This document shows, one piece after another, positions 1-64,000 of a stretch of 64,000 nt of DNA. Source of the stretch: Peptococcaceae bacterium BRH_c4a (GTDB lineage: Bacteria; Bacillota; Desulfotomaculia; Desulfotomaculales; Desulfocucumaceae); NCBI GenBank assembly GCA_000961585.1, contig LADN01000089.1, positions 1-64,000 on the forward strand, in the 5' to 3' direction. Within the stretch, counting starts at the first letter, position 1, and the number at the start of each line of letters is the position of its first letter. Made by a program: the position numbers and the translations under genes. Below the pieces are notes generated by a model, which was not told the DNA's origin, searched no databases, and saw nothing but the letters and a program-made list of their open reading frames with translations.

Positions 1-714
1 ATCGTCACCGGCGACACCATCACCCTGACCGGCAAAAAGGGAGACACCTATGTTTCTGCGGCGTATACCGTGGCTGCCGGCACCGGCACCGTCGGAAGTT
101 TCCTGGAATGGGTCAGCGATCAGTTCGCCATCAGCGCCAGCGGAAAAGTGGAAATCAACGCCAGCGGTGCGATCTACGTATCGGGCCAGGGCGGAACCAA
201 CTACGACCTGGGCGCCATCACCTTGACGGTCAAGGACAGCAGCGGCAACATCCGCAACTCGGCCACCGAGGATCTCTCCGCCCTGGAAAAAATAAGAAGC
301 GCCCAGGACAAACGGACGGACGGCACCAACATCCTGGCCATCGGGGCGAACAACGGCCAGACTCTGGAAATCAATGTTGCAGACATGCAGGCCATAGCCC
401 TGGGCATAAACGGGCTGAAGGTGGAGACCCAGTCCCAGGCCAATATTTCCATTAAGATTGTCGACTCGGCCATCACCCTGGTATCCACCGAGCGGTCCAA
501 GCTCGGCGCCTATCAGAACCGCCTGGAACACACCATCAACAATCTGGGCACCTCGTCCGAGAACCTGGCGGCAGCCGAGTCCCGGATCCGCGACGTGGAC
601 ATGGCCAAAGAGATGATGGAGTTCACCAAGATGAACATCCTGACCCAGGCCGCCACCGCCATGCTGGCCCAGGCCAACCAGCAGCCCCAGGGAGTTCTCC
701 AGTTGCTCCGGTAA
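1..714 (+). CDS. fliC: Flagellin, C-terminal part (5' end outside window)
   Basis: The reading frame is open from base 1, so the gene starts upstream. The last ~140 residues are the conserved flagellin C-terminal D1/D0 region: SALEKI..., a heptad-rich helix around STERSKLGAYQNRLEHTINNL, then ENLAAAESRIRDVDMAKEM and the terminal helix ending in LLR. The preceding ~95 residues are Ser/Thr/Gly/Ala-rich beta-type sequence, typical of the variable, surface-exposed D2/D3 part that is usually glycosylated. It polymerises into the filament outside the cell. The genes that follow encode a Maf glycosyltransferase and pseudaminic acid synthesis, so this flagellin is the likely glycan acceptor (inference). 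Confidence 0.96.
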   Translation: MVTGDTITLTGKKGDTYVSAAYTVAAGTGTVGSFLEWVSDQFAISASGKVEINASGAIYVSGQGGTNYDLGAITLTVKDSSGNIRNSATEDLSALEKIRSAQDKRTDGTNILAIGANNGQTLEINVADMQAIALGINGLKVETQSQANISIKIVDSAITLVSTERSKLGAYQNRLEHTINNLGTSSENLAAAESRIRDVDMAKEMMEFTKMNILTQAATAMLAQANQQPQGVLQLLR

Positions 715-726
715 CAAAAAACAACG

Positions 727-760
727 GTAAAGAGTGGCGGTTATAACCGCCACTCTTTAC
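727..760. terminator. Perfect 34-nt palindrome after flagellin
   Basis: A perfect inverted repeat with arms GTAAAGAGTGGCGGTTA lies 12 bases after the flagellin stop and ends 10 bases before the next start codon. It has no spacer and only a short TTAAA tail, so it is a weak intrinsic terminator or an mRNA-stabilising hairpin. A role in keeping flagellin mRNA more abundant than the downstream message is inference. Confidence 0.6.
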
Positions 761-770
761 TTAAAGGCAG

Positions 771-1307
771 ATGAGTATGGCATACAGATACAACCTGTTC
801 AGTTTTGCCGGCAGGGGCGAATACTGGAAGTTTTTAATATCCGCAGTGGAGGACGACCGGCAGTATTTTTTAGCGGACCGGAGTTGTCTTTCCGGGAATG
901 CAATCAAAAACGGGGTTTCAAGCGGTACTTTTAACGGACAACAGGTATTGACACAGGACTACCTGGAAAATATTCTAATAATACATTCCGGTTTCGAAGG
1001 CGTCGCCGCTGAAATAAACGGCGTTGTCAGCAAATTTTTTGCGGGCAACTCATTCTCATGGATCAGCGACACACTGCCGACCATCGAAAAGATGCAGCGG
1101 TTAACGGATCTGTACGGGCCGTGCCTGCCGGACTTCGGGGATCTCCTGGCCCTGCTTAAAGATGCGCTGCGGCACATGCGGGGAAACGATCTCTACGCCT
1201 TTTGCGACACCCTGTTTCTTGTGCGCCGTTACCTTCAAAAATACATGGATCTTATCGGGCGGGACATTCAATGCCTGAGGGAATTCGGGTGCTTTGAAAA
1301 TGCATGA
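771..1307 (+). CDS. Hypothetical protein between flagellin and Maf
   Basis: 178 residues; I do not recognise the family. There is no signal peptide or membrane segment. The N-terminal half is mixed, and the C-terminal half (from about LPTIEKMQRLTDLYG to the end) looks helical, with an aromatic- and arginine-rich stretch. The ATG at 771 follows an AAAGG-like site 4-5 bases upstream. The 3' end overlaps the maf start by 14 bases, which suggests translational coupling. Position suggests an accessory role in flagellin handling or glycosylation, such as a chaperone or Maf partner. This is guilt by association only. Confidence 0.7.
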   Translation: MSMAYRYNLFSFAGRGEYWKFLISAVEDDRQYFLADRSCLSGNAIKNGVSSGTFNGQQVLTQDYLENILIIHSGFEGVAAEINGVVSKFFAGNSFSWISDTLPTIEKMQRLTDLYGPCLPDFGDLLALLKDALRHMRGNDLYAFCDTLFLVRRYLQKYMDLIGRDIQCLREFGCFENA

Positions 1308-3069
1308 TGAGCTTACTGAAAAAATTATTTCACTGGCCGGTTCTCTTCCAAAGGATGAAATCCAGAAGCGGCTTGACGAATGCCTGCTCAACCGGCAGTA
1401 CGGCAGCCGCCTGGCGCCGGAGCGGGAGGCGGACACTTGGGCCGGGGCTTTTTACGACCCGGACAAAGAAGTGTTTCTGGTCATCGGCACAGGCAGGCTC
1501 CACTACCACAAAGAGCTGATCAAAAGGCTGAAAAAATCGCAGACACTTTTTATCCTGGACTGGAAGCTGCCTCTAATCGCCGCGGCTCTGGCTGACGGGA
1601 TGGATCCCGACGCACGGCCAACCATCATGTTCCGCTTTTTGCGAAGCTTTCCGGAAATGATGCTGTCCATCATGGGAATCTTCGACCGCTATCTTACCAG
1701 GCCGATTAAATTCGCCATAATTCCGCCGTATCAATTTATGTTTCCGGAAGAATCGGAAAAAATACAGACCCAGTTAAAGGAATTCATTACCATAAATCTC
1801 GTCCGATCGGTAACCATTGAACTGTTCGGACTGGAATGGACCACCAACATCCACAGGAATCTGCCTCACATGCTGCAAAGGGGCGTTCCGTTCAAACACC
1901 AGGCCGGGCAATTTCAAAATGTTCCGGCGGTGGTGGTCTCGGCCGGCCCGTCACTGGAAAAAAATATTCACCTGCTGCCGGAATTATATGATAAAGCGGT
2001 GATCATAGCCGCCGGATCGTCCATTGAAACCTTGGTGAAGGAGTACAACATTAAACCTCACTTTTTGGCCTCCTTCGACGCCGGTGCGGGCAATTACCCC
2101 CACTTTCAGCGCCTGGACACCAAGCCGCTGAGGCTTATCTTTACCGGCGACATCTACCCGCGCATTTTAGAAGAGTTTGAGGGAATCCTGATTCCCGTGG
2201 AGGCTTCAAGCAAGCAGACATATGACTTATACAAGAGTTACGGGGCACCGACTCTGGGAGAGGCCAAGGTGGGGCCCTCGGTGGCTAATTTTGCGCTGGA
2301 CATCGCCGTCCAACTGGGCTGCAACCCGGTTGTCCTGATCGGTCAGGACCTGGCGCTGCGGGACGGCAAATCCCATGCCAGTGGTAATTACTACTGTACG
2401 GATGTCGGCGCTGAAGACCTGTCCACCTTTATCCAGGTCAAGGGAAATGTGGATGAATTTGTATACACCAGCAAGTCCTGGCTGACCATGTTAAAGTTTT
2501 TTGAAGATCAGATCAAGTCCTACGGGCAGCAGACCATCATCAACGCCACCGAGGGCGGCGCCTTTATCCAGGGCACCATGGTCATGCCGTTGCGGGAAGT
2601 TATTGACCAGTACATGACCGAGCGGCGCAAGGTGGAGGAAAAAATAAGCTCTGCTTTGAAAAAGCCCCCTGAGGTTGGCGGGCCGGTGGAAGAAATACTG
2701 TCCAAAGTGCTGGCGGAAGCGCAAAAAATTTCGGTGCTTATAAACCGGACCCTGCCTGAAATAGACAGATTGCTGATAAAACTGAAGAACGGCACGTTAA
2801 AGCAAAAAAATCAAAAAATGATCGGATATATCAAGAAAAAAGAGGACCAATTGCTGGCCTCTGAAGTTTATAAGCATATCATAAGAACCATTATATACGG
2901 CCGGATTTTTTATTATGAAAGGCATTATTCCCGTTTGTCCGCCGAACAGCCCCGCAATGTGGAACTGTGGGTGGCGGAGTACCAAAAAATTCTTTTTGAA
3001 AGCGCCAGGGACGCCTTAAACGTCTACCTGGAAGAAGTCAGTCCGGCAACCGGTAACACAGACTTTTAA
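1294..3069 (+). CDS. Maf-type motility accessory factor, DUF115 glycosyltransferase
   Basis: 591 residues, close to the usual 600-650 of Maf proteins. The central DUF115/MptE-like domain is clear from about residue 205: VPAVVVSAGPSLEKNIHLL, then VIIAAGSSIETL, FLASFDAG and, further on, GQDLALRDGKSHASG. Maf proteins transfer nonulosonic acids such as pseudaminic acid from CMP to Ser/Thr of flagellin in the cytoplasm (known for the family). The C-terminal ~130 residues are helical. The start is TTG 1294; an in-frame ATG at 1300 is an alternative. The complete pseudaminic acid gene set lies directly downstream, fitting a flagellin glycosyltransferase. Confidence 0.9.
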   Translation: MKMHDELTEKIISLAGSLPKDEIQKRLDECLLNRQYGSRLAPEREADTWAGAFYDPDKEVFLVIGTGRLHYHKELIKRLKKSQTLFILDWKLPLIAAALADGMDPDARPTIMFRFLRSFPEMMLSIMGIFDRYLTRPIKFAIIPPYQFMFPEESEKIQTQLKEFITINLVRSVTIELFGLEWTTNIHRNLPHMLQRGVPFKHQAGQFQNVPAVVVSAGPSLEKNIHLLPELYDKAVIIAAGSSIETLVKEYNIKPHFLASFDAGAGNYPHFQRLDTKPLRLIFTGDIYPRILEEFEGILIPVEASSKQTYDLYKSYGAPTLGEAKVGPSVANFALDIAVQLGCNPVVLIGQDLALRDGKSHASGNYYCTDVGAEDLSTFIQVKGNVDEFVYTSKSWLTMLKFFEDQIKSYGQQTIINATEGGAFIQGTMVMPLREVIDQYMTERRKVEEKISSALKKPPEVGGPVEEILSKVLAEAQKISVLINRTLPEIDRLLIKLKNGTLKQKNQKMIGYIKKKEDQLLASEVYKHIIRTIIYGRIFYYERHYSRLSAEQPRNVELWVAEYQKILFESARDALNVYLEEVSPATGNTDF

Positions 3070-3089
3070 AGAAGGCATGGGGCGTATTT

Positions 3090-3968
3090 ATGAAACTGGG
3101 CCTTGGCGCCGTACAGTTTGGAATGGATTACGGCATAGCAAACCGGGAAGGGCGGACCCAGCCGAAAGAGACGGCCAGAATACTGGCGGCGGCGGCCCAA
3201 AGCGGAGTGCGCATTCTGGATACAGCCGCTCTTTACGGGAACAGCGAAGATGTTTTGGGCCGCTTCCTCCCCCGGCGACACCCTTTTTCCATCGTCACCA
3301 AGACGCCGGGGTTCGGAAGCGACTGCCCCGGCAAGGACAATGCCCGGCTGCTGGAGGACACCTTTCACCGATCCCTGGCCAGACTGGGACAGCCGTCGGT
3401 CTACGGTCTGCTTGTCCATCAGGCCGATGACCTGCTGGCCCCGGACAGCGGCCTGATCATGGAGAGGATGCTGTCCCTGAAACGGCGCGGTCTGGTGGAA
3501 AAAATAGGCGTTTCCGTCTATACCGGCCGGCAGATCGACCAAATGCTGGACAACTATCCGCTGGATTTGATCCAGTTGCCGATCAACGCCCTTGACCAAA
3601 GGCTGCTTTCCGGCGGTCACCTGGCAAGGCTGAAAAAGGCCGGAGTGGAAATTCACGCCCGGTCTGTGTTCCTTCAGGGGCTGCTGTTGATGGACCCGGA
3701 TACACTGCCTTCTTACTTTGACCCGGTCAGGGATTGCCTCAGAAATTATCATCGGACAATCCGCCGCTGGGAAATGACGCCGGTTGAGGCCGCCTTGGGA
3801 TTTGTGGCCGGACTGGAGGAAATCGACGTGGTAATCTGCGGCGTGAATAACCACCGGCAGTTGCAGGAACTGGCCGCCCAGACGCAGAAGCCGGTTGACA
3901 GAAAAAAATTCTCCCGATTCGCTGTGACTGACGAGGACATATTGAATCCGTCTTTGTGGAGGCTTTAA
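3090..3968 (+). CDS. Aldo/keto reductase in the glycan locus
   Basis: 292 residues with the aldo/keto reductase TIM-barrel pattern. It begins MKLGLGAVQFGMDYG; the catalytic Asp/Tyr are in LDTAALYG (about residues 43-48), the Lys in IVTKTPG and the His in LLVHQAD, so the catalytic tetrad is complete. NAD(P)H-dependent carbonyl reduction is expected; the substrate is unknown. Such reductases are found in surface-sugar loci but are not part of the six-step pseudaminic acid pathway. Together with the class III aminotransferase downstream it may make a modified nonulosonic acid or a side group (inference). Confidence 0.85.
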   Translation: MKLGLGAVQFGMDYGIANREGRTQPKETARILAAAAQSGVRILDTAALYGNSEDVLGRFLPRRHPFSIVTKTPGFGSDCPGKDNARLLEDTFHRSLARLGQPSVYGLLVHQADDLLAPDSGLIMERMLSLKRRGLVEKIGVSVYTGRQIDQMLDNYPLDLIQLPINALDQRLLSGGHLARLKKAGVEIHARSVFLQGLLLMDPDTLPSYFDPVRDCLRNYHRTIRRWEMTPVEAALGFVAGLEEIDVVICGVNNHRQLQELAAQTQKPVDRKKFSRFAVTDEDILNPSLWRL

Positions 3969-4003
3969 AAAATCAAGTTCTGTTTTAAGGATGGTAGTCT
4001 TTT

Positions 4004-4765
4004 ATGATTTTAGCCATTCTCCAGGCAAGGGTCTCTTCAACCCGGCTCCCCGGAAAAGCGCTTATGCCCCTCCTGGGCAAACCAATGCTGATTAGGCAAA
4101 TCGACCGGGTTCGGCGCGCCGGACTGATTGACCGGCTGCTGGTGGCCACCAGCAGCGACGCCTCGGACGATCCCCTTGAGAAGCTTTGCCTGGAAAACGG
4201 CATTGTTTGTTTCCGGGGCAGTATGGACGACGTGCTGGACAGGTTTTACCAGGCAGCCAAACCCGGTAAGCCGGACCACGTGGTCCGGCTTACCGGGGAC
4301 TGCCCCCTGACCGACCCGCGCCTGATTGACCGGGTGATTGCCTTCCACCTGCGGGGTGGTTTTGACTACACCAGCAACACGGTGAATCCCACCTTCCCGG
4401 ACGGGCTGGATGTGGAGGTTCTCCGCTTTTCCTGCCTGCGGCAGGCCTGGGAAGAGGCAAAACTGCCCTCCCAGCGGGAACATGTCACCCTGTTCCTGCA
4501 CCGCCATCCCGAACGGTTCAGTATAGGCAGCCTGAAAAACGGGTCCGATCTTTCATCGCTGCGCTGGACGGTGGACGAGCCGCCAGATTTTGAGCTGGTG
4601 ACCAGGATTTACGAGGCGCTGTACCCGTCGAACCCGGAATTCGCCACTGAGGACATCCTGGCCCTGCTGGCCGGAAACCCCCGGCTTATGGACATTAATG
4701 CCGGATATCAGCGCAACGCCGGGCTGCAAAAATCACTGCTGGAAGATGAAAGAGGGAAGGAATAA
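4004..4765 (+). CDS. pseF: Cytidylyltransferase (SpsF/PseF type), CMP activation of nonulosonic acid
   Basis: 253 residues. The N-terminus ILAILQARVSSTRLPGKAL is the nucleotide-binding signature of the SpsF/acylneuraminate cytidylyltransferase family; the LTGDCPLTDPRLIDRVI block carries the metal-binding acidic residues. The family couples the 2-keto-3-deoxy sugar acid to CMP from CTP, giving the Maf donor. Neighbouring pseG, pseH and pseI support activation of pseudaminic acid as the specific job. It resembles SpsF of the Bacillus spore-coat polysaccharide operon more than the short epsilonproteobacterial PseF, but plays the equivalent step. The next gene starts two bases after its stop. Confidence 0.85.
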   Translation: MILAILQARVSSTRLPGKALMPLLGKPMLIRQIDRVRRAGLIDRLLVATSSDASDDPLEKLCLENGIVCFRGSMDDVLDRFYQAAKPGKPDHVVRLTGDCPLTDPRLIDRVIAFHLRGGFDYTSNTVNPTFPDGLDVEVLRFSCLRQAWEEAKLPSQREHVTLFLHRHPERFSIGSLKNGSDLSSLRWTVDEPPDFELVTRIYEALYPSNPEFATEDILALLAGNPRLMDINAGYQRNAGLQKSLLEDERGKE

Positions 4766-4767
4766 AA

Positions 4768-6057
4768 ATGTCGGAACGTTACCGCCTTTCAGAGGAAATG
4801 CTGGCCAGGGCGCTGAACACCATCCCCCTTGGCACCCAGACCTTCAGCAAGAGCTGGACCCAATACCCCCTGGGTGTTTCACCCTACTTTGTGCAAAGGG
4901 GGCTGGGCAGCCATGTCTGGGACATAGACGGCAATGAATATATTGATTTCGTCAACAGCCTTGCGGCTATAACCCTGGGCTATAACGACCCGGACGTGAC
5001 CGCCGCCGTCCGTGCGCAATTGGAGGAGGGAGTAATTTTTTCCCTGCCCCATTCCCTGGAAATCAGGGTGGCTGAAAAAATTGCAGAGATGGTGCCCTGC
5101 GCGGAAATGGTACGCTTCGGCAAGAACGGATCCGACGCCACCACCGGGGCGGTTCGCCTGGCCCGGGCCTATACCGGTCGGGAACACGCAGCCGTGTGCG
5201 GCTATCACGGCTGGCAGGACTGGTACATCGGATCCACCGTCCGCCACCTCGGCGTCCCCAAGGCAACCCGGGAATTGACGCACGCCTTTGACTATAATAA
5301 TATAGATTCATTACATAACATATTCAATATATGGCCGGGTCAGGTAGCAGCGGTCATCCTTGAGCCAATGAACGCCGCCGAGCCGGAAAGCAGCTTTTTG
5401 GAAAACGTCAGGGAACTGGCGCATAAAAACGGGGCGGTGCTGATTTTTGACGAGATCATAACGGGATTCCGCTACGCCAACGGCGGCGCCCAGGAATATT
5501 TCGGCGTTATCCCGGATCTTGCCACATTCGGCAAGGGGCTGGCCAACGGCTACCCGGTATCCGCCGTGGCCGGTCGGGCCGATATCATGCGACTGATGGA
5601 GGATGTCTTTTTCTCTTTCACCTTCGGCGGTGAAGCCCTTTCCCTGGCGGCGGCCCTGGCCACCATGCACAAGCTGCAGCGGTGCCCCGTCATTGAAACC
5701 ATGTGCAGCCAGGGCCGCAAAGTATTGGATGGGACCCGGGCGCTGATTGACCGCCACGGGATAGGCGATGTAATTTCCCTGTCCGGCCACCCGGCCTGGT
5801 CATTTCTGCTGTTTAAAGACGCCGGACCCTACAGCCAGTGGGAGATAAAAACGCTGTTCCTGCAGGAGATGTTTGCCCGGGGCATCCTGATCCTGAGCAC
5901 ACACAACATCAGTTACTCCCACAGCGATGCCGATATTGCCGTGCTTTTTGACGCCTATGACGAAGTGTTCCCTATTATAAAGGACGCCGTCATCAATTCT
6001 GCCCTGGACCGTTACCTCCGCTGCCGGCCTCTTGAGCCGTTGTTCAAAATCCGTTAA
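4768..6057 (+). CDS. Class III PLP aminotransferase (HemL-like) in the glycan locus
   Basis: 429 residues, usual length for the class III aminotransferase/glutamate-1-semialdehyde aminomutase family. Visible motifs: VWDIDGNEYIDFVNSL near the N-terminus, GKNGSDATTGAVRLARAYTG for PLP phosphate binding, LIFDEIITGFR with the PLP-interacting Asp, and the Schiff-base lysine in DLATFGKGLANG. A strong AGGGAAGGA site precedes the ATG. True heme biosynthesis is unlikely because the gene sits between pseF and pseG and no other heme gene is present. It more likely aminates a keto-sugar or a small precursor of a glycan substituent (inference). Confidence 0.85.
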   Translation: MSERYRLSEEMLARALNTIPLGTQTFSKSWTQYPLGVSPYFVQRGLGSHVWDIDGNEYIDFVNSLAAITLGYNDPDVTAAVRAQLEEGVIFSLPHSLEIRVAEKIAEMVPCAEMVRFGKNGSDATTGAVRLARAYTGREHAAVCGYHGWQDWYIGSTVRHLGVPKATRELTHAFDYNNIDSLHNIFNIWPGQVAAVILEPMNAAEPESSFLENVRELAHKNGAVLIFDEIITGFRYANGGAQEYFGVIPDLATFGKGLANGYPVSAVAGRADIMRLMEDVFFSFTFGGEALSLAAALATMHKLQRCPVIETMCSQGRKVLDGTRALIDRHGIGDVISLSGHPAWSFLLFKDAGPYSQWEIKTLFLQEMFARGILILSTHNISYSHSDADIAVLFDAYDEVFPIIKDAVINSALDRYLRCRPLEPLFKIR

Positions 6058-6080
6058 GACCTTGGTTGGTGATCAAGACC

Positions 6081-7142
6081 ATGGATGTCGTTTTTCGTGT
6101 CGATGCTTCCGTACAAATGGGAACCGGTCATCTAATGCGCTGCCTCACCCTGGCGGACGGCCTGCGGGCAAAAGGCGCCGAAAAAATATACTTTGTCTGC
6201 CGCTTACCGCCGGGCAATCTCTGTCAGTACCTGGAAAGCAAAGGCCATGTTGTTTATCGCATGCCCTGTTCACCTCAGTGGCTGGAAACCGACGCCGAAG
6301 ATACCAGAACCCTGTTAGCGGGGATAGGCGGAATAAACTGGCTGGTGGTGGACCACTACGCCCTGGACAGCCGGTGGGAAACTCAAATGCGGCCCTACGC
6401 CAGAAAAATAATGGTTATCGACGATCTGGCGGACCGCCCCCACGACTGCGACCTGCTGCTGGACCAAAATCTGTACGAAAACATGGAAACCCGCTACCGG
6501 GGGCTGGTTCAGGAACACTGCCGGCAGCTTTTGGGGCCGAAATATGCTCTGCTGCGCCCGGAATTCAGGGACGTGCGAAAAAACCTGAGAAAGCGCGACG
6601 GCGCCGTTCACCGCATACTGGTCTTTTTTGGCGGCAGCGACCCCACCAACGAGACCGCCAAGGCGCTGGAGGCGGTACGGATGATCAAACGGCCCGATAT
6701 TCACCTTGATGTGGTGGTGGGCGCCGCCAACCCCCATCAGAATCAGATAAAGAAACTGTGCTCCACCCTGCCCAACACTGCTTACTTTTGCCAGGTGAGC
6801 AACATGGCAAAACTGATGGCAGAGGCGGATCTGGCCATAGGCGCCGGGGGAACGGCCACCTGGGAGAGATGTTTTCTGGGACTCCCATCCATAACCATGA
6901 TCGTCGCCCGAAACCAGGCCGACACCACCGCAGCCGTTGCGGCGCACGGCGCGGCCTGGAACCTTGGGTGGAGCGGCGGCGTCAGTCCGGATCGTCTGGC
7001 GGATTCAGTCAAAATGGCGCTGGACAGCCCTGCGCTGCTGAGATACATTGGGCTGAACGCCATGCGGATAATGGGAAACGGGCCATTTTATAAAAGTGCG
7101 GTAGTACAGGCCATTATGGGGGACGACAATGCCGTGGCGTAA
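6081..7142 (+). CDS. pseG: UDP-sugar hydrolase of pseudaminic acid synthesis
   Basis: 353 residues from ATG 6081, chosen because the family starts with a short strand followed by RVDASVQMGTGHLMRCL, seen directly here; an upstream TTG at 6066 is possible. PseG removes UDP from UDP-2,4-diacetamido-2,4,6-trideoxy-altropyranose (known role). It is a GT-B type fold, with the N-domain motif VVDHYALDSRWE, the IDDLADRPHDCDLLLDQN block and the C-domain nucleotide site around AIGAGGTATWERCFLGLPS. It overlaps pseH by 14 bases. Confidence 0.92.
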   Translation: MDVVFRVDASVQMGTGHLMRCLTLADGLRAKGAEKIYFVCRLPPGNLCQYLESKGHVVYRMPCSPQWLETDAEDTRTLLAGIGGINWLVVDHYALDSRWETQMRPYARKIMVIDDLADRPHDCDLLLDQNLYENMETRYRGLVQEHCRQLLGPKYALLRPEFRDVRKNLRKRDGAVHRILVFFGGSDPTNETAKALEAVRMIKRPDIHLDVVVGAANPHQNQIKKLCSTLPNTAYFCQVSNMAKLMAEADLAIGAGGTATWERCFLGLPSITMIVARNQADTTAAVAAHGAAWNLGWSGGVSPDRLADSVKMALDSPALLRYIGLNAMRIMGNGPFYKSAVVQAIMGDDNAVA

Positions 7143-7689
7143 AAATTACCGGACCAGGCCCATAGAAGAGGCCGACCTGGAAAAAGTGCTGGCATGGCGC
7201 AACTCCGACCGCATCCGGTCGGTTATGTTCACCGATCAGGTTATTGACATGAACGAACACCGGGCTTGGTTTGAAAGTTTGAGCCGTGAAAACACAGCCA
7301 TTTGTATGGTCTTTGAATTTCAGGGACGCCCGGTGGGAGTAGTCAACATTGTCCGGATCGACAGGTATAACAATAAGTGCTCCTGGGGGTTTTACCTGGG
7401 GGAGGTTGATGTGCCCTGCGGTACCGGCGCAGCGATGGGATTTCTTGCCCTGGAGCATATTTTTGAGGTGTTGGGCATCCGCAAATTGCTGGCCGAGGCG
7501 CTGGCTCTCAACAGGCGGAGTGTCAATTTCCATAAAAAGCTGGGCTTTGTTGAAGAGGGGCTTTTGGTCGGGCATGTATTAAAAAACGGCGTTTATGAAG
7601 ATGTCGTCACCATGGCCCTTTTCAACAAAGACTGGAAAAACTCAAAGAGCAGATTGGAGAAATTATGCTGGGGCGGCATGGTAAAATGA
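7129..7689 (+). CDS. pseH: GNAT N-acetyltransferase of pseudaminic acid synthesis
   Basis: 186 residues with GNAT features: YRTRPIEEADLEKVLAWRNSDRIR at the N-terminus, the strand GVVNIVRIDRYNNKCSWGFYLG, and LLAEALALNRRSVNFHKKLGF, the typical acyl-CoA domain C-terminal part. PseH acetylates the 4-amino group of the UDP-altrosamine intermediate using acetyl-CoA (known). The start overlaps the pseG end by 14 bases and the stop overlaps the next start as ATGA, so the three genes are very likely translated as a coupled unit. Confidence 0.9.
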   Translation: MPWRKNYRTRPIEEADLEKVLAWRNSDRIRSVMFTDQVIDMNEHRAWFESLSRENTAICMVFEFQGRPVGVVNIVRIDRYNNKCSWGFYLGEVDVPCGTGAAMGFLALEHIFEVLGIRKLLAEALALNRRSVNFHKKLGFVEEGLLVGHVLKNGVYEDVVTMALFNKDWKNSKSRLEKLCWGGMVK

Positions 7690-8741
7690 TGAATGAGATA
7701 TTGATTCAGGACAAAAAGATTGGCCCCAACCACCCTCCTTTGATCATCGCCGAAATGTCCGGCAATCACAACCAGTCCCTGGAACAGGCGCTGGAAATCG
7801 TGGAAGCGGCGGCAAAGGCAGGGGCGCATGGGCTGAAGATTCAGACTTATACCGCCGATACCATGACACTGGATATCGACGGCGGCGAATTTTTCATTGC
7901 TGATCCGGAAAGTCTGTGGAAGGGCGATTCCCTTTACAGCCTTTACCAGCAGGCCTGTACACCATGGGAGTGGCACAAGCCGGTTTTTGACCGCTGCCGG
8001 GAACTGGGACTAATCTGCTTCAGCACCCCCTTTGATGAAACAGCGGTGGACTTCCTGGAATCACTGGGTTTCCCCTGCTACAAAATCGCTTCTTTTGAAA
8101 ACACAGACCTCCCCCTGATCGAAAAAGTGGCCGCCACCGGCAAACCCGTGATCATTTCCACCGGCATGGCCACAGCGGCCGAGTTGGACGAAACCGTCCG
8201 CACCGCCCGGAAAGCCGGCTGCTGCGATTTGATTTTACTGAAGTGCACCAGCTCCTACCCGGCTTCGCCTGAAAACACCAATATCCTCACCATCCCACAC
8301 ATGCGCGACCTTTTCCAGTGTCAGACCGGTTTGTCCGACCACACCATGGGCATCGGAGCAGCCCTGGCCAGCGTTGCTTTAGGGGCCACGGTAATTGAAA
8401 AACACCTTACTTTGTCCCGGGCCGGCGGAGGGGTGGACGCCGCCTTTTCCATGGAACCGGAAGAAATGCGGACGCTGGTGGTTGAGAGTGCAAGGGCTTG
8501 GCAGGCGCTGGGTAAAATCAGTTACGGCCCCGCAGAGAAAGAACAAGCCTCGCTTAAATTTCGCAGGTCCCTATACATTACACAAGACCTGCGGACTGGG
8601 GACACTCTGACCGCTGAAAACCTGAGACGCATCAGGCCGGGCTTCGGCCTGCCGCCCAAATACTATGAAATCTTGCTGGGTAAAAAAGTCAGGCGAGACA
8701 TAAAAAAAGGCACACCAGTCAGCTGGGATATATTAATTTAA
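7686..8741 (+). CDS. pseI: Pseudaminic acid synthase (NeuB family)
   Basis: 351 residues. PseI condenses the 2,4-diacetamido hexose with phosphoenolpyruvate to form pseudaminic acid. NeuB-family features: PLIIAEMSGNHNQSLEQALEI, the HGLKIQTYTADTMTLD segment, CFSTPFDETAVDFLESL, YKIASFEN and GLSDHTMG; the C-terminal part (from about FRRSLYITQDLRTGD) is the SAF/antifreeze-like domain. The motif order and the SGNHNQ form favour PseI over sialic acid synthase. The start at 7686 makes an ATGA overlap with pseH; a GGGGCGG site lies 9-14 bases upstream. Confidence 0.93.
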   Translation: MMNEILIQDKKIGPNHPPLIIAEMSGNHNQSLEQALEIVEAAAKAGAHGLKIQTYTADTMTLDIDGGEFFIADPESLWKGDSLYSLYQQACTPWEWHKPVFDRCRELGLICFSTPFDETAVDFLESLGFPCYKIASFENTDLPLIEKVAATGKPVIISTGMATAAELDETVRTARKAGCCDLILLKCTSSYPASPENTNILTIPHMRDLFQCQTGLSDHTMGIGAALASVALGATVIEKHLTLSRAGGGVDAAFSMEPEEMRTLVVESARAWQALGKISYGPAEKEQASLKFRRSLYITQDLRTGDTLTAENLRRIRPGFGLPPKYYEILLGKKVRRDIKKGTPVSWDILI

Positions 8742-8755
8742 TGAGGTACATGAAA

Positions 8756-9730
8756 ATGGAAAGTCTACTGGAAGGCAAATCCGTCTTAATCACCGGCGGG
8801 ACCGGGTCTTTCGGCAAAAAGTTTGCCCGCCACGTGCTTGACCGCTTTAACCCCCGGAGGGTCATTGTTTTCAGCCGGGACGAACTGAAGCAGTTTGAAA
8901 TGGAAAGAGAATTCAGCGACGAAAGGCTGCGGTTCTTCATCGGCGACGTGCGGGACAGGGACAGGCTTTACCGGGCCTTTGCCGGAGTGGACCTGGTGGT
9001 GCACGCAGCCGCTTTAAAGCAGGTGCCGGCCTGTGAATACAACCCCTTTGAAGCCGTCAAGACCAATGTCCTGGGCGCCCAAAACATAATCGAGGCCGCC
9101 ATTGACCGCGGAGTCAGGCGGGTGGTGGCTTTAAGCACCGACAAGGCGGCCAGCCCTGTCAACCTTTACGGCGCCACCAAGTTGTGCTCGGACAAGTTGT
9201 TTATTGCCGGCAACTCCTATGCCGGGGGCAGGGAGACCCGCTTTTCGGTGGTGCGTTACGGCAACGTGGTGGGCAGCCGGGGCAGCGTCATCCCTTTATT
9301 CAAAAAACAACGGGAAACCGGGGTGATAACTATCACCGACCCCAGGATGACCAGGTTTTGGATTACCCTGGAGCAGGGAGTTCAATTTGTTTTAAACTGC
9401 CTGGCCGGCATGCACGGGGGGGAGACTTTCGTGCCCAAGATTCCCAGCATGAAAGTCACCGACCTGTCCGAAGCCGTCGCGCCGGGCTGCCGCCGGGAGT
9501 TTATCGGCATCCGCCCCGGCGAAAAACTCCACGAGGTGATGATCACCGATGACGACGCCAGGAATACCATCGAACTGGATAAACATTACGTGATCCAACC
9601 CCAGTTTCCCTGGTGGAGCAGGGAAAACTTCTCCGGCGGCCGGCCGGTGCCGGACAACTTCCGCTACAGCAGCGACACCAATACCTGGTGGTTAACCATT
9701 GATGAGCTGCGCCTGCTGGCGGGCGAATAA
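8756..9730 (+). CDS. pseB: UDP-GlcNAc 4,6-dehydratase (inverting, 5-epimerising)
   Basis: 324 residues of extended SDR type. The Rossmann motif ITGGTGSFGKKFARHVL is followed by RVIVFSRDELKQFEME, AAALKQVPACEYNPFEAVKTN, the STDKAASPVNLYGATK catalytic region (Tyr-x3-Lys) and GIRPGEKLHEVMITDDDA. This pattern is characteristic of PseB/FlaA1, which starts the pathway from UDP-GlcNAc. I chose ATG 8756 because the family starts a few residues before the glycine motif and a GAGG lies 9 bases upstream. In-frame ATGs at 8741 (overlapping the pseI stop) and 8750 are alternatives. Confidence 0.92.
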   Translation: MESLLEGKSVLITGGTGSFGKKFARHVLDRFNPRRVIVFSRDELKQFEMEREFSDERLRFFIGDVRDRDRLYRAFAGVDLVVHAAALKQVPACEYNPFEAVKTNVLGAQNIIEAAIDRGVRRVVALSTDKAASPVNLYGATKLCSDKLFIAGNSYAGGRETRFSVVRYGNVVGSRGSVIPLFKKQRETGVITITDPRMTRFWITLEQGVQFVLNCLAGMHGGETFVPKIPSMKVTDLSEAVAPGCRREFIGIRPGEKLHEVMITDDDARNTIELDKHYVIQPQFPWWSRENFSGGRPVPDNFRYSSDTNTWWLTIDELRLLAGE

Positions 9731-9764
9731 AACTACCCAATATGCGGGATTAAGTGGTGTAGAG

Positions 9765-10907
9765 ATGGAATTTTTACCATACGGAAAACAGTATCTGGAC
9801 GAGGACGATATTCAGGCCGTGGTGGAAGTCTTGCGATCCGACCGGCTGACCACCGGACCAAAGGTGGAAGAATTTGAAAGGTCCCTGGCCCGACGGTCCG
9901 GGACCGGGTACGCCGTCGCTTTCAACTCCGGCACGGCGGCGCTGCACGCCGCCTACTTCGCCGCCGGGGTAGGGCCGGGAGACGAGGTGATCACCTCCCC
10001 CGTTACCTTCGCAGCTACCGCCAACGCAGCCTTATTTCTGGGGGCTAGGCCGGTATTTGCCGATATCAGGCGGGATACGGCAAACATAGACCCTGCGGAA
10101 CTGGAACGCCACATCACACCCCGAACCAAGGTGCTGGCGCCGGTGGATTTTGCCGGGCACCCGGCGGATCTGAACATCATCATGGATATTGCCGGCAAAT
10201 ACGGCCTGGTGGTGGTGGAAGACGCGGCCCACGCCCTGGGGGCGGCCTACTGCGGCAGGCCGGTGGGATCCCTGGCTCACCTGACCATCTTCAGCTTTCA
10301 CCCGGTTAAGCACATCACCACCGGAGAGGGCGGCGCCGTGGTTACTGACAATAAAGACTACTACGAAAAAATGCTGGCCTTCCGGTCCCACGGCATAGTC
10401 CGGGAAACTAAAAAACTCAGCCGGTGGCACGGGCCCTGGTATCACGAAATGCATTACCTGGGCTACAATTACCGGCTTACCGATATCCAGTGCGCGCTGG
10501 GCGTCAGCCAGCTGAAGAAGTTGGACCAGTTTCTGGAAAAGAGGCAGGCCCTGGTGGATTATTACAACCGTCAGTTAAGCGGCTTAAAAATGATAGTCCT
10601 TCCCGTTACCCTGGCGGACTGCTCCCCGGCCTGGCATCTTTATGTAATCAGGTTGAAAGGCCACCGTCCTCACCGGCGGGAATTGTATGAAGAACTGCAC
10701 CGGGCCGGGATCGGCGTCCAGGTGCATTATTTACCGGTTTATTGGCACCCTTATTATCAAAAATTGGGTTATCCCGAGGGGTTGTGCCCCATAGCCGAGG
10801 ATTATTACCAGCGGGCTTTGAGTCTGCCCCTCTTCCCGGCCATGAGCGAAGACATTGCACGCCGCATAGTCTTAGAATTGACGCAGATACTGGATAAAAA
10901 TTTTTAG
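9765..10907 (+). CDS. pseC: UDP-4-keto-sugar aminotransferase (DegT/DnrJ/EryC1 family)
   Basis: 380 residues. It catalyses the second pathway step, PLP/glutamate-dependent amination at C4. Motifs: FLPYGKQYLDEDDIQAVVEVL, TTGPKVEEFE, AFNSGTAALHAAYFA, VEDAAHALGA with the PLP-stacking Asp/His, and the Schiff-base lysine in FSFHPVKHITTGEGG; the C-terminal HYLPVYWHPYYQKLGY is typical of PseC/DegT enzymes. Start ATG 9765 matches the family N-terminus; the longer frame from 9699 overlaps pseB and is not needed. It is the last gene of the rightward glycan cluster; a toxin-antitoxin module follows on the other strand. Confidence 0.92.
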   Translation: MEFLPYGKQYLDEDDIQAVVEVLRSDRLTTGPKVEEFERSLARRSGTGYAVAFNSGTAALHAAYFAAGVGPGDEVITSPVTFAATANAALFLGARPVFADIRRDTANIDPAELERHITPRTKVLAPVDFAGHPADLNIIMDIAGKYGLVVVEDAAHALGAAYCGRPVGSLAHLTIFSFHPVKHITTGEGGAVVTDNKDYYEKMLAFRSHGIVRETKKLSRWHGPWYHEMHYLGYNYRLTDIQCALGVSQLKKLDQFLEKRQALVDYYNRQLSGLKMIVLPVTLADCSPAWHLYVIRLKGHRPHRRELYEELHRAGIGVQVHYLPVYWHPYYQKLGYPEGLCPIAEDYYQRALSLPLFPAMSEDIARRIVLELTQILDKNF

Positions 10908-10923
10908 TCAAATATATAATGCC

Positions 10924-10951
10924 GCGCCATGTATGCATACCCGTTTAAATT
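10924..10951. repeat. Left imperfect direct repeat flanking HepT-MntA
   Basis: 28 bases, GCGCC then three differing bases then TATGCATACCCGTTTAAATT. It matches 11895-11922 at 23 of 28 positions in the same orientation. It lies directly after the mntA stop, while its partner is the 3' end of the 115-residue flagellar-region gene. Confidence 0.75.
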
Positions 10952-10952
10952 A

Positions 10953-11372
10953 TTACTGTACCAGGTCGTTATAAAAAGCCCTGAACAGGGGCTGGCAGTC
11001 AAAGTATTCCCGCCAGGTTTCCTCTAAAAAAGTATACCTGGCCGGTTCATTTTTGCTTAAAAGCACTTTGCCGCTGGTGGCGTGGTAACGCAGGGCGACG
11101 GGGGCGCAGTTCAACGTCAGCACGTCCACCGGCATGCCCGCCAGGGGATCCAGAAGCATGGCCAGCCTGGCCTCGTATTCCCAGTGTTCCCGTTTTAGCG
11201 CAGCGCCTTCCAGGTACACCGCAATGTCTATGTCGCCGCACGGGACGGGCAGGAGGAAGGAGCCGTGGAGGTAGGCAAAGATGACTTCTTTGTGGCGGGA
11301 TAATTCTCTTTTCAAAATGCTTCTAATCTTCTTTTTCTCTGCTGCCGTCAGGAGGCGCTTCTCTTTGTCCAT
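10953..11372 (-). CDS. mntA: MntA-type nucleotidyltransferase antitoxin
   Basis: 139 residues, minimal nucleotidyltransferase. The signature is AYLHGSFLLPVPCGDIDIAV, with Gly-Ser followed after 8 residues by Asp-x-Asp; the third acidic residue is probably the Asp in PVDVLTL. The spacer is two residues shorter than the GS-x10-DxD often quoted for MntA. Family role: the MntA antitoxin transfers AMP to a tyrosine of the HepT RNase and silences it (type VII toxin-antitoxin). It starts three bases after the hepT stop in the same orientation, with an AAGGAAAGGGTG ribosome site. Confidence 0.85.
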   Translation of the reverse strand: MDKEKRLLTAAEKKKIRSILKRELSRHKEVIFAYLHGSFLLPVPCGDIDIAVYLEGAALKREHWEYEARLAMLLDPLAGMPVDVLTLNCAPVALRYHATSGKVLLSKNEPARYTFLEETWREYFDCQPLFRAFYNDLVQ

Positions 11373-11375
11373 TTT

Positions 11376-11831
11376 TCACCCTTTCCTTGACAGCAAAAAT
11401 GATTTTATTTGGTCTATATAATTAATGAGGTCCCTGTTATCGCTTTTCAGCACGCTGTAGACAATGGAGTCGTCAACCCTGCCGTATTGGTGCACCAGGA
11501 GGTTCCGGAATTTGGCCATGGATACCAGATTCAATGCCAGGTCCTTTGATATTATACGATTTTCTTCTAAAATACGAAAACAATCGGCGTAGCTTTTTGG
11601 TGCTTCTTTGGCCAGCCTGGCGGCCAGGTGGTTGCAGATGTTTTGGGCTGCCTCGATAGCCAGTATAAGCTGGTACTTGGCGCCTGAAATGGCTATCTGA
11701 TCATTTAGAAGATCCTTTTTTTCTATGGCTGCTATTCTATCCAGAAGGGAAATCGATTTTTCAATATCAGCCATCTTTTCCATAATCAAATCATGATTAA
11801 TATGTAATTTTTTTCCTGTTCTCAACCCCAT
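11376..11831 (-). CDS. hepT: HepT-type HEPN toxin RNase
   Basis: 151 residues of the DUF86/HepT family, helical throughout. The catalytic HEPN motif RNLLVHQY (R-x4-H-x-Y) is intact near residue 120, so the toxin looks functional; the tyrosine in this motif is the residue AMP-modified by MntA in studied pairs. I chose ATG 11831 because GGAGGGTC sits 7 bases upstream; a longer frame to 11861 lacks such a site. It forms a two-gene operon with mntA. Confidence 0.87.
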   Translation of the reverse strand: MGLRTGKKLHINHDLIMEKMADIEKSISLLDRIAAIEKKDLLNDQIAISGAKYQLILAIEAAQNICNHLAARLAKEAPKSYADCFRILEENRIISKDLALNLVSMAKFRNLLVHQYGRVDDSIVYSVLKSDNRDLINYIDQIKSFLLSRKG

Positions 11832-11894
11832 TGGATGACCCTCCGGCACAATTTTACGCAATAAATACCATGCCGGCGCCGAAATGTCAATATG

Positions 11895-11922
11895 GCGCCG
11901 GCTATGCGTATCCGTTTAAATT
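11895..11922. repeat. Right imperfect direct repeat flanking HepT-MntA
   Basis: Partner of 10924-10951. It contains the last seven codons, including the stop (NLNGYA-TAG), of the 115-residue gene on the minus strand. The copy on the far side of the toxin-antitoxin pair would read the same residues without the stop, as expected if the module was inserted or duplicated at this gene end. Confidence 0.7.
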
Positions 11923-12249
11923 CTTGCCCCTGCCGTTCTCAATTTCCTCAAGCCAGGCCTCGGCCTCTTCCAGGGTAAACTCCCTTTCCGCCCCGGTCCG
12001 CCGGTCCCGGGCATTTATTCTGGGCTTTTCCCCACGCTTTACCCCAAAATCCATGGGCCGGTTGAAGGCTTGCGCAGCTTTACGCATACGCTCCACTGCC
12101 TTATTCAAATCATATAGCTGTCTGCGCAGGACAGGGTCCTCACTCTGCAGCAAGGCCGCTTCGGCAGGTGTCTTGACCTTGCCGGCCTCCAGCCCCCGGG
12201 CGGCATCCTGGGCAATTATGGCCTGAAGTCCTCCGGCTCCTATTTTCAC
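11902..12249 (-). CDS. Hypothetical protein, last gene of the flgM-flgL operon
   Basis: 115 residues, GTG start with a GGAAGGG site. It has no membrane segment. The middle (PVLRRQLYDLNKAVERMRKAAQAFN) is a predicted amphipathic helix. The C-terminal KPRINARDRRTGAEREFTLEEAEAWLEE has the outline of FlaG-like small flagellar proteins (strand, charged turn with D-R-R-T-G, strand, helix), but the resemblance is weak and I do not assign it. It follows flgL by 34 bases on the same strand, so a flagellar role is likely from context. Confidence 0.7.
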   Translation of the reverse strand: MKIGAGGLQAIIAQDAARGLEAGKVKTPAEAALLQSEDPVLRRQLYDLNKAVERMRKAAQAFNRPMDFGVKRGEKPRINARDRRTGAEREFTLEEAEAWLEEIENGRGKNLNGYA

Positions 12250-12283
12250 GGCAGTTCCCTTCCTTCTAACATAAACTAAGTGT

Positions 12284-13546
12284 TTACTTCAAAAAATCAA
12301 GAAGAGATACCCGCATTATATTTGCCCCCGAAGCCAGTGACGCCTGGAAGGTCACCTGTTCCTGGCTCATGCTGATGGACAGCTTGTATACATCGGCGTC
12401 TTCCAATTTAGACTGAGATTCGGTAAGTTTTGTCTCCAAATCTAAAATCTGATCCTTCAGCGCCTCAAAATGCCTGGTCCGGGCGCCAATGCCCACCCTT
12501 CTCTCCAATAACTGGTCAAGTTTCAGTTGTATTGATCCGATACTGTTGCTTGTTCCTATATGATCACCATTTTTCAAGTTGTCTCTCAGCCTGAACATTA
12601 CATCGAATATACCTTCATCCACCGCATTATCCTTGGGAACGGTGGGATTATACACCTCATAAACCCCCGGGGCGGTTTCAGTTCCATGGCCAAAGACACC
12701 CGTCTTACTGTCAATGATTACCTTGTACCGGTCTCCGTCGGACACCCCTGTCATGTCTATCTTGAGACCTTCCAGTTCATCGGCGGCGCCGTTAACGGTA
12801 ATCACATCCCCAACAACGGTAAAAGAGGTTACCAGACCGGGGGCAGGCGTAGCTCCGTCCAGGGTGGTGGAGTTGGTTATGCTGTAAGCGCCCGCTGTTC
12901 GGGTAACGGTGAATATACCGGTATTGTTTAATTTGGACGGTATCTGACGCTGTGTGATTGTGGGCAAGGTGGTGGTTGTGGACACCAGCGGTTCAATCTG
13001 AAAGCCGGTGGTGATACCCGGAGCATCTATGCGATAGTTTTCCCCGGATAATACTTCCCTGAAAATGCCGTTCAAGTCCCCGGTGTATGTAATTGTGTCC
13101 CCGGTTCTCTTGAAGGGAGGCATGCTGTTTTTGGTTCCGGCGTATATATGCCTGCCTCCCACACTGGAATTGGCCAGATCCACCATATGGTCAACCATTT
13201 TATCTATCTGCTCGCCCAGGGCAGCCATATCCTGTGGAGCGTATGTTGCGTTTGCTCCCTGAACGGCCATCTGTGACGACTGGTTTAAAATGTCACCCAG
13301 GGTCTGCATTGTGCTGTCATTAAGGTTTAGATAACTGAGTCCGTCATCCAGGTTGCGGTCGTTCTGTTCCATATAGGACAGTGTAGATTTCAACGAAAGC
13401 AACTGGCTTATACTTTCCGGACGGTCGCTGGGCCTGATCATGCTCTTGCCGGTGGCCAAATGCTCCTGGGATCGGGATAGCCTGTAAAGATTTCTCTGTA
13501 TATTCCCGTTCAGGTTATTGGCAATCATCCTGTTTGTTACTCTCAC
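12284..13546 (-). CDS. flgL: Flagellar hook-associated protein 3
   Basis: 420 residues. The N-terminus RVTNRMIANNLNGNIQRNLY plus SQEHLATGKSMIRPSDRP is the flagellin-like D0/D1 segment; the C-terminus ends with QEQVTFQASLASGANIMRVSLLDFL, the HAP3 hallmark. FlgL joins the hook (through FlgK) to the filament and is exported by the flagellar type III system. The middle part (about residues 190-320) is variable, Thr/Val/Gly-rich. GTG start. It follows flgK by 19 bases. Confidence 0.95.
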   Translation of the reverse strand: MRVTNRMIANNLNGNIQRNLYRLSRSQEHLATGKSMIRPSDRPESISQLLSLKSTLSYMEQNDRNLDDGLSYLNLNDSTMQTLGDILNQSSQMAVQGANATYAPQDMAALGEQIDKMVDHMVDLANSSVGGRHIYAGTKNSMPPFKRTGDTITYTGDLNGIFREVLSGENYRIDAPGITTGFQIEPLVSTTTTLPTITQRQIPSKLNNTGIFTVTRTAGAYSITNSTTLDGATPAPGLVTSFTVVGDVITVNGAADELEGLKIDMTGVSDGDRYKVIIDSKTGVFGHGTETAPGVYEVYNPTVPKDNAVDEGIFDVMFRLRDNLKNGDHIGTSNSIGSIQLKLDQLLERRVGIGARTRHFEALKDQILDLETKLTESQSKLEDADVYKLSISMSQEQVTFQASLASGANIMRVSLLDFLK

Positions 13547-13565
13547 CTAAGCCCACCCCTTTTTA

Positions 13566-15005
13566 CTAAGTCATCCGGTTGATTAATACATCCAGCAGAT
13601 CGTCCACCATGCTGACCACCCGGGCCGAGGCCTGGTAGCCGTATTGGAACTGAACCATTTTGGACAGTTCCTCGTCCACCGATACCCCTGAAACGGACTC
13701 CCTGAGGTTATACATCTGTTCCTGTATGGCCTGCTGATTGGCCGCCATTCCATCGGTGCCCCGGGCCTTGTTGCCCACGTCAGCGGTCAGAAGCCCGTAG
13801 CTTTGCTCTATTGTGTAATTACGTGACAGATCCATGTTTTCATGCCGTATTCCGGCAATTTTGGAAGCCTTTGTGCCCTCTATAATATTGGGATCGCTCA
13901 CCACTGCATTGTTTACTGCAAAATTTCCCGTGGCCAGTGATCCCATAAAGAAATCAGGGATGCCGGCTGCAGGGGGTGTACTGTTCTTCTCACGAATCTT
14001 ATCTCTCAAGTTCACTGCCATATTGTCCAGATTTCCTTTAAAACCTATAATGCTCTGCCGGGCCTTCTCCAACCCCAGCAGCGAACCGCCCATGGCTGTG
14101 TTGTCAACCTGAGCTGTAAGGTTAACCATTTTTCCCAGATTGCTTTCATGTAATTCCAGATGACCATTCTCCGGCCCGGGGTCATTGTTTATCCTCAATG
14201 AAAAAGTGGTATTCAGGCGGGGGACGGTGGTGATGGTGGCCCCGAATAAGGTCATTGTTATTTCTCCGGTGGGCTTGCCGTTATCTGTCTTGTGCGTAAC
14301 TGTAAGAGGTCCGAATTTAGACAGCTCATCCAAAAGCAAATCCCTTTTATCCATAAGGTCGTTGGGCTGCTGCCCCACCCGGTATATTTTCATAATATCG
14401 GAGGTCAGGTTTTGAATCTGGGTAAAAAGGTCGTTGGCCCTGGCCACCTGGTCCTTCAGCTGACCGCTCTCCACCGCCGGTAAAGTACCCGGCTTGATAA
14501 TGCTTTCCTGTATATCGTTCAGTTGATTATATGTATAAGTCATAAGCGAGGCAAGCTGAACTCCCATTTCCTTCACCGATGCCTTGACACCGGGGTCCTG
14601 GGGATTGTTGTTAAGGTTTTGCCAGCCCTTGAAAAATTCCACCAATTGATCATTAATGCCCGAAGAGGCTGGCTCGGCAAAACTGGCCTCCACCCTTTTT
14701 AATATGCTAATCTGATCCTCCCAGTAGTACCGGTCTGAGTTGGATCGGCGAAGCTGGGGGTCCATGTACTCATCCCGGATTCGCCTGATAATGCTTGTTG
14801 TTATACCGCTGCCCAGCTGGCCCGGGGTGGCGGGGCTGTTCAAGTCCGGGGCGGTGTAGGGATCGGTCTGGGTAAATACCGCCTCCTGCCTGGTATACCC
14901 CTCGGTGCTGGCATTGGCCAGGTTATGGCCGGTGACGTCCAGCGCCCTCTGGTGTGTCTGCAGTCCCCTTCTGCCTATTTCCAGTCCGAAAAATGTTCCC
15001 GGCAC
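13566..15005 (-). CDS. flgK: Flagellar hook-associated protein 1
   Basis: 479 residues. It has FFGLEIGRRGLQTHQRALDVTGHN at the N-terminus with the NLANASTEGYTRQ rod/hook motif, and ends with VSVDEELSKMVQFQYGYQASARVVSMVDDLLDVLI, typical of FlgK. It is the first hook-filament junction protein. GTG start after AAAGGTGGTG. It lies between flgN (25 bases upstream) and flgL. Confidence 0.96.
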   Translation of the reverse strand: MPGTFFGLEIGRRGLQTHQRALDVTGHNLANASTEGYTRQEAVFTQTDPYTAPDLNSPATPGQLGSGITTSIIRRIRDEYMDPQLRRSNSDRYYWEDQISILKRVEASFAEPASSGINDQLVEFFKGWQNLNNNPQDPGVKASVKEMGVQLASLMTYTYNQLNDIQESIIKPGTLPAVESGQLKDQVARANDLFTQIQNLTSDIMKIYRVGQQPNDLMDKRDLLLDELSKFGPLTVTHKTDNGKPTGEITMTLFGATITTVPRLNTTFSLRINNDPGPENGHLELHESNLGKMVNLTAQVDNTAMGGSLLGLEKARQSIIGFKGNLDNMAVNLRDKIREKNSTPPAAGIPDFFMGSLATGNFAVNNAVVSDPNIIEGTKASKIAGIRHENMDLSRNYTIEQSYGLLTADVGNKARGTDGMAANQQAIQEQMYNLRESVSGVSVDEELSKMVQFQYGYQASARVVSMVDDLLDVLINRMT

Positions 15006-15030
15006 GGGAGTTCACCACCTTTACCACTTT

Positions 15031-15519
15031 TTATACCTTCTTGTCCAGCAGCGACAGCTTCAGGGGTTCTTCCACTTTCTTGCCGGCAGGAGAATATGCC
15101 TTCCCGGTTTGGGTGAATATTCTTAATATCATCTCATTTACCCGCATGGCCTGTTTGGTGAGACTTTCGTTCAGAGCATTTATTTCATCCAGCTCCAGCG
15201 CCATACTTTTCATGCTTTCCCTGATGGCGTTCAGTTCCCCTATAATGCCGGAGGGTGCTGTGTCTGTGAACTGGCTGAGGCTGACGTCATCCGGCAAGCC
15301 CAACTTTTCTGCCAGGCCCGAGGTTGTATTTTTTCTTGCCTGATCCTGCCTTGACAGGGTGGCGGCAAGCTCTTCTTCTTTTTTCAGTGTGGAGTTCAAT
15401 AAATTTATGTCTAATTGACGTAAAGCCCGGTTATGTTCCCGGGCTGTGTACAGCAGTTGTTTCATTGTTTGCATTTGCTTTTCCAGAGCGTTTTTCAGTT
15501 CCAGGAATAAAGACTCCAT
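15031..15519 (-). CDS. flgN: FlgN-type chaperone for hook-associated proteins
   Basis: 162 residues, almost entirely helical with heptads, matching the FlgN family (short coiled-coil chaperone for FlgK/FlgL). MESLFLELKNALEKQMQTMKQ... is followed by a second long helix around GELNAIRESMKSMALELDEINALNESL, containing the N-x-L-N-E-S pattern seen in FlgN proteins. A GGGGAGTG site lies just before the ATG. Its position between flgM and flgK is the usual one in Firmicutes. Confidence 0.85.
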   Translation of the reverse strand: MESLFLELKNALEKQMQTMKQLLYTAREHNRALRQLDINLLNSTLKKEEELAATLSRQDQARKNTTSGLAEKLGLPDDVSLSQFTDTAPSGIIGELNAIRESMKSMALELDEINALNESLTKQAMRVNEMILRIFTQTGKAYSPAGKKVEEPLKLSLLDKKV

Positions 15520-15532
15520 TACTCACTCCCCA

Positions 15533-15832
15533 TTATGCCTTCTTATCAAGGAGCCTCTCTTCTATCATGCCCTCGGCTGTTTTCCCGAAGTCCAGCCGGT
15601 AGGCGCCTTCCCTGATCTCTTTTTTTATCTGTTCTACCTTTTCCTCCCGGACCTCTCCCACATCTTTAAGGGCAGCCTTTACGTCCTGCATTTCCCTGGC
15701 TTGTACCGAAAGTTCCAGAGTATCCTCTCCGCCGTTGGCTGGCGCATCCTGTTTGGCGGACGGCCGATCCTTCCTCTGGGAGGAATAAGCCTTCGCAATA
15801 TCCGGAATACTGCCGTAACTATTGATTTTCAC
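15533..15832 (-). CDS. flgM: Anti-sigma-28 factor
   Basis: 99 residues from GTG 15832 (MKINSYGSI..., the family start; upstream ATG 15838 and GTG 15841 are alternatives). The typical FlgM C-terminal region is visible: DTLELSVQAREMQDVKAAL, then REEKVEQIKKEIREGAYRLD, which binds sigma-28 until FlgM is exported. It is the first gene of flgM-flgN-flgK-flgL, with a sigma-28-like promoter about 40 bases upstream, giving feedback control. Confidence 0.9.
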   Translation of the reverse strand: MKINSYGSIPDIAKAYSSQRKDRPSAKQDAPANGGEDTLELSVQAREMQDVKAALKDVGEVREEKVEQIKKEIREGAYRLDFGKTAEGMIEERLLDKKA

Positions 15833-15869
15833 GGTCATCACCCTGCTTACAAACTATTTCTTATAACTT

Positions 15870-15896
15870 ATATCGTCAATAGGTGAAAATACTTTA
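15870..15896 (-). promoter_or_regulatory. Sigma-28 (SigD)-type promoter of flgM operon
   Basis: On the minus strand TAAA is followed after exactly 15 bases by GACGATAT, against the consensus TAAA-N15-GCCGATAT (one mismatch). It lies 38 bases upstream of the flgM start. Position and match make it the likely promoter of the flgM-flgN-flgK-flgL operon. Confidence 0.75.
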
Positions 15897-15915
15897 ATTA
15901 TTTTTTTCGGGCATA

Positions 15916-16149
15916 GAGGAGTCAGGAGACAGGAGTCAGAATAGATTTAGAATATGCATCCGGTAGCTTGCTAACTTCTTCGAGCTTTAACATTAATTGT
16001 GAAAAATCACCATATCCCAAGTCTTTGGCCAGAATTATATAGTATCGGGTTTCTTCTAAACTTCTAAAACAATTGGTGAGCTTTTTGCCACACAATTAAA
16101 TCTTGAAAACTTCTTGCCGCTCTTCTCATTCTGTCTCCTGACTCCTTCG
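15916..16149. repeat. 234-bp element with CAGGAGTCAGAAT-type inverted ends
   Basis: The left end (15916-15944) contains GTCAGGAGACAGGAGTCAGA; the right end (16128-16149) is the inverse, ATTCTGTCTCCTGACTCC. The ends frame a decayed gene for a four-helix-bundle protein. The same end words recur at 50.8, 52.4, 52.6, 56.4 and 58.1 kb. Confidence 0.8.
15922..16129 (-). pseudogene. Decayed four-helix-bundle (23S rRNA intervening-sequence-type) protein gene
   Basis: From ATG 16129 the frame reads MRRAARSFQDLIVWQKAHQL and stops after one more codon; this is the family N-terminus (DL-x-VWQKAH). After a frame change it continues LEETRYYIILAKDLGYGDFS...LEEVSKLPDAYSKSILTPVS, the family C-terminal helix region. 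About 50 residues between the two parts are missing compared with the usual ~115-125. At the junction the 8-mer TTTAGAAG occurs twice, consistent with deletion between short direct repeats. The stop codon lies inside the terminal repeat. Confidence 0.8.
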
Positions 16150-16151
16150 TA

Positions 16152-17243
16152 TTACACCGACCTGATTATCTCCCCGGCAATCTCATTAAGGGGCAGAACC
16201 ATTTCTGCGCCTCCCATTTCAATGGCTGCCCGGGGCATGCCATAAACCACGCAGGTGCTCTGATCCTCAGCCACCGTGTGCCCGCTGCCCTTTCTTATGG
16301 CCGCCATTCCCTGGGCACCATCCTTGCCCATTCCGGTAAGCAGCACTCCCATGGCATGACTTCCCAATGTTTCGGCCGCCGATTTCATCACCACATCCAC
16401 AGACGGCCTGAAGCCGCCGGGGGGCACCGGGGCTTTTCCGGGGTCAAGGTAAACCGTCAGTGATCCGGGCTTCCCTTTGAAAAAAAGATCATACCCGGCA
16501 GGGGATACCAGCACCTGACCAGGCGTAATCCTGTCTCCCTGTTCGGCATGCTTCACCTTTACCTTGGACTTCCGGTCCAGGTGTTCTGCCAGGGGCCCTG
16601 AAAAACCCACCGGTATGTGCTGAACGATAACCATTCCCACCGGAAGATTCTCCGGCAGCAGGGGGACAATTTGCTGCAGCGCTGCCGGCCCACCGGTGGA
16701 GGATCCAATTACCACCACTTCAATTTTTCCGCCTGATGACCGGGTAATCGGCATGGGCATGGGAGACAGCGGCATCTTGGCCTCAGCCTTGATATCCCGT
16801 GTTTTTTGCCTGGCTGCCGGCCGGGGGGTGTATGCCGGAATTTTCTTCAGTGACGCCTGGGCCGCAGCCTTGATCTTGTACTTTAGATCGGCCACCATGG
16901 CACTCATTTCACCGGGTTTGGCGGGCTTGGCCACAAAATCCACCGCTCCCAGGGCCAGCGCCTGCATGGTGGCCCTGGCGCCCTCGGTGGTATGGGCGCT
17001 CAGCATGACCACCGGCAGCGGCGACAGGCGCATCAGTCTTCCCAGGGTGGAAAGGCCGTCTAGAACGGGCATTTCCACATCCAGGGTGACCACGTCCGGC
17101 CTTAGGCTTTGAATTTTTTTCAGGGCCTCTTCACCGTTAACGGCAGTATCTATCACCTTTATGTTAATGTCTTCTTCAAGGAACCTTACTATCAGACGCC
17201 TCATCAAAGAAGAATCGTCCACCACCAAAACCCTAATTGGCAT
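16152..17243 (-). CDS. cheB: Chemotaxis protein-glutamate methylesterase
   Basis: 363 residues. The N-terminal receiver domain is complete: VLVVDDSSLMRR (acidic pair), VTLDVEMPVLDG with the phosphorylated Asp, VVMLSAHT and AKPAKPG with the conserved Lys. After a linker (about residues 120-170) comes the methylesterase domain with catalytic Ser in VVIGSSTGGPAAL, His in VIVQHIPVGFS and Asp in LLTGMGKDGAQGM. It removes methyl groups from (or deamidates) chemoreceptors. It overlaps the cheA end by 11 bases. Its stop lies 3 bases from the mobile-element relic. Confidence 0.95.
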   Translation of the reverse strand: MPIRVLVVDDSSLMRRLIVRFLEEDINIKVIDTAVNGEEALKKIQSLRPDVVTLDVEMPVLDGLSTLGRLMRLSPLPVVMLSAHTTEGARATMQALALGAVDFVAKPAKPGEMSAMVADLKYKIKAAAQASLKKIPAYTPRPAARQKTRDIKAEAKMPLSPMPMPITRSSGGKIEVVVIGSSTGGPAALQQIVPLLPENLPVGMVIVQHIPVGFSGPLAEHLDRKSKVKVKHAEQGDRITPGQVLVSPAGYDLFFKGKPGSLTVYLDPGKAPVPPGGFRPSVDVVMKSAAETLGSHAMGVLLTGMGKDGAQGMAAIRKGSGHTVAEDQSTCVVYGMPRAAIEMGGAEMVLPLNEIAGEIIRSV

Positions 17244-19296
17244 AGGAAATAACCTCTTTGCCGGTGTCTTTCACAATTCCCTTGGCGTCAATAATCAGGG
17301 CCACCCTGCCGTCCCCCAGAATTGTGGCGCCGGAAAGGCCTGTCATTTGTCCCAAATAGTTGCCCAGGGTCTTGATGACTATTTCCTGCTCTCCCACGAG
17401 TTTTTCCACCACAACCCCGATACGCTTATCACCGGAACCCAACACCACAACATACAGCTTGTCGACGGCCTCTCCGTTTTCCATCTGGAAAAGTTGGGAC
17501 AGCCGAACCAGAGGCAACACGCCGCCTCTCACCACTATAACCTCGCTGTGGCGGATAAATTTAATATCGGAGCCCTTGATGGCCAGTGTCTCCATAACAT
17601 TGGACAGAGGGAAGGCAAATACCTGGCCGGCCATGCCCACCATCAGAGCCCTCACAATAACCAGAGTCAGAGGCAGCTTTATGCGGAACATTGTACCGAA
17701 CCCCGGTTCGGAATCTAACTCCAGTGTGCCGTTGATCTGTTCAATCTGGCTTCTGACTATATCCATCCCCACTCCCCGGCCGGATACGTCACTAACCACT
17801 CCCGCCGTTGAAAAGCCCGGTATAAAGATAAGATCCAGGGCCTCCCTGTCACCCATTCTGGCCAGGACATCCTGCTTTACAAGTCCCTTTTTAAGCGCCA
17901 GTTCCTTGAGTTTTTTGGGACTGATACCTTTTCCGTCATCCGACAGGGTTATAACAATATGGCTCTCCACGTAGGAGGCCTTCAGAAAAACTCTTCCCGT
18001 CCTGGGCTTACCCGCCTGCTCCCGCTCCTCCGGACCCTCTATGCCGTGATCAATGGCATTTCTGATCAGGTGTATAAGCGGGTCGCCTATAATCTCGATA
18101 ACATTCCTGTCAAGCTCGGTTTCCTTGCCCTCAACAATGAAATCAATCTCTTTTGACAGCTTCTGGGCGATATCCCTCACCATTCTGGGAAGGCGGTTGA
18201 ACACCGTGGCCACCGGCAGCATCCTGGCCTTCATTATCTCGTCCTGAAGGTCGGTGGTTATCTGCCCCAGATGGTTGGATATCTCCACTATATCTTCCAC
18301 CAATTCCTCGGAGCCGTACTTATTCTCAAATATTTCCACAAAACGATCCAGTCTGGTGCGGTCAATGACCAGCTCACTAACCAGGTTCATTAAATTATCC
18401 AATTTCTGAACATCCACCCGGACTGTCTTAATGGTATTCTTTTCTGATCCGGCGGCCCGTTGAGTGGCGTCATCCTTCTTAACCTCTTCAACATGATCCT
18501 CTTCCTCCGAGACCTCCGGGCACCCGTTTTCCTCCCCGGAATCCAACTGCTGAATCTCAACGGAATCTACCTCGGCGATTGACATGACCAGATTTTTAAT
18601 ATGCCCCATGTCCTCCTTGGAAATATAAATGGCCGAGAAGGATTGTTCATACCTTCCTTCCTGAAGATCCTCCGCCGGGGGCTCACTTTTAATAATCTCA
18701 CCTATCTGCTGCAAAGTCTCAAAAACCAGGTAGGCCCTGACATTTTTCATCTGGCAGCCTGAATCCACGGTGACCTTCACCCAGTACACCTGATAACCCC
18801 TGACCTCTGCCTCCCGGACCATATTCATAATCACATCGTCCAGTTGTCCGGGCCCTTCCCCGGGCTGTTGCGCACTCTTGTTTTCAGCCTTTTCTTTATG
18901 TACCGGTTCCTCTCCACCGGTTTTTACCTGGCAGGCCCTTATTTTGGCGGTGATTTCGTCAACCGCCACCTCCCCGCCCTCCCCGGTTATTTCGTCCTTG
19001 AGCATCTTTAAAGTGTCCAGGGCCTCAAACAGCACGTCCACCAGATGCGTGGTAACCTCCATGGTTCCCTGACGAAGCCTGTCAAACAGGTTTTCAATTT
19101 CATGAGTAAGCCGGGCCATCTTTTCATAACCCATAACTCCGGATGAACCCTTTATTGTATGGGCGGCGCGAAAAATTTCCTGAATTACCTCCGGGCTTCC
19201 TCCATCCCTTTCCAGTATAAGCACATTGTCATTGATGGACTGAATTTTTTCCTCCAGCTCCTCCAAGAAGACCGACATTTCAACATCGCTAAACAC
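17233..19296 (-). CDS. cheA: Chemotaxis histidine kinase CheA
   Basis: 687 residues. Domain order: HPt with the phospho-His in IFRAAHTIKGSSGVMG, a P2-like CheY/CheB-binding region (about 190-280), the dimerisation helices TVRVDVQKLDNLMNLVSELVI, the ATPase with HLIRNAIDHGIE, DDGKGISPKKL and GRGVGMDIV boxes, and a C-terminal CheW-like domain. I chose GTG 19296 because it gives the family N-terminus (MFSDVEMSVFLEELEE) after an AAAAGGGTGG site; a longer frame to 19404 runs back into cheW. It is in an operon with cheW and cheB. Confidence 0.95.
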   Translation of the reverse strand: MFSDVEMSVFLEELEEKIQSINDNVLILERDGGSPEVIQEIFRAAHTIKGSSGVMGYEKMARLTHEIENLFDRLRQGTMEVTTHLVDVLFEALDTLKMLKDEITGEGGEVAVDEITAKIRACQVKTGGEEPVHKEKAENKSAQQPGEGPGQLDDVIMNMVREAEVRGYQVYWVKVTVDSGCQMKNVRAYLVFETLQQIGEIIKSEPPAEDLQEGRYEQSFSAIYISKEDMGHIKNLVMSIAEVDSVEIQQLDSGEENGCPEVSEEEDHVEEVKKDDATQRAAGSEKNTIKTVRVDVQKLDNLMNLVSELVIDRTRLDRFVEIFENKYGSEELVEDIVEISNHLGQITTDLQDEIMKARMLPVATVFNRLPRMVRDIAQKLSKEIDFIVEGKETELDRNVIEIIGDPLIHLIRNAIDHGIEGPEEREQAGKPRTGRVFLKASYVESHIVITLSDDGKGISPKKLKELALKKGLVKQDVLARMGDREALDLIFIPGFSTAGVVSDVSGRGVGMDIVRSQIEQINGTLELDSEPGFGTMFRIKLPLTLVIVRALMVGMAGQVFAFPLSNVMETLAIKGSDIKFIRHSEVIVVRGGVLPLVRLSQLFQMENGEAVDKLYVVVLGSGDKRIGVVVEKLVGEQEIVIKTLGNYLGQMTGLSGATILGDGRVALIIDAKGIVKDTGKEVISYAN

Positions 19297-19330
19297 CAGC
19301 GGCACCACCCTTTTAAAAACGTTATGTATT

Positions 19331-19813
19331 TTAGTTGCCTTCGAATTCCCTAAGCCTGTTCTTTTCCTCGTCATAAAGCAGTTTGCCCAGATCCAGCAGA
19401 ACAACCATCCGCTTGTCCACCAGGGCCACGCCCCTCAGTGCCTCAATGCTGGAACCGGATATCAGGGCAGGTATTGCTTCCAGATTGGACGCCGGTATAC
19501 GCAAAACCTCGGAAACAGAGTTAACAATCATCCCAATGGTTACCCCCCCGGCCTCCACAATTATAACCCTCGTGGTGTCCGAAATATCAGAAGGGGGCAT
19601 GCCGAACCTGACGGCGAGATCCATTACGGGAATAACCTTACCTCTCAGGTTTATAATACCCTCGGTAAAAACCGGGGTTCCCGGAACTTTGGTGACGGAC
19701 TCGGTCCTGATTATTTCGAGGACTGACGCAATGTTGACCCCATACACCTGATCATGCAAGCTGAAAACCACTATCTGCTCCTCTGAATGACCGCCTTTTG
19801 AATCATACATCAT
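19331..19813 (-). CDS. cheW: Chemotaxis coupling protein
   Basis: 160 residues, single CheW domain: IVVFSLHDQVYGVNIASVLEI, TPVFTEGIINLRGKVIPVMDLAVRFGM and the C-terminal GVALVDKRMVVLLDLGKLL. It links CheA to chemoreceptors at the membrane. It sits between motA and cheA on the same strand. Confidence 0.95.
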   Translation of the reverse strand: MMYDSKGGHSEEQIVVFSLHDQVYGVNIASVLEIIRTESVTKVPGTPVFTEGIINLRGKVIPVMDLAVRFGMPPSDISDTTRVIIVEAGGVTIGMIVNSVSEVLRIPASNLEAIPALISGSSIEALRGVALVDKRMVVLLDLGKLLYDEEKNRLREFEGN

Positions 19814-19849
19814 ATATCACACTCCCTTATATATATGTGTTTCACAGAG

Positions 19850-20629
19850 TCAATCCTCCATATCCCTTTTATCCCGGATGCGGAGGTCTGGGTTAAGAAA
19901 AGCTGAAAGTCTTTCCCTGATCAGCATAGGGTTATATCCGGCCTGCAGCGAAACTATGCCCTCTATCATCAACATGCGCAGGGTTGATTCCTTTTTGCTG
20001 AGATTGGCCAACTTTGCGCCAACGGGCAGCCACAACACATTGGCGCTGCCCACCCCGTAAAGGGTGGCCATAAAGGCAACAGCTATGGCAGGCCCCAGGG
20101 CGTTGGGATCGCTCATGTTTCCCAGCACGTGAATGAGGCCCATGACGGTACCGATGATGCCCATGGTGGGAGCGTATCCCCCGGCAGTTTCAAAAATGGA
20201 ACTGCCTATATGATGCCTTTCCTCGATGGCAAAAAGCTCCACCTCCATAATGCTGCGAACCAGTTCGGGATCGGTTCCGTCCACAACAAGCTGAACACCC
20301 TTACGGAGAAACTGGTCGTCTATCTCGCCCAGCCTGTTTTCCAGGTATAGCAATCCCTCACGGCGGGCCTCGTCGGCCAGGCTGACGATCAGATCAATCA
20401 CCCGCTCAGGTTCCTGCTGCTTGGGAAAAAGAGCTATTTTAAACAACCTTGGGATATTTTTCAACTCACTGATACTAAATGCTATGGCCGTGGCGCCAAG
20501 CGTACCTCCGAACACAATAATGGCGGCAGTAAAACTTAATAAGGCTCCTAAATGGCCTCCATCCAGCATAAATGCGCCAGCCAGAGAGAAAACAGCCAGA
20601 CCCAATCCTAAAATCAGTGGCAGATCCAT
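19850..20629 (-). CDS. motA: Flagellar motor stator protein MotA
   Basis: 259 residues with four membrane segments: DLPLILGLGLAVFSLAGAFM, a second containing LLSFTAAIIVFGGTLGATAI, and two near the C-terminus (APTMGIIGTVMGLIHVL and GPAIAVAFMATLYGVGSANVLWLPVG). The cytoplasmic loop carries the charged segment that contacts FliG (around QEPERVIDLIVSLADEARREG). Together with MotB it forms the proton- or sodium-driven stator. motB precedes it on the same strand. Confidence 0.95.
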   Translation of the reverse strand: MDLPLILGLGLAVFSLAGAFMLDGGHLGALLSFTAAIIVFGGTLGATAIAFSISELKNIPRLFKIALFPKQQEPERVIDLIVSLADEARREGLLYLENRLGEIDDQFLRKGVQLVVDGTDPELVRSIMEVELFAIEERHHIGSSIFETAGGYAPTMGIIGTVMGLIHVLGNMSDPNALGPAIAVAFMATLYGVGSANVLWLPVGAKLANLSKKESTLRMLMIEGIVSLQAGYNPMLIRERLSAFLNPDLRIRDKRDMED

Positions 20630-20684
20630 ATAATAATCCCAACATCCTTTCCCGCCCCAGATGACTCCCCAGTTGCGCCGTATT

Positions 20685-21431
20685 TCACTCTATAACTGTC
20701 ATTGAGCCCGGTTCGGCCAGGCCGAATTTACTGCGCAAAACCACAATATTTACACGACGGTTCAGCTGTCTGTGAGCGTCGGAATCATTTTTAACCAGTG
20801 GCCTGTATTCTCCATAGGCCACAGCGGATAACCTCTGCGGATATATATCAAAATTTTTGACCAGCTCCTGCAAAACATTATTGGATCTTGCCGACGACAA
20901 TTCCCAGTTGGAAGGGTATTGATGGGTATTTATGGGAAGATTATCGGTGTGCCCCTCGACCCTCAGATAATTTGGCACCGTCACCAGTATGGGACCAACC
21001 TTGCGAATTATTTCTCTGGCCCTGGGGGTCAGTTCGGCCTGTCCCAGCTTAAAAAGCACTTCATCCTGAAAGGAGAGCACCACTCCCCGTTCCTCCATGG
21101 TAACCGTTACCTTGGCCTGGAGGCCGGCTTCCTTTATATACTTTTCCATCTCCTTTTTAACATTTTCCAACTGGGTAATTTCCAAAGCCTGCATGGGGGT
21201 TTCGGTACCGGCCAGTCCGGGCACCACCGACGGTCCCGGGCTGTCCAGCATCAGACTTCCCGACCCCATTGCCTTGGTCAGGGATGTGGAAAGGGCCTGG
21301 AATTTTTTTACATCAATTCTGCTAAGGGTATACATAACAATAAAAAATATTAGTAAAAGGGTAATCATGTCGGCATAGGTTATCAGCCACCGCTCATGAC
21401 CTCCTTTTTTTTCCCGATGACGACGTTTCAA
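20685..21431 (-). CDS. motB: Flagellar motor stator protein MotB (OmpA family)
   Basis: 248 residues. One N-terminal membrane segment follows HERWLITYADMITLLLIFF, whose Asp is the ion-carrying residue; the plug/linker follows. The OmpA-like peptidoglycan-binding domain occupies the C-terminal half (VEGHTDNLPINTHQYPSNWELSSARS..., then LSAVAYGEYRP and NRRVNIVVL). TTG start 21431 gives the expected basic N-terminus MKRRHREKKGGHERW. It is the first gene of motB-motA-cheW-cheA-cheB. Confidence 0.94.
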   Translation of the reverse strand: MKRRHREKKGGHERWLITYADMITLLLIFFIVMYTLSRIDVKKFQALSTSLTKAMGSGSLMLDSPGPSVVPGLAGTETPMQALEITQLENVKKEMEKYIKEAGLQAKVTVTMEERGVVLSFQDEVLFKLGQAELTPRAREIIRKVGPILVTVPNYLRVEGHTDNLPINTHQYPSNWELSSARSNNVLQELVKNFDIYPQRLSAVAYGEYRPLVKNDSDAHRQLNRRVNIVVLRSKFGLAEPGSMTVIE

Positions 21432-21453
21432 TATACATATCTCCCTGATTTTT

Positions 21454-21480
21454 ATATCGGTACATGTCGAAAAAACTAAA
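21454..21480 (-). promoter_or_regulatory. Candidate sigma-28-type promoter of motB operon
   Basis: On the minus strand TTTA is followed after 15 bases by ACCGATAT. The -10 matches 7 of 8 consensus positions (GCCGATAT); the -35 matches only 2 of 4 (TAAA). It lies 23 bases before the motB start. Plausible but weaker than the flgM promoter. Confidence 0.45.
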
Positions 21481-21586
21481 ACCCTGATAATGGATATTCG
21501 ACTTTACTGGTAAACTTCCTTCTTTGAGGTTTTGCAAAGTTACTGCAGCAACCTGGTTTTTATCAGATATTTCCCACTTAATATCC

Positions 21587-21615
21587 TTGCAAACCCTCCC
21601 CGTATATGCTAAAAT
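21587..21615 (+). promoter_or_regulatory. Vegetative promoter of the tRNA-Val gene
   Basis: TTGCAA, 17 bases, then TAAAAT with an extended TGC before the -10. The predicted start near 21622 is about 22 bases upstream of the tRNA. It is divergent from the motB promoter. Confidence 0.7.
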
Positions 21616-21643
21616 TAATTTCGCACACGACAACTTGATACTT

Positions 21644-21718
21644 GGGGGTGTAGCTCAGCGGGAGAGCGCTTGACTCACATTCAAGAGGCCACTGGTTCGA
21701 GACCAGTCATCCCCACCA
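21644..21718 (+). tRNA. tRNA-Val (anticodon CAC)
   Basis: Full cloverleaf: acceptor GGGGGTG pairs with CATCCCC (one G-T pair), D-arm with AGCTCAGCGGGAGAGC, anticodon stem CTTGA/TCAAG around loop CTCACAT giving CAC, T-arm CTGGTTCGAGACCAG, discriminator A and encoded CCA. It reads GTG valine codons. An intrinsic terminator follows directly, so it is a single-gene transcript. Confidence 0.95.
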
Positions 21719-21722
21719 GATA

Positions 21723-21750
21723 ACAAAAGCCTTACGGGGCTTTTTGTTTT
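21723..21750 (+). terminator. Intrinsic terminator of tRNA-Val
   Basis: ACAAAAGCC, loop TTACG, GGGCTTTTTGT followed by TTTT. It starts five bases after the tRNA CCA end. Confidence 0.8.
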
Positions 21751-21809
21751 ACCCTGAACAGCCTAGTATGCCAATCTTCATGACAGTAAAGCATTTTTCT
21801 GTCTTCTTC

Positions 21810-21848
21810 AAAAAAATAACCCGGGGTTATCGCCCTGGGTTATTTTCT
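21810..21848 (-). terminator. Intrinsic terminator of the leftward catabolic operon
   Basis: Read on the minus strand: AAAATAACCC, a GC-rich loop, GGGTTATTTTTTT. It lies about 70 bases after the nitroreductase stop and closes the leftward transcript that starts upstream of the substrate-binding protein gene. Confidence 0.8.
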
Positions 21849-21916
21849 ATCTATGACTACACTGCTGTTTATATGCCCTTTTCATTGAACTTAACTTCTT
21901 CATATGGGAAGGCCCA

Positions 21917-22600
21917 CTATCTCTTTCCGCCGTATTTTTCCCAGGAAACTATTTTTTCCAAGGGTTTGCGCGGCCTGGGGCCGGGGCTTTCGTCAGGATA
22001 GCCGATGGTGACGGCGAGCAGGGGAATCATGTTTTCGGGAAGTTCCAGCGTTTCCCTGATCTGGCGGCTCAGTTCCACCATTGCCGGGACTTTGCCCTTA
22101 GCCACTCCCCCAATGATGCAGGCGCCAAGGCCCTGATTGATGGCCTCTATACAGAGGAACGAAATTGCGTAACTCAATTGTTCCACCACTGCCAGAAACA
22201 CCTGCTGCGGACCTTCGATAAAGGGGGCCAGCACCGGGTTTTTCAAAATCGCATTGTCGATAACCTCGTCTGACCACTCAATGGCCCCGGCGCTAACCAG
22301 ATGTAAAAGTGACTCCCGCAGCCTGGACTGTCCGAAAGCGTCCAAATCCCCGCAGCAAATGACCACCACCGGGGCCTGGGCAACCATATTCTGGCTTAAG
22401 GCCCACTTCCTTAATTTTTTCCGCGTTTCCGGGTCCCGGATCAATATAAAGTGCCAGGGCTGGGCGTTGGAGGCCGAAGGGGCCCGTTGGGCCGCCTCCA
22501 AAACCGCCATAATTTTGTTTTCCGGAACCGGATCCGGCTTGTATTTTCTGATGCTCCTCCAATTCTTGATGATATTCAAAATGTCGGTCTGGCCGTTCAT
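21917..22600 (-). CDS. Nitroreductase-family flavoprotein
   Basis: 227 residues. The N-terminal WRSIRKYKPDPVPENKIMAVLEAAQRAPSASNAQPWHFI block is the FMN-binding signature of the nitroreductase family, and the C-terminal LLAVTIGYPDESPGPRPRKPLEKIVSWE is the usual end. It is an NAD(P)H- and FMN-dependent oxidoreductase, probably a dimer; the substrate is unknown. As the last gene of an acyl-CoA catabolic operon it could reduce an enoyl or quinone-like intermediate or recycle electrons (inference). A terminator follows. Confidence 0.88.
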   Translation of the reverse strand: MNGQTDILNIIKNWRSIRKYKPDPVPENKIMAVLEAAQRAPSASNAQPWHFILIRDPETRKKLRKWALSQNMVAQAPVVVICCGDLDAFGQSRLRESLLHLVSAGAIEWSDEVIDNAILKNPVLAPFIEGPQQVFLAVVEQLSYAISFLCIEAINQGLGACIIGGVAKGKVPAMVELSRQIRETLELPENMIPLLAVTIGYPDESPGPRPRKPLEKIVSWEKYGGKR

Positions 22601-22653
22601 AAACTACCTACCTTCTTTCTTTTAGTTGTTATAAAGCCCCATCCTAAACCAAC

Positions 22654-23454
22654 TTATTTTCCTGAAAATACGGGGGGGCGCTTGGCAAAAAACGCTCTCA
22701 GACCTTCCTTGTAATCCTCTGTCTGGGCAGCCATGATCATATTCTGACGCTCGACCTCCAGGTGCCGTTCTAAAAGGCCTAGCATGGCGTGATTTAATTC
22801 TTCCTTGGCCCTGGCAAAGGCTAGTGTTGGGCCCTTGGCGAGCTTTTCCGCCCATTCTCTGGCGGTTTCCATCAGTTTTTCCGGCGCCACCACCTCGTGG
22901 ACGAAACCAAACACCAACGCCTTTTTGCTGTCATAAACGGGATCGAGAAAGATCATTTCACTGGCCCGGCCAAATCCCCCTAATAAAGAAACCCACAGAC
23001 ACCAAGCTCCGTCGGGCACTAAACCTATTGCTGTATAGGCTTGTTTAAACCTTGCGGACTCAGAGGCAATCCTCAAGTCACAGGCCAGGGCGATACTTAT
23101 CCCGGCGCCGCTGGCCGTGCCGTTTATGGCTGCCAGTACCGGTTTTGGCATTAGCCGGATTTCCATGATGATTCTGTTTAACAGCTTGGTTGCCTGGCGA
23201 AGCGGCTCGCTCGGGTCGGTATCCAGGAATTCACCAAAAGATTTTACATCTCCACCTGAACAAAAGGACCTTCCGGAGCCGGTTATGACCACAGCCCTTA
23301 TTTCCTGGTCACCGACGCATATTTCAAGCGCCTTTACCATTTCCTCCCCCAGTGTTATATCCAGAGCATTAAGCCTTTCGGGCCTGTTCAGAGTGATCCA
23401 GCCCACGCCGTTTTCCATGGCAAAAGAAATGGTTGCAAATTGTTGTTCGCACAT
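22654..23454 (-). CDS. Enoyl-CoA hydratase/isomerase family protein
   Basis: 266 residues from ATG 23454 (AAAGGGA site upstream; in-frame starts at 23463 and 23472 are possible). Crotonase-fold motifs: GVGWITLNRPERLNALD, the oxyanion-hole segments GSGRSFCSGGDVKSF and AINGTASGAGISIALACDLRIA, and the end GLRAFFAKRPPVFSGK. The segment AYTAIGLVPDGAW carries Asp in place of a Glu often used in hydration, so hydratase versus isomerase activity is open. Probable beta-oxidation step in this operon. Confidence 0.88.
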   Translation of the reverse strand: MCEQQFATISFAMENGVGWITLNRPERLNALDITLGEEMVKALEICVGDQEIRAVVITGSGRSFCSGGDVKSFGEFLDTDPSEPLRQATKLLNRIIMEIRLMPKPVLAAINGTASGAGISIALACDLRIASESARFKQAYTAIGLVPDGAWCLWVSLLGGFGRASEMIFLDPVYDSKKALVFGFVHEVVAPEKLMETAREWAEKLAKGPTLAFARAKEELNHAMLGLLERHLEVERQNMIMAAQTEDYKEGLRAFFAKRPPVFSGK

Positions 23455-23490
23455 GCCGTTCATCCCTTTCAAAAAGTTTTACTGCTGGCA

Positions 23491-24237
23491 CTAATCCATT
23501 AAATATCCTCCGCATACGTTCCATACCTGGCCAGTTACATAGCTGCTCCCATCGCTTCCCAGAAACGCTGCCAAGGCTGCGACATCATCCGGCTTGCCCA
23601 TTCTTCCCATGGGGTTTCTCTTTAAATATTGCTCAATTCCGTATTCTCCGGTTGCCCTTCCCATCGGGGTCTCGATCAGTCCTGGTGCAATGGCGTTCAC
23701 TCTTATCCCTAAAGGGCTGAGCTCCCTGGCCAGTGATTTTGTAAAAGCGTTTATCGCACCCTTGCTGGCCGCGTAATGGGACGCCGAACCCGACCCCGTT
23801 TTGCCCGCCACCGATGATATAGAAATGATTTTTCCTCTTTTTCTGTCTACCATTGAGGGCAAAACCAGCTTCGTGCAGTTATAGACCCCCTTAAAATTAA
23901 CGTCCAGCGTTCGGTCCATCTCTTCATCGCTCATCTTCAAAATAGACGTTTCCTTCCATATTCCGGCCGCATTAACTAAAATATTAATTTTAGTGTAGTA
24001 TCCCAAAATTTTTGCAAATACTTCTTTCAAACCTTGATGATTGGTTACATCAACGGAAAAGCTCTTGCATTCAACATTTTTTTGTTTTATTTCCTGCTCA
24101 ACTTCTTCAAGTTTGGCTGAGTCAAGGTCCAAAATGGCCAGATTGGAACCCTCTTCGGCATATTTCAAGGCTATTGCCCTGCCGATGCCGCTGGCCGCCC
24201 CGGTAATTACGGCCACCTCACCATTTAATGCTCCCAA
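23491..24237 (-). CDS. Short-chain dehydrogenase (FabG-like)
   Basis: 248 residues of classical SDR type: cofactor motif ITGAASGIGRAIAL, NAAG at about residue 88, the catalytic Ser in ISISSVAGKTG, YAASKGA with Tyr-x3-Lys, and the C-terminal GSDGSSYVTGQVWNVCGGYLMD. FabG-like enzymes reduce 3-oxoacyl-ACP. Here, between CoA ligase and enoyl-CoA hydratase genes, oxidation of a 3-hydroxyacyl-CoA is more likely (inference), since no HadH-type dehydrogenase is seen. TTG start with an AAGAGAG/GGGGG site. Confidence 0.88.
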   Translation of the reverse strand: MGALNGEVAVITGAASGIGRAIALKYAEEGSNLAILDLDSAKLEEVEQEIKQKNVECKSFSVDVTNHQGLKEVFAKILGYYTKINILVNAAGIWKETSILKMSDEEMDRTLDVNFKGVYNCTKLVLPSMVDRKRGKIISISSVAGKTGSGSASHYAASKGAINAFTKSLARELSPLGIRVNAIAPGLIETPMGRATGEYGIEQYLKRNPMGRMGKPDDVAALAAFLGSDGSSYVTGQVWNVCGGYLMD

Positions 24238-24269
24238 AGCTCTCTTGCCCCCTTCATAACTTACTGGAA

Positions 24270-25865
24270 TTATTGCTTTGACCGCTTTCCAAGAGCCCTT
24301 TGCCTGAGATCGGTTTTTAATATCTTACCCATCGGGTTGCGCGGAAGTGCGTCTATGAATTCCACGTTGCGGGGCACTTTAAAATCAGCCAGGCGCGAAC
24401 GGCAGAATTCGGTTATGTCCTGGACCGATACGGACATTCCTTTTTTCAGCACCACATAAGCCAAAATGTCTTCGCCCAGCTTTTCGTGGGGTTTGGCCAC
24501 CACAGCCGCTTCCAGGACGGCCGGATGCTCGTAAAGAGCATTCTCAATTTCCATGGAAGCGATGTTAAACCCGCCCCGGATGATGATGTCCTTTTTCCTG
24601 TCCACGTGGTAAATAAACCCGTCCTCATCCCTGACCACCAAGTCCCCGCTGTGCAACCAGCCTCCGAGCAGAGCCTTCTTTGTGGCCTCGCTATCTTTAA
24701 AGTAGCCCTTCATGATGGCCGGGCCCCGGTAGCAAATTTCACCGATTTGTCCGGCCTTTACGTCCTGGCCGCTGTCGTCAACGATGCGAACCTCTACGAG
24801 GGGCATTCCTTCTTTTCCCACCGACCCCAGCTTGCTCAGGGCAAATTCTCCGGGTAAATAGGTCCCCGTGGGTCCGGCCTCGGTTAAGCCGTAAGTCTGC
24901 CGAAGCTCTATGCCCGGGAAATGTTCATAAAGCTTTTTGATGATTTCCTTCGGCATGGGCGCGCCGCCGTAATCCATTAGCCGAATGCTTGAAAGATCGA
25001 ACCGGGGGGTCAGGCCGGAATCCAGGATGTAGGTATAGACCGAAGGAACGCCCACGTAAACAGTGGCTCTTTCTTCTTCCATGGCAGCCAGGGTGTCCTT
25101 GACCTGGAACTCGGGATCGATAACCAGAGTTGCACCGAAATAAAGGACGGACATGAGGTTGAAATGGCAGCCCGAGCTGGTGAAGAAGGGAAATGCGCTT
25201 TGGTAAACATCGGTGGGCCTTAATCCTAAAGCTCCCCCCACCGCTATTCCGGTGGCTACCGTGCTTCCGTGAGTATGCATGACGCCCTTGGGCAAGCCGG
25301 TGGTTCCGGAGGTATACAGCCAGTCGGCATCGTCATCTTCGCTCACTTCAGACAATTCCTTGCCCGCGGCTGTTCCGAAAGCCAGCACTTTTTCAAAGTC
25401 TATGCCTATTTGCGCCTCCCCTTTCCCCACCTCGATAATTTGATCCAAGGAAGTGATATTATTTTTGATCTCATTGACCATGGGAAGAAACTTCTTTTCC
25501 ACCACAAGATATCTGGCCCCGCAGTGATTGAGGATATATTCAAGTTCCCGGCCCACATATCGTGTATTTACGGGAACGTTAACGGCCCCCAGCTTGTGGG
25601 TGGAAAGAAATGTCAGCACGCATTCCGCCCCGGCAAAATTTGATAAGAATAGGGCCACCCGGTCCGATTTTCTCAAACCTATTTTATATAGGCCGCCGGC
25701 CAGTTTGCCGGTTAGCCAGTCCAGTTGCCTGTAGGTCAGACGCATCTGAAAATCCCGGCCGCTTTGGGCGACCACTGCCAGCTTGTTGGGATAGGCGTCG
25801 GATCTGGCTTTAAGCAGATCGGGCACGGTTTTCTCAGCGATGTTCTCCGGAAGCCTTTGACCCAC
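24270..25865 (-). CDS. Acyl-CoA synthetase (AMP-forming), copy 1
   Basis: 531 residues from GTG 25865, chosen because ATGGAGGTGA lies 6 bases upstream; ATG 25880 and 25895 are alternatives. ANL-superfamily motifs: LYTSGTTGLPKGVMHTH (P-loop), ELRQTYGLTEAGPTGTY (adenylate site), GWLHSGDLVVRDEDGFIYH and KDIIIRGGFNIASMEIE, and the catalytic Lys in PRNPMGKILKTDL near the end. It activates a carboxylic acid to its acyl-CoA. It lies 15 bases before the SDR gene's upstream region and after a second ligase on the same strand. Confidence 0.9.
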   Translation of the reverse strand: MGQRLPENIAEKTVPDLLKARSDAYPNKLAVVAQSGRDFQMRLTYRQLDWLTGKLAGGLYKIGLRKSDRVALFLSNFAGAECVLTFLSTHKLGAVNVPVNTRYVGRELEYILNHCGARYLVVEKKFLPMVNEIKNNITSLDQIIEVGKGEAQIGIDFEKVLAFGTAAGKELSEVSEDDDADWLYTSGTTGLPKGVMHTHGSTVATGIAVGGALGLRPTDVYQSAFPFFTSSGCHFNLMSVLYFGATLVIDPEFQVKDTLAAMEEERATVYVGVPSVYTYILDSGLTPRFDLSSIRLMDYGGAPMPKEIIKKLYEHFPGIELRQTYGLTEAGPTGTYLPGEFALSKLGSVGKEGMPLVEVRIVDDSGQDVKAGQIGEICYRGPAIMKGYFKDSEATKKALLGGWLHSGDLVVRDEDGFIYHVDRKKDIIIRGGFNIASMEIENALYEHPAVLEAAVVAKPHEKLGEDILAYVVLKKGMSVSVQDITEFCRSRLADFKVPRNVEFIDALPRNPMGKILKTDLRQRALGKRSKQ

Positions 25866-25910
25866 CTGTGTCACCTCCATTGTTGGGATTTCCAATCCCG
25901 GTGCTTTCCC

Positions 25911-27548
25911 TTATGCCCTTACCGGCGGCAGGCCCAGTTTTGCAGCGATGTCTTTGCGAAGCTCATTCTTTTTCACCTTCCCCGAGGAAGTCATGGGAAA
26001 TTCGCCGGCAATTTCCAGCCTTTCGGGAAGCTTTTGCTTGGCCAGATTATACCCCGAAAGAAAACTAACCACTTCTTCCAAGGTCAGGCTCTTACCACCA
26101 CGCAACCTTACATAGGCGCATACTTTTTCCCCCAACTTCAGGTCGGGCATGGCCACAACGGCTGCTTCCTCGATGTACGGGTGGGTATGAAGCAAATCCT
26201 CAATTTCTTTGGCGCTTATGTTTTCCCCCCCCCGTATGATGATGTCCTTTTTCCGGCCGGTAATGGTAAGATAGCTCTCATCGTCCAGTTTTCCAATGTC
26301 CCCCGTATGGAACCAGCCGTTGGGATCAAAACATTCATCATTGAGGGAAGGATTTCTATATCCCACAAAAAGCTCCGGTCCGTTGACCACTATTTCCCCC
26401 TCCTGGCCTACGGAAAGGGGGTTGTTGTCAAAATCAACGATGCGCACATCGTAGCCAACCACCATGCCGTCGGTTTCGGCCGCCTTCTTCAGGGGGCCAT
26501 CCCTTTTAATCCCCAGCGATACCGTAGGGGCCTCGGAAGATCCGTAAACCCTGAAAACTCTCCAGCCCACCTCATTCCAGGCCTCCCTGATCAGTTCCGG
26601 CGGCACGGAAGCACCACCGCAGGCAAAGGACCTGATGGAGCTGACGTCGTGCTTTTTGATTTCAGGGGAATGAAGCATGTGCTGCAGGAAGGGGGTTGCA
26701 GCCACTGTAAAGGTGCACTTTTCCTTTTCAATCAGTTTAATAGCTTTTTCCGGCTGCCAGATATCCATAAGCACGGCGGTGCAGCCTATAATAACAGGCA
26801 TCTCCAATGCATACAAAAAGCCGGTGATATGGGTGACGGGTGAAGACATAAAAACAATATCTTCCTGATCCAGTTCCAGAAAGTTCCTTACATTCATTAT
26901 TTCGCAGGTCAGCGTGTTGTGTGTATGCTGTACCCCTTTGGGCTCGGCCGTTGTGCCTGAAGTGTAGAGAAGGAGCTTGATGTCATTCGGATCAACCGGC
27001 GCTTCCAGGGGCGGCGGGCTGCCGTTGCCCTGCAGTAGTTCCTCCAGATTAACCATACCCCCTTGCGCATCATCGCCCGCCACGATGACATGGGAAATTT
27101 CAGGAAGGTTTGGCCAGAGCCTTTTCATCATCTGAACATAGTCGAAATTCCTAAAGACTGAAGGAATAATCATTACTTTAGACACCGACTGTTTAAGAAT
27201 AAATTCTACTTCCCGTTCCTTATATATGGGGATGATGGGGTTGATAACCGCCCCCAGTTTTGTAGCCGCCAGATTAATTATTGCTGTTTGGTGCCAGTTT
27301 GGCAGTTGAAAAGATACAACATCACCTTTTCTGATGCCAATGTTGTATAAGGATGTGGCCAGGTTATTGGCCATGGTCTCTATTTGCCGAAAGGTAAACC
27401 GGACCTTTTTATCCACCAGGGCTATCTTCTCAGGATATTGGTTTAATCTCTCTTTCATAAAATCGTCTATGGTTTTATTCAGCCAGTTCCCCGATTGTGT
27501 GTATTTGTACTTCATCTCTCCAGTAATCCTTATAGCGGAACCGCTCAA
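25911..27548 (-). CDS. Acyl-CoA synthetase (AMP-forming), copy 2
   Basis: About 545 residues. Motifs: LLYTSGTTAEPKGVQHTH, FRVYGSSEAPTVSLG, GWFHTGDIGKLDDESYLTI, KKDIIIRGGENISAKEIE, and the terminal MTSSGKVKKNELRK lysine. The start is uncertain: TTG 27548 has GGAGGGG 6 bases upstream, ATG 27515 (MKYKYTQSGNW) and ATG 27563 are alternatives. The frame further upstream overlaps the ABC ATPase gene and is excluded. Resembles medium-chain or cyclohexane-carboxylate-type CoA ligases by its general pattern only; the substrate is unknown. Confidence 0.88.
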   Translation of the reverse strand: MSGSAIRITGEMKYKYTQSGNWLNKTIDDFMKERLNQYPEKIALVDKKVRFTFRQIETMANNLATSLYNIGIRKGDVVSFQLPNWHQTAIINLAATKLGAVINPIIPIYKEREVEFILKQSVSKVMIIPSVFRNFDYVQMMKRLWPNLPEISHVIVAGDDAQGGMVNLEELLQGNGSPPPLEAPVDPNDIKLLLYTSGTTAEPKGVQHTHNTLTCEIMNVRNFLELDQEDIVFMSSPVTHITGFLYALEMPVIIGCTAVLMDIWQPEKAIKLIEKEKCTFTVAATPFLQHMLHSPEIKKHDVSSIRSFACGGASVPPELIREAWNEVGWRVFRVYGSSEAPTVSLGIKRDGPLKKAAETDGMVVGYDVRIVDFDNNPLSVGQEGEIVVNGPELFVGYRNPSLNDECFDPNGWFHTGDIGKLDDESYLTITGRKKDIIIRGGENISAKEIEDLLHTHPYIEEAAVVAMPDLKLGEKVCAYVRLRGGKSLTLEEVVSFLSGYNLAKQKLPERLEIAGEFPMTSSGKVKKNELRKDIAAKLGLPPVRA

Positions 27549-27570
27549 CACAATCCCCTCCATCGTGTCA

Positions 27571-28275
27571 TTAGACCGACAAGTATTTTCGCTTAATATC
27601 TTCTTGATCGTCAAAATCATCCCAGCTACCCTTAAAAACGATTTTTCCTCCGTCAATCAAATAAACATATTCGGTACAGTAGCGCGAAAACCACAAGTTC
27701 TGTTCGGCCAGCAGGATGGCCATATTCCACTTCTGACAGAAGCCGCGGATGACCATGGCCAGTTCCTTTACGATTAGTGGGGCCAGGCCTTCTGCCGGTT
27801 CATCCATTAGGACCAGTTCCGGCCGCCCCATAAAGGTTCGGGCCACAGTGAGCATTTGCTGTTCACCCCCGCTCAGCTGCCCTCCTTTGCGGTTGCGCAG
27901 TTTCATCAAAAGGGGGAAGGTTTCCAAAACATACTCCATAGCAAAGGGCTCCGTTCTGCCCGCAGTGGCGTACCGACCCACAGCCAAGTTGTCAGTTACT
28001 GAAAGCTCCTGGTAAATACGCCGGTCCTCGGGCACAAACCCCAGTCCCATCCTTGCTTTCTGATAGGTCTTGCAGTTGGTGATATCCCTTCCCTTGAAAT
28101 TGACCGCGCCCTTTATTTTGGGGCCCATACCCATAATGGCTTTCAGTGTGGTTGTTTTCCCAGCCCCGTTTCGGCCCAGCAAAGCAACACCTTTGCCCTC
28201 GGGAATATGCAGGGATATTTGCTGTACAATGTAGTTGGTGCCGTAGTATGCCTCGAGATTTTCAACTGAAAGCAT
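27571..28275 (-). CDS. livF: ABC importer ATPase, LivF type
   Basis: 234 residues from ATG 28275 (MLSVENLEAYYG, family start). Walker A LLGRNGAGKTTTLKAIMG, signature QLSGGEQQMLTVARTFMGRPELVLMDEPAEGLAP with Walker B, and the LivF-type FCQKWNMAILLAEQNL switch region. It is the second ATPase of a hydrophobic-amino-acid-type (HAAT) importer. It overlaps livG by 14 bases. Systems of this family in catabolic operons often import carboxylates rather than amino acids (established for several, not shown here). Confidence 0.93.
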   Translation of the reverse strand: MLSVENLEAYYGTNYIVQQISLHIPEGKGVALLGRNGAGKTTTLKAIMGMGPKIKGAVNFKGRDITNCKTYQKARMGLGFVPEDRRIYQELSVTDNLAVGRYATAGRTEPFAMEYVLETFPLLMKLRNRKGGQLSGGEQQMLTVARTFMGRPELVLMDEPAEGLAPLIVKELAMVIRGFCQKWNMAILLAEQNLWFSRYCTEYVYLIDGGKIVFKGSWDDFDDQEDIKRKYLSV

Positions 28276-29044
28276 CGAAATCGCCCTCTTTTCCCAGGTA
28301 TACTTCCTGTACGGCCGGGTCTTTGCGTATCTCCTCCGGCTTTCCACTGGCCACCAGCCTTCCGTAGTATAAGACGGAAATGTTGTCGGCCAGGCTGAAT
28401 ACAACGTCCATATCGTGTTCGGTGAGAAAAACAGTGAACCTCCTGTTTGAGTGCAGCCTTTTGATTAAATTTACCGTGTCCCGGGTTTCCTCCGGTGACA
28501 TTCCGGCCGTGGGTTCGTCAAGAAGCAGAAGGTCCGGCTCCTGGGCCAGGGCCATGGCAAGTTCCAATCGCTTCTTGTCGCCGTGGGATAATGTTTTAAC
28601 ATAGATATTTCTTTTATCAGTCAAACCGATTTCATCAAGAATGGCCCCGGTTTTTTCCAGGACATACCTGGGGGGCCTGAAAAAGTCCCGGGGCACCCGT
28701 ACCTTCTTTTGCCACCCGGCATAGGCCTGAAGGGCCACATAGAGACTTTCCTCAACGCTCATGTCGGGGAATACCCGGGCTACCTGAAAACAACGTCCGA
28801 TGCCCATTTGCACCCTCTTCCAGGAGACCTGGCGGGTGATATCCCTGCCCCTGTATACGACTGCCCCCTCATTGGCCAGATTTTCCCCGCTTATGACCGA
28901 AAAAAGCGTGGTTTTACCCGCCCCGTTAGGCCCTATCAAGACCCGGATTTCTCCTGCCTCCAGGCAGAGGGAAACCCCGTCCAAGGCCTTGAACTGGTGA
29001 TAGTATTTCTCAATGTCCCTGATTTCCAGCACTATGTCACTCAT
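28262..29044 (-). CDS. livG: ABC importer ATPase, LivG type
   Basis: 260 residues from ATG 29044 (GGGGGGG 9 bases upstream). Walker A IGPNGAGKTTLFSVISG, signature LSHGDKKRLELAMALAQEPDLLLLDEPTAGMSPEE, and the LivG-typical FTVFLTEHDMDVVFSLADNISVLYYGRLVASG. It pairs with LivF. It overlaps livM by 8 bases and livF by 14, which suggests a coupled polycistron. Confidence 0.93.
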   Translation of the reverse strand: MSDIVLEIRDIEKYYHQFKALDGVSLCLEAGEIRVLIGPNGAGKTTLFSVISGENLANEGAVVYRGRDITRQVSWKRVQMGIGRCFQVARVFPDMSVEESLYVALQAYAGWQKKVRVPRDFFRPPRYVLEKTGAILDEIGLTDKRNIYVKTLSHGDKKRLELAMALAQEPDLLLLDEPTAGMSPEETRDTVNLIKRLHSNRRFTVFLTEHDMDVVFSLADNISVLYYGRLVASGKPEEIRKDPAVQEVYLGKEGDFDAFS

Positions 29045-30086
29045 TGATAACATCCCCCCCGGGCATTAGCTTGGAAGCGGCAGCACTACCCTCATTACGA
29101 GAGGATTTTTTTATTGAGGGTTTTCCTATCAGCCACGAAGTAACCAGCCCCAGAATCCCGCCTGGAAAGGCCAGCACCACCGTCAGCAGCAAAAGGCCCA
29201 TGATCAGGCTGGACATGCCTGTCATAGCCCGTGTAAGGTATTCAAAGATTCCAAAAATTACTGCCCCGGTTGCCGGACCCCAGAAAAAGTTGGCCCCGCC
29301 CATCAGTGTAAGCAGGATGGGGGTCGTGGAGTATATCCAAGTAGCCATCTCGGGCATTAAAACTCCGGTCAGCGGTCCATAAACGGCTCCGGCCAGGCCG
29401 GCTATCGACCCGGCTATGGCAAAAGAAATTAACTGGTACAACCTGACATTGATGCCTAAAAAACTTGCCCGGACATGGTTTTGTTTGATTGACATTAAAA
29501 TGCGGCCGAAATTTGAGTGAGTAACGGCCCAGAGAATAAATAGACCCAGGCTGACACAAATGAGTATAAGGTAATAATAACTAACGGGAGATGCCAAACT
29601 TATCTGGGCCAAACCAAGGTTAATGGTTCCCCTGGGTATGTCCGCCAGGCCGTTTTCTCCTCCGGTTGCAGGCCACTTGAAAATTACCTGGTAAACAATC
29701 TGGCCGAGGGCCAGGGTTAAAATAGCGAAGTATATGCCGCTGGCCCGGAGTGAGATGTACCCCAAGAAAGCTGCCACCAGTCCCCCTGCTATAACAGCCA
29801 GTATTATTCCTCCGGATAGTGAGGCCCCGCTCTTTACATACAGAGCGGCCACATAAGCACCCGTGGCAAAGTATGCCGCCTGTCCAAAAGAAATTAACCC
29901 GGTGTAATTAAACAGCTGATTAAAGCTTGCGGCAAACAAGATATAAATCAATACCAGGCTGGCACGAAAAGTGATGCCCGGATTTGCCCATAGAGGAAGA
30001 CTTAAGGCCAGCACAATAATAATGGCAGCAGTTGCTAATCTTAACAGTATAAAATTTTTTGTTATTAATTGTCTGAACAAAGTCAA
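29037..30086 (-). CDS. livM: ABC importer permease, LivM type
   Basis: 349 residues, about nine or ten hydrophobic segments. LivM marks: NYTGLISFGQAAYFATGAYVAAL, YFAILTLALGQIVYQV, and AIAGSIAGLAGAVYGPLTG followed by LTLMGGANFFWGPATGAVIFG. TTG start with GAGGTGGG. It forms the channel with LivH. The C-terminal ~30 residues are polar. Confidence 0.93.
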   Translation of the reverse strand: MTLFRQLITKNFILLRLATAAIIIVLALSLPLWANPGITFRASLVLIYILFAASFNQLFNYTGLISFGQAAYFATGAYVAALYVKSGASLSGGIILAVIAGGLVAAFLGYISLRASGIYFAILTLALGQIVYQVIFKWPATGGENGLADIPRGTINLGLAQISLASPVSYYYLILICVSLGLFILWAVTHSNFGRILMSIKQNHVRASFLGINVRLYQLISFAIAGSIAGLAGAVYGPLTGVLMPEMATWIYSTTPILLTLMGGANFFWGPATGAVIFGIFEYLTRAMTGMSSLIMGLLLLTVVLAFPGGILGLVTSWLIGKPSIKKSSRNEGSAAASKLMPGGDVINE

Positions 30087-30092
30087 CCCACC

Positions 30093-30974
30093 TCATTTTG
30101 TGGATATACTGCTCTCAAAAAGCCCATGGGGCTTGACAAGTAAAATTAGGGCCATCGCTGCATAAAACGCTATCCCCGGTATTTGCGGGAGGTAAATGGT
30201 TCCGAAAGAATCCACCAGGCCCAAGATAATTGCCGCCAGAAAAGCTCCTCCGATGTTTCCCAGCCCGCCCACCACAACTACGCCAAAAGCCTGAATGATA
30301 AAGCTCGATGCCATGGTAGGCGTGATGGCCTGGTTAGGGGCGCCAATTCCGCCCCCAATGGCGGCAAGAAATATCCCAAAGGCAAAAATCATTGTGTAGA
30401 TAATGGGTACGTTGATTCCCAGCGCACTGGTCATGTCCGGGTCACCGGCCGCAGCCCTGATAATTTTGCCGGCAGGAGAGCGGTTTATCAACAGGTTGAG
30501 CAATACAGCCACCGCCACTCCTGCGGCTATAATCACCAAAGAATAACTGGGAATTATGGTATTGAAAATTTCAGTACCCCCTCCCAGGCCCTTGGGGGAT
30601 GGCAGGGCTAAAAACTGCAGGCCCCATATACCCTCAACGCTTCCTTCAATGACCAGCAGAAGGGCGTATGTGGCTATCAGCATGTAAGCCTCATCAAGTT
30701 GATAAAACCGCCTGATTATCAGCCTCTCCAAAATTGCGCCGATAATGGCCAGTATTATTCCGCACAAAAAAACTATTAGAAAGAATTTTAGGGGGGAAAG
30801 TGCATGGTTTCGGATAAAGGTATAGGTTAAATAAACCCCCAGCATAAAGAATCCGCCGTGTGCAAAATTAAGTATTTTGAGAACACCAAAAACCAGGGAC
30901 AGACCCGAGGCCACCAGGAATACCATCATGGCCCAGGTCAAACCGTTAACCAGCGGTAAAAACAGCGTTTCCAA
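30093..30974 (-). CDS. livH: ABC importer permease, LivH type
   Basis: 293 residues with eight or so membrane segments; LNFAHGGFFMLGVYLTY, RAAAGDPDMTSALGINV (EAA-like loop) and VVVGGLGNIGGAFLAAIILGLVDSFG are LivH features. TTG start with GGAGGGG. It is separated from the substrate-binding protein gene by a 104-base gap holding a strong hairpin. Confidence 0.93.
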   Translation of the reverse strand: METLFLPLVNGLTWAMMVFLVASGLSLVFGVLKILNFAHGGFFMLGVYLTYTFIRNHALSPLKFFLIVFLCGIILAIIGAILERLIIRRFYQLDEAYMLIATYALLLVIEGSVEGIWGLQFLALPSPKGLGGGTEIFNTIIPSYSLVIIAAGVAVAVLLNLLINRSPAGKIIRAAAGDPDMTSALGINVPIIYTMIFAFGIFLAAIGGGIGAPNQAITPTMASSFIIQAFGVVVVGGLGNIGGAFLAAIILGLVDSFGTIYLPQIPGIAFYAAMALILLVKPHGLFESSISTK

Positions 30975-31015
30975 ACCAACCCCTCCATTTTAGCGTTAAT
31001 CCCCAGTTTTGTGTA

Positions 31016-31062
31016 GGTGACCTGGTTTCCCGGCTGTATCCGGGTGATAAACCAAGTCACCC
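31016..31062 (-). terminator. Hairpin between binding-protein and permease genes
   Basis: Long stem with arms GGTGAC-x-TGGTTT...CCCGG and CCGGG...AAACCA-x-GTCACC around loop CTGTAT, no T-run. It sits just after the binding-protein stop. Such hairpins usually protect the upstream mRNA from 3' decay or cause partial termination, giving more binding protein than permease (known for ABC importers; inferred here). Confidence 0.7.
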
Positions 31063-31078
31063 TTTAACAATTGCCTGC

Positions 31079-32365
31079 CTACTCAAGTTTAAGAGGCTTC
31101 CCCGGGGAAGGTGGTTCAATAAGGTCGTCTCCCTTATACACCTTAAATTCATCTACTTTCCACCCGGGTTCTTCTTTAACAGGTACCACATGGATGATGT
31201 TGACATCTTTGATCGTTTGGTGGTCCTCGGCGCGGATAGTGCGCTTTCCGCTCACCGAGTCAAAGGTCAAGCCCTCCAAAGCCTTGATGACGGCGTCGGT
31301 ATCCGTGGCTTTTGCCTTTTCAATGGCCGCTTTATAGGCCATCAGGGCACTGTGGGCTTCCCCTACCCACCCGGTGGGGTACTTGTCCTTATACTCCTTG
31401 ACGTATTCGTCATACACCTTTTTAGCCATCGGGCTGTCTTTATAAGCTTCATAGTACCAGTGGGTCCCAATCCAGTGGGGTGGGGTCATATTGCCCATGG
31501 CCTTGGGCACCAAAAATTCATTGGCCGAATCAACCATAACATCTATTTTATCAAAGAATGCGTACGGGACGGCCTGCCTGAACATTGTTACCGCGTCTCC
31601 GCCGTATTCAGAGGTGAAAACTCCCTTTGCTTTTGAATTCAGGACTGCGGTGATGAAGTTTTTATAGTCGGTGGCCCCGTAAGGCGCCCTCTGTACTGAA
31701 ACGATCTCCAATTCCTTTTTAGCTATTTCGGGATAATATTTTTTAAGCCCAGCCTCGAAGTTATCCCATGTGCTCCTGCCATATTCATGGTCCGGGATAA
31801 TGCATCCCCATTTGGTGGTGTTCGGATATCTTTCGGCCATCAGCTTGGCCATGGCCCGTTCCCTCATATAGGGGTTATCCGTAATGCGGAAATAGTGTTT
31901 GTTAAAATTCTGATGGGTCAGGCGGTCAGAATGCGCGGCTGTTGTGATTATGACCCCCTTTTCTTTCTCCATCAGCGGGCTTACGGCCAGAGCCACAGCG
32001 CTGCTGGCTACGCCAAAATACATATTTATACCCTGGGAAAGAAGTTCCCGGGCCACAGCCACTCCGGTGTCCGGATTGGCTTTTGTGTCCCTGATCACCA
32101 GTTCCACCGGGCGCCCCATTATGCCGCCGGCGTCATTCACCTGTTTGACCGCTATTTTTGCTCCGCGCTCCATTTCTTCGCCCAGAATTGCCTGGGAACC
32201 GCTTAAGGGAACAATAACCCCGAATTTAATGGGCTCTTTGCCCTCCGCCTTTTTACCTTCCGACGGCGCCGACTCTTTTTTTTGCCCCCCGCACCCCGCC
32301 ACCAATACCATCACCAGCAACGAAATCGTCAGGGCAGCCAAAAGGCGTGAAAAACCTCTCTTCAA
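31079..32365 (-). CDS. Branched-chain-amino-acid-type substrate-binding lipoprotein
   Basis: 428 residues. Lipoprotein signal: basic MKRGFSR, hydrophobic core, lipobox LVAGC with Cys about residue 25. The mature part is a Periplasmic-binding-protein type 1 fold (peripla_BP_6): IKFGVIVPLSGSQAILGEEMERGAKIAVKQVNDAGGIMG..., then NPDTGVAVARELLSQGI and the usual C-terminal lobe. It captures the substrate for LivHMGF. The ligand cannot be read from sequence; operon partners (CoA ligases) suggest an organic acid. First gene of the leftward operon; TTG start. Confidence 0.93.
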   Translation of the reverse strand: MKRGFSRLLAALTISLLVMVLVAGCGGQKKESAPSEGKKAEGKEPIKFGVIVPLSGSQAILGEEMERGAKIAVKQVNDAGGIMGRPVELVIRDTKANPDTGVAVARELLSQGINMYFGVASSAVALAVSPLMEKEKGVIITTAAHSDRLTHQNFNKHYFRITDNPYMRERAMAKLMAERYPNTTKWGCIIPDHEYGRSTWDNFEAGLKKYYPEIAKKELEIVSVQRAPYGATDYKNFITAVLNSKAKGVFTSEYGGDAVTMFRQAVPYAFFDKIDVMVDSANEFLVPKAMGNMTPPHWIGTHWYYEAYKDSPMAKKVYDEYVKEYKDKYPTGWVGEAHSALMAYKAAIEKAKATDTDAVIKALEGLTFDSVSGKRTIRAEDHQTIKDVNIIHVVPVKEEPGWKVDEFKVYKGDDLIEPPSPGKPLKLE

Positions 32366-32495
32366 AAAAAATCCCCCTTTCCAGTTTGTTATTTTGTTTG
32401 ATAAGTATTAGTTGTATAATTACTGTAATATTTTCACCTCCTTGGGATTTCTTATAAAACACCCTCCAACAAAAAAACGATTATTATGAGAATAT

Positions 32496-32511
32496 TGCAA
32501 AATATATACCA
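32496..32511 (-). promoter_or_regulatory. Sigma-54 (-24/-12) promoter of the leftward transport/catabolic operon
   Basis: Minus strand TGGTATATATTTTGCA: GG and GC with exactly 10 bases between, consensus TGGCAC-N5-TTGCA with two changes (both in the first half). The predicted start is near 32484, 119 bases upstream of the binding-protein gene. The divergent gene encodes a sigma-54 activator. Confidence 0.82.
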
Positions 32512-32560
32512 TGACATAAGGGTACATTCTGACCTTAAAAAAACAGGAAAAGAAACCCTT

Positions 32561-32600
32561 TGGTACAGAATTCAACCATTTTTGGTTCGGTAATTAACCA
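32561..32600. promoter_or_regulatory. Two tandem 18-bp activator sites TGGT-N10-ACCA
   Basis: Site 1, 32561-32578, TGGTACAGAATTCAACCA; site 2, 32583-32600, TGGTTCGGTAATTAACCA. Centres are 22 bp apart (two helical turns) and about 85 and 107 bp upstream of the sigma-54 start. This is the classic position of upstream activating sequences. A third copy lies at 35641. Confidence 0.75.
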
Positions 32601-32672
32601 TCTAAGTTTCTGAAAGGGTTGAAATAAGATATAACTGGAATAAATTAAAAAAATAAGCAAGGGGGGCTGGAA

Positions 32673-33989
32673 ATGAGCAAGACCCTTGACCAGATAAAAA
32701 CTATATTTGAATTGTTTTCCGAGGCAGTTCTCATTTTAGATGGGGACTTTAAGGTGATATGGAAAAACAGAACCGCCTCTTCCAGGTTGCCTGTCAGCCT
32801 CAACTCAGTAAAAGCACCAAAGAATTTAACCGGGGGAAAAATCGACAAAGTAACAATCCCCACCGTACACGGCGAGGAAAGCGCCTGCATGGCGCCGCTC
32901 CGCGATCTGTTTATCCTGTTTATTCCCGACCCTTTTCCCAAAGCCAAAACCGACAGAACCCCGGCGCCCAACAACCCGCAAAAAGATTTAAAAAATATTC
33001 CGTCCGCCTACATTTATACCAGTAAGGCCATGATAGAAACCATCAATCTTTCCACAAGGGCCGCCAGTGTTGATACAAACATCCTGATCACTGGTGAAAC
33101 CGGTATCGGAAAGACTTTTCTGGCCAAACTGATTCATACCAACTCACCCCGTAAAGATGGCCCCTTTGTATCCATAAATTGCGGGGCTATTCCCCCGACG
33201 TTGCTGGAATCTGAATTGTTCGGATACGAGAAGGGCGCCTTTACCGGAGCCGATCGGACAGGCCGGGTTGGACTTCTGGAAACAGGGGTTCTGGGAACAG
33301 TTTTCCTGGATGAAATAGCCGAACTGTCGATAAATCTTCAAGTCAAACTTCTAAACGCCATTGAAGAGAAAAAAATTACCCGTATAGGGGGCCGGAAGCC
33401 TGTCGAATTGGATATACGCATTATTGCCGCCACCAACAAGGACCTGACCAAAATGGTAAGTGAAGGAAATCTCCGGGAAGATCTTTTTTACCGGCTTAAT
33501 GTTATTTCACTGGTTATTCCCCCTCTGCGCAGCCGCCCGGAGGATATCTTGCCTCTGGCCAATCATTTCCTGGAAAAATACAACCTCAAATACAATGTGC
33601 ATAAAACCTTTAACCCCGACGTTATCCAGGCGTTCATTCAATACGGCTGGCCGGGAAACATACGTGAACTGCAAAATGCCATAGAGCGGATGATGGTCAT
33701 GTCGGAAAAGGAGAAGATAACGGTTCAAGATTTACCACCGCATATTCTGGCGCCCAGGGCCGTACTAACACCCCCGCCGCCTTCCAATAAAGAGTCAAAC
33801 CTGCAAAACGAGAGGGAGACCTTGGAGCGTGAGTTAATTCTTAAATCGCTCCGGGAAAATAAAAGCATCCGAGGGGCGGCACGCAAGCTGGGAATTAGTC
33901 ACGCCACCCTCTTGAGAAAAATTGATAAACTGAATTTGAATGGCGCAATTCTTGCTTCTAGTAAGGGTAGAGGTGGAAAACGTGAATAA
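32673..33989 (+). CDS. Sigma-54-dependent transcriptional activator (PAS-AAA-Fis HTH)
   Basis: 438 residues. A short PAS-like sensor (about 1-60: FSEAVLILDGDFKVIWKNRTA) is followed by a linker and the AAA+ domain: Walker A ITGETGIGKTFLA, the sigma-54-contacting GAFTGA loop in FGYEKGAFTGADRTG, Walker B GTVFLDEIAEL, and YGWPGNIRELQNAIERM. The C-terminal Fis-type helix-turn-helix is SIRGAARKLGISHATLLRKI. ATG with AAGGGGGG upstream. It probably senses the substrate or its CoA ester. It lies between its predicted binding sites and co-transcribed ligase 3. Confidence 0.93.
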   Translation: MSKTLDQIKTIFELFSEAVLILDGDFKVIWKNRTASSRLPVSLNSVKAPKNLTGGKIDKVTIPTVHGEESACMAPLRDLFILFIPDPFPKAKTDRTPAPNNPQKDLKNIPSAYIYTSKAMIETINLSTRAASVDTNILITGETGIGKTFLAKLIHTNSPRKDGPFVSINCGAIPPTLLESELFGYEKGAFTGADRTGRVGLLETGVLGTVFLDEIAELSINLQVKLLNAIEEKKITRIGGRKPVELDIRIIAATNKDLTKMVSEGNLREDLFYRLNVISLVIPPLRSRPEDILPLANHFLEKYNLKYNVHKTFNPDVIQAFIQYGWPGNIRELQNAIERMMVMSEKEKITVQDLPPHILAPRAVLTPPPPSNKESNLQNERETLERELILKSLRENKSIRGAARKLGISHATLLRKIDKLNLNGAILASSKGRGGKRE

Positions 33990-35508
33990 AATCAATTTCG
34001 CAAATATACTTGAATCCACAGTAAACCGTTTACCCAACCAGTTGGCCCTAATAACCGAAGAAGGCAGCTTAACCTATGAGGAGCTGTACTTACATGTAAA
34101 TTCTCTTGCACGAGGTCTCATGGATCTCGGAATAAAGCAGGGGAATACAGTTGCCTGCCTGCTGCCAAATGGTCTGGAAATAGTCACAACCCATTTTGCC
34201 GCGGCAAAAATCGGGGCTACCCTGGTGCCCCTTAACCATTACCTCAAGCCGCCGGAATTACAAATTCTCCTTAAACATTCCGGGGCTATGCTTCTCATTG
34301 CCCACTCCTCCTTTGCCAAACATATTATGGCATTAGACAAAGCCGTCATTGAAAAGTTGATTATAATATGGGCGGGTGAATCCGCCCCTGGAGACACAAA
34401 TTTTAAAGAAATAATCAATTCATATCCCCGGCTGGATATTTATCCTGAAACAACCGTTAATGAACTATGCAGCATTCTTTATACCTCCGGAACAACCGGC
34501 AATCCAAAAGGTGTGATGCGCACCCATGAGAATAATTACTGGGCCGCGATAAACATGGCTCTTCATATTCCCTACAAGCCAGGGGATCTGGAACTTTTTT
34601 TGCTGCCAATGTCTACCATAGGCTTCTTTAATATTTTTGCTCCAAACATTATCGGCGGATCAACCGTCCTGATCCAGGAAAGTTTTGAAAAGGGAAAAAT
34701 TTTAGAAGCCATCGACGGAAACCGTATTACCCGTATTTATCTGGCATCTCCCATGTGGGATATGCTTATTTCCAACCAGAGATTTTTTGAGTACGATACC
34801 TCAAGCCTGGAGCAATTACTGGCCGGGTCCGCCCCTATGCCTGTGGAAACAAAGATCCGTATGAGCAAGGTATTTTCGGCCGCAAAAATTTACGAAATAT
34901 GGGGAATGACGGAAGGCGGATTAATAAGCCTCGGGCCGGAAAAAGCCTTTGAAAAGCTGGGATCCATCGGCAAGCCGATTCATTTTAACGAGGCTAAAAT
35001 AGTGGATGAGCAAAGTTTCAAAGTTACCCCCGGTATGGTCGGAGAAATAGTTATACGGGGAAAATCCGTCATGCCCGGCTACTACAAGAATCCCGAAGAG
35101 ACCAATAAGTGCTTTAATGAAGGCTGGTTTCATACCGCTGACATGGCCCGTTATGACGATGAGGGATATATTTACCTGGTCGGCCGGAAATCGGACATGA
35201 TTATCTTTGGTGACAACAAAGTGTACCCGAAGGAAGTGGAAGAAGTCCTTCTGATGCACCCGCATGTTATTGAGGCTGCCGCTTTTGGTTTACCCGACAA
35301 AGTATGGGGAGAAATAGCGGTGGCCGTGGTGGTGAAACAAAAGGATTCCCCCGTTACCCAAAAGGAATTGAATGATTTTATGGAAAAGTATATTGCCAAT
35401 TACAAAAAACCGAAATTTATTTTTTTTAGCGATGAACTCCCGAGGACAGCCACTGGTAAAATAATTAAGAATGAATTAAAAAAAATATACATCGGTGAAA
35501 TATCTTAA
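33982..35508 (+). CDS. Acyl-CoA synthetase (AMP-forming), copy 3
   Basis: 508 residues from GTG 33982, which overlaps the regulator's last codons by 8 bases and has AGAGGTGG upstream. ANL motifs: SILYTSGTTGNPKGVMRTHE, KIYEIWGMTEGGLIS, GWFHTADMARYDDEGYIYL, RKSDMIIFGDNKVYPKEVEE, and the terminal PRTATGKIIKNELKK lysine. Coupling to the activator suggests that it makes the inducing CoA ester or handles a related acid (inference). An intrinsic terminator follows 18 bases later. Confidence 0.91.
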   Translation: MNKINFANILESTVNRLPNQLALITEEGSLTYEELYLHVNSLARGLMDLGIKQGNTVACLLPNGLEIVTTHFAAAKIGATLVPLNHYLKPPELQILLKHSGAMLLIAHSSFAKHIMALDKAVIEKLIIIWAGESAPGDTNFKEIINSYPRLDIYPETTVNELCSILYTSGTTGNPKGVMRTHENNYWAAINMALHIPYKPGDLELFLLPMSTIGFFNIFAPNIIGGSTVLIQESFEKGKILEAIDGNRITRIYLASPMWDMLISNQRFFEYDTSSLEQLLAGSAPMPVETKIRMSKVFSAAKIYEIWGMTEGGLISLGPEKAFEKLGSIGKPIHFNEAKIVDEQSFKVTPGMVGEIVIRGKSVMPGYYKNPEETNKCFNEGWFHTADMARYDDEGYIYLVGRKSDMIIFGDNKVYPKEVEEVLLMHPHVIEAAAFGLPDKVWGEIAVAVVVKQKDSPVTQKELNDFMEKYIANYKKPKFIFFSDELPRTATGKIIKNELKKIYIGEIS

Positions 35509-35525
35509 AAAAATCCGGTAACTCT

Positions 35526-35557
35526 AAGAGCGCTTTTCAGGCGCTCTTTCTATTTTT
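35526..35557 (+). terminator. Intrinsic terminator after ligase 3
   Basis: AAGAGCGC, loop TTTTCAG, GCGCTCTT followed by a T-rich tail (TCTATTTTT). It separates the regulator-ligase transcript from the thiolase operon. Confidence 0.82.
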
Positions 35558-35640
35558 AAACATGCATTTGGTTAACATTCATATCATTGCTAAGTTTTAA
35601 TGCATTAAGCTAACCAGTGGGAACCACCCATTAAATAAAG

Positions 35641-35658
35641 TGGTTCATATCCGTACCA
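35641..35658. promoter_or_regulatory. Third activator site upstream of the thiolase operon
   Basis: TGGTTCATATCCGTACCA has the same TGGT-N10-ACCA layout as the two sites at 32561-32600. Its centre is about 97 bp upstream of the start predicted from the -24/-12 element at 35720. Rest of 35558-35832: apart from this site and the promoter I see no gene. Confidence 0.68.
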
Positions 35659-35719
35659 AATTAAACCTGCGATTGCCGGAAACCCTTAAAAATAACCTGA
35701 ATATCCGGTTCGTAAAAAC

Positions 35720-35735
35720 TGGCAGCGATATTGCA
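35720..35735 (+). promoter_or_regulatory. Sigma-54 (-24/-12) promoter of DUF35-thiolase-dehydrogenase operon
   Basis: TGGCAGCGATATTGCA matches TGGCAC-N5-TTGCA at all defined positions but one, with the exact GG-N10-GC spacing. The predicted start is near 35747. It implies common control with the divergent transport operon. Confidence 0.83.
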
Positions 35736-35832
35736 AAAGTAGACTTCAGCAGGTAAAAAGGCATGGGAGATATTTTCCTGCGCTGAGGTAAAGGAACAGG
35801 TTCTATGGAACTTTACAGTGTCCGGGGAGGTG

Positions 35833-35970
35833 ATGGTGTCCCCGCTGGCCTCCGAAGATGAGTTAAAGGCATTAAGGAAGCTGGATTCGGGAGAGCTTTT
35901 ATTAAACGGCGGTAAAAAGCAAGTTGACTTTTGGGATTGGATAAAGCTGATGAGCCGGAAAGAATCATAA
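35833..35970 (+). CDS. Small open frame in the thiolase operon leader
   Basis: 45 codons from ATG 35833 (or GTG 35836, which has GGGGAGG at a better distance). The product starts MVSPLASEDELKALRKLDSG and ends in a Trp-rich helix (FWDWIKLMSRKES). It is charged, soluble, with no known family. It lies between the sigma-54 promoter and the DUF35 gene, so it would be the first translated frame of that mRNA. It may be a small protein, a leader peptide, or the open C-terminal remnant of a longer gene, since the frame is open upstream to a stop near 35740. Confidence 0.4.
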   Translation: MVSPLASEDELKALRKLDSGELLLNGGKKQVDFWDWIKLMSRKES

Positions 35971-35992
35971 TCCGATGGGAGGAAATTTCCAG

Positions 35993-36409
35993 ATGAATGA
36001 CAATGCCATTCCTATTAAAAACGGATTCTTCTTGTGGGAGGGCGCCGAACCAAAGTTATTGATCAGCAAATGCAAACTGTGCAATACCCCTGCCTTCCCC
36101 CAAACTTCGTACTGCCCAAATTGCGCCTCTGACCAGGTTGAAGTTGTGCAACTGGGCAGCAGGGGGAAGTTGCGCAATTTTACCAAAGTGCGCAACATGC
36201 CCCCAGAATGCAGAATAGCAGTCCCTTACGGTGTCGGAATAGCGGAATTTCCTGAGTACAACATCCGTATAATGGGGCTTTTGACCATCCACGACTTAAG
36301 CAAGCTGAGGCCGGGAATGGAAATCAAACTGGTGGTCGGCAGGGTGTATGAAGAGCAGGGCCAGGAGGTTTTCACGTACAAGTTCCAACCTGTGGAGGAG
36401 GGTATATAA
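35993..36409 (+). CDS. Zn-ribbon/OB-fold (DUF35) acyl-CoA-associated protein
   Basis: 138 residues from ATG 35993 (GGGAGG 10 bases upstream). The N-terminal rubredoxin-like zinc ribbon CKLCNTPAFPQTSYCPNC has two CxxC pairs; an OB-fold follows (GRGKLRNFTKVRN-like strand to the end). DUF35 proteins partner thiolases of the SCP-x type, bind acyl-CoA and are encoded directly beside them, as here. It ends one base before the thiolase ATG. Confidence 0.88.
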   Translation: MNDNAIPIKNGFFLWEGAEPKLLISKCKLCNTPAFPQTSYCPNCASDQVEVVQLGSRGKLRNFTKVRNMPPECRIAVPYGVGIAEFPEYNIRIMGLLTIHDLSKLRPGMEIKLVVGRVYEEQGQEVFTYKFQPVEEGI

Positions 36410-37549
36410 ATGCGCGAAGTAGTCATAGCAGGAGTAGGGATACATCCGTTCGGCCGCTTTCCAGACAAAGACTACCGGGAGATAGGGCGTACTGCGGTCG
36501 TGATGGCGTTGAAGGACGCCAACATGCAGTGGAAGGATATCCAGACAGCCTATGTGGGCAATGTCATGGCGGAAATGGCCAAAGGGCATAATGTTTTACA
36601 GCCTCTGGGCGTAACCGGCATACCTATAATAAACGTTGAAAACGCCTGTGCCAGCGGGGGAGCAAGCCTAAGACTGGCTTACGATGCCATCGCCAACGGG
36701 CTTTATGATGTGGCCCTGGTAATGGGGGTGGAAAAAGCCCCCAAGGGGTTTATCGCCAACTGCGGCTACGATCGCTGGCAGATGTGGACTGGCATGGGAG
36801 TGAACCCCCTGTATTTTGCCATGAATATCCAGGATCATATGATTCAGTACGGCACAACCTCTGAGCAACTGGCCAAGATTTCGGTGAAAAACCACCGCAA
36901 CGCCACCAAGAATCCCTATGCCATGTACCGCAAAGAATTCAGCATCGAAGAAGTGCTCAATTCCCCGATGGTATGCGAACCGCTTACGCTTCTTATGCTC
37001 TGCGCGCCCAATGAGGGATCTGCAGCCGCTGTTCTCTGCGCAAAGGACGTGGTCCACAAGTATACCACTAAATATGTAACCATAGCAGCCACCGCACTCT
37101 GCACCAGGCTGCCCCAAGACATGTTTCTGCCGGCTGTCTCCGCCCCCACCAACCTGGATCATCCAACCCTGACCGAGCGCACCGCCAGTATGGCATATAA
37201 AATGGCGGGAATCGGACCGGAAGACTTAAGCCTTGTTGAACTGCAGGATACCGACGCCGGGTCGGAGATCCTTTATACCGAGGGGCTTGGCCTATGTCCC
37301 AAAGGAGAAGCCGGCCGGCTGATTGACGAAGGAGTGACCGAACCGACGGGCCGCATACCTGTAAATGTGAGTGGCGGCTTGCTTTCTAAAGGGGAGCCTC
37401 TGGGGGCGTCCAGCCTGGGCCAGGTGGTGGAATTAACCTGGCAATTGCGCGATGACGCAGGTCCACGCCAAATCCAGGGAGCCAAAGTAGGCCTGGGTCA
37501 TACCGAAGGCGCTGGAGGAAACTGCTCCGTAATCATACTAAAACGCTAA
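36410..37549 (+). CDS. Thiolase family protein (SCP-x/lipid-transfer type)
   Basis: 379 residues. The active-site cysteine lies in NVENACASGGASLRLAYDAI, the ELQDTDAGSEIL region replaces the usual ELHDCFT, and the C-terminal GLGHTEGAGGNCSVIIL carries the His and second Cys positions. Full NEAFA-type motifs of classical thiolases are absent, as expected for the SCP-x-like group that works with DUF35 partners. The likely role is thiolytic cleavage of a 3-oxoacyl-CoA, perhaps branched or cyclic (inference). Fused start/stop with the DUF35 gene. Confidence 0.9.
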   Translation: MREVVIAGVGIHPFGRFPDKDYREIGRTAVVMALKDANMQWKDIQTAYVGNVMAEMAKGHNVLQPLGVTGIPIINVENACASGGASLRLAYDAIANGLYDVALVMGVEKAPKGFIANCGYDRWQMWTGMGVNPLYFAMNIQDHMIQYGTTSEQLAKISVKNHRNATKNPYAMYRKEFSIEEVLNSPMVCEPLTLLMLCAPNEGSAAAVLCAKDVVHKYTTKYVTIAATALCTRLPQDMFLPAVSAPTNLDHPTLTERTASMAYKMAGIGPEDLSLVELQDTDAGSEILYTEGLGLCPKGEAGRLIDEGVTEPTGRIPVNVSGGLLSKGEPLGASSLGQVVELTWQLRDDAGPRQIQGAKVGLGHTEGAGGNCSVIILKR

Positions 37550-37568
37550 AAAATGAGGTGAAAATATA

Positions 37569-38705
37569 TTGCAGGAGTTCACATCTGATCAATTAATGCT
37601 GCGCGATATGGCGCGTCGCGTTGCAGACGAAAAAATATCCCCTCTGGCCGCTGAAATCGACGCCAAGAGCCATTACCCGGACGAACTGGTGGACCTCTTC
37701 CGGAAACTGGACCTGTTTGCCATCCCTTACCCCGAAAAATACGGCGGGGCGGGGCAGGGAGTTCTCAGCGCCTGCATAATGGCAGAGGAATTGGCAAAGG
37801 TTTGCAGCAACTCCGCCATGGTTCCCACCACGCAGGAACTGGGAGCCACCCCCATACTGCTCGGGGGCAATGAGGATCAAAAGTCGAAATACCTGCCTCC
37901 CATATGCAAAGGCGAGGTACGGGTTTCTTTCGCCTTAACGGAGCCGGAAGCCGGATCGGACGTAGGAAATATACAAACCAAAGCCGTACGAAAAGGCAAT
38001 GAATATATAATCAACGGCGTGAAACGGTTTATTTCCTACTCGGACGTTGCGGACATAATGGTGGTCTTTGCCAAAACCGACCCCGCCGCCGATGCCCGCG
38101 GTCTAAGCGCCTTAATCGTTGACGCTCATTCCCCGGGCATAACCATTGGAAAGCACGAGGATAAAATGGGATTCCGCGGCTTCAATGCGTGCGAGGTTTA
38201 CTTTGACGAGGTTCACGTCCCGGCGGAAAATCTGCTGGCGGGAGAAGGCCAGGGGTTTAAGTTGGCCATGAAAACCCTTGACAAGACGCGCCCCATTGTA
38301 GGGGCAATAGGAGTGGGACTGGCCGAGGGATGCCTTGAGTATGCCATAAACTACAGTAAACAGCGGGTTCAATTCGGCAAACCCATCTCTTCATTCCAGG
38401 GCCTGCAGTTTATGATGGCCGATATGGCCATCCTTGTCGAGGCTTCCCGTCAGATGGTTTACAAGGCTGCCCGGGCCGCCGACAATGAAGATCCCGAAAT
38501 GGCCAAGCTTGGCGCTATAGCAAAATGTTTAGCAACCGACACTGCCATGCGGGTATCTGTTGATGCGGTACAAATTCTCGGCGGGTCTGGCTACATGCGT
38601 GAATACCCGCTTGAGAGAAGAATGCGGGAAGCAAAACTACTGCAAATCGTTGAAGGAACTAATCAAATTCAGCGTGTTGTAATTGCTAACAAAATTTTAT
38701 CATAG
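37569..38705 (+). CDS. Acyl-CoA dehydrogenase
   Basis: 378 residues. FAD-binding motif VSFALTEPEAGSDVGNIQTKAV, DKMGFRGFNACEVYFDEVHVPAENLLAG, and the C-terminal YMREYPLERRMREAKLLQIVEGTNQIQRVVIA with the catalytic Glu in the VEGTNQIQ segment. It introduces the alpha-beta double bond of acyl-CoA; electrons would go to an ETF encoded elsewhere. TTG start with GAGGTG upstream. It closes the operon. Confidence 0.94.
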   Translation: MQEFTSDQLMLRDMARRVADEKISPLAAEIDAKSHYPDELVDLFRKLDLFAIPYPEKYGGAGQGVLSACIMAEELAKVCSNSAMVPTTQELGATPILLGGNEDQKSKYLPPICKGEVRVSFALTEPEAGSDVGNIQTKAVRKGNEYIINGVKRFISYSDVADIMVVFAKTDPAADARGLSALIVDAHSPGITIGKHEDKMGFRGFNACEVYFDEVHVPAENLLAGEGQGFKLAMKTLDKTRPIVGAIGVGLAEGCLEYAINYSKQRVQFGKPISSFQGLQFMMADMAILVEASRQMVYKAARAADNEDPEMAKLGAIAKCLATDTAMRVSVDAVQILGGSGYMREYPLERRMREAKLLQIVEGTNQIQRVVIANKILS

Positions 38706-38758
38706 ATTATTCACAACACTTAGTAAACAATGTCATATAGACAACAGCTTCTGCGTCC

Positions 38759-39280
38759 TTGGTACCGCCAAAAAGGCAGGCCAAGGGCTTTTATTATTTT
38801 GGCTCAACTAAATATAATTATGACGGGACGGCTCCCCGGCTGACAGACACAAAATCCAGCTTTGACCTGGACAGCGATGGCCATGATGATCAGATTTCCT
38901 TCGTGGGGCCGGGAAGCGGTTTTCTTGCCCTGGATTTAAATAGTGATGGCGTTATAAGTGGAAGGGAGCTTTTGGGGCCCCAAAGCGGCAACGGATTTTC
39001 GAATCTGAGTAAATATGATGACGACGGCAATCAGTGGATTGACGAAAACGATGATATTTTCAACCGCCTGCGCATATGGACAAAGGATGCTGACGGCAAC
39101 GATATTCTGTTTGCCTTGGGACAAAAGGGAATAGGCGCCATATATCTGGGTAACCTCAACACATTGTTTTCCTTCAAAGACCAGTCCAACGAAGAGCAGG
39201 CCCGGATAACACAATCAGGTATTTTCGTAAAAGAGGATGGATCGGTGGGTACAATGCAGCAAGTGGATCTGGTTGTATAA
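38759..39280 (+). pseudogene. N-terminally truncated Asp-rich (calcium-binding-like) protein
   Basis: The frame opens at TTG 38759 without a ribosome site, just after an in-frame TAG. The product (up to 173 residues) is rich in D-x-D-x-D-G loops (DLDSDGHDDQISF, ALDLNSDGVISGRELLG, KYDDDGNQWIDENDDIFNRLRIW) and ends with KEDGSVGTMQQVDLVV. I recall this block as the C-terminal part of longer Firmicute proteins, so this is probably a 5'-truncated relic, though a short expressed protein cannot be excluded. Repeat words and a terminator follow. Confidence 0.6.
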
Positions 39281-39281
39281 A

Positions 39282-39394
39282 ATAGCTATCAGCAATCAGC
39301 CGCCAGCTATCAACCACCCTGAAAAACACCTTATACTAAAGACCCGCAACTGAATACTAACTCCTGATTGCTGTTTGCTGAAAGCTGACGGCTG
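39282..39394. repeat. Repeat words after the truncated gene
   Basis: Directly after the stop come AGCTATCAGCAATCAGCCGCC and, 60 bases on, the related inverse words CTGATTGCTGTTTGCTGAAAG and GCTGACGGCTGAAAGC (each quoted in part). They form loose inverted repeats and precede the terminator. Similar word repeats occur after other genes downstream. Confidence 0.6.
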
Positions 39395-39433
39395 AAAGCC
39401 AGTCGCCCTGTGGGGCGACTGGCTTTCATTTTT
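39395..39433 (+). terminator. Strong intrinsic terminator
   Basis: AAAGCCAGTCGCCC, loop TGTG, perfect complement, then CATTTTT. The T-run overlaps the stop codon of the convergent lipoprotein gene. Confidence 0.85.
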
Positions 39434-41351
39434 GAAGTACCGATATGGCCGTATCCAGGTTATAGCCCTGATCCCTGTCTCTGTCGATTACAACTAAATC
39501 CGACCTGAGGTCACCATTTAAGTCCCCTGCCAGGGTTACTCCGTTGCGGGTGGCGCCCCAAGGACCAAAATCACCCCGGTACACAAATCTCTGGCCGTCG
39601 GATGTGGCCATTTGCCACTGCCCCTTCGGGCTGTAAAACAAAAGGTCGCTCTTGCCGTCTCCGTTTATGTCAGAAGAATAAGGCTGCCATCTATCTTTGG
39701 ATCCCCACATCTTCAGCCATGGATCACCGGCCTCGGTAAAACCTTCTCCCGGCCCGGACAGCAATACTCTCAAATGGCCGCTGTCATTGTCCACCACCGC
39801 TATGTCTGTTTTTTTGTTCCCGTTAAAATCCCCAGCCAGCAGCTTGACGTTCCTGCCCTTCAAAAATTCCCATTGATACCACTTGATCTGACTGAACCCT
39901 TCAGTGGTATTGATGGTCAGACCGATTCTTTTTCCCTCCTGGTCATGTACCGCCACATCGGCCAGACCGTCCCCGTTAAAGTCACCCGCCAGAGGAGCAA
40001 TGGATTTCATGCGCGGCAAGGTCAGGCAGACCTTGTCCCGGGGAACCAATTTTCCACCCTTGTTTTCGGCCAGTGTAAATGTTCCGCCATCCGGATTGAA
40101 CACCATAATATCGTCCATTTTATTGCCGTTGAAATCACCCACCAGGGGTACTGCGTCCTTTTCCAGTTTCCAGCCGCTGATCCACACTCCTCCGTCAGCA
40201 AAGGCCCCGGTTTTTCTCGGGGAATACCCCGAGGCTGTATACCGGTACATGCGCCACTGGTTGACTTCTCTGTTCCAGACCAGTACGCTTTGTGACGATC
40301 CCGGCTCAAACCGGCCAGCCATTACGTTATCGCCTTCGGCGAAGGAGAGATTTTCCAGACGCTGGGCCGGTATAAATTTTGTCAGATCATAAATTGAAAC
40401 AAAGGTATACCCCTTTTCCTTAAATGAATTGATGAGCATATGCAGAGGAGAGCCCCGGTCATATACGTAATACTCCTCGCCGTTTTTGCGGTAAGCCTTT
40501 GATATATAATTGAATTCCCTGAAAGGATGGTAAAAAAAGGACGCCAGATCGCCTTTCAGCCGGTCCAGTGTTTTAATCATTTTTTCGGCATCCACATCGG
40601 GATTAATATATCCCAGGGGGGTGGGCACCGTGATAAACCCCCGGTATCCCGGGCCATTATAATCATACGTTCGGGGCTTGATGGCGTTCACACCCCGGTA
40701 ATGGTTTTCATATATCAGTCCCGTTTGTTCCTCGAAGGCAGGGTACTGTGTCATGGAGGCGGTATAGTGCGGCGTTTCCCAGTATCCCGGGTTAATACCG
40801 GCCTTTTCAAACAATTCCATGGCGCTGCTGATTCTTTCCCGGGCGTATGTATAGGTGTCCAGCGGTTCGGGACTCTTTATTCTGTCGTAGAATTCAAAGC
40901 CCTGTCCGCTGACGTTATTGCCGGTCTGATGTGTGTAGCCGTGGATACCCACTATGCCCCCCAAACCTTCCATGTATTTGATGGTGGACAGAAATTCCAT
41001 GGCATAGGGTGTCTGATCGGTAATTTTTACATCATACCCCTTCTGGGGGACAACCATCCTGGGAATGAGCGAGATATGAAAGGGTACTCCCTCCCCATGT
41101 AAATATTCGGCGATTACCCGCATCTTTTTAAGAGTTTCTTCACCTTGATAGAGTCCTCCCGGACATACATCCTCCAGCCTTATTAATGCCGGCTTCACTG
41201 TCCTATGGGAACCTGGACCGGCCACCTCCACCACCCAGTTGCCTTCCCTGGAAGAATCGGTGGCGCAGCCACCCATAATGATCACCAGAATAAATACCGT
41301 CAATGCTTTTAAGTAACGCAGATTTAACCACTCCCACCTGTCATTGTGCAA
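39426..41351 (-). CDS. Lipoprotein: deacetylase-like (DUF2334) domain plus FG-GAP/VCBS repeats
   Basis: About 641 residues. A hydrophobic segment LKALTVFILVIIMGGC ends in a lipobox (IMGGC). Next comes a DUF2334 polysaccharide-deacetylase-like domain: ALIRLEDVCPG, then GIVGIHGYTHQTG and LASFFYHPFREF. From about residue 390 there are five Asp-rich FG-GAP repeats (GDFNGNKMDD, GDFNGDGLAD, GDFNGNKKTD, DINGDGKSD, GDLNGDLRSD), as in calcium-binding propellers. It is probably attached to the outer face of the membrane and acts on cell-wall or secreted glycan. The start is uncertain: TTG 41351, CTG 41321 (GGTGGGAG upstream) or a frame to 41414. Confidence 0.82.
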   Translation of the reverse strand: MHNDRWEWLNLRYLKALTVFILVIIMGGCATDSSREGNWVVEVAGPGSHRTVKPALIRLEDVCPGGLYQGEETLKKMRVIAEYLHGEGVPFHISLIPRMVVPQKGYDVKITDQTPYAMEFLSTIKYMEGLGGIVGIHGYTHQTGNNVSGQGFEFYDRIKSPEPLDTYTYARERISSAMELFEKAGINPGYWETPHYTASMTQYPAFEEQTGLIYENHYRGVNAIKPRTYDYNGPGYRGFITVPTPLGYINPDVDAEKMIKTLDRLKGDLASFFYHPFREFNYISKAYRKNGEEYYVYDRGSPLHMLINSFKEKGYTFVSIYDLTKFIPAQRLENLSFAEGDNVMAGRFEPGSSQSVLVWNREVNQWRMYRYTASGYSPRKTGAFADGGVWISGWKLEKDAVPLVGDFNGNKMDDIMVFNPDGGTFTLAENKGGKLVPRDKVCLTLPRMKSIAPLAGDFNGDGLADVAVHDQEGKRIGLTINTTEGFSQIKWYQWEFLKGRNVKLLAGDFNGNKKTDIAVVDNDSGHLRVLLSGPGEGFTEAGDPWLKMWGSKDRWQPYSSDINGDGKSDLLFYSPKGQWQMATSDGQRFVYRGDFGPWGATRNGVTLAGDLNGDLRSDLVVIDRDRDQGYNLDTAISVLQK

Positions 41352-41401
41352 AAATATATTAGCCAAAATAGCGGCAAGCGGAAAGCTTTTTTTAGCCACA
41401 G

Positions 41402-41474
41402 AGATCCCAGGCAACCTATCACCTATTACCCCTGAAAGACCCTCCCCATACAGCTCATAGCTTACAGCTTACCG
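41402..41474. repeat. Intergenic repeat words after the flavodoxin-like gene
   Basis: Contains CCTATCACCTATTACC and AGCTCATAGCTTACAGCTTACC, the same vocabulary as at 45.7, 49.4, 54.5 and 57.3 kb. It lies immediately downstream of the stop of the gene at 41475. Confidence 0.6.
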
Positions 41475-42065
41475 CTATTCCCCCGCCAGTCTTGCCGAAA
41501 CATCTTTTATTTCTTCCAACGCCCCTGCCCTGGCGAGAATTTCTCCTTTTTTGTCTATGCCGGGATAACAGTAGGTACCGGTCAGTTTTATATCCATCAT
41601 CTTGAAAAAATATCTTACAATTGAGGCGGAACCCTCAAATACCCCGGGAAGGCGGGTTCCGGCGCAGGATATAAATATGCCCCTGCGGTTTTGCCTGAAA
41701 TCGTCATCCTGTATCACCGGTTGCTTTAAAAGATATCTGGTGGCCCAAAACTGCTGCGACCTGTCTATAAACATCTTGGCCTGGGCGCATATTCCCATGC
41801 TGAATACCGGGGCAGCCATGATCAGCATATCCGCCTTCAGAATTTTTTCAAAAACAGGCCCGGCATCGTCCTTTATAACACATCTGCCCGTACTGTAGCA
41901 GCCCTCACAAGCCCGACAGGGATAATAACTGAGATCTACCAGGCGTATAGTCTCGGTTTCCACATTCAGGGACTGCAATCTTTCCACCGCAGCCTTCAGT
42001 AATATTTCGGTATTCCCATTTTTCCTGGGACTGCAAGCCAGAGCCACACAAAACTGATCGATCAT
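41475..42065 (-). CDS. Flavodoxin-like NAD(P)H:FMN oxidoreductase
   Basis: 196 residues. It starts with ALACSPRKNGNTEILLKAAVERL, the FMN phosphate loop of the NADPH-dependent FMN reductase/iron-sulfur flavoprotein family. CRACEGCYSTGRCVIKDD has closely spaced cysteines that could bind an iron-sulfur cluster, and MLIMAAPVFSMGICAQAKMFIDRS is the second FMN loop. A redox role with unknown partners. It is a single gene upstream of the lipoprotein gene on the same strand. Confidence 0.85.
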   Translation of the reverse strand: MIDQFCVALACSPRKNGNTEILLKAAVERLQSLNVETETIRLVDLSYYPCRACEGCYSTGRCVIKDDAGPVFEKILKADMLIMAAPVFSMGICAQAKMFIDRSQQFWATRYLLKQPVIQDDDFRQNRRGIFISCAGTRLPGVFEGSASIVRYFFKMMDIKLTGTYCYPGIDKKGEILARAGALEEIKDVSARLAGE

Positions 42066-42208
42066 TCCAATCCGGCCTCCGTTGCTGTTATTAACCGTAT
42101 ATCCGCCTAATCACCGATCAAATAATAATCCCTTTGCAATAAATACCACTCTTTTATGATATGATTAGTTGATTGCTGGTAAATCCAAATTAACCGGGGG
42201 TGTTGTTA

Positions 42209-42688
42209 TTGTCTTTGACATGCGATCCAAAAAATAATCCGGCCATTGAGACTGCGGCCCGTTTCCTTAACGCCGTTAAAAAAGGGGATGCCGGAACTTT
42301 CTGGGACACTCTGGACAAAAGGGGACAGGGATATTTTTTGGGACTTTGGTTTTACGCCATGGAAAATATGAACATAGAGACCATTATTAAGCTGACAGGT
42401 GAAAAGGAGTTTCTGGACGGAGTACTGGGGCCCATCATACATGGTCTAAGGGAAAGCATATCGGAATTGCTGGATAACCCCAGGTTCGGGGAAATAGAGT
42501 ATGGAACGCCGCACTGTGCCAGCATAAGGATTTTCCCCGCGGGTGGTCAGCCAGACGATCAAAACGGGGATTTCATTCCACTGGTACTGGAGCTTTGCGA
42601 TTCCGGCTGTGTAAACGGCGATGTAAATCTCACCTGCTGGAAAATTGACACCCTGCAGTGTTTCCAGCTTAACAAGGGGATTAATTAA
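42209..42688 (+). CDS. Hypothetical protein
   Basis: About 159 residues from TTG 42209 (GGGGG 8 bases upstream; GTG 42200 and TTG 42203 are possible). The N-terminal part, NPAIETAARFLNAVKKGDAGTFWDTLDKRGQGYFLGLWFYAMENM, resembles the helical start of small SnoaL/NTF2-like proteins, but I do not assign it. It has no signal peptide; seven cysteines in all, most near the C-terminus (CDSGCVNGDVNLTCW). It is convergent with the TauE/SafE gene, with only 3 bases between. Confidence 0.65.
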   Translation: MSLTCDPKNNPAIETAARFLNAVKKGDAGTFWDTLDKRGQGYFLGLWFYAMENMNIETIIKLTGEKEFLDGVLGPIIHGLRESISELLDNPRFGEIEYGTPHCASIRIFPAGGQPDDQNGDFIPLVLELCDSGCVNGDVNLTCWKIDTLQCFQLNKGIN

Positions 42689-42691
42689 TAT

Positions 42692-43453
42692 TTACTTTAG
42701 GTCGAAAAGGCCGAGAAGTTTGGCCGACATCAAAATAACACATATCACCAGAAAAACCCGTATCCATCTGTCACCCCTACTCATGGCAAAGTTACTGCCC
42801 AACCAGCCTCCCACCCCGTTGCCGACGGCCAGGATGAGCCCCAAAACCCAGCTCACCTTTCCGTCCGCCACAAAAAGGGCCAGAGACGAAAGCATGTATA
42901 ATCCCACCACCAGATTCTTCTGACTGTTTATTTTGACCAGGGACATACCGGTAATCATAGAAAGGGCCACAATAATTATAAACCCGGCTCCCGCCTGGAT
43001 AAATCCTCCATAAATCCCCACAAAGAAAAATACCGCCGCCGCTATATACCTGCGGCCCGGAGTCAGGTTTTCCAACGGCTTGATAAACTTTTTTTCCGGC
43101 TGCCCTATAATGGCGGCCAAAACCAACAGCATTACTACGGCCAGTATTCTGTTAAAAATCAGGTCCGACAGCGTAACAGCCAGATATACCCCCACAACGG
43201 AACCAAGGATGGCAGGTATCCCCAGAAGAAGTCCCAGTTTCAAATCAAAAAAACCTTTGCGCTGGAAATTTCCCACCGCCACCATGCATTGTACCATCAG
43301 AGCCACCCGGTTGGTGCCGTTGGCTTCTGCCGAGGGAAGTCCCATAAAAATAAGCGCCGGAAGGCTCAAAAGAGATCCTCCCCCGCCCACTGTGTTCATA
43401 AAGCCGGATATCACTCCCACAGCCATAATCAACACCACTTCATAAAAGGTCAT
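42692..43453 (-). CDS. TauE/SafE family sulfite/anion exporter
   Basis: 253 residues, about eight membrane segments. Family motifs: the N-terminal GVISGFMNTVGGGGSLLSLPALIFMGLPSAEANGTNRVA and the second-half repeat FFVGIYGGFIQAGAGFIIIVAL followed by KINSQKNLVVGLYMLSSL. Members export sulfite, sulfoacetate or other organic anions; the substrate is not evident. Divergent from the CBS-PAS regulator. Confidence 0.9.
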   Translation of the reverse strand: MTFYEVVLIMAVGVISGFMNTVGGGGSLLSLPALIFMGLPSAEANGTNRVALMVQCMVAVGNFQRKGFFDLKLGLLLGIPAILGSVVGVYLAVTLSDLIFNRILAVVMLLVLAAIIGQPEKKFIKPLENLTPGRRYIAAAVFFFVGIYGGFIQAGAGFIIIVALSMITGMSLVKINSQKNLVVGLYMLSSLALFVADGKVSWVLGLILAVGNGVGGWLGSNFAMSRGDRWIRVFLVICVILMSAKLLGLFDLK

Positions 43454-43619
43454 TTATATACTCCCGCCTTAAATATACTGTCATCAGAAGTAATAATTCT
43501 TTACTTACCGGGGTTTATCCTCCTCCGGGTCGTTCATGATGTATTATCAACAAAAAAAACTGTCTTAGAACCTGAACAGCTGTGTTAAAATCTAGTCAAA
43601 TAGAAGGGAGGTTTGTGTA

Positions 43620-45725
43620 TTGGTGGCCAAGGCCAGATCAATCTCATACCACAAAGAAGTATTTTTAAGACCCTCCAACACTCTGGGGGAAGTGGTGTCC
43701 ACCTTTTCCCGGACCAGGCTGGACGCTGTGCCGGTGGTGGGAGATGAAAACAAAGTCATTGGCGTCATGACCAAGCACAACCTGTACAAGGCCCTGATGG
43801 GAGGTCACCAGCTTAATTCTGTTATTGAAGACCTTTACGCCAGGCCGGCCAAATGCGTGGATGAGGAAATGAATTTCGGCCAGGTCTACAGTTACATGCA
43901 AAAAATGGAGCTGGGTCAGGTGGTGGTTACCGACAGTAAGAATAATCCCTATGGCATGGTAACCAAGATGAGTGTTATTGAGAACTTGAGATCCCGCAGT
44001 GACAGACAGGCCAGGGAACTGGGTTCCCTGCTGGACGCCCTGGAGAACGGGGTTCTGGCTGTAAACAGCAGGAGCATTGTCACGGTAATCAACCCGGCGG
44101 CTGAAAATATGCTGAATATCAAAGGCCGGGAGGTGCTGGGCAAATTTGTGCTGGATATGCTGCCTCACGTCAGGATGGACAAAGTGCTGCATGACGGCGG
44201 TGTAACAAACTGGCACAGGATCGAAGGTCTCCCCGGGATACTGGCCAAATATCTGCCTGTATACAGCAATGGACAGCCCGGGGGAGCCATTGCTGTACTT
44301 CATGACCTTACTGAATACGAAAAGCTGGCCCAGGAATTTGAAAGCGTTCAAGAAGTTCAGAGAACCCTGGCCACCGTATTGGATCTGGCCTATGACGGCC
44401 TGCTGGCGGTTAACTCCCAGGGGGTTGTGACCACGGTAAACAGGACCATGCTGGAGTTTCTGGACACCCGGGCGGATCAAGTGATGAACCGTCGGGTTAG
44501 GGACATTCTGCCGGAGCTTGGGCTGGAGGAAATAATCGCCGCAGGCGTAACCGATGAGGGCGATGTTAAAACAATAAAGGGAAAAAGGTGCATCGTTACC
44601 AGGCTCCCTATACAGCAGGGGGATCAGGTATTGGGAGCGGTGGCCAAAATAACCTTTAAGGGGCTGAACAGGCTTCCCGATCTGGTAAGAAGACTGGAAA
44701 CACTGGAAAACCAAATTTCTTACTACCGCGACGAACTTTCCCGGGTAACCCACACCGGTATAAGGTTCGATGATATAGTGGGCACAAGCCCCCAGATGGT
44801 CAGCGTAAAAAACATGGCCGGGCAGACTTCCCGAAGCTTATCCAGCGTTTTCCTCCTGGGAGAAAGCGGCACCGGCAAGGAATTATTCGCTTCGGCCATA
44901 CACAACCAATCCGGAAGGACTGGTCCCTTTGTAAAGGTTAATTGCGCCGCCATGCCGGATAATCTTTTGGAAACAGAATTTTTCGGATATGAGGAGGGAG
45001 CCTTCACCGGGGCTAAAAAATCCGGGAAGCCCGGTAAATTTGAACTGGCCCACAAAGGCACGCTGTTCCTGGATGAAATAGGCGACATGTCCCTTCCGCT
45101 TCAGTCAAAATTACTGAGGGTTTTGCAGGAAAAAGAGTTCGAAAGGGTGGGGGGAATTAAAACACTGCGGGTGGATGTGAGAATAATAGCCGCCACCAAC
45201 AGGGATATTGAAAAGCTGATGGAAGAAGGGAAATTTCGGGAGGATTTGTACTACCGCCTGAATGTCATCGTCATCCTGATCCCTCCCTTAAGGGAACGAA
45301 AAGGCGATATATACCCTCTGACCACACACCTGATCAGAAAATACAACCGCATACTGGGGTGCCGGGTCAGGGGAGCAAGTCCCCAAGCCATGGAAATACT
45401 GACCAATCACTGGTGGCCCGGCAATGTAAGAGAGTTGGAAAACGTGGTGGAGAGGGCGCTAAACATAGTCACCGACGGAGATATCCTTCCCACTCACCTG
45501 CCACAATACCTGCTGAGCCATCACAATCTGAAAAAGCCGGAAAATGAGGCCAAAATATCAGGCCTCAACATGATCAGCAGCATTGCCTCCACCGAAAAGG
45601 AACTGGTCACCCGCGCTCTGGCGGAGGCCGGCGGCAACCGATCCAAAGCCGCCGAAATACTGGGCATAAGCAGGACCAAACTTTATGACAGACTTAAAAA
45701 GCACGGCATAAAGCATAAGCAGTGA
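43620..45725 (+). CDS. Sigma-54 activator with CBS pair and two PAS domains
   Basis: 701 residues. Two CBS motifs come first (about 8-125: LGEVVSTFSRTRLDAVPVVGDENKVIGVMTKHN and the MGQVVVTDSKNNPYGMVTKMSV-like repeat), then PAS 1 (LDALENGVLAVNSRSIVTVINPAAENML) and PAS 2 (LDLAYDGLLAVNSQGVVTTVNRTMLEFL). The AAA+ domain has GESGTGKELFASAIH, FGYEEGAFTGAKKSGKPG with intact GAFTGA, and GTLFLDEIGDM. The Fis-type HTH is NRSKAAEILGISRTKLYDRL. TTG start with GAAGGGAGG. CBS domains suggest sensing of an adenosine-type ligand. Its targets are unknown. Confidence 0.94.
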   Translation: MVAKARSISYHKEVFLRPSNTLGEVVSTFSRTRLDAVPVVGDENKVIGVMTKHNLYKALMGGHQLNSVIEDLYARPAKCVDEEMNFGQVYSYMQKMELGQVVVTDSKNNPYGMVTKMSVIENLRSRSDRQARELGSLLDALENGVLAVNSRSIVTVINPAAENMLNIKGREVLGKFVLDMLPHVRMDKVLHDGGVTNWHRIEGLPGILAKYLPVYSNGQPGGAIAVLHDLTEYEKLAQEFESVQEVQRTLATVLDLAYDGLLAVNSQGVVTTVNRTMLEFLDTRADQVMNRRVRDILPELGLEEIIAAGVTDEGDVKTIKGKRCIVTRLPIQQGDQVLGAVAKITFKGLNRLPDLVRRLETLENQISYYRDELSRVTHTGIRFDDIVGTSPQMVSVKNMAGQTSRSLSSVFLLGESGTGKELFASAIHNQSGRTGPFVKVNCAAMPDNLLETEFFGYEEGAFTGAKKSGKPGKFELAHKGTLFLDEIGDMSLPLQSKLLRVLQEKEFERVGGIKTLRVDVRIIAATNRDIEKLMEEGKFREDLYYRLNVIVILIPPLRERKGDIYPLTTHLIRKYNRILGCRVRGASPQAMEILTNHWWPGNVRELENVVERALNIVTDGDILPTHLPQYLLSHHNLKKPENEAKISGLNMISSIASTEKELVTRALAEAGGNRSKAAEILGISRTKLYDRLKKHGIKHKQ

Positions 45726-45750
45726 CATTAGCTGTAAGCTATAACCTGAC
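45723..45750. repeat. Repeat word at the 3' end of the CBS-PAS regulator gene
   Basis: The stop TGA is followed by CATTAGCTGTAAGCTATAACC, belonging to the AGCTGTAAGC/TATAACC word family also seen at 57.3 and 54.5 kb. Confidence 0.55.
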
Positions 45751-45761
45751 TTCAAAGGATC

Positions 45762-46706
45762 TTATCTTTCTTCCCGGTCAAAGGGAATGCCCAGCGCCCC
45801 GGGTGTGCCGGTCCGTGCCGCCCTGTTGCGGCCTATAACAATAATCAGCACCAGAACGGTAAAAATATAGGGCATCATCTTCAGAAAGAAAGAGGGCACC
45901 AGCACCCCCATAACCTGCAGCCTGAAACCGATGGCATCTATTCCCCCGAAAATGTACGAGCCCACCATTGCCCTCAGAGGATTCCAAAGGGCGAAAATAA
46001 CCAGGGCCACCGCTATCCATCCCCTGCCTGCGGTCATGTTTTCCAGCCATGAAGGCGCATATGCCAGGGAAAGGTATGCCCCTCCCAGCCCTGCCAACAT
46101 GCCCCCGGCTATGACATGCAGGTACCTTGAAAGAAAAACCTGGACCCCCAGGGAATCCGAAGCCGAAGGGTTCTCCCCTATGGCCCTCAGGTGAAGCCCG
46201 GGCCTGGTCCTGTAAATGTATAGCCACAATGCCGGAACCAGCAGGTAGGTCAGGTAAACCAGGGGATCATGATTAAAAAAAATGGGTCCTATTACCGGTA
46301 TATCACCAAGCGCCGCCAGCGGCTTGGAAGAGAAGGGCAGCGGCACCGGCACTCCGATATAGTCTTTGCCCAGATATCCGCTGAGGCCTGTACCAAATAT
46401 GGTCAGGGCCAGACCGCTGACCACCTGGTTTGACCTGAGGGTAATGGTTAGGAATGCGTGTATAAATGCCACCATTCCCCCCGCCACCATTGAGGCCAGC
46501 ACCCCGGCCCAGGGGTTCCTGAAATGCACCGCCGCTATAAAGCCGCAAACAGCTCCAATCAACATCATTCCCTCAACACCCAGGTTGATTACACCCGACC
46601 TTTCGGCCAGCAGCTCACCCAGTGCGGCGTAAAGTATAGGCGTCCCGGCGGTTACCGCCGCGGCCAGTATTAATATGAGAACGTTTGTCTCCCCTCCGTG
46701 GCTCAC
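45762..46706 (-). CDS. BMP-type ABC importer permease 2
   Basis: 314 residues from GTG 46706, which overlaps the stop of permease 1 as GTGA; a longer frame to 47048 runs inside permease 1 and is excluded. About eight to nine membrane segments; LAERSGVINLGVEGMMLIGAVCGF and AIGENPSASDSLGVQVFLSRYLHVIAGGMLAGLGGAYLSL are typical of the YufQ/NupQ-type permease. It pairs with permease 1, the double ATPase and the BMP binding protein. Such systems import nucleosides or related compounds. Confidence 0.92.
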   Translation of the reverse strand: MSHGGETNVLILILAAAVTAGTPILYAALGELLAERSGVINLGVEGMMLIGAVCGFIAAVHFRNPWAGVLASMVAGGMVAFIHAFLTITLRSNQVVSGLALTIFGTGLSGYLGKDYIGVPVPLPFSSKPLAALGDIPVIGPIFFNHDPLVYLTYLLVPALWLYIYRTRPGLHLRAIGENPSASDSLGVQVFLSRYLHVIAGGMLAGLGGAYLSLAYAPSWLENMTAGRGWIAVALVIFALWNPLRAMVGSYIFGGIDAIGFRLQVMGVLVPSFFLKMMPYIFTVLVLIIVIGRNRAARTGTPGALGIPFDREER

Positions 46707-47785
46707 CGGGCAACCCCCCTGTCTGCAAACCTGATCCTGAATCTGGAGAATATTTCTCCTCCCAAAACGAAAAACAGAATGGCCCCCTGAAGCATTGTAG
46801 CCACCGATGCCGGTACGCCACTGGTCTGCACCAGATAGCCCCCCACCTGAAGGCCTCCGAAAAGCACTGCCACAAATATGATGGCAAAGGGATTCAGTTT
46901 GCTCAGCCAGGCCACAATAATGGCAGTGTAACCGTATCCCGGGCTGAGGCCGTGCTGGAGCCTTCCAGTGATTCCGCTTACCTCTGTCATCCCGGCCAGG
47001 CCGCTGACGGCCCCGCTTAAAAGCATGACCAGGAGTATGTTGCGCCATATATCCATTCCTGCATACCTGGCGGCTGCAGGACTCTCACCGATAACCCTTA
47101 TTTCAAATCCCCACCTGCTGCGATTCATTACTATATAAAGCATTACGGCGATCAGCAGGGCAAATAAAATGCCGCTGTGCACCCTGGAGTCTCCCAGGGT
47201 GCTTAACCTGGCCGCCCCGGCAAAGGGGGCGCTCAGCGGGAAGTTAAACCCGTCCGGGTCCTTCCATGGGCCGTAAACCAGATAGTCCACCCATAGCATG
47301 GCCACATAGTTCAGCATCAGCGTGGTAATTACCTCGTTAACCCCCAGGCAGGCCCTGGGTATGGCCGTCAGTATAGCCCACAACCCCCCGGCCGCCATTC
47401 CCAGAAGTATCATGGCCGGTATCATAATATAGGCCGGCAGTCCGGGAAAAGTCAGGGGAACCCAACTGGCGGCAAAAGCTCCCATGTAAAGTTGTCCCTC
47501 AGCTCCTATATTCCACAAACGCATCCTGAAGGCAATGGAAACACCCAGAGCACAAAGAGCGATTGGAATAGCCTTGACCACGGTCTCGGAAAGTCCGTAA
47601 GACGAACCGAAGGCCCCTGAAAACATCAGCAAATAAATCTCCTGGGGATCATGGCCATTGATCGCCAGGAAAATGCCGCCCAGCACCAGAGAAAGAAAAA
47701 CCGACGCAGCCGGGGTGATAAAAACCGAGGCCGCCGGTGGGAACAGTCTTCTTTCCAGATAAAATATCCTTGCCAAAGCTTTCAT
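46703..47785 (-). CDS. BMP-type ABC importer permease 1
   Basis: 360 residues. YufP/NupP-type permease with membrane segments from SVFLSLVLGGIFLAI onward. SFRMRLWNIGAEGQLYMGAFAASWV-like and EIRVIGESPAAARYAGMDIWRNILLVMLLSGAVSGLAGM are conserved in the family. The ATG overlaps the ATPase end by 4 bases. Confidence 0.92.
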   Translation of the reverse strand: MKALARIFYLERRLFPPAASVFITPAASVFLSLVLGGIFLAINGHDPQEIYLLMFSGAFGSSYGLSETVVKAIPIALCALGVSIAFRMRLWNIGAEGQLYMGAFAASWVPLTFPGLPAYIMIPAMILLGMAAGGLWAILTAIPRACLGVNEVITTLMLNYVAMLWVDYLVYGPWKDPDGFNFPLSAPFAGAARLSTLGDSRVHSGILFALLIAVMLYIVMNRSRWGFEIRVIGESPAAARYAGMDIWRNILLVMLLSGAVSGLAGMTEVSGITGRLQHGLSPGYGYTAIIVAWLSKLNPFAIIFVAVLFGGLQVGGYLVQTSGVPASVATMLQGAILFFVLGGEIFSRFRIRFADRGVAR

Positions 47786-49302
47786 GCCCCTACCTCCGAG
47801 CCAGCCGCCCCCATCATTAAAAGACCTACGTCTTCCGGCTTAACCTTGTCCCCTCCGGGCATTATCCCTGCAATGGAACCTTCAAACATTACACCCACCC
47901 GGTCGCACAGCTTCAGTATCTCATCCAGGTCCTCGGATATAAGTAATACAGCCGTTCCTTTGCTGCGAAGTTCCAACAGCATGCCATGAACGGCCTCGGT
48001 TGCCCCCACATCCAGCCCCCTTACCGGGTAAACCACCACCATAAGAGAAGGGTTGGCGGATATTTCCCTGGCCAGCAGAAGACGCTGCAGGTTACCTCCC
48101 GATAGCATTGCCACAGGAGATTTAAGGTCGGCCACCTTGATGCCGAAATCCTCAACCAGCCTGCCGGCTTCCCGGCCGGCGCAGCTATAATTGATAAGCC
48201 ACCTGCCGGAGTAATCCGGCTTGCGGTAATTTTTCAAAATGATATTATCCACTACCCCCAGGCCTGGAACCAGCCCTGTTCCCAGCCGGTCCTCCGGAAC
48301 ATAGCTAACCCCCAGGTCGGCTATTGATCTGGGTGAGCGGTTGGTTACATTAACACCGTTTATCATTATCTTTCCGCCGTGCACCCACCTCAGACCGGCC
48401 ACGGCCTCTGCCAGTTCCTTCTGTCCATTGCCGGCTACCCCGGCAATACCGAATATTTCCCCTTTGCATACCGAAAAGGACACCCTTTTTAGTGCCTCTC
48501 CGCCCACATCCTTCATGGCCCCCACTCCCCGAAGCTCCAGCACTGTTTCCCCGGGAGTTTCCCCGCCCCCATTGCGGGCTGGGGCCACATCCCTACCCAC
48601 CATCAGTCGGGCCAGTTTTCTTTCGGTGATGTCCTTACTGTCCAGAACTGCCGCCACCCTGCCTCCGCGCAAAACGGTGACCCGGTCAGCGGCTGAAAGC
48701 ACTTCGTTCAGTTTATGGGTGATCAGTATTACCGATCGTCCGGAAGCGGCAAATTTTTTAAGGTTTTCAAAAAGCTCCGCCGATTCCTGGGGAGTCAGCA
48801 CGGCGGTGGGCTCGTCCATAATCAGCAGATCGGACCCCCGGTAAAGCATTTTCAGTATTTCCACCCTCTGTCTTTCCCCCACCGAAATCTGGCTTACCAG
48901 GGCAGCGGGATCGACATTGAGACCGAAGCTGCGGCTTAAGCCGGCTACCTTTTCCGATAGTTTATCAAGACTGTAAAAAAAGGGCGTGCTCCAGTGACCC
49001 AGTATAATATTCTCCACCACAGTGAATTTTTCCACCAGCTTAAAGTGCTGGTGCACCATTCCAATGCCGCAGCTTATAGCATCCCTGGGGGCCCGAAGCG
49101 TCACCTCGCAGCCCCGCACCAGTATTTTACCGCTGTCGGGCCGGTACATCCCGGCCAGAATGGACATGAGAGTGCTCTTGCCCGAGCCGTTCTCCCCAAG
49201 CAAGGCGTGGATTTCACCAGGCGCCACTGAAAAATCAACGTTGTCGTTGGCAACGACTCCGGGAAACCGCTTGGTAATCCCTTTCATCTCAATAAACTTC
49301 AC
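47782..49302 (-). CDS. BMP-type ABC importer ATPase (two fused domains)
   Basis: 506 residues with two ATPase halves. Half 1: LLGENGSGKSTLMSILAG, ISVGERQRVEILKML, DLLIMDEPTAVLTP. Half 2: degenerate Walker A (FGIAGVAGNGQKELAEAVAG) and LSGGNLQRLLLAREISANPSLMVVVYPVRGLD, where Walker B Asp-Glu is replaced (VVYPVRG). One competent and one degenerate site are common in YufO/RbsA-like proteins. GTG start. Confidence 0.93.
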   Translation of the reverse strand: MKFIEMKGITKRFPGVVANDNVDFSVAPGEIHALLGENGSGKSTLMSILAGMYRPDSGKILVRGCEVTLRAPRDAISCGIGMVHQHFKLVEKFTVVENIILGHWSTPFFYSLDKLSEKVAGLSRSFGLNVDPAALVSQISVGERQRVEILKMLYRGSDLLIMDEPTAVLTPQESAELFENLKKFAASGRSVILITHKLNEVLSAADRVTVLRGGRVAAVLDSKDITERKLARLMVGRDVAPARNGGGETPGETVLELRGVGAMKDVGGEALKRVSFSVCKGEIFGIAGVAGNGQKELAEAVAGLRWVHGGKIMINGVNVTNRSPRSIADLGVSYVPEDRLGTGLVPGLGVVDNIILKNYRKPDYSGRWLINYSCAGREAGRLVEDFGIKVADLKSPVAMLSGGNLQRLLLAREISANPSLMVVVYPVRGLDVGATEAVHGMLLELRSKGTAVLLISEDLDEILKLCDRVGVMFEGSIAGIMPGGDKVKPEDVGLLMMGAAGSEVGA

Positions 49303-49375
49303 GTATATAATCCCCCATAAACCGACCGCTGACGGTTATCCCGCCAGCGGCCCTTACAGATTTTTACAAACCGGA

Positions 49376-49427
49376 TTTGGTTATTGGTTGCTGGTTAATT
49401 ACCTATTACCTACGTCCTCTCTCAGCG
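49376..49427. repeat. Repeat words at the 3' end of the BMP gene
   Basis: TTGGTTATTGGTTGCTGGTTAA and ACCTATTACC (parts) directly follow the BMP stop, read on the minus strand. Same word family as at 54.4 and 57.3 kb. Confidence 0.55.
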
Positions 49428-50549
49428 TTATTTCTTTTTGGGTATGGTTCCTTCCACGCCCTCCACGAACCAGTCAAAGCTGAGCATATCCTGGTCGGTC
49501 ATTTTCTGCCCCTCGGGCACCTTCACCGATCCGGACTGGTCCTTGACAGGTCCTGTGAATACGTCCCATTTACCGCTTAAAATAAGCTGTTTCTTATCTT
49601 CAATAATCTTCTTGACATCATCCGGCACCATGGGTCCGAAAGGCGCTATATCAACAATCTTGTCGCTCATGGAACCCCAGTACTGTTCGGACTTCCAGGT
49701 CTTCTCCCTGACGGCCTTAACGGTATTTACATAGAACGGGCCCCAGTTCCAGACCGCGGATGTCAAAACGGCCTTGGGAGCGTACTTGCTCATATCGCTG
49801 TTGTAACCTATGCCGTATTTGCCCTTTTCCTCTGCAGCCTGCATGGGGCCGGGGGTGTCCTGGTGCTGGGCTATAACATCGGAACCGGCGTCCAGCAGTG
49901 TTTTTCCGGCCTCTTTTTCAGCAGCGGGATCATACCATGTATTGGTCCATACAACCTGCACCTTGGCGTTTGGGTTGACCGCCCTCACACCCTGGGTAAA
50001 GGCATTGATCCCCCTGACCACCTCGGGAATCGGGAAGGCGGCCACGTACCCTATCTTGTTGCTCCTGGTCATTTTGCCGGCCACTATCCCCGTGAGGTAG
50101 CGGGTCTGGTATATACGGCCGAAGTATGTTCCTACATTTTTATCGGTTTTAAACCCGGAGCAGTGCATGAAGACAACATCGGGGTATTTCTTGGCCACAT
50201 TTATGGTGGGATCCATATAACCGAAGCTGGTGGCAAAAATCACCTTGTTACCCTGCTCGGCCAGTTGCGTAAGCACCCTCTCGGAATCCGCACCCTCGGG
50301 CACTGACTCAACGAAGGCGGATTTCACGTAAGGCAATTGCTTTTCCAGGTACTTTCTGCCCTCATCGTGGGCATAGGTCCACCCGGCGTCCCCCACCGGG
50401 CCCACATACATAAAGGCCACTTTGAGTTTTTCAGCATCCCCGGCGGGAGCTTTGGTTTCTTCTTTTTTGCCGCCGCAGCCGGAAACCAGCAAAGCCACCG
50501 CCAGCATCAGCACTGCCGCCAGCACCGGAAAAATTTTAAAACTCTTCAA
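49428..50549 (-). CDS. BMP family substrate-binding lipoprotein
   Basis: 373 residues. Lipoprotein signal with lipobox LLVSGC (Cys at about 25). The mature domain shows BMP/PnrA features: KVAFMYVGPVGDAGWTYAHDEGRKYLE, VIFATSFGYMDPTINVAKKYPDVVFMH, GTYFGRIYQTRYLTGIVAGKMT and DVIAQHQDTPGPMQAAEEKG. Family members bind purine nucleosides or other small molecules; the BMP fold is certain, the ligand is not. First gene of the importer operon. I see no purine riboswitch in its leader (50550-50750), only a tandem TTGAATAAAAAAAGA direct repeat. Confidence 0.92.
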   Translation of the reverse strand: MKSFKIFPVLAAVLMLAVALLVSGCGGKKEETKAPAGDAEKLKVAFMYVGPVGDAGWTYAHDEGRKYLEKQLPYVKSAFVESVPEGADSERVLTQLAEQGNKVIFATSFGYMDPTINVAKKYPDVVFMHCSGFKTDKNVGTYFGRIYQTRYLTGIVAGKMTRSNKIGYVAAFPIPEVVRGINAFTQGVRAVNPNAKVQVVWTNTWYDPAAEKEAGKTLLDAGSDVIAQHQDTPGPMQAAEEKGKYGIGYNSDMSKYAPKAVLTSAVWNWGPFYVNTVKAVREKTWKSEQYWGSMSDKIVDIAPFGPMVPDDVKKIIEDKKQLILSGKWDVFTGPVKDQSGSVKVPEGQKMTDQDMLSFDWFVEGVEGTIPKKK

Positions 50550-50755
50550 CTCTTACCCCTCCTTTAAAAATCTCAATCTTTTTTTATTCAATCTTTTTTT
50601 ATTCAATGCAGGCGGCGGAAATCCTCCCGGTCAGCACTAAACTTGGCTATAAACAATTGATCGACTTTTGATCCCAGAAGGTTGTAGAAAAAATAAGATT
50701 TGTTTTATGCCTTGAATGATTATCTCCCCTTTCCAAAGAACCTTAACTATAAAAA

Positions 50756-51126
50756 AACGCCCTGACGGGCGTTGCCGTCTTGCAGACGGCGGAATCCAGG
50801 AGCCAGGAGCCAGAATCCAGAATGGTGACAGGCTGCCTTAAAAGCGACCCTCAAGAGACCCCACAGCGACATGCAGTGAGGGGGAGTGATTTGAGTCCGT
50901 GCGGAATGTACCGGAGGCTGCTACTGTCTCTTAACGACCGAGCCTACGGAATGCCGAGCCGGCTGCAGGACGCAGCCGGAAGCCGGAATCGACGCAAGGA
51001 TGCGGCGTTGGAGGCGGTCGGCATTCCGTTGGCGACCGAGTTTAGAGACAGTTGCAGCCGGAGGTTATGCAGGCCGGACTTAAATCGCTCCGCCTACCCA
51101 TTAGCGACAATGCAGCGACCCTCAAG
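50756..51126 (+). repeat. Long palindromic repeat, copy A
   Basis: It begins with the hairpin AACGCCCTGACGGGCG and a CAGGAGCCAGAAT word. Then GCGACATGCAGTGAGGGGGA leads into an imperfect palindrome with ~75-base arms (about 50883-50960 and 51013-51093) around inner hairpins such as GGCTGC-AGGAC-GCAGCC. It ends at GCGACCCTCAAG. Over the central ~240 bases I find only two differences from the inverted copy at 57810-58140. The 51127-51257 remainder holds further GCGACCCC words and no gene I can support. Confidence 0.88.
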
Positions 51127-51257
51127 TGACCCCGGAGCGACCCCAGAAAAACTCTGGGCTTGCATAAAAATGCTTTGGCGATTTAGCGCTTTAGCACTTT
51201 AATATGGCATATACTTTCCTAAGCGATAAAAAACAGGACAGTTGATTGGACAACTAG

Positions 51258-51304
51258 ATAAATACCTGCTGCAGACGGCGGCAGGTATTTATTTTAAATT
51301 TTAA
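51258..51304 (+). terminator. Hairpin upstream of the exporter operon
   Basis: AAATACCTGC, loop TGCAGACGGCG, GCAGGTATTT followed by ATTTTAAATTTT. It looks like an intrinsic terminator that isolates the operon from the repeat region. Confidence 0.6.
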
Positions 51305-51342
51305 TGTTGTAACCAGTTAATAGCAGTGTTATTATGATACCA

Positions 51343-51372
51343 GGTAAACTTTATGCGTTTCTTTAGTTTACC
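51343..51372. promoter_or_regulatory. Candidate operator for the exporter operon
   Basis: Perfect 8-bp inverted arms GGTAAACT and AGTTTACC separated by 14 bases, 28 bases upstream of the hlyD start. The operon ends with a tetR gene, so this is a reasonable autoregulatory TetR site (inference). Confidence 0.5.
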
Positions 51373-51399
51373 TTAATGCCTAATTAATTTGTCGGGGGT

Positions 51400-52386
51400 A
51401 TGGCTGTGAAAAAGAAAATATTGGCACTGGCATTTATGGTGATGGTGATATCCGCATCGTACTGGGGCTACACCAGGTACGCCTCCGATAAGCCCAGGGG
51501 CATCCAGGTCAGCGGAACCATTGAGGCCACCGAGGTCAACCTGACTGCCAGGGTGCCCGGACCGCTGGAATTTGTATCGGTCAAGCAGGGGGATAATGTT
51601 AGAAAAAACCAGCTTGTGGCCAGGATTAGCCGTAATGACCTGGTGGCCCAGAAAGAAAGGGATTCCCTGTCGGTTCAGAAGGCTGAGGCCCAGCTTTCAG
51701 ACCTGGTCTCGGGGGCCCGGGAACAGGAAATCAGTGATGCCCGGGCAGCGGTGAGTACCGCCCAGGTGAGCTACGACAAAGCAAATACCGATTACCAAAG
51801 GGCCCTGGCCCTCCGCCAGAGCGGGGCCATGTCTGACGCCGACCTGGAAAAGGCTGAAACCGCCCTTAAGCTTTCCAAAAATCAGACGGACTCGGCCCAG
51901 TCAAGGCTAAGCCTTATAGAATCGGGCAGCCGGCCTGATCAGGTCAGGGCCGCCGGGATTGAGCTGGAAAGGAACAAGGCCGTTCTCAAGGCCTCGGAAG
52001 CAATACTGGACGACACTGTAATAAACAGCCCCATCGACGGAACGGTGGTTACCAGAAATTACGAGCCAGGCGAATTCGTCCCGGCGGGAGCCCCTGTGGT
52101 GACGGTGGCCAACCTGAGCGACATGTGGATAAGGGTATACGTACCCACTGATGATCTCCCCTGGACAAAACTGGGCCAGCAGGTTAGTTTTACAGTTAGC
52201 GGCTTGGCAGAACAGTTCAGTGGAATAATAGTGGAAATTTCCCCCAAGGGGGAGTTTACCCCCAAGAGCATTCAGACCAGGCTGGAAAGAACCAACATAG
52301 TATACGCCGTAAAGGTCAGAATAGATAACCCAAACGGCATTTTCAAGCCCGGGATGCCGGCGGATGTGACTATACCTAACAGGTAA
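51400..52386 (+). CDS. HlyD/membrane fusion subunit of an ABC exporter
   Basis: 328 residues (GTG 51406 is an alternative start with GGGGG at better spacing). One N-terminal membrane anchor (ILALAFMVMVISASYWGY). A lipoyl-like half is GTIEATEVNLTARVPGPLEFVSVKQGDNVRKNQLVA, followed by a long alpha-helical hairpin (about 75-180), the second lipoyl half DDTVINSPIDGTVVTRNYEPGEFVPAGAPVVTV, and a beta-barrel domain. It resembles YbhG of the YbhGFSR exporter. It precedes two ATPases, a permease and TetR. Confidence 0.9.
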   Translation: MAVKKKILALAFMVMVISASYWGYTRYASDKPRGIQVSGTIEATEVNLTARVPGPLEFVSVKQGDNVRKNQLVARISRNDLVAQKERDSLSVQKAEAQLSDLVSGAREQEISDARAAVSTAQVSYDKANTDYQRALALRQSGAMSDADLEKAETALKLSKNQTDSAQSRLSLIESGSRPDQVRAAGIELERNKAVLKASEAILDDTVINSPIDGTVVTRNYEPGEFVPAGAPVVTVANLSDMWIRVYVPTDDLPWTKLGQQVSFTVSGLAEQFSGIIVEISPKGEFTPKSIQTRLERTNIVYAVKVRIDNPNGIFKPGMPADVTIPNR

Positions 52387-52403
52387 GCCATTACTGTCGG
52401 AAT

Positions 52404-52586
52404 ACAGGAGTCAGAACTCAAACCCCCATGCCGCAAGGTACTGCGGCACCACGGAGGATGACAAAAATCTGAACTACCAGAGAGAACATGGATTGCAATT
52501 GAAATTTGACGCCCAATTAACTTGCGCAATTAAGCAAGCAAATGAGGAATACCCTGACCATTCTGACTCCTGTCTCCTGTATTCTG
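52404..52586. repeat. Short element with inverted CAGGAGTCAGAA ends inside the exporter operon
   Basis: Left end ACAGGAGTCAGAA, right end ATTCTGACTCCTGTCTCCTG. Inside, near the right end, is AAGCAAGCAAATGAGGAATACC, a relative of the sequence at 56423. It fills most of the 226 bases between the hlyD and ATPase genes and holds no convincing gene. The frame through it into the ATPase gene is fortuitous. Confidence 0.75.
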
Positions 52587-52612
52587 CCCTTTTCGGGAAG
52601 GCTGGTGATTTT

Positions 52613-53518
52613 ATGATTAACATTAACGGGCTGACCAAAAAGTTCGGCCGGATAGCCACAGTAAACGATGTCACAATGAGGGTGGGCCGTGGAGAAATAT
52701 TTGGCCTGGTGGGTCCCGACGGGGCCGGAAAAACAACTCTGATTCGCATGCTGTGCGGGATAATTACCCCCAGCGGGGGGACCGTGACTCTGCTGGGAGA
52801 TTCCAGCCATAACGGGCGGTCAAAGTCCCACATAGGCTACATGCCCCAGAGATTCAGCCTTTACGGTGATTTGACGGTTATGGAGAATATAAATTTTTTC
52901 GGCCGAATGTATGATCTGGATAAAAACACCACCGGGCAAAGAGCCTCTGAATTACTGGAAATAACCAACCTTACCGGGTTTAAATCAAGACTTGCCGATA
53001 ACCTCTCCGGGGGAATGAAGCAGAAACTGGCCCTTACTTGCGCTCTGCTCTCCAGGCCGGATCTCATTATACTGGATGAGCCCACCTTCGGGGTGGACCC
53101 GGAATCAAGGAAGGAATTCTGGAAAATTCTTTACCGACTGAACAAGGATGGTGTGACCATACTGGTATCCACTTCATATATGGACGAAGCCGAGCTGTGC
53201 AAAAAGGTGGCCATCATGAACGAGGGAAAACTGGTGGCGGTGGATTCACCGGCTAGCTTTAAAAAAAATTTTGCTTATAAAATACTGGAGCTCAATGCCG
53301 ATATTAAGGAGCCTGAATTCCTGGGGACTCTTCCGGGGATTCTGGACGCCGACTTTTTCGGAGACAGGTACCATATAAGAGTGGCCGAAGCTAACAGCGG
53401 AATGAAAATAATAACTGACTCACTGGTTAGCCGGGGAATTGAAATAACCCTGCTGAGGGAGGTTCCTCCCACCATCGAGGACATCTTTGTGGCCCTGGTC
53501 GAAAGGGAGGCGGTGTAG
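52613..53518 (+). CDS. ABC exporter ATPase 1
   Basis: 301 residues from ATG 52613 (MININGLTKKFG, the family start). Walker A LVGPDGAGKTTLIRMLCG, Q-loop YMPQRFSLYGDLTV, signature NLSGGMKQKLALTCALLSRPDLIILDEPTFGVDP with Walker B, and H-loop replaced: ILVSTSYMDEAE has Ser-Tyr where His is usual. The C-terminal ~80 residues are a DUF4162-like extension. It corresponds to the first half of the YbhF double ATPase. Confidence 0.92.
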   Translation: MININGLTKKFGRIATVNDVTMRVGRGEIFGLVGPDGAGKTTLIRMLCGIITPSGGTVTLLGDSSHNGRSKSHIGYMPQRFSLYGDLTVMENINFFGRMYDLDKNTTGQRASELLEITNLTGFKSRLADNLSGGMKQKLALTCALLSRPDLIILDEPTFGVDPESRKEFWKILYRLNKDGVTILVSTSYMDEAELCKKVAIMNEGKLVAVDSPASFKKNFAYKILELNADIKEPEFLGTLPGILDADFFGDRYHIRVAEANSGMKIITDSLVSRGIEITLLREVPPTIEDIFVALVEREAV

Positions 53519-54427
53519 TTGGAATACGTGGTCACCACCAGCAACCTGACCAGAAAATTCGGGGAGTTTACCGCTGTTAAAGACCTCACCATAAACATAA
53601 AACGGGGAGAAATATACGGCTTCCTGGGTCCCAACGGGTCCGGAAAATCCACCACAATCAGGATGCTTTGCGGCATTCTGGAACCCACCTCGGGATCAGG
53701 ATCGGTACTGGGCTACGACCTGGCCAGGGACCCGGAAAGAATAAAGAAAAAAATAGGGTACATGTCGCAGAAATTCAGTCTTTATGATGACCTCACTGTG
53801 TATGAAAATCTGAACTTTTACTCAGGGCTTTACGGAATTCCGCGCAGGGAAAAAACCGGCAGGATAAATGAGATGATTGCCATGGCCGGGCTCACCGGGA
53901 GAGAAAAAGAACTGACGGCCAATCTTGGCGGAGGGCTCAGGCAGAGGCTGGCCCTGGGCTGCGCCATCATCTCCAGGCCGGCCATACTTTTCCTTGACGA
54001 GCCCACCAGCGGTGTGAGCCCCAGCAGCCGAAGGATGTTTTTTAAAATAATACGGGATCTTTCCAGGGAGGGAACCACCGTTATGGTCACCACCCATTTC
54101 ATGGATGAGGCTGAAAGGTGCCATAACATCGCCTTTATTTCCAGCGGTCAGCTTATTGCCAATGACACCCCCGGAAATCTGAAAAGAAATGTGATCACCG
54201 GCTGCATGGTGGAGATGGAAATTGATGACCCCTTAAATCATATCCAGCATCTGGAGAGCCTTCCCTTCGTCAGGGAGTGCTCGGTCCACGGCGCCGCCTT
54301 GCACATACTGCTGGACAGCCGGGACAAAATCAGTAGTCTGGAGGAATTTACCGGCTTCCCGGCGGTGGAGATTACGCCAACCCTGGAAGATGTGTTTATA
54401 TCACTATCCAAAGCCCACCGACAGTGA
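53519..54427 (+). CDS. ABC exporter ATPase 2
   Basis: 302 residues. TTG start directly after the previous stop, with GGGAGG 8 bases upstream. Walker A FLGPNGSGKSTTIRMLCG, signature-like NLGGGLRQRLALGCAIISRPAILFLDEPTSGVSP (LGGG instead of LSGG) and H-loop VTTHFMDEAERC. It corresponds to the second half of YbhF-type ATPases. The stop codon overlaps a 22-bp repeat that occurs again, inverted, at 57348-57369. Confidence 0.92.
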   Translation: MEYVVTTSNLTRKFGEFTAVKDLTINIKRGEIYGFLGPNGSGKSTTIRMLCGILEPTSGSGSVLGYDLARDPERIKKKIGYMSQKFSLYDDLTVYENLNFYSGLYGIPRREKTGRINEMIAMAGLTGREKELTANLGGGLRQRLALGCAIISRPAILFLDEPTSGVSPSSRRMFFKIIRDLSREGTTVMVTTHFMDEAERCHNIAFISSGQLIANDTPGNLKRNVITGCMVEMEIDDPLNHIQHLESLPFVRECSVHGAALHILLDSRDKISSLEEFTGFPAVEITPTLEDVFISLSKAHRQ

Positions 54428-54533
54428 AAGATTGGTCGTTGGTTGTACGTTATTGGCCCACTACCTAACGCTTATCACCAATACCAATTACCTATAACCT
54501 ATAACCTATAACCTATAACCTATAACCAATTAC
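54424..54533. repeat. 22-bp repeat and tandem CTATAAC heptamers
   Basis: Bases 54424-54445 (GTGAAAGATTGGTCGTTGG...) recur as a perfect inverted copy at 57348-57369. Five exact CTATAAC heptamers in tandem follow at 54492-54526, with ACCAATTACC words around them. The stop TGA of ATPase 2 lies inside the 22-mer. No gene is seen between 54428 and 54610. Confidence 0.8.
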
Positions 54534-54610
54534 CCATCCTTCGGATGATGTTAAAAAAATTGGGATCACCTTTATGAGGCAGTCCCTACAAGAAAGGGCA
54601 GGTGTTAGCC

Positions 54611-55720
54611 ATGAACAGGCTGCTGGCCATGCTGCAAAAGGAATTTCTTCAGATGTTCAGGGACCGGCTGACGATAGGAATGATATTCATGCTGCCCCTG
54701 GTGCAGCTTCTTCTCTTCGGCTATGCCATACAAACCGAGGTAAAGCATATTCCCACGGTGGTTTTCGACCAGTCACTGTCCAGCGACAGCCGGGAGCTTC
54801 TTGACGCCTTCAAGGCCTCGGGCTACTTCGATGTAACCCATGTGGCGGGAAGTTACCGGGAGGTAACTGAAATGATTGACAGCGGCAGGGCCAAGGTGGG
54901 AATGGTTTTCCCTCCGGACTTTGCGGTCAGTCTCAAAAGGGGTGAGTCCGCAGCGGTGCAGGTACTGGTGGACGCCAGCGACAGCATGGTGGCCTCTTCC
55001 ACCATAGCCACCGCCAGCTCCATTGGTCTCCTTAAATCACAAAATATAATAGCCCAAAAGGCCGGTGTTATAGAGCCACCCTATGATATCAGGGTGCGCC
55101 CCTGGTATAACCCGGACGGGATAACGGCCTATTACATGGTGCCAGCCATACTGGGGATAATTGTCACCATGACCATGGTGATGATGACCTCCATGTCCAT
55201 AGTCAGGGAAAGAGAGAGGGGGACCCTGGAACAGCTCATTGTAACCCCCATCAGGCCCTATGAGCTGATGATAGGCAAAATAATCCCCAACATCGCCCTG
55301 GGTTATTCCCAGATAACTGTGGCCCTTCTGGTAGGAAGCCTGGTGTTCAATGTGCCCATACGGGGCAGCCTGCTGGAGCTTTACCTGCTGACCCTATTCT
55401 TTATCACAGCATCCCTTGGTATCGGTATACTTATTTCAAATATAGCAAAAAATCAGATGCAGGCCTTCCAGATGTCTTTTTTCGTCCTGCTCCCCAGCAT
55501 ACTGCTGTCCGGGTTCCTTTTTCCCCGGGAGGCAATGCCGCTGGCGGTACAGTATATCGGCAACATTATACCTCTGACCTATTATCTGGTGATCATCCGG
55601 GGAATAGTTTTAAAAGGGATCGGCTTTAGCTACCTTATTCCCCAGGTTACGGCGCTGCTGGTTTTTTCTTTGGTACTGTTGGCCATAAGCATTGCCAAGT
55701 TTAAGAAAAAGATTGCTTAG
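54611..55720 (+). CDS. ABC-2 type exporter permease
   Basis: 369 residues from ATG 54611 (MNRLLAMLQKEFLQMFRDRL; GTG 54602 is an alternative). First membrane segment IGMIFMLPLVQLLLFGYAIQT, a large extracytoplasmic loop (about 45-175), then five C-terminal membrane segments starting YYMVPAILGIIVTMTMVMMTSMSIVRERERGTLEQL, which carries the ABC-2 ERERGTLEQL motif. YbhS/YbhR-like. Only one permease is present here, so a homodimer is likely. Confidence 0.92.
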   Translation: MNRLLAMLQKEFLQMFRDRLTIGMIFMLPLVQLLLFGYAIQTEVKHIPTVVFDQSLSSDSRELLDAFKASGYFDVTHVAGSYREVTEMIDSGRAKVGMVFPPDFAVSLKRGESAAVQVLVDASDSMVASSTIATASSIGLLKSQNIIAQKAGVIEPPYDIRVRPWYNPDGITAYYMVPAILGIIVTMTMVMMTSMSIVRERERGTLEQLIVTPIRPYELMIGKIIPNIALGYSQITVALLVGSLVFNVPIRGSLLELYLLTLFFITASLGIGILISNIAKNQMQAFQMSFFVLLPSILLSGFLFPREAMPLAVQYIGNIIPLTYYLVIIRGIVLKGIGFSYLIPQVTALLVFSLVLLAISIAKFKKKIA

Positions 55721-55744
55721 GCCGTAACTTTTGAAAGGGTGATA

Positions 55745-56380
55745 ATGGTTATGAACATGAAAGATAGAATACTGACCGGCTTCAGGGATCTTTCCGTTTT
55801 AGCGGGTTTTCATGGAGCCACCATGGATGAGCTTTCATTTCGAACCGGAATTAGCAAGAGAACAATTTACCGTTACTTCAAAAGCAAGGATGAATTGGTC
55901 AATGCGGTGGCGGATGATTTTATGGCCCAAACAGAACAGCACGTAAACACCGTTCTGGCCTCTGAGGGGAATCCGGTGGAGAAAATAGGCATTTTAATCA
56001 GCACGATGTTTCAGCAGTTGAAATTCCTAAACCCTTTAATCATGAGGGATATACAGAAATACTACCCCCATATATGGAGCCGCATTGAGGCTTTTCGCGC
56101 CCGTAAGATACGGTCCGTTATTGAAAACATGCTGTTGGCCGAATCCCGGCAGGGTTATTTTAGAGAGACCATTCCCGCAGTATTTATGACCGCTATCCTG
56201 TCCAGCATCAGAGATGTGGTTAACCCCGCCTTCATTCTGGAGAACGGCCTGACCGTGGAAAAAACAGCAAAAACAGTGTTTGAAATTTTTATGTACGGTA
56301 TAGTAGCCGACGAGGCCAGAAAAAATAGCAGCCCTTTGGGCTGCGGGAATCCAGAAACCAGAAGCCAGGAGTCAGAATAA
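55745..56380 (+). CDS. TetR family transcriptional regulator
   Basis: 211 residues from ATG 55745 (GAAAGGG 8 bases upstream; in-frame starts at 55739-55757). The N-terminal HTH is GFHGATMDELSFRTGISKRTIYRYFKSKDELVNAV; the C-terminal ligand domain is helical. It is the last gene of the exporter operon, so likely its repressor. The final ~10 residues (NPETRSQESE) and the TAA are encoded by a repeat of the CAGGAGTCAGAAT family, so the natural C-terminus was replaced or extended by a repeat insertion. Confidence 0.9.
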   Translation: MVMNMKDRILTGFRDLSVLAGFHGATMDELSFRTGISKRTIYRYFKSKDELVNAVADDFMAQTEQHVNTVLASEGNPVEKIGILISTMFQQLKFLNPLIMRDIQKYYPHIWSRIEAFRARKIRSVIENMLLAESRQGYFRETIPAVFMTAILSSIRDVVNPAFILENGLTVEKTAKTVFEIFMYGIVADEARKNSSPLGCGNPETRSQESE

Positions 56381-56463
56381 TGACAGCATACCTTTGAAAT
56401 ATAACCCAACTAAATTACACAAAAAGCAAGCTTATTAGGAATACCCGGACATTCTGACTCCTA
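56348..56463. repeat. Short element with CAGGAGTCAGAAT ends at the tetR 3' end
   Basis: Left end AGCCAGGAGTCAGAATAATG, right end ATTCTGACTCCTAACG. The segment from AAGCAAGC to ATTCTGACTCC (56423-56461) resembles 52531-52569. The left part overlaps tetR coding sequence. Confidence 0.75.
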
Positions 56464-56506
56464 ACGTTAAAGCATTTTATAAAAAAATGAACGGGAGATG
56501 ACTTCC

Positions 56507-57322
56507 ATGACCAAAGGAATTTACCGGGCCCTTACGGTGGCGGGATCGGATTCCGGCGGCGGGGCCGGAATACAGGCTGATTTAAAAACATTTATGGCCC
56601 ACGGGGTATACGGCTGCAGCGCCATTACCGCCGTCACGGCCCAGAATACACTGGGTGTAAACGGTGTGGTGATAATATCTCCGGAAATGGTGGCTGCCCA
56701 AATGGATGCAGTACTCTCGGATATTGGCTGTGATGCGGTGAAAACCGGCATGCTGGGTAACGCAGAAGTGATGCGGGCGGTGGCCGAAAGCATCAAGTCA
56801 TACTCCGTTGCAAAGCTGGTGGTGGACCCGGTGATGATATCCACCAGCGGGCACAGGCTGTCAGATCAGGATACGGCGGATGCTTATATAAACGAGCTTT
56901 TCCCTCTGGCACTGCTGGCCACACCCAACCTCTTCGAGGCGGAGGTTTTCTATGGACAGCCCATTAATACAGAAAGCCGGCTGGCCGATGCGGCCAGGAA
57001 TATACTGGGCTTTGGTCCCCGGTGGGTTTTGATAAAGGGTGGGCACAGGAACTTTGCCACAGGTAAAAACATGGTTACCGACCTGTTGACTGACGGTATC
57101 AGCTTTGTGGAAATTAACAATCCACGCCTGGAAACCCGCTGCACCCACGGAACGGGCTGCACTCTGTCAGCCGCCATTACTGCCGGGCTGGCCAGGGGCA
57201 TGGAACTGCCTGAGGCTGTCAGAGCTGCCGAAACATACCTGCACAACGCCATTAAAACCGCCGTTCCCCTGGGTAAGGGACATGGCCCGGTCAACCATGG
57301 AGCTGTAGGGTATAAGCTGTAA
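56507..57322 (+). CDS. thiD: Hydroxymethylpyrimidine/phosphomethylpyrimidine kinase
   Basis: 271 residues from ATG 56507 (GGGAG about 10 bases upstream). ThiD ribokinase-fold motifs: [59 protein letters not shown] and the anion-hole/catalytic Asp site [12 protein letters not shown]. It phosphorylates HMP and HMP-P for thiamin synthesis, or salvages them. No other thiamin gene is nearby. The last codons (GYKL-TAA) lie in an AGCTGTAAGC repeat. Confidence 0.93.
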
Positions 57323-57369
57323 GCTGTAACCTATAACTAACAACCTGCAACCAACGACCAATCTTTCAC
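57305..57369. repeat. Repeat words and inverted 22-mer between thiD and the next gene
   Basis: TATAAGCTGTAAGCTGTAAC begins inside the thiD end, then come CTATAAC-like words and the perfect inverted copy (57348-57369) of the 22-mer at 54424. Here too the 22-mer contains the stop codon (TGA) of the adjacent gene, on the minus strand. Confidence 0.8.
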
Positions 57370-57707
57370 GGCCTGATCTCCACCACTTCCCTTTGAGTAA
57401 GCACCACCAGCCGATCATCCCTTACATCATATACCGTATCACCATCAAGGGCAATTATAAGGAGCTGGGTCTTGGGATCATCATTTACCCCGCTAACACA
57501 ACCTGATCCGGTAATCACAAGAAAACCGGTATCCGGGCTGTGTTTTTCCCGTATCATCCTGTTCATCTCTTTCCATCCCAGTACTCTGGCTTTTTCTATC
57601 TTAATCCTGAGGCCGGGCGCCGGTACTGTTTTAGAAACCGAGACATCCCGCCCTGCCCATTTGTCCCTGATTACCCCGGCAAAATCCTCACCTGACTCCA
57701 AAATCAT
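57366..57707 (-). CDS. Hypothetical protein
   Basis: 113 residues from ATG 57707 (GAGAGG 7 bases upstream). Mixed alpha/beta, no membrane segment: ILESGEDFAGVIRDKWAGRD, then a Lys/Ile-rich strand and FLVITGSGCVSGVNDDPKTQLLIIALDGDTVYDVRDDRLVVL. I do not recognise the family. It lies inside the segment bracketed by the palindromic repeats. Confidence 0.65.
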   Translation of the reverse strand: MILESGEDFAGVIRDKWAGRDVSVSKTVPAPGLRIKIEKARVLGWKEMNRMIREKHSPDTGFLVITGSGCVSGVNDDPKTQLLIIALDGDTVYDVRDDRLVVLTQREVVEIRP

Positions 57708-57809
57708 ATTTTTTCCTCTCTTTTTTTTCACAAGATAAAGCGCCCTGCGGGCGCCCCGTTTTATCGCTCAGGAAAGCAACTTCAAATCACTCCCCCCAGA
57801 CGCATGTCG

Positions 57810-58140
57810 CTTGAGGGTCGCTACATGGTCGCTAATGGGTAGGCGGAGCGATTTAAGTCCGGCCTGCATAACCTCCTGCTGCAACTGTCTCTAAACTCGG
57901 TCGCCAACGGAATGCCGACCGCCTCCAACGCCGCATCCTTGCGTCGATTCCGGCTTCCGGCTGCGTCCTGCAGCCGGCTCGGCATTCCGTAGGCTCGGTC
58001 GTTAAGAGACAGTAGCAGCCTCCGGTACATTCCGCACGGACTTAAATCACTCCCCCTCACTGCATGTCGCTTGAGGGTCGCTTTTAAGGCAGGCTGTCAC
58101 CATTCTGGCTCCTGACTCCCCAAGCGCCCGTCAGGGCGTT
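57810..58140 (-). repeat. Long palindromic repeat, copy B (inverted)
   Basis: Inverted copy of 50756-51126, almost identical over the central ~240 bases. Read on the minus strand it starts AACGCCCTGACGGGCG, contains GGAGTCAGGAGCCAGAAT, and has the same ~75-base palindromic arms. Beyond its end (57782-57809) the GCGACATGC...GGGGGAGTGATTT unit occurs again as a direct repeat, and a GCGCCC/GGGCGC hairpin lies at 57739-57756. No supported gene in 57732-58157. Confidence 0.88.
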
Positions 58141-58157
58141 TTTTCTTCCCAAAACAT

Positions 58158-59360
58158 TTATCTATTCTGCCGTATTTCCAGAACGGCATCCAGTATGCGG
58201 TGGGCCACCAGAGATTTTTCCATCAGGGGGAGGTCTTCCGCCCTTCCTCCTGAATATATCAGCTTAACTATATTTGTGTCGGTTCCGAAACCGGCGCCGG
58301 GCTCCGTAACATCATTGGCAACCAGCAGATCAAGGTTCTTTTTGTCCAACTTCTGCCTGGCATTCTCTTCCAGGTCTCGGGTTTCGGCGGCAAACCCCAC
58401 CAGGGTTACCCCTTCTCTTTTATTTCTTCCCAGTTCGGCCAGTATGTCGGGATTTTTTACCAGTTCCAGGATCAGTGTTTCCCCATCCTTTTTTATTTTC
58501 TGTTCCGCCACCCGGGCACACCTGTAATCGGCCACGGCCGCCGCCTTAATCACCACGTCAGCCTCGGGATAAAACCTCATCACCGCCTCACGCATTTCCC
58601 CGGCAGATTCCACCAGTACGGTCTCAACCCCCGCAGGGCCCGGCAGGCATGTGGGCGCGGAAACCAATATCACCCTGGCGCCCCTTGAAAAAGCGGCCTC
58701 CGCCAGGGCATAGCCCATTTTCCCCGAGCTGCGGTTGGTTACAAACCTTACCGGATCTATAGGTTCCCTGGTACCTCCTGCCGTTACCAGCACGGTGAGG
58801 TCCTTCATATCCCCCTGCCCGGCAAGAAGGGTGGTTATCGCCCCCATTATGGTTTCCGTTTCGGCCAATCTGCCCTGGCCGAAATGGCCGCAGGCCATCC
58901 GGCCCACTTCAGGTTCCACAAAATGATACCCATACTGGGCCAGCCTGGCAATGTTGTCTTTAACAACCTGATTGGCGTACATGTTCATGTTCATGGCCGG
59001 GCAAATCAAAACCGGGCAGGTGGCGGCCAGAACGGCTGTGCTCAGGAGGTCGTCGGCCATACCGTGGGCCAGCTTGCCCAGTAAATTTGCCGTTGCCGGG
59101 GCCACCACCATTACATCGGCCCGGCCTGCAAGGTCTATGTGAGGCATCCGGAAAAGGTGTGAAGCACTAAAAAGATCGGTGTATACAGGGTTTCCTGTCA
59201 GTGCCTCAAAAGTTAGCGGCCTGATGAACTCCCCCGCCGATCTTGTCATTATGACATGTACAGCCGCCCCCCGGCCATTCAGTCTGCTGGCCAGTTCCGC
59301 AGCTTTATAGGCAGCTATTCCTCCTGTGACACCAAGGGTAATAAACCTGCCTTCCAGCAT
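58158..59360 (-). CDS. coaBC: Bifunctional phosphopantothenoylcysteine decarboxylase/synthetase
   Basis: 400 residues from ATG 59360 (GGAGGG 4 bases upstream; ATG 59378 overlaps the rpoZ stop as ATGA and is an alternative). N-terminal CoaC: LGVTGGIAAYKAAELASRL, the catalytic His in RMPHIDLAGRADVMVVAPATANLLGK, and PAMNMNMYAN; C-terminal CoaB: VLVTAGGTREPIDPVRFVTNRSSGKMGYALAEAA and the KIKKD motif. It makes 4'-phosphopantetheine from phosphopantothenate and cysteine for CoA. Confidence 0.96.
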   Translation of the reverse strand: MLEGRFITLGVTGGIAAYKAAELASRLNGRGAAVHVIMTRSAGEFIRPLTFEALTGNPVYTDLFSASHLFRMPHIDLAGRADVMVVAPATANLLGKLAHGMADDLLSTAVLAATCPVLICPAMNMNMYANQVVKDNIARLAQYGYHFVEPEVGRMACGHFGQGRLAETETIMGAITTLLAGQGDMKDLTVLVTAGGTREPIDPVRFVTNRSSGKMGYALAEAAFSRGARVILVSAPTCLPGPAGVETVLVESAGEMREAVMRFYPEADVVIKAAAVADYRCARVAEQKIKKDGETLILELVKNPDILAELGRNKREGVTLVGFAAETRDLEENARQKLDKKNLDLLVANDVTEPGAGFGTDTNIVKLIYSGGRAEDLPLMEKSLVAHRILDAVLEIRQNR

Positions 59361-59374
59361 AATACCCTCCGATT

Positions 59375-59590
59375 TCATTTTATTCCCTGCTTAGTCCGGC
59401 GGTACATGATTCTTCCCTGGGAAATCTCTTTCAGGGCTGCGGTCACCGGTTTACGCACCACTATGCCGTTGCTTCTGTCGCTTTCCGCCCTTTCGGTCAG
59501 TTTTCTGGCTCTCTTGGCCGCAATAACCACCAGGGTGTACCGACTATCCACCTTTTGCATCAACTCGTCCAGAGTCGTTGTCTGGTTCAT
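59375..59590 (-). CDS. rpoZ: RNA polymerase omega subunit
   Basis: 71 residues. DSRYTLVVIAAKRARKLTE is the conserved omega helix, followed by NGIVVRKPVTAALKEISQGRI. GGAGGGTC precedes the ATG. Its position between gmk and coaBC is the standard Firmicute order. Confidence 0.94.
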   Translation of the reverse strand: MNQTTTLDELMQKVDSRYTLVVIAAKRARKLTERAESDRSNGIVVRKPVTAALKEISQGRIMYRRTKQGIK

Positions 59591-59682
59591 GGCGACCCTC
59601 CAAAACGCAAGTTATTTATATGCAAATATTATTAACCAAAAAATCAAACAGAACATAGGTGGTTTAAATTTCTTCCAAGCGG

Positions 59683-60279
59683 TTACCAATCCTGAGGCAA
59701 TCTGAAGCGGGCGGAACGGCTGCGCTCAGCCTCCACAATACACCTGACAACGGCCACGGTGTCACTGATTCGGTCATTTACCAGCACATAATCATATCTC
59801 GGGATGAACCCCAATTCGGTGTCCGCCCACAACATCCTTTTCTCTATTTCCGGCTGGCTTTCCGTCCCTCTGGCCATGAGCCTTGACTGCAAGGCCGACC
59901 GGGAAGGCGGTATAAGAAATATAAGCACAGCGTCTGGGAAATGTTCCTTAACCTGAAGACCTCCCTGAACGTCAATCTCAAGTATGACGTCCTCTCCCCG
60001 AGACAGGGCTTCCCTGACCGGCCCGGCAGGCGTGCCGTAAAGATACCCGTATATGGGGGCCCATTCAAGAAAACCGCCCTCTCCGGTGAGTTTTTCAAAT
60101 TCTTCCCTGGACATAAAATAATAATCCCGACCATGCACCTCTCCCGGCCTGGGTTGACGGGTGGTGGCCGAAACCGACAGCCTTATACCCCGGAGAGTAT
60201 TTATCAGACGGCTGCAAACAGTGCCCTTTCCTGATCCGGAGGGCCCGGAAAGCAATATCAACATTCCCTGTCCCGGCAT
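59683..60279 (-). CDS. gmk: Guanylate kinase
   Basis: 198 residues. P-loop LLSGPSGSGKGTVCSRL, GMP-binding SVSATTRQPRPGEVHGRDYYFMSREEFE, EIDVQGGLQVKEHFPDAVLIFLIPPS, and RGTESQPEIEKRM. It phosphorylates GMP/dGMP. Upstream are remA and yicC in the same direction. Confidence 0.96.
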   Translation of the reverse strand: MPGQGMLILLSGPSGSGKGTVCSRLINTLRGIRLSVSATTRQPRPGEVHGRDYYFMSREEFEKLTGEGGFLEWAPIYGYLYGTPAGPVREALSRGEDVILEIDVQGGLQVKEHFPDAVLIFLIPPSRSALQSRLMARGTESQPEIEKRMLWADTELGFIPRYDYVLVNDRISDTVAVVRCIVEAERSRSARFRLPQDW

Positions 60280-60293
60280 CTTACCCCTCCAGC

Positions 60294-60572
60294 TTAATCG
60301 TTGGGGTCTTCAGCCGCAGACGATGAAACATCTTTACCCACCAGCCGGTGCGCAACGGTTTCCGGCTGCACCGCAGATAATATTACGTGGTCGCTGTCTG
60401 TAATGACTACCGCCCTGGTCCTCCGCCCGTAGGTGGCATCCACCAGCATGCCCCGGTCCCTGGCTTCCGTTATAATTCTCTTTATGGGTGCTGATTCCGG
60501 GCTTACGATGGCGATTATCCGGTTTGCCGAAACTATGTTGCCAAAGCCTATATTGATTAACTTTATATCCAT
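60294..60572 (-). CDS. remA: RemA-like extracellular matrix regulator (DUF370)
   Basis: 92 residues. [32 protein letters not shown], then [33 protein letters not shown], the full DUF370 signature. RemA is a DNA-binding activator of matrix and osmoprotection genes in Bacillus. The yicC-remA-gmk order is conserved in Firmicutes and supports the assignment of this lineage. Confidence 0.92.
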
Positions 60573-60611
60573 TCTTATACCCCCCTAAAGATGCTGATCT
60601 GTCATTAAACG

Positions 60612-61490
60612 CTACTCCAGGTTCTGCACCTGTTCCCTTATCTTCTCCAACTGACTTTTAATCTCCACAACATATCCGCTTATCTGGATATCACCCGATT
60701 TCGAAGCTATGGTGTTTATTTCCCTGTTCATCTCCTGGATGATAAAGTCCAGTTTCCGCCCCACCGGATCAGTTCCGCCAAGGCTTTCGGAAGCCTGGAC
60801 CACATGGCTGTAGAGTCTGATAATTTCCTCGGTGATACTGGATTTTTCGGCCATGATGGTGACCTCGGCCATAACCCTGTTCATATCCAGTATGGATTCG
60901 GCCAGCCAGTCCTGAAGCCTCTGGGTTATTCTTGCCCGATAGTCTTCAACCACCTGGGGCGCCCTGGACTCTATCTCGGAGGTCATTTTCATGATCATGC
61001 CCAGCCTTGCCAGGAGGTCGTCCTTAAGGCGGTTCCCCTCGGACTCTCTCATTTCTACCAGCCCGTCCACCGCCGTGATAATGGCCTGTTCCAGAACAGG
61101 CCACCACAGGGCGGCGTCCTCAGCCGGCTCCTCCAGAGAAAGTACCCCGGGAACTGTGAAAATATGCTCCGATCTTATGGAATCCACTACTCCCAGTTGA
61201 TCCAGCAACTCTCCCATTGCCTTATAATACGATGTGGCCAATGCTTTGTCAACTTTAACCGTGGGAATTTTTTCCGCAGACTGCTCCAGTGAAATATACC
61301 CGTCAACCCTGCCTCTGGCCACTCTTTCCAGTATCAGTCTTCTTGATTTTTCCTCCAGAGAGAAAAGCTGCTTGGGCAGTCTCAGCACCACCTCGGCAAA
61401 ACGGTGGTTCACCGATTTAAGCTCCACGGTAAACTTCTTATCTTGCCCCACTGCCTCCCCCCGGCCAAAACCGGTCATGCTTCTGGGCAA
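60612..61490 (-). CDS. yicC: YicC family endoribonuclease
   Basis: 292 residues. The N-terminus PRSMTGFGRGEAV is the family signature; VELKSVNHRFAEVVLRLPKQL follows, and the C-terminal GRKLDFIIQEMNREINTIASKSGDIQISGYVVEIKSQLEKIREQVQNLE is the DUF1732 end. YicC is now known as an RNase in E. coli. TTG start with AGGTGGTG. Confidence 0.93.
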   Translation of the reverse strand: MPRSMTGFGRGEAVGQDKKFTVELKSVNHRFAEVVLRLPKQLFSLEEKSRRLILERVARGRVDGYISLEQSAEKIPTVKVDKALATSYYKAMGELLDQLGVVDSIRSEHIFTVPGVLSLEEPAEDAALWWPVLEQAIITAVDGLVEMRESEGNRLKDDLLARLGMIMKMTSEIESRAPQVVEDYRARITQRLQDWLAESILDMNRVMAEVTIMAEKSSITEEIIRLYSHVVQASESLGGTDPVGRKLDFIIQEMNREINTIASKSGDIQISGYVVEIKSQLEKIREQVQNLE

Positions 61491-61517
61491 TATATCACCA
61501 CCTGACTTTAGTATTTA

Positions 61518-62714
61518 TTAATTTTCTATCCGGGACAGCAGTTTTTCTATTCTATCCATTCCCTCCACTATTCTTTCCATGGAGGTGGCGTAGGACAGCC
61601 TGAAACAGTGGTCATCCCCAAAGGCTATTCCTGGAACCATGGCCACATTGGCGTCTTCCAGCAGCATAGCCGCCAGATCCCCGGACCCCTGTATCTTTTT
61701 ACCGTTATACCTTTTCCCGATATAGCTGCCCATATCCGGGAAAAGATAGAATGCGCCGCTGGGCTTGGCGCATGAAAGCCCGGGTATGGAGTTAATCCTC
61801 TCCAGCATGTAGTCCCTGCGCCTGTTAAATTCAATGACCATTTTATATAGTTCGTCCCGGGGCCCTTCCAGGGCGGCCACACTGGCAGCCTGGGCAATGG
61901 AGGTGGGGTTGGAGGTGGAATGGCTCTGAAGGTCGGCCATAGCCTTGGCCACCGCCTGGGGCGCCGCCGCGTAACCTATCCTCCAGCCTGTCATGGCATA
62001 GGATTTTGAAACCCCGTTGATGACTACAGTCAGCTCCTTCAGCGCCGGGCTGAGGCAAGCTATACTGACGTGCTCAGCTCCATCGTAAAGCAGTTTTTCG
62101 TAAATCTCGTCGGAAATAATGGCTACTCCCTGGCGAACCAGAATTTCTCCCAGGGCCGCCAGCTCTTCCCTGGTGTACACCGCACCGGTGGGGTTACTGG
62201 GGCTGTTGAGAAGTATCACCTTTGTTCTCCTGGTGAGAACCGACTCCAGCTCTTCCGGCGCCAGTTTAAAACCGTTGGATGCCTTGGTCTGAACAATAAT
62301 GGGGACCCCCCCGGACAGCTTTATTTGCTCCAGATGGCTGACCCAGTAGGGAGCCGGCAGTATAACCTCGTCTCCTTTCTGGCATAAAACCTGAAAGGCA
62401 TTGTACAGGGAATGCTTTCCCCCGGACGAAACAACTATCTGTGAAGGCTGGTATTCCAACCCGTTTTCTTCTTTAAATTTTTTTACTATGGCCGCCCTCA
62501 GCCTGTCGGTTCCGGCCACCGGGGTGTACTTTGTCATACCCTTATTTATGGCCTCTATAGCGGCCTGTTTGATATGATCCGGGGTATCAAAATCGGGTTC
62601 CCCCACTCCAAAATTAACTACATCCAGACCGTCCGCCACCATTTTTTTTGCCTTGGCGTCTATGGACAGGGTGGGTGAGGGGCTGATATTCAGCGCCCTT
62701 TCTGCCAGATCCAA
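61518..62714 (-). CDS. Class I PLP aminotransferase (aspartate type)
   Basis: 398 residues. Class Ib aspartate/prephenate aminotransferase pattern: NFGVGEPDFDTPDHIKQAAIEAI, KYTPVAGTDRLRAAI, NSPSNPTGAVYTREEL, ISDEIYEKLLYDGAEH, Schiff-base lysine in GVSKSYAMTGWRIGY, and the C-terminal FRLSYATSMERIVEGMDRI. It interconverts aspartate or an aromatic precursor with the 2-oxo acid; specificity is not evident. Upstream of yicC and downstream of dapF in the same direction. Confidence 0.92.
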   Translation of the reverse strand: MDLAERALNISPSPTLSIDAKAKKMVADGLDVVNFGVGEPDFDTPDHIKQAAIEAINKGMTKYTPVAGTDRLRAAIVKKFKEENGLEYQPSQIVVSSGGKHSLYNAFQVLCQKGDEVILPAPYWVSHLEQIKLSGGVPIIVQTKASNGFKLAPEELESVLTRRTKVILLNSPSNPTGAVYTREELAALGEILVRQGVAIISDEIYEKLLYDGAEHVSIACLSPALKELTVVINGVSKSYAMTGWRIGYAAAPQAVAKAMADLQSHSTSNPTSIAQAASVAALEGPRDELYKMVIEFNRRRDYMLERINSIPGLSCAKPSGAFYLFPDMGSYIGKRYNGKKIQGSGDLAAMLLEDANVAMVPGIAFGDDHCFRLSYATSMERIVEGMDRIEKLLSRIEN

Positions 62715-62750
62715 TTAAATCTCCTCCTCGTATCTATGTGAATTGAATTT

Positions 62751-63602
62751 TTAACAGATTGGATAATCGCCGCTAAATACTATTTCAGCAGGCCCGGTCA
62801 TATATACCCTGTTATTGTCTTTATTCCATTCTATCAGAAGCCGTCCCGAGCTGAGATTTACCCTTACCCTTCTCCCGGTAAGGTTGTTCAGGACACCGGC
62901 CACCACCGCCGCACACGCCCCGGTGCCGCAGGCCATGGTGAAACCGGCTCCTCTTTCCCATACCCTCATGGACACCTCTTCATTATTCAATACCTGAACG
63001 AACTCCACATTGGTTTTCCTGGGAAAGTCCGGGTGTACTTCTATTTTGCGCCCCCATAGCGACAGGGGCACTTTTTCTATGTTCTTTACAAATACCACAC
63101 AGTGGGGGTTACCCATTGAAACCGCCGTAATGGTAAAGGTATTTTCCCCCACCCTGAGCGGTTCGCCCACCACCGGACCGGGGCCGCCCTCCATGGGAAT
63201 AAGGGACCGCTCCAGCTTGGGCTCACCCATGTCCACCTTAACAGATTCGACTCTGCCATTTGCGGTAATTATTTCAGGAATCATTATACCGGCCAGGGTT
63301 TTAATACGCAAGCTGCTTCCCCTGACCTGCCCCTTTTCATATATATACTTTGCCACGCAGCGTATTACGTTGCCGCACATTTCAGCCTCACTGCCGTCGG
63401 AGTTGAAAATCTGCATGAGGATATCGGCATCCCTGGTGTCCTTAATCAGTACCAGCCCGTCCGCCCCGATACCAAAATTTCTGTGGCATACCTTAACTGC
63501 CAGATCCGCCAGTCTTTCGCTGTTTTCAGGCAGACCCTTTTCCTCCCTGGCGTCCACCAGCACAAAATCATTTCCCAGCCCGTGCACCTTTAAGAATCTC
63601 AC
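62751..63602 (-). CDS. dapF: Diaminopimelate epimerase
   Basis: 283 residues from GTG 63602, which gives the usual start ([17 protein letters not shown]); GAGGGGG lies 12 bases upstream. An in-frame ATG 63674 with its own AAAAGGAAATGAG site would add 24 residues with no family counterpart. Both catalytic cysteines are present: [12 protein letters not shown] and [14 protein letters not shown]. It converts LL- to meso-diaminopimelate for peptidoglycan and lysine. Confidence 0.94.
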
Positions 63603-63707
63603 TTTCGCCGGATACCCCCTCAAAACATGCCGGATGTGCCGTCCAAGTACAAACACACCATGCTTAACTTCCATCTCATTTCCTTTTTTCCTTCTTTTCA
63701 CCCGTAA

Positions 63708-64000
63708 TTATACCCTGAGATAGGTAACTTTTTGCCTGGCCTTTATCTGTATGTTTTTTATAATTATGCCTATAACGGTGGGTAATGAAGATAACCCTAT
63801 GATAACGCCCCATTGCGCAGGGTTTAACGGAACGGTATGAAACACCATACTTAAAAAGGGCAGGTGAGTTACCGCCACCTGCAGCGCCGCCGAGAACACA
63901 ACCGCCATGACCAGCTGCGGGTTTGTGAATACTCCCAGTTCCAGTATGGTGTGGTATTCGGAACGACAGCTAAACACGTAAAACAGCTGGGTGAAAACAA
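63708..64000 (-). CDS. P-type cation-transporting ATPase, C-terminal part (5' end outside window)
   Basis: The frame is open to the window end. It contains FTQLFYVFSCRSEYHTILELGVFTNPQLVMAVVFSAALQVAVTHLPFLSMVFHTVPL, the last membrane segments of calcium-type (SERCA-like/PMR1-like) P2 ATPases. The C-terminus is PTVIGIIIKNIQIKARQKVTYLRV. The ion cannot be decided from this piece; calcium is typical for the family. Confidence 0.88.
   Translation of the reverse strand, partial: VFTQLFYVFSCRSEYHTILELGVFTNPQLVMAVVFSAALQVAVTHLPFLSMVFHTVPLNPAQWGVIIGLSSLPTVIGIIIKNIQIKARQKVTYLRV

Follow-up and report, generated by a model that had tools for sequence, protein, structure and literature searches.

One known system for comparison is TyrR with its TyrR box, as in E. 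coli. In Azospirillum, the TyrR box is an 18-bp palindrome, TGTAACG-N4-CTTTACA, and arginine, histidine and lysine have been named as the DNA contacts of the TyrR helix-turn-helix (HTH) (PMC6375630). Regulons of one-component sigma-54 activators (EBPs) are known in Clostridiales, where according to the main text of that study 15 of 39 groups have TGT-N10-12-ACA (Nie et al., 2019; PMC6615313), and, from the main text of a second study, in Desulfovibrio vulgaris (PMC4641369). The host group of the present locus, anaerobic acid degraders, carries dozens of sigma-54 activators with few known targets. We analyzed a window (the whole stretch of DNA under study, 64,000 nucleotides from Peptococcaceae bacterium BRH_c4a) in which one such activator gene and a ligase gene lie between two catabolic operons (Table 1). 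Sequence comparison makes it very probable that this EBP is locus-specific and sigma-54-dependent, binding TGGTWC-N6-GWACCA palindromes and co-inducing both operons for acid uptake, activation and beta-oxidation; binding by the EBP, dependence on sigma-54, the inducer and the substrate are what we infer within this reading.

Table 1. Features of the divergent locus, in positions of the window.
Feature	Sequence	Position	Strand	Remarks
Dyad 1, candidate activator-binding site	TGGTACAGAATTCAACCA	32561-32578		centre -84.5 from predicted minus-strand start
Dyad 2, candidate activator-binding site	TGGTTCGGTAATTAACCA	32583-32600		centre -106.5 from predicted minus-strand start
Dyad 3, candidate activator-binding site	TGGTTCATATCCGTACCA	35641-35658		centre -96.5 from predicted plus-strand start
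Predicted -24/-12 promoter, transport/ligase operon	TGGTATATATTTTGCA	32511-32496	minus	GG-N10-GC
Predicted -24/-12 promoter, DUF35-thiolase-dehydrogenase operon	TGGCAGCGATATTGCA	35720-35735	plus	GG-N10-GC
Predicted +1		~32485	minus	
Predicted +1		~35746	plus	
One-component sigma-54 activator (EBP)		32673-33989	plus	438 aa; Pfam Sigma54_activat, HTH_50; orthologues aligned
AMP-forming acyl-CoA ligase		33976-35508	plus	PF00501 1.8e-80
Terminator-like hairpin		35526-35548	plus	3' of ligase, between ligase and plus-strand operon
Operon 1		21917-32365	minus	tight same-strand spacing seen; operon structure predicted
Operon 1: ABC transporter, branched-chain amino-acid type		31079-32365 (SBP)	minus	SBP, permeases, two ATPases
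Operon 1: acyl-CoA ligase		25911-27656	minus	first of two
Operon 1: acyl-CoA ligase		24270-25895	minus	second of two
Operon 1: SDR		23491-24237	minus	
Operon 1: enoyl-CoA hydratase family protein		22654-23472	minus	
Operon 1: nitroreductase-like protein		21917-22600	minus	
Operon 2		35993-38705	plus	DUF35, thiolase, acyl-CoA dehydrogenase
Operon 2: DUF35 Zn-ribbon/OB protein		35993 or 35975 (start) to 36409	plus	
Operon 2: SCP2-type thiolase		36410-37549	plus	
Operon 2: acyl-CoA dehydrogenase		37569-38705	plus	

A preliminary description of this DNA had reported two -24/-12 elements with exact GG-N10-GC spacing and three TGGT-N10-ACCA dyads about 85, 107 and 97 bp upstream of the predicted starts, and we recovered all five, the dyads within a base of those distances. 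It had also taken the 22-bp spacing of the tandem dyads as two helical turns; this spacing was reproduced by our pattern search, but it does not hold as a conserved spacing, as values of 18, 21 and 22 bp occur. Among the points against our reading, the minus-strand promoter reads TGGT, which is less common than TGGC, and the predicted plus-side 5' leader would be ~245 nt. The hairpin behind the ligase belongs to a class of terminator-like matches whose frequency was not clearly above that in shuffles.

Neither element is rare alone. The window holds 7 copies of TGGT-N10-ACCA where shuffles predict 0.9, and the 3.49-Mb genome holds 121 where a reversed control gives 47, so the dyad by itself is an ordinary find; matches to -24/-12 were likewise common (24 in the window versus 35 expected, two mismatches allowed). 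The rarity lies in the combination. We defined a composite as a dyad followed after 46-76 bp by TGG-N9-TGCW and dinucleotide-shuffled each intergenic region 20,000 times. Two dyads arose in the left region with P = 5e-5 and one in the right with P = 0.0037, while the composite was absent from all 20,000 shuffles of either region. Genome-wide, pattern searches returned three composites, the two locus promoters and one at C10, which lies within an open frame and has a poor promoter match. The other TGGTWC-type dyads examined in the genome were all in open frames of >150 codons with no -24/-12 element within ~200 bp. Outside open frames, the composites occur at this locus only. Because the remaining TGGTWC-type dyads examined sit in open frames away from such promoters, the regulon looks confined to a single locus, as far as these elements show. 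Were the dyads and -24/-12 matches chance or shared background palindromes, one would expect just such a genome-wide excess, with several checked copies in open frames, and just such an abundance of -24/-12 matches; we regard this explanation as extremely improbable, since the joint arrangement never appeared in shuffles, is conserved at orthologous loci and goes with a particular class of recognition helix.

We next considered the activator itself. Its AAA+ domain (Sigma54_activat PF00158, 3.4e-64) has an intact Walker A (GETGIGKT) and an intact GAFTGA, and the C-terminal HTH is also intact, both as previously described; Pfam matches that HTH to HTH_50 (TyrR type, 1.4e-10) more strongly than to HTH_8 (Fis-type, 4.9e-5). 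A single-sequence AlphaFold model was confident in the HTH alone and not in the N-terminal part, with confident helices at residues 372-395, 399-406 and 410-419, the last of which is the recognition helix (GISHATLLRK, intact) and opens with His410. A PDB search with the HTH gave weak NtrC-type matches only. The N-terminal ~110 aa are of uncertain fold, with a weak PAS_8 hint below cut-off (E = 0.17); no receiver domain was found by Pfam search, nor was an ACT domain found in the protein. Its score against the PrdR (proline reductase regulator) equivalog was 342 bits, below the cut-off of 795. The genome encodes RpoN at C23 (PF04552, 7.4e-61) and contains 27 full-length matches to the sigma-54 activator domain.

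Only two other loci were found to pair this EBP with the ligase: L130, in genome G003 of the same family as the host (EBP 45%, ligase 42% identity), and L039, in the Clostridiales Family XIII genome G113 (EBP 47%, ligase 50% identity). Both were identified by protein similarity alone and then scanned for the pre-specified dyad. L130 carries two dyads 18 bp apart, TGGTACAATAATGGACCA and CGGTACATATTTGAACCA (one exact, one with a single mismatch; centres -104.5 and -86.5), which lie 69 and 51 bp upstream of a -24/-12 element, TGGCATAAATATTGCA, facing a divergent operon for a TRAP transporter, an MmgE/PrpD-like protein and a lyase (names by reading translations). L039 has the dyad TGGTAGATTTTCGTACCA (centre -108.5), 73 bp upstream of TGGCATAGTATTTGCT, which faces an operon for EtfB, EtfA and a hydroxyacyl-CoA dehydrogenase/hydratase fusion (names by inspection). 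Dyad-to-predicted-start distances in these two loci thus span 86-109 bp. As the same dyads and promoters stand before different operons, regulator, ligase and sites appear to be kept together while the controlled operons change. Both composite matches in G113 are at its EBP-ligase locus, and the strict composite occurred in 5 of 113 genomes of the class, two of which are the genomes with the EBP pair; this count is descriptive, as these very loci had served to shape the composite patterns. A search of the phylum yielded no further EBP-ligase pair, but it did yield three relatives of the same HTH class whose N-termini are longer and different, and these prompted the class comparison given below; a broad scan of genome contigs returned mostly unrelated EBPs sharing just AAA+ and HTH, with L039 as the sole full-length orthologue.

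The HTH of the window EBP is 0.57 and 0.61 identical to those of its two orthologues, versus at most 0.46 for the other aligned EBPs of its own genome. A second EBP in the window (43620-45725; HTH GISRTKLYDR) was rejected as the binder at 0.26-0.28 HTH identity to the orthologues. The match between local EBP and dyads, previously proposed by inference, has gained independent comparative support from the orthologous loci, the HTH similarity and the HTH-class association, and the reading that the local EBP binds the dyads is well supported by comparison. A competing activator, encoded at C37 (L148) in this genome, shares the helix class of the local EBP; it has a His-Ser recognition helix (AHSSVVRK) and its own TGGTGCTCCACCGCACCA dyad and -24/-12 element beside the gene; if it bound the dyads, the local EBP would not be their sole or main controller. 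We judge this very improbable, in that the C37 sites read TGGTGC rather than TGGTWC, a change of the fifth base, the local HTH is the nearer to both orthologues and the dyads accompany the EBP-ligase pair in three genomes. Cross-talk of the C37 EBP at the locus dyads might occur.

The position of the tandem dyads, 73-112 bp upstream of the EBP start codon, with a weak sigma-70-like site at 32619-32646, could instead suggest that they mainly autoregulate the EBP gene by repression or activation, the sigma-54 elements being weak or unused. This has very little chance of being correct in our view: the sigma-70-like site is clear of the dyads and matches no better than shuffled sequence does (3 found versus 6.7 expected), dyad 3 is remote from the EBP promoter, in front of the downstream operon, and the spacing from dyad to -24/-12 is conserved across genomes. 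Autoregulation of the EBP gene by the tandem dyads in addition to control of the operons is possible.

Co-induction by the local EBP, our preferred reading, gains a rationale from the gene content. The ligase start overlaps the EBP end, and the two genes are coupled. A full round of beta-oxidation comprises a dehydrogenase, a hydratase, a hydroxyacyl dehydrogenase and a thiolase. The plus-strand operon supplies dehydrogenase and thiolase and the minus-strand operon hydratase and SDR, the last probably serving the 3-hydroxyacyl dehydrogenase step. With its enzymes divided in this way, a full round needs both operons, and this split of one cycle would explain their co-control. In the proposed mechanism, TyrR-type HTH dimers would bind the 18-bp TGGTWC-N6-GWACCA sites, two before the divergent operon and one before the downstream operon. 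The short N-terminal domain (PAS-like at best) would be relieved by a signal, for which the substrate, a carboxylic acid, or its CoA thioester is the likeliest candidate; since the partner ligase is conserved, the ligase product could be that signal. The AAA+ ring, with ATP and its GAFTGA loop, would then open sigma-54 polymerase poised at both -24/-12 promoters, and the co-induced genes would together serve acid uptake and activation and one entire round of beta-oxidation.

We then investigated if dyad type follows the recognition helix more generally. Among the EBP loci first examined, TGGT-N10-ACCA lay within ~600 bp of 7 of 12 EBPs with a SxRxAxxxLGxxH helix versus 2 of 128 others (p = 1.5e-7). 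We took 100 HTH_50 EBPs across the phylum, 89 of them with readable flanks, in which the top three by over-representation among all 256 four-base N10 dyads were TGGA (23 vs 1.95), TGGT (18 vs 2.1) and TGAT (16 vs 2.3); the TyrR box TGTA-N10-TACA was found beside none of the 89. The three divide by helix, TGGT going with His followed by S/A/P/V, TGGA with His followed by Thr, and TGAT with Gln. Merging 181 distinct EBPs at 65% identity gave 120 clusters, and with the split of S/A/P/V from Thr having been set after viewing the first 89 flanks, TGGT-N10-ACCA was present in 9 of 11 His-(S/A/P/V) clusters versus 1 of 109 others (Fisher p = 5e-11; 17/24 of these EBPs before clustering). The other classes were less sharply separated (TGGA with His-Thr, 7/23 clusters vs 12/97, p = 0.04; TGAT with Gln, 12/40 vs 6/81, p = 0.002). 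An unguided scan relating helix positions to dyads ranked His at this position with TGGT first among 1854 associations (p = 4e-5 uncorrected, ~0.07 after Bonferroni).

A later sample (n = 37), scored by the fixed rule and containing many close relatives of the first set, behaved similarly for TGGT (7/8 vs 1/29, p = 6e-6), TGGA (5/9 vs 2/28, p = 0.005) and TGAT (5/16 vs 1/21, p = 0.04); three of its His-small members were <65% identical to the first set, two of which fit. On a tree built from the AAA+ domain only, there are 13 changes of helix class and 12 of dyad type; TGGT has four supported independent contrasts, of which on average 3.4 agree and 0 oppose, too few for significance, and the TGGA and TGAT classes are not resolved there. 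Class-matched dyads had a -24/-12 element at 20-160 bp in 48% (TGGT), 70% (TGGA) and 61% (TGAT) of cases, compared with 11% when positions were drawn at random from these flanks. From these sequence associations the TGGT part of the rule appears well supported, and the TGGA and TGAT parts likely but weaker. For TyrR-type (HTH_50) sigma-54 activators of the phylum and its neighbours as a whole, we lean slightly towards a code in which the first recognition-helix residues set palindrome bases 3 and 4: His plus a small residue would specify TGGT-N10-ACCA, His plus Thr TGGA-N10-TCCA (often TGGAAA-N6-TTTCCA) and Gln TGAT-N10-ATCA. If true, the sites and regulons of hundreds of uncharacterised activators would be predictable from two residues, the window EBP being one case.

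For this locus, one activator can be assigned along with its candidate sites and a catabolic target, and the divided cycle gives a reason for control on both sides; more widely, the association of helix residue and dyad lets targets be proposed at little cost for many further activators. A search of the main texts in an open-access library found no report of TGGT-N10-ACCA. As with the Clostridiales and D. vulgaris regulons, in so far as the main texts describe them (PMC6615313; PMC4641369), a local EBP, UAS dyads and -24/-12 elements stand before adjacent catabolic operons, UAS motifs emerge by comparison, several UAS per operon are common and the UAS lies ~100 bp from the promoter; those main texts make no mention of CoA ligases, TyrR or TGGT-type motifs. 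The DUF35 and thiolase proteins of operon 2 match chains of 7pxp and 6esq, and their genes are adjacent as in BbsAB (benzoylsuccinyl-CoA thiolase) and other DUF35-thiolase complexes, but the BbsB equivalog score, 240 bits, is well below the cut-off of 750. Like TyrR, the EBP has an HTH_50 domain and candidate 18-bp palindromic sites; unlike TyrR, its half-site is TGGT rather than TGTA, it scores 243 bits against a TyrR equivalog cut-off of 576 and no ACT domain was found in it. Loci of the EBP-UAS-sigma-54 type and TyrR-type HTHs on 18-bp palindromes are already known, and to them this locus adds a probable new local regulon of the known kind. Any wider novelty may lie in the helix-to-dyad rule.

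In the flanks of HTH_50 enhancer-binding protein (EBP) genes (L226-L365), the half-site of the 18-bp dyad tracks the residues with which the recognition helix begins: TGGT accompanies His followed by Ser, Ala, Pro or Val, while TGGA tends to accompany His-Thr, and TGAT Gln. In the window's own genome, an EBP with a His-Ser recognition helix is encoded on contig C37 (L148). The dyad TGGTGCTCCACCGCACCA lies beside its gene with a -24/-12 element close by, and this protein is a possible cross-talk partner for the window EBP (32673-33989). A second sigma-54 activator in the window carries a CBS pair and PAS domains; its HTH differs in type from that of the window EBP, and the TGGT-N10-ACCA dyads are unlikely to be its sites.

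Between the plus promoter and DUF35, the would-be leader contains a 50-codon open frame, and no Pfam match was found to its C-terminal 45 residues.

At the Clostridiales Family XIII locus (L039), two opposed good -24/-12 elements flank a single dyad, the minus element pointing toward the ligase 3' end. Both composites (dyad 46-76 bp before a promoter match) in that whole genome lie here.

Coordinates of the features discussed
Feature	Location	Strand	Sequence
Leader open frame	window 35818-35970	+	
Second activator	window 43620-45725	+	
C37 EBP	G000:C37:161075-162001		
C76 EBP-thiolase locus	G000:C76:11331-14922		
-24/-12 element	within L039:9908-10102	plus	TGGCATAGTATTTGCT
-24/-12 element	within L039:9908-10102	minus	TGGCATTGTTTTTGCT

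At a second own-genome locus, on contig C76 (L156, L178), an EBP adjoins a related thiolase (42% identity), yet the HTH of this EBP is different, which suggests parallel regulator-catabolic modules.
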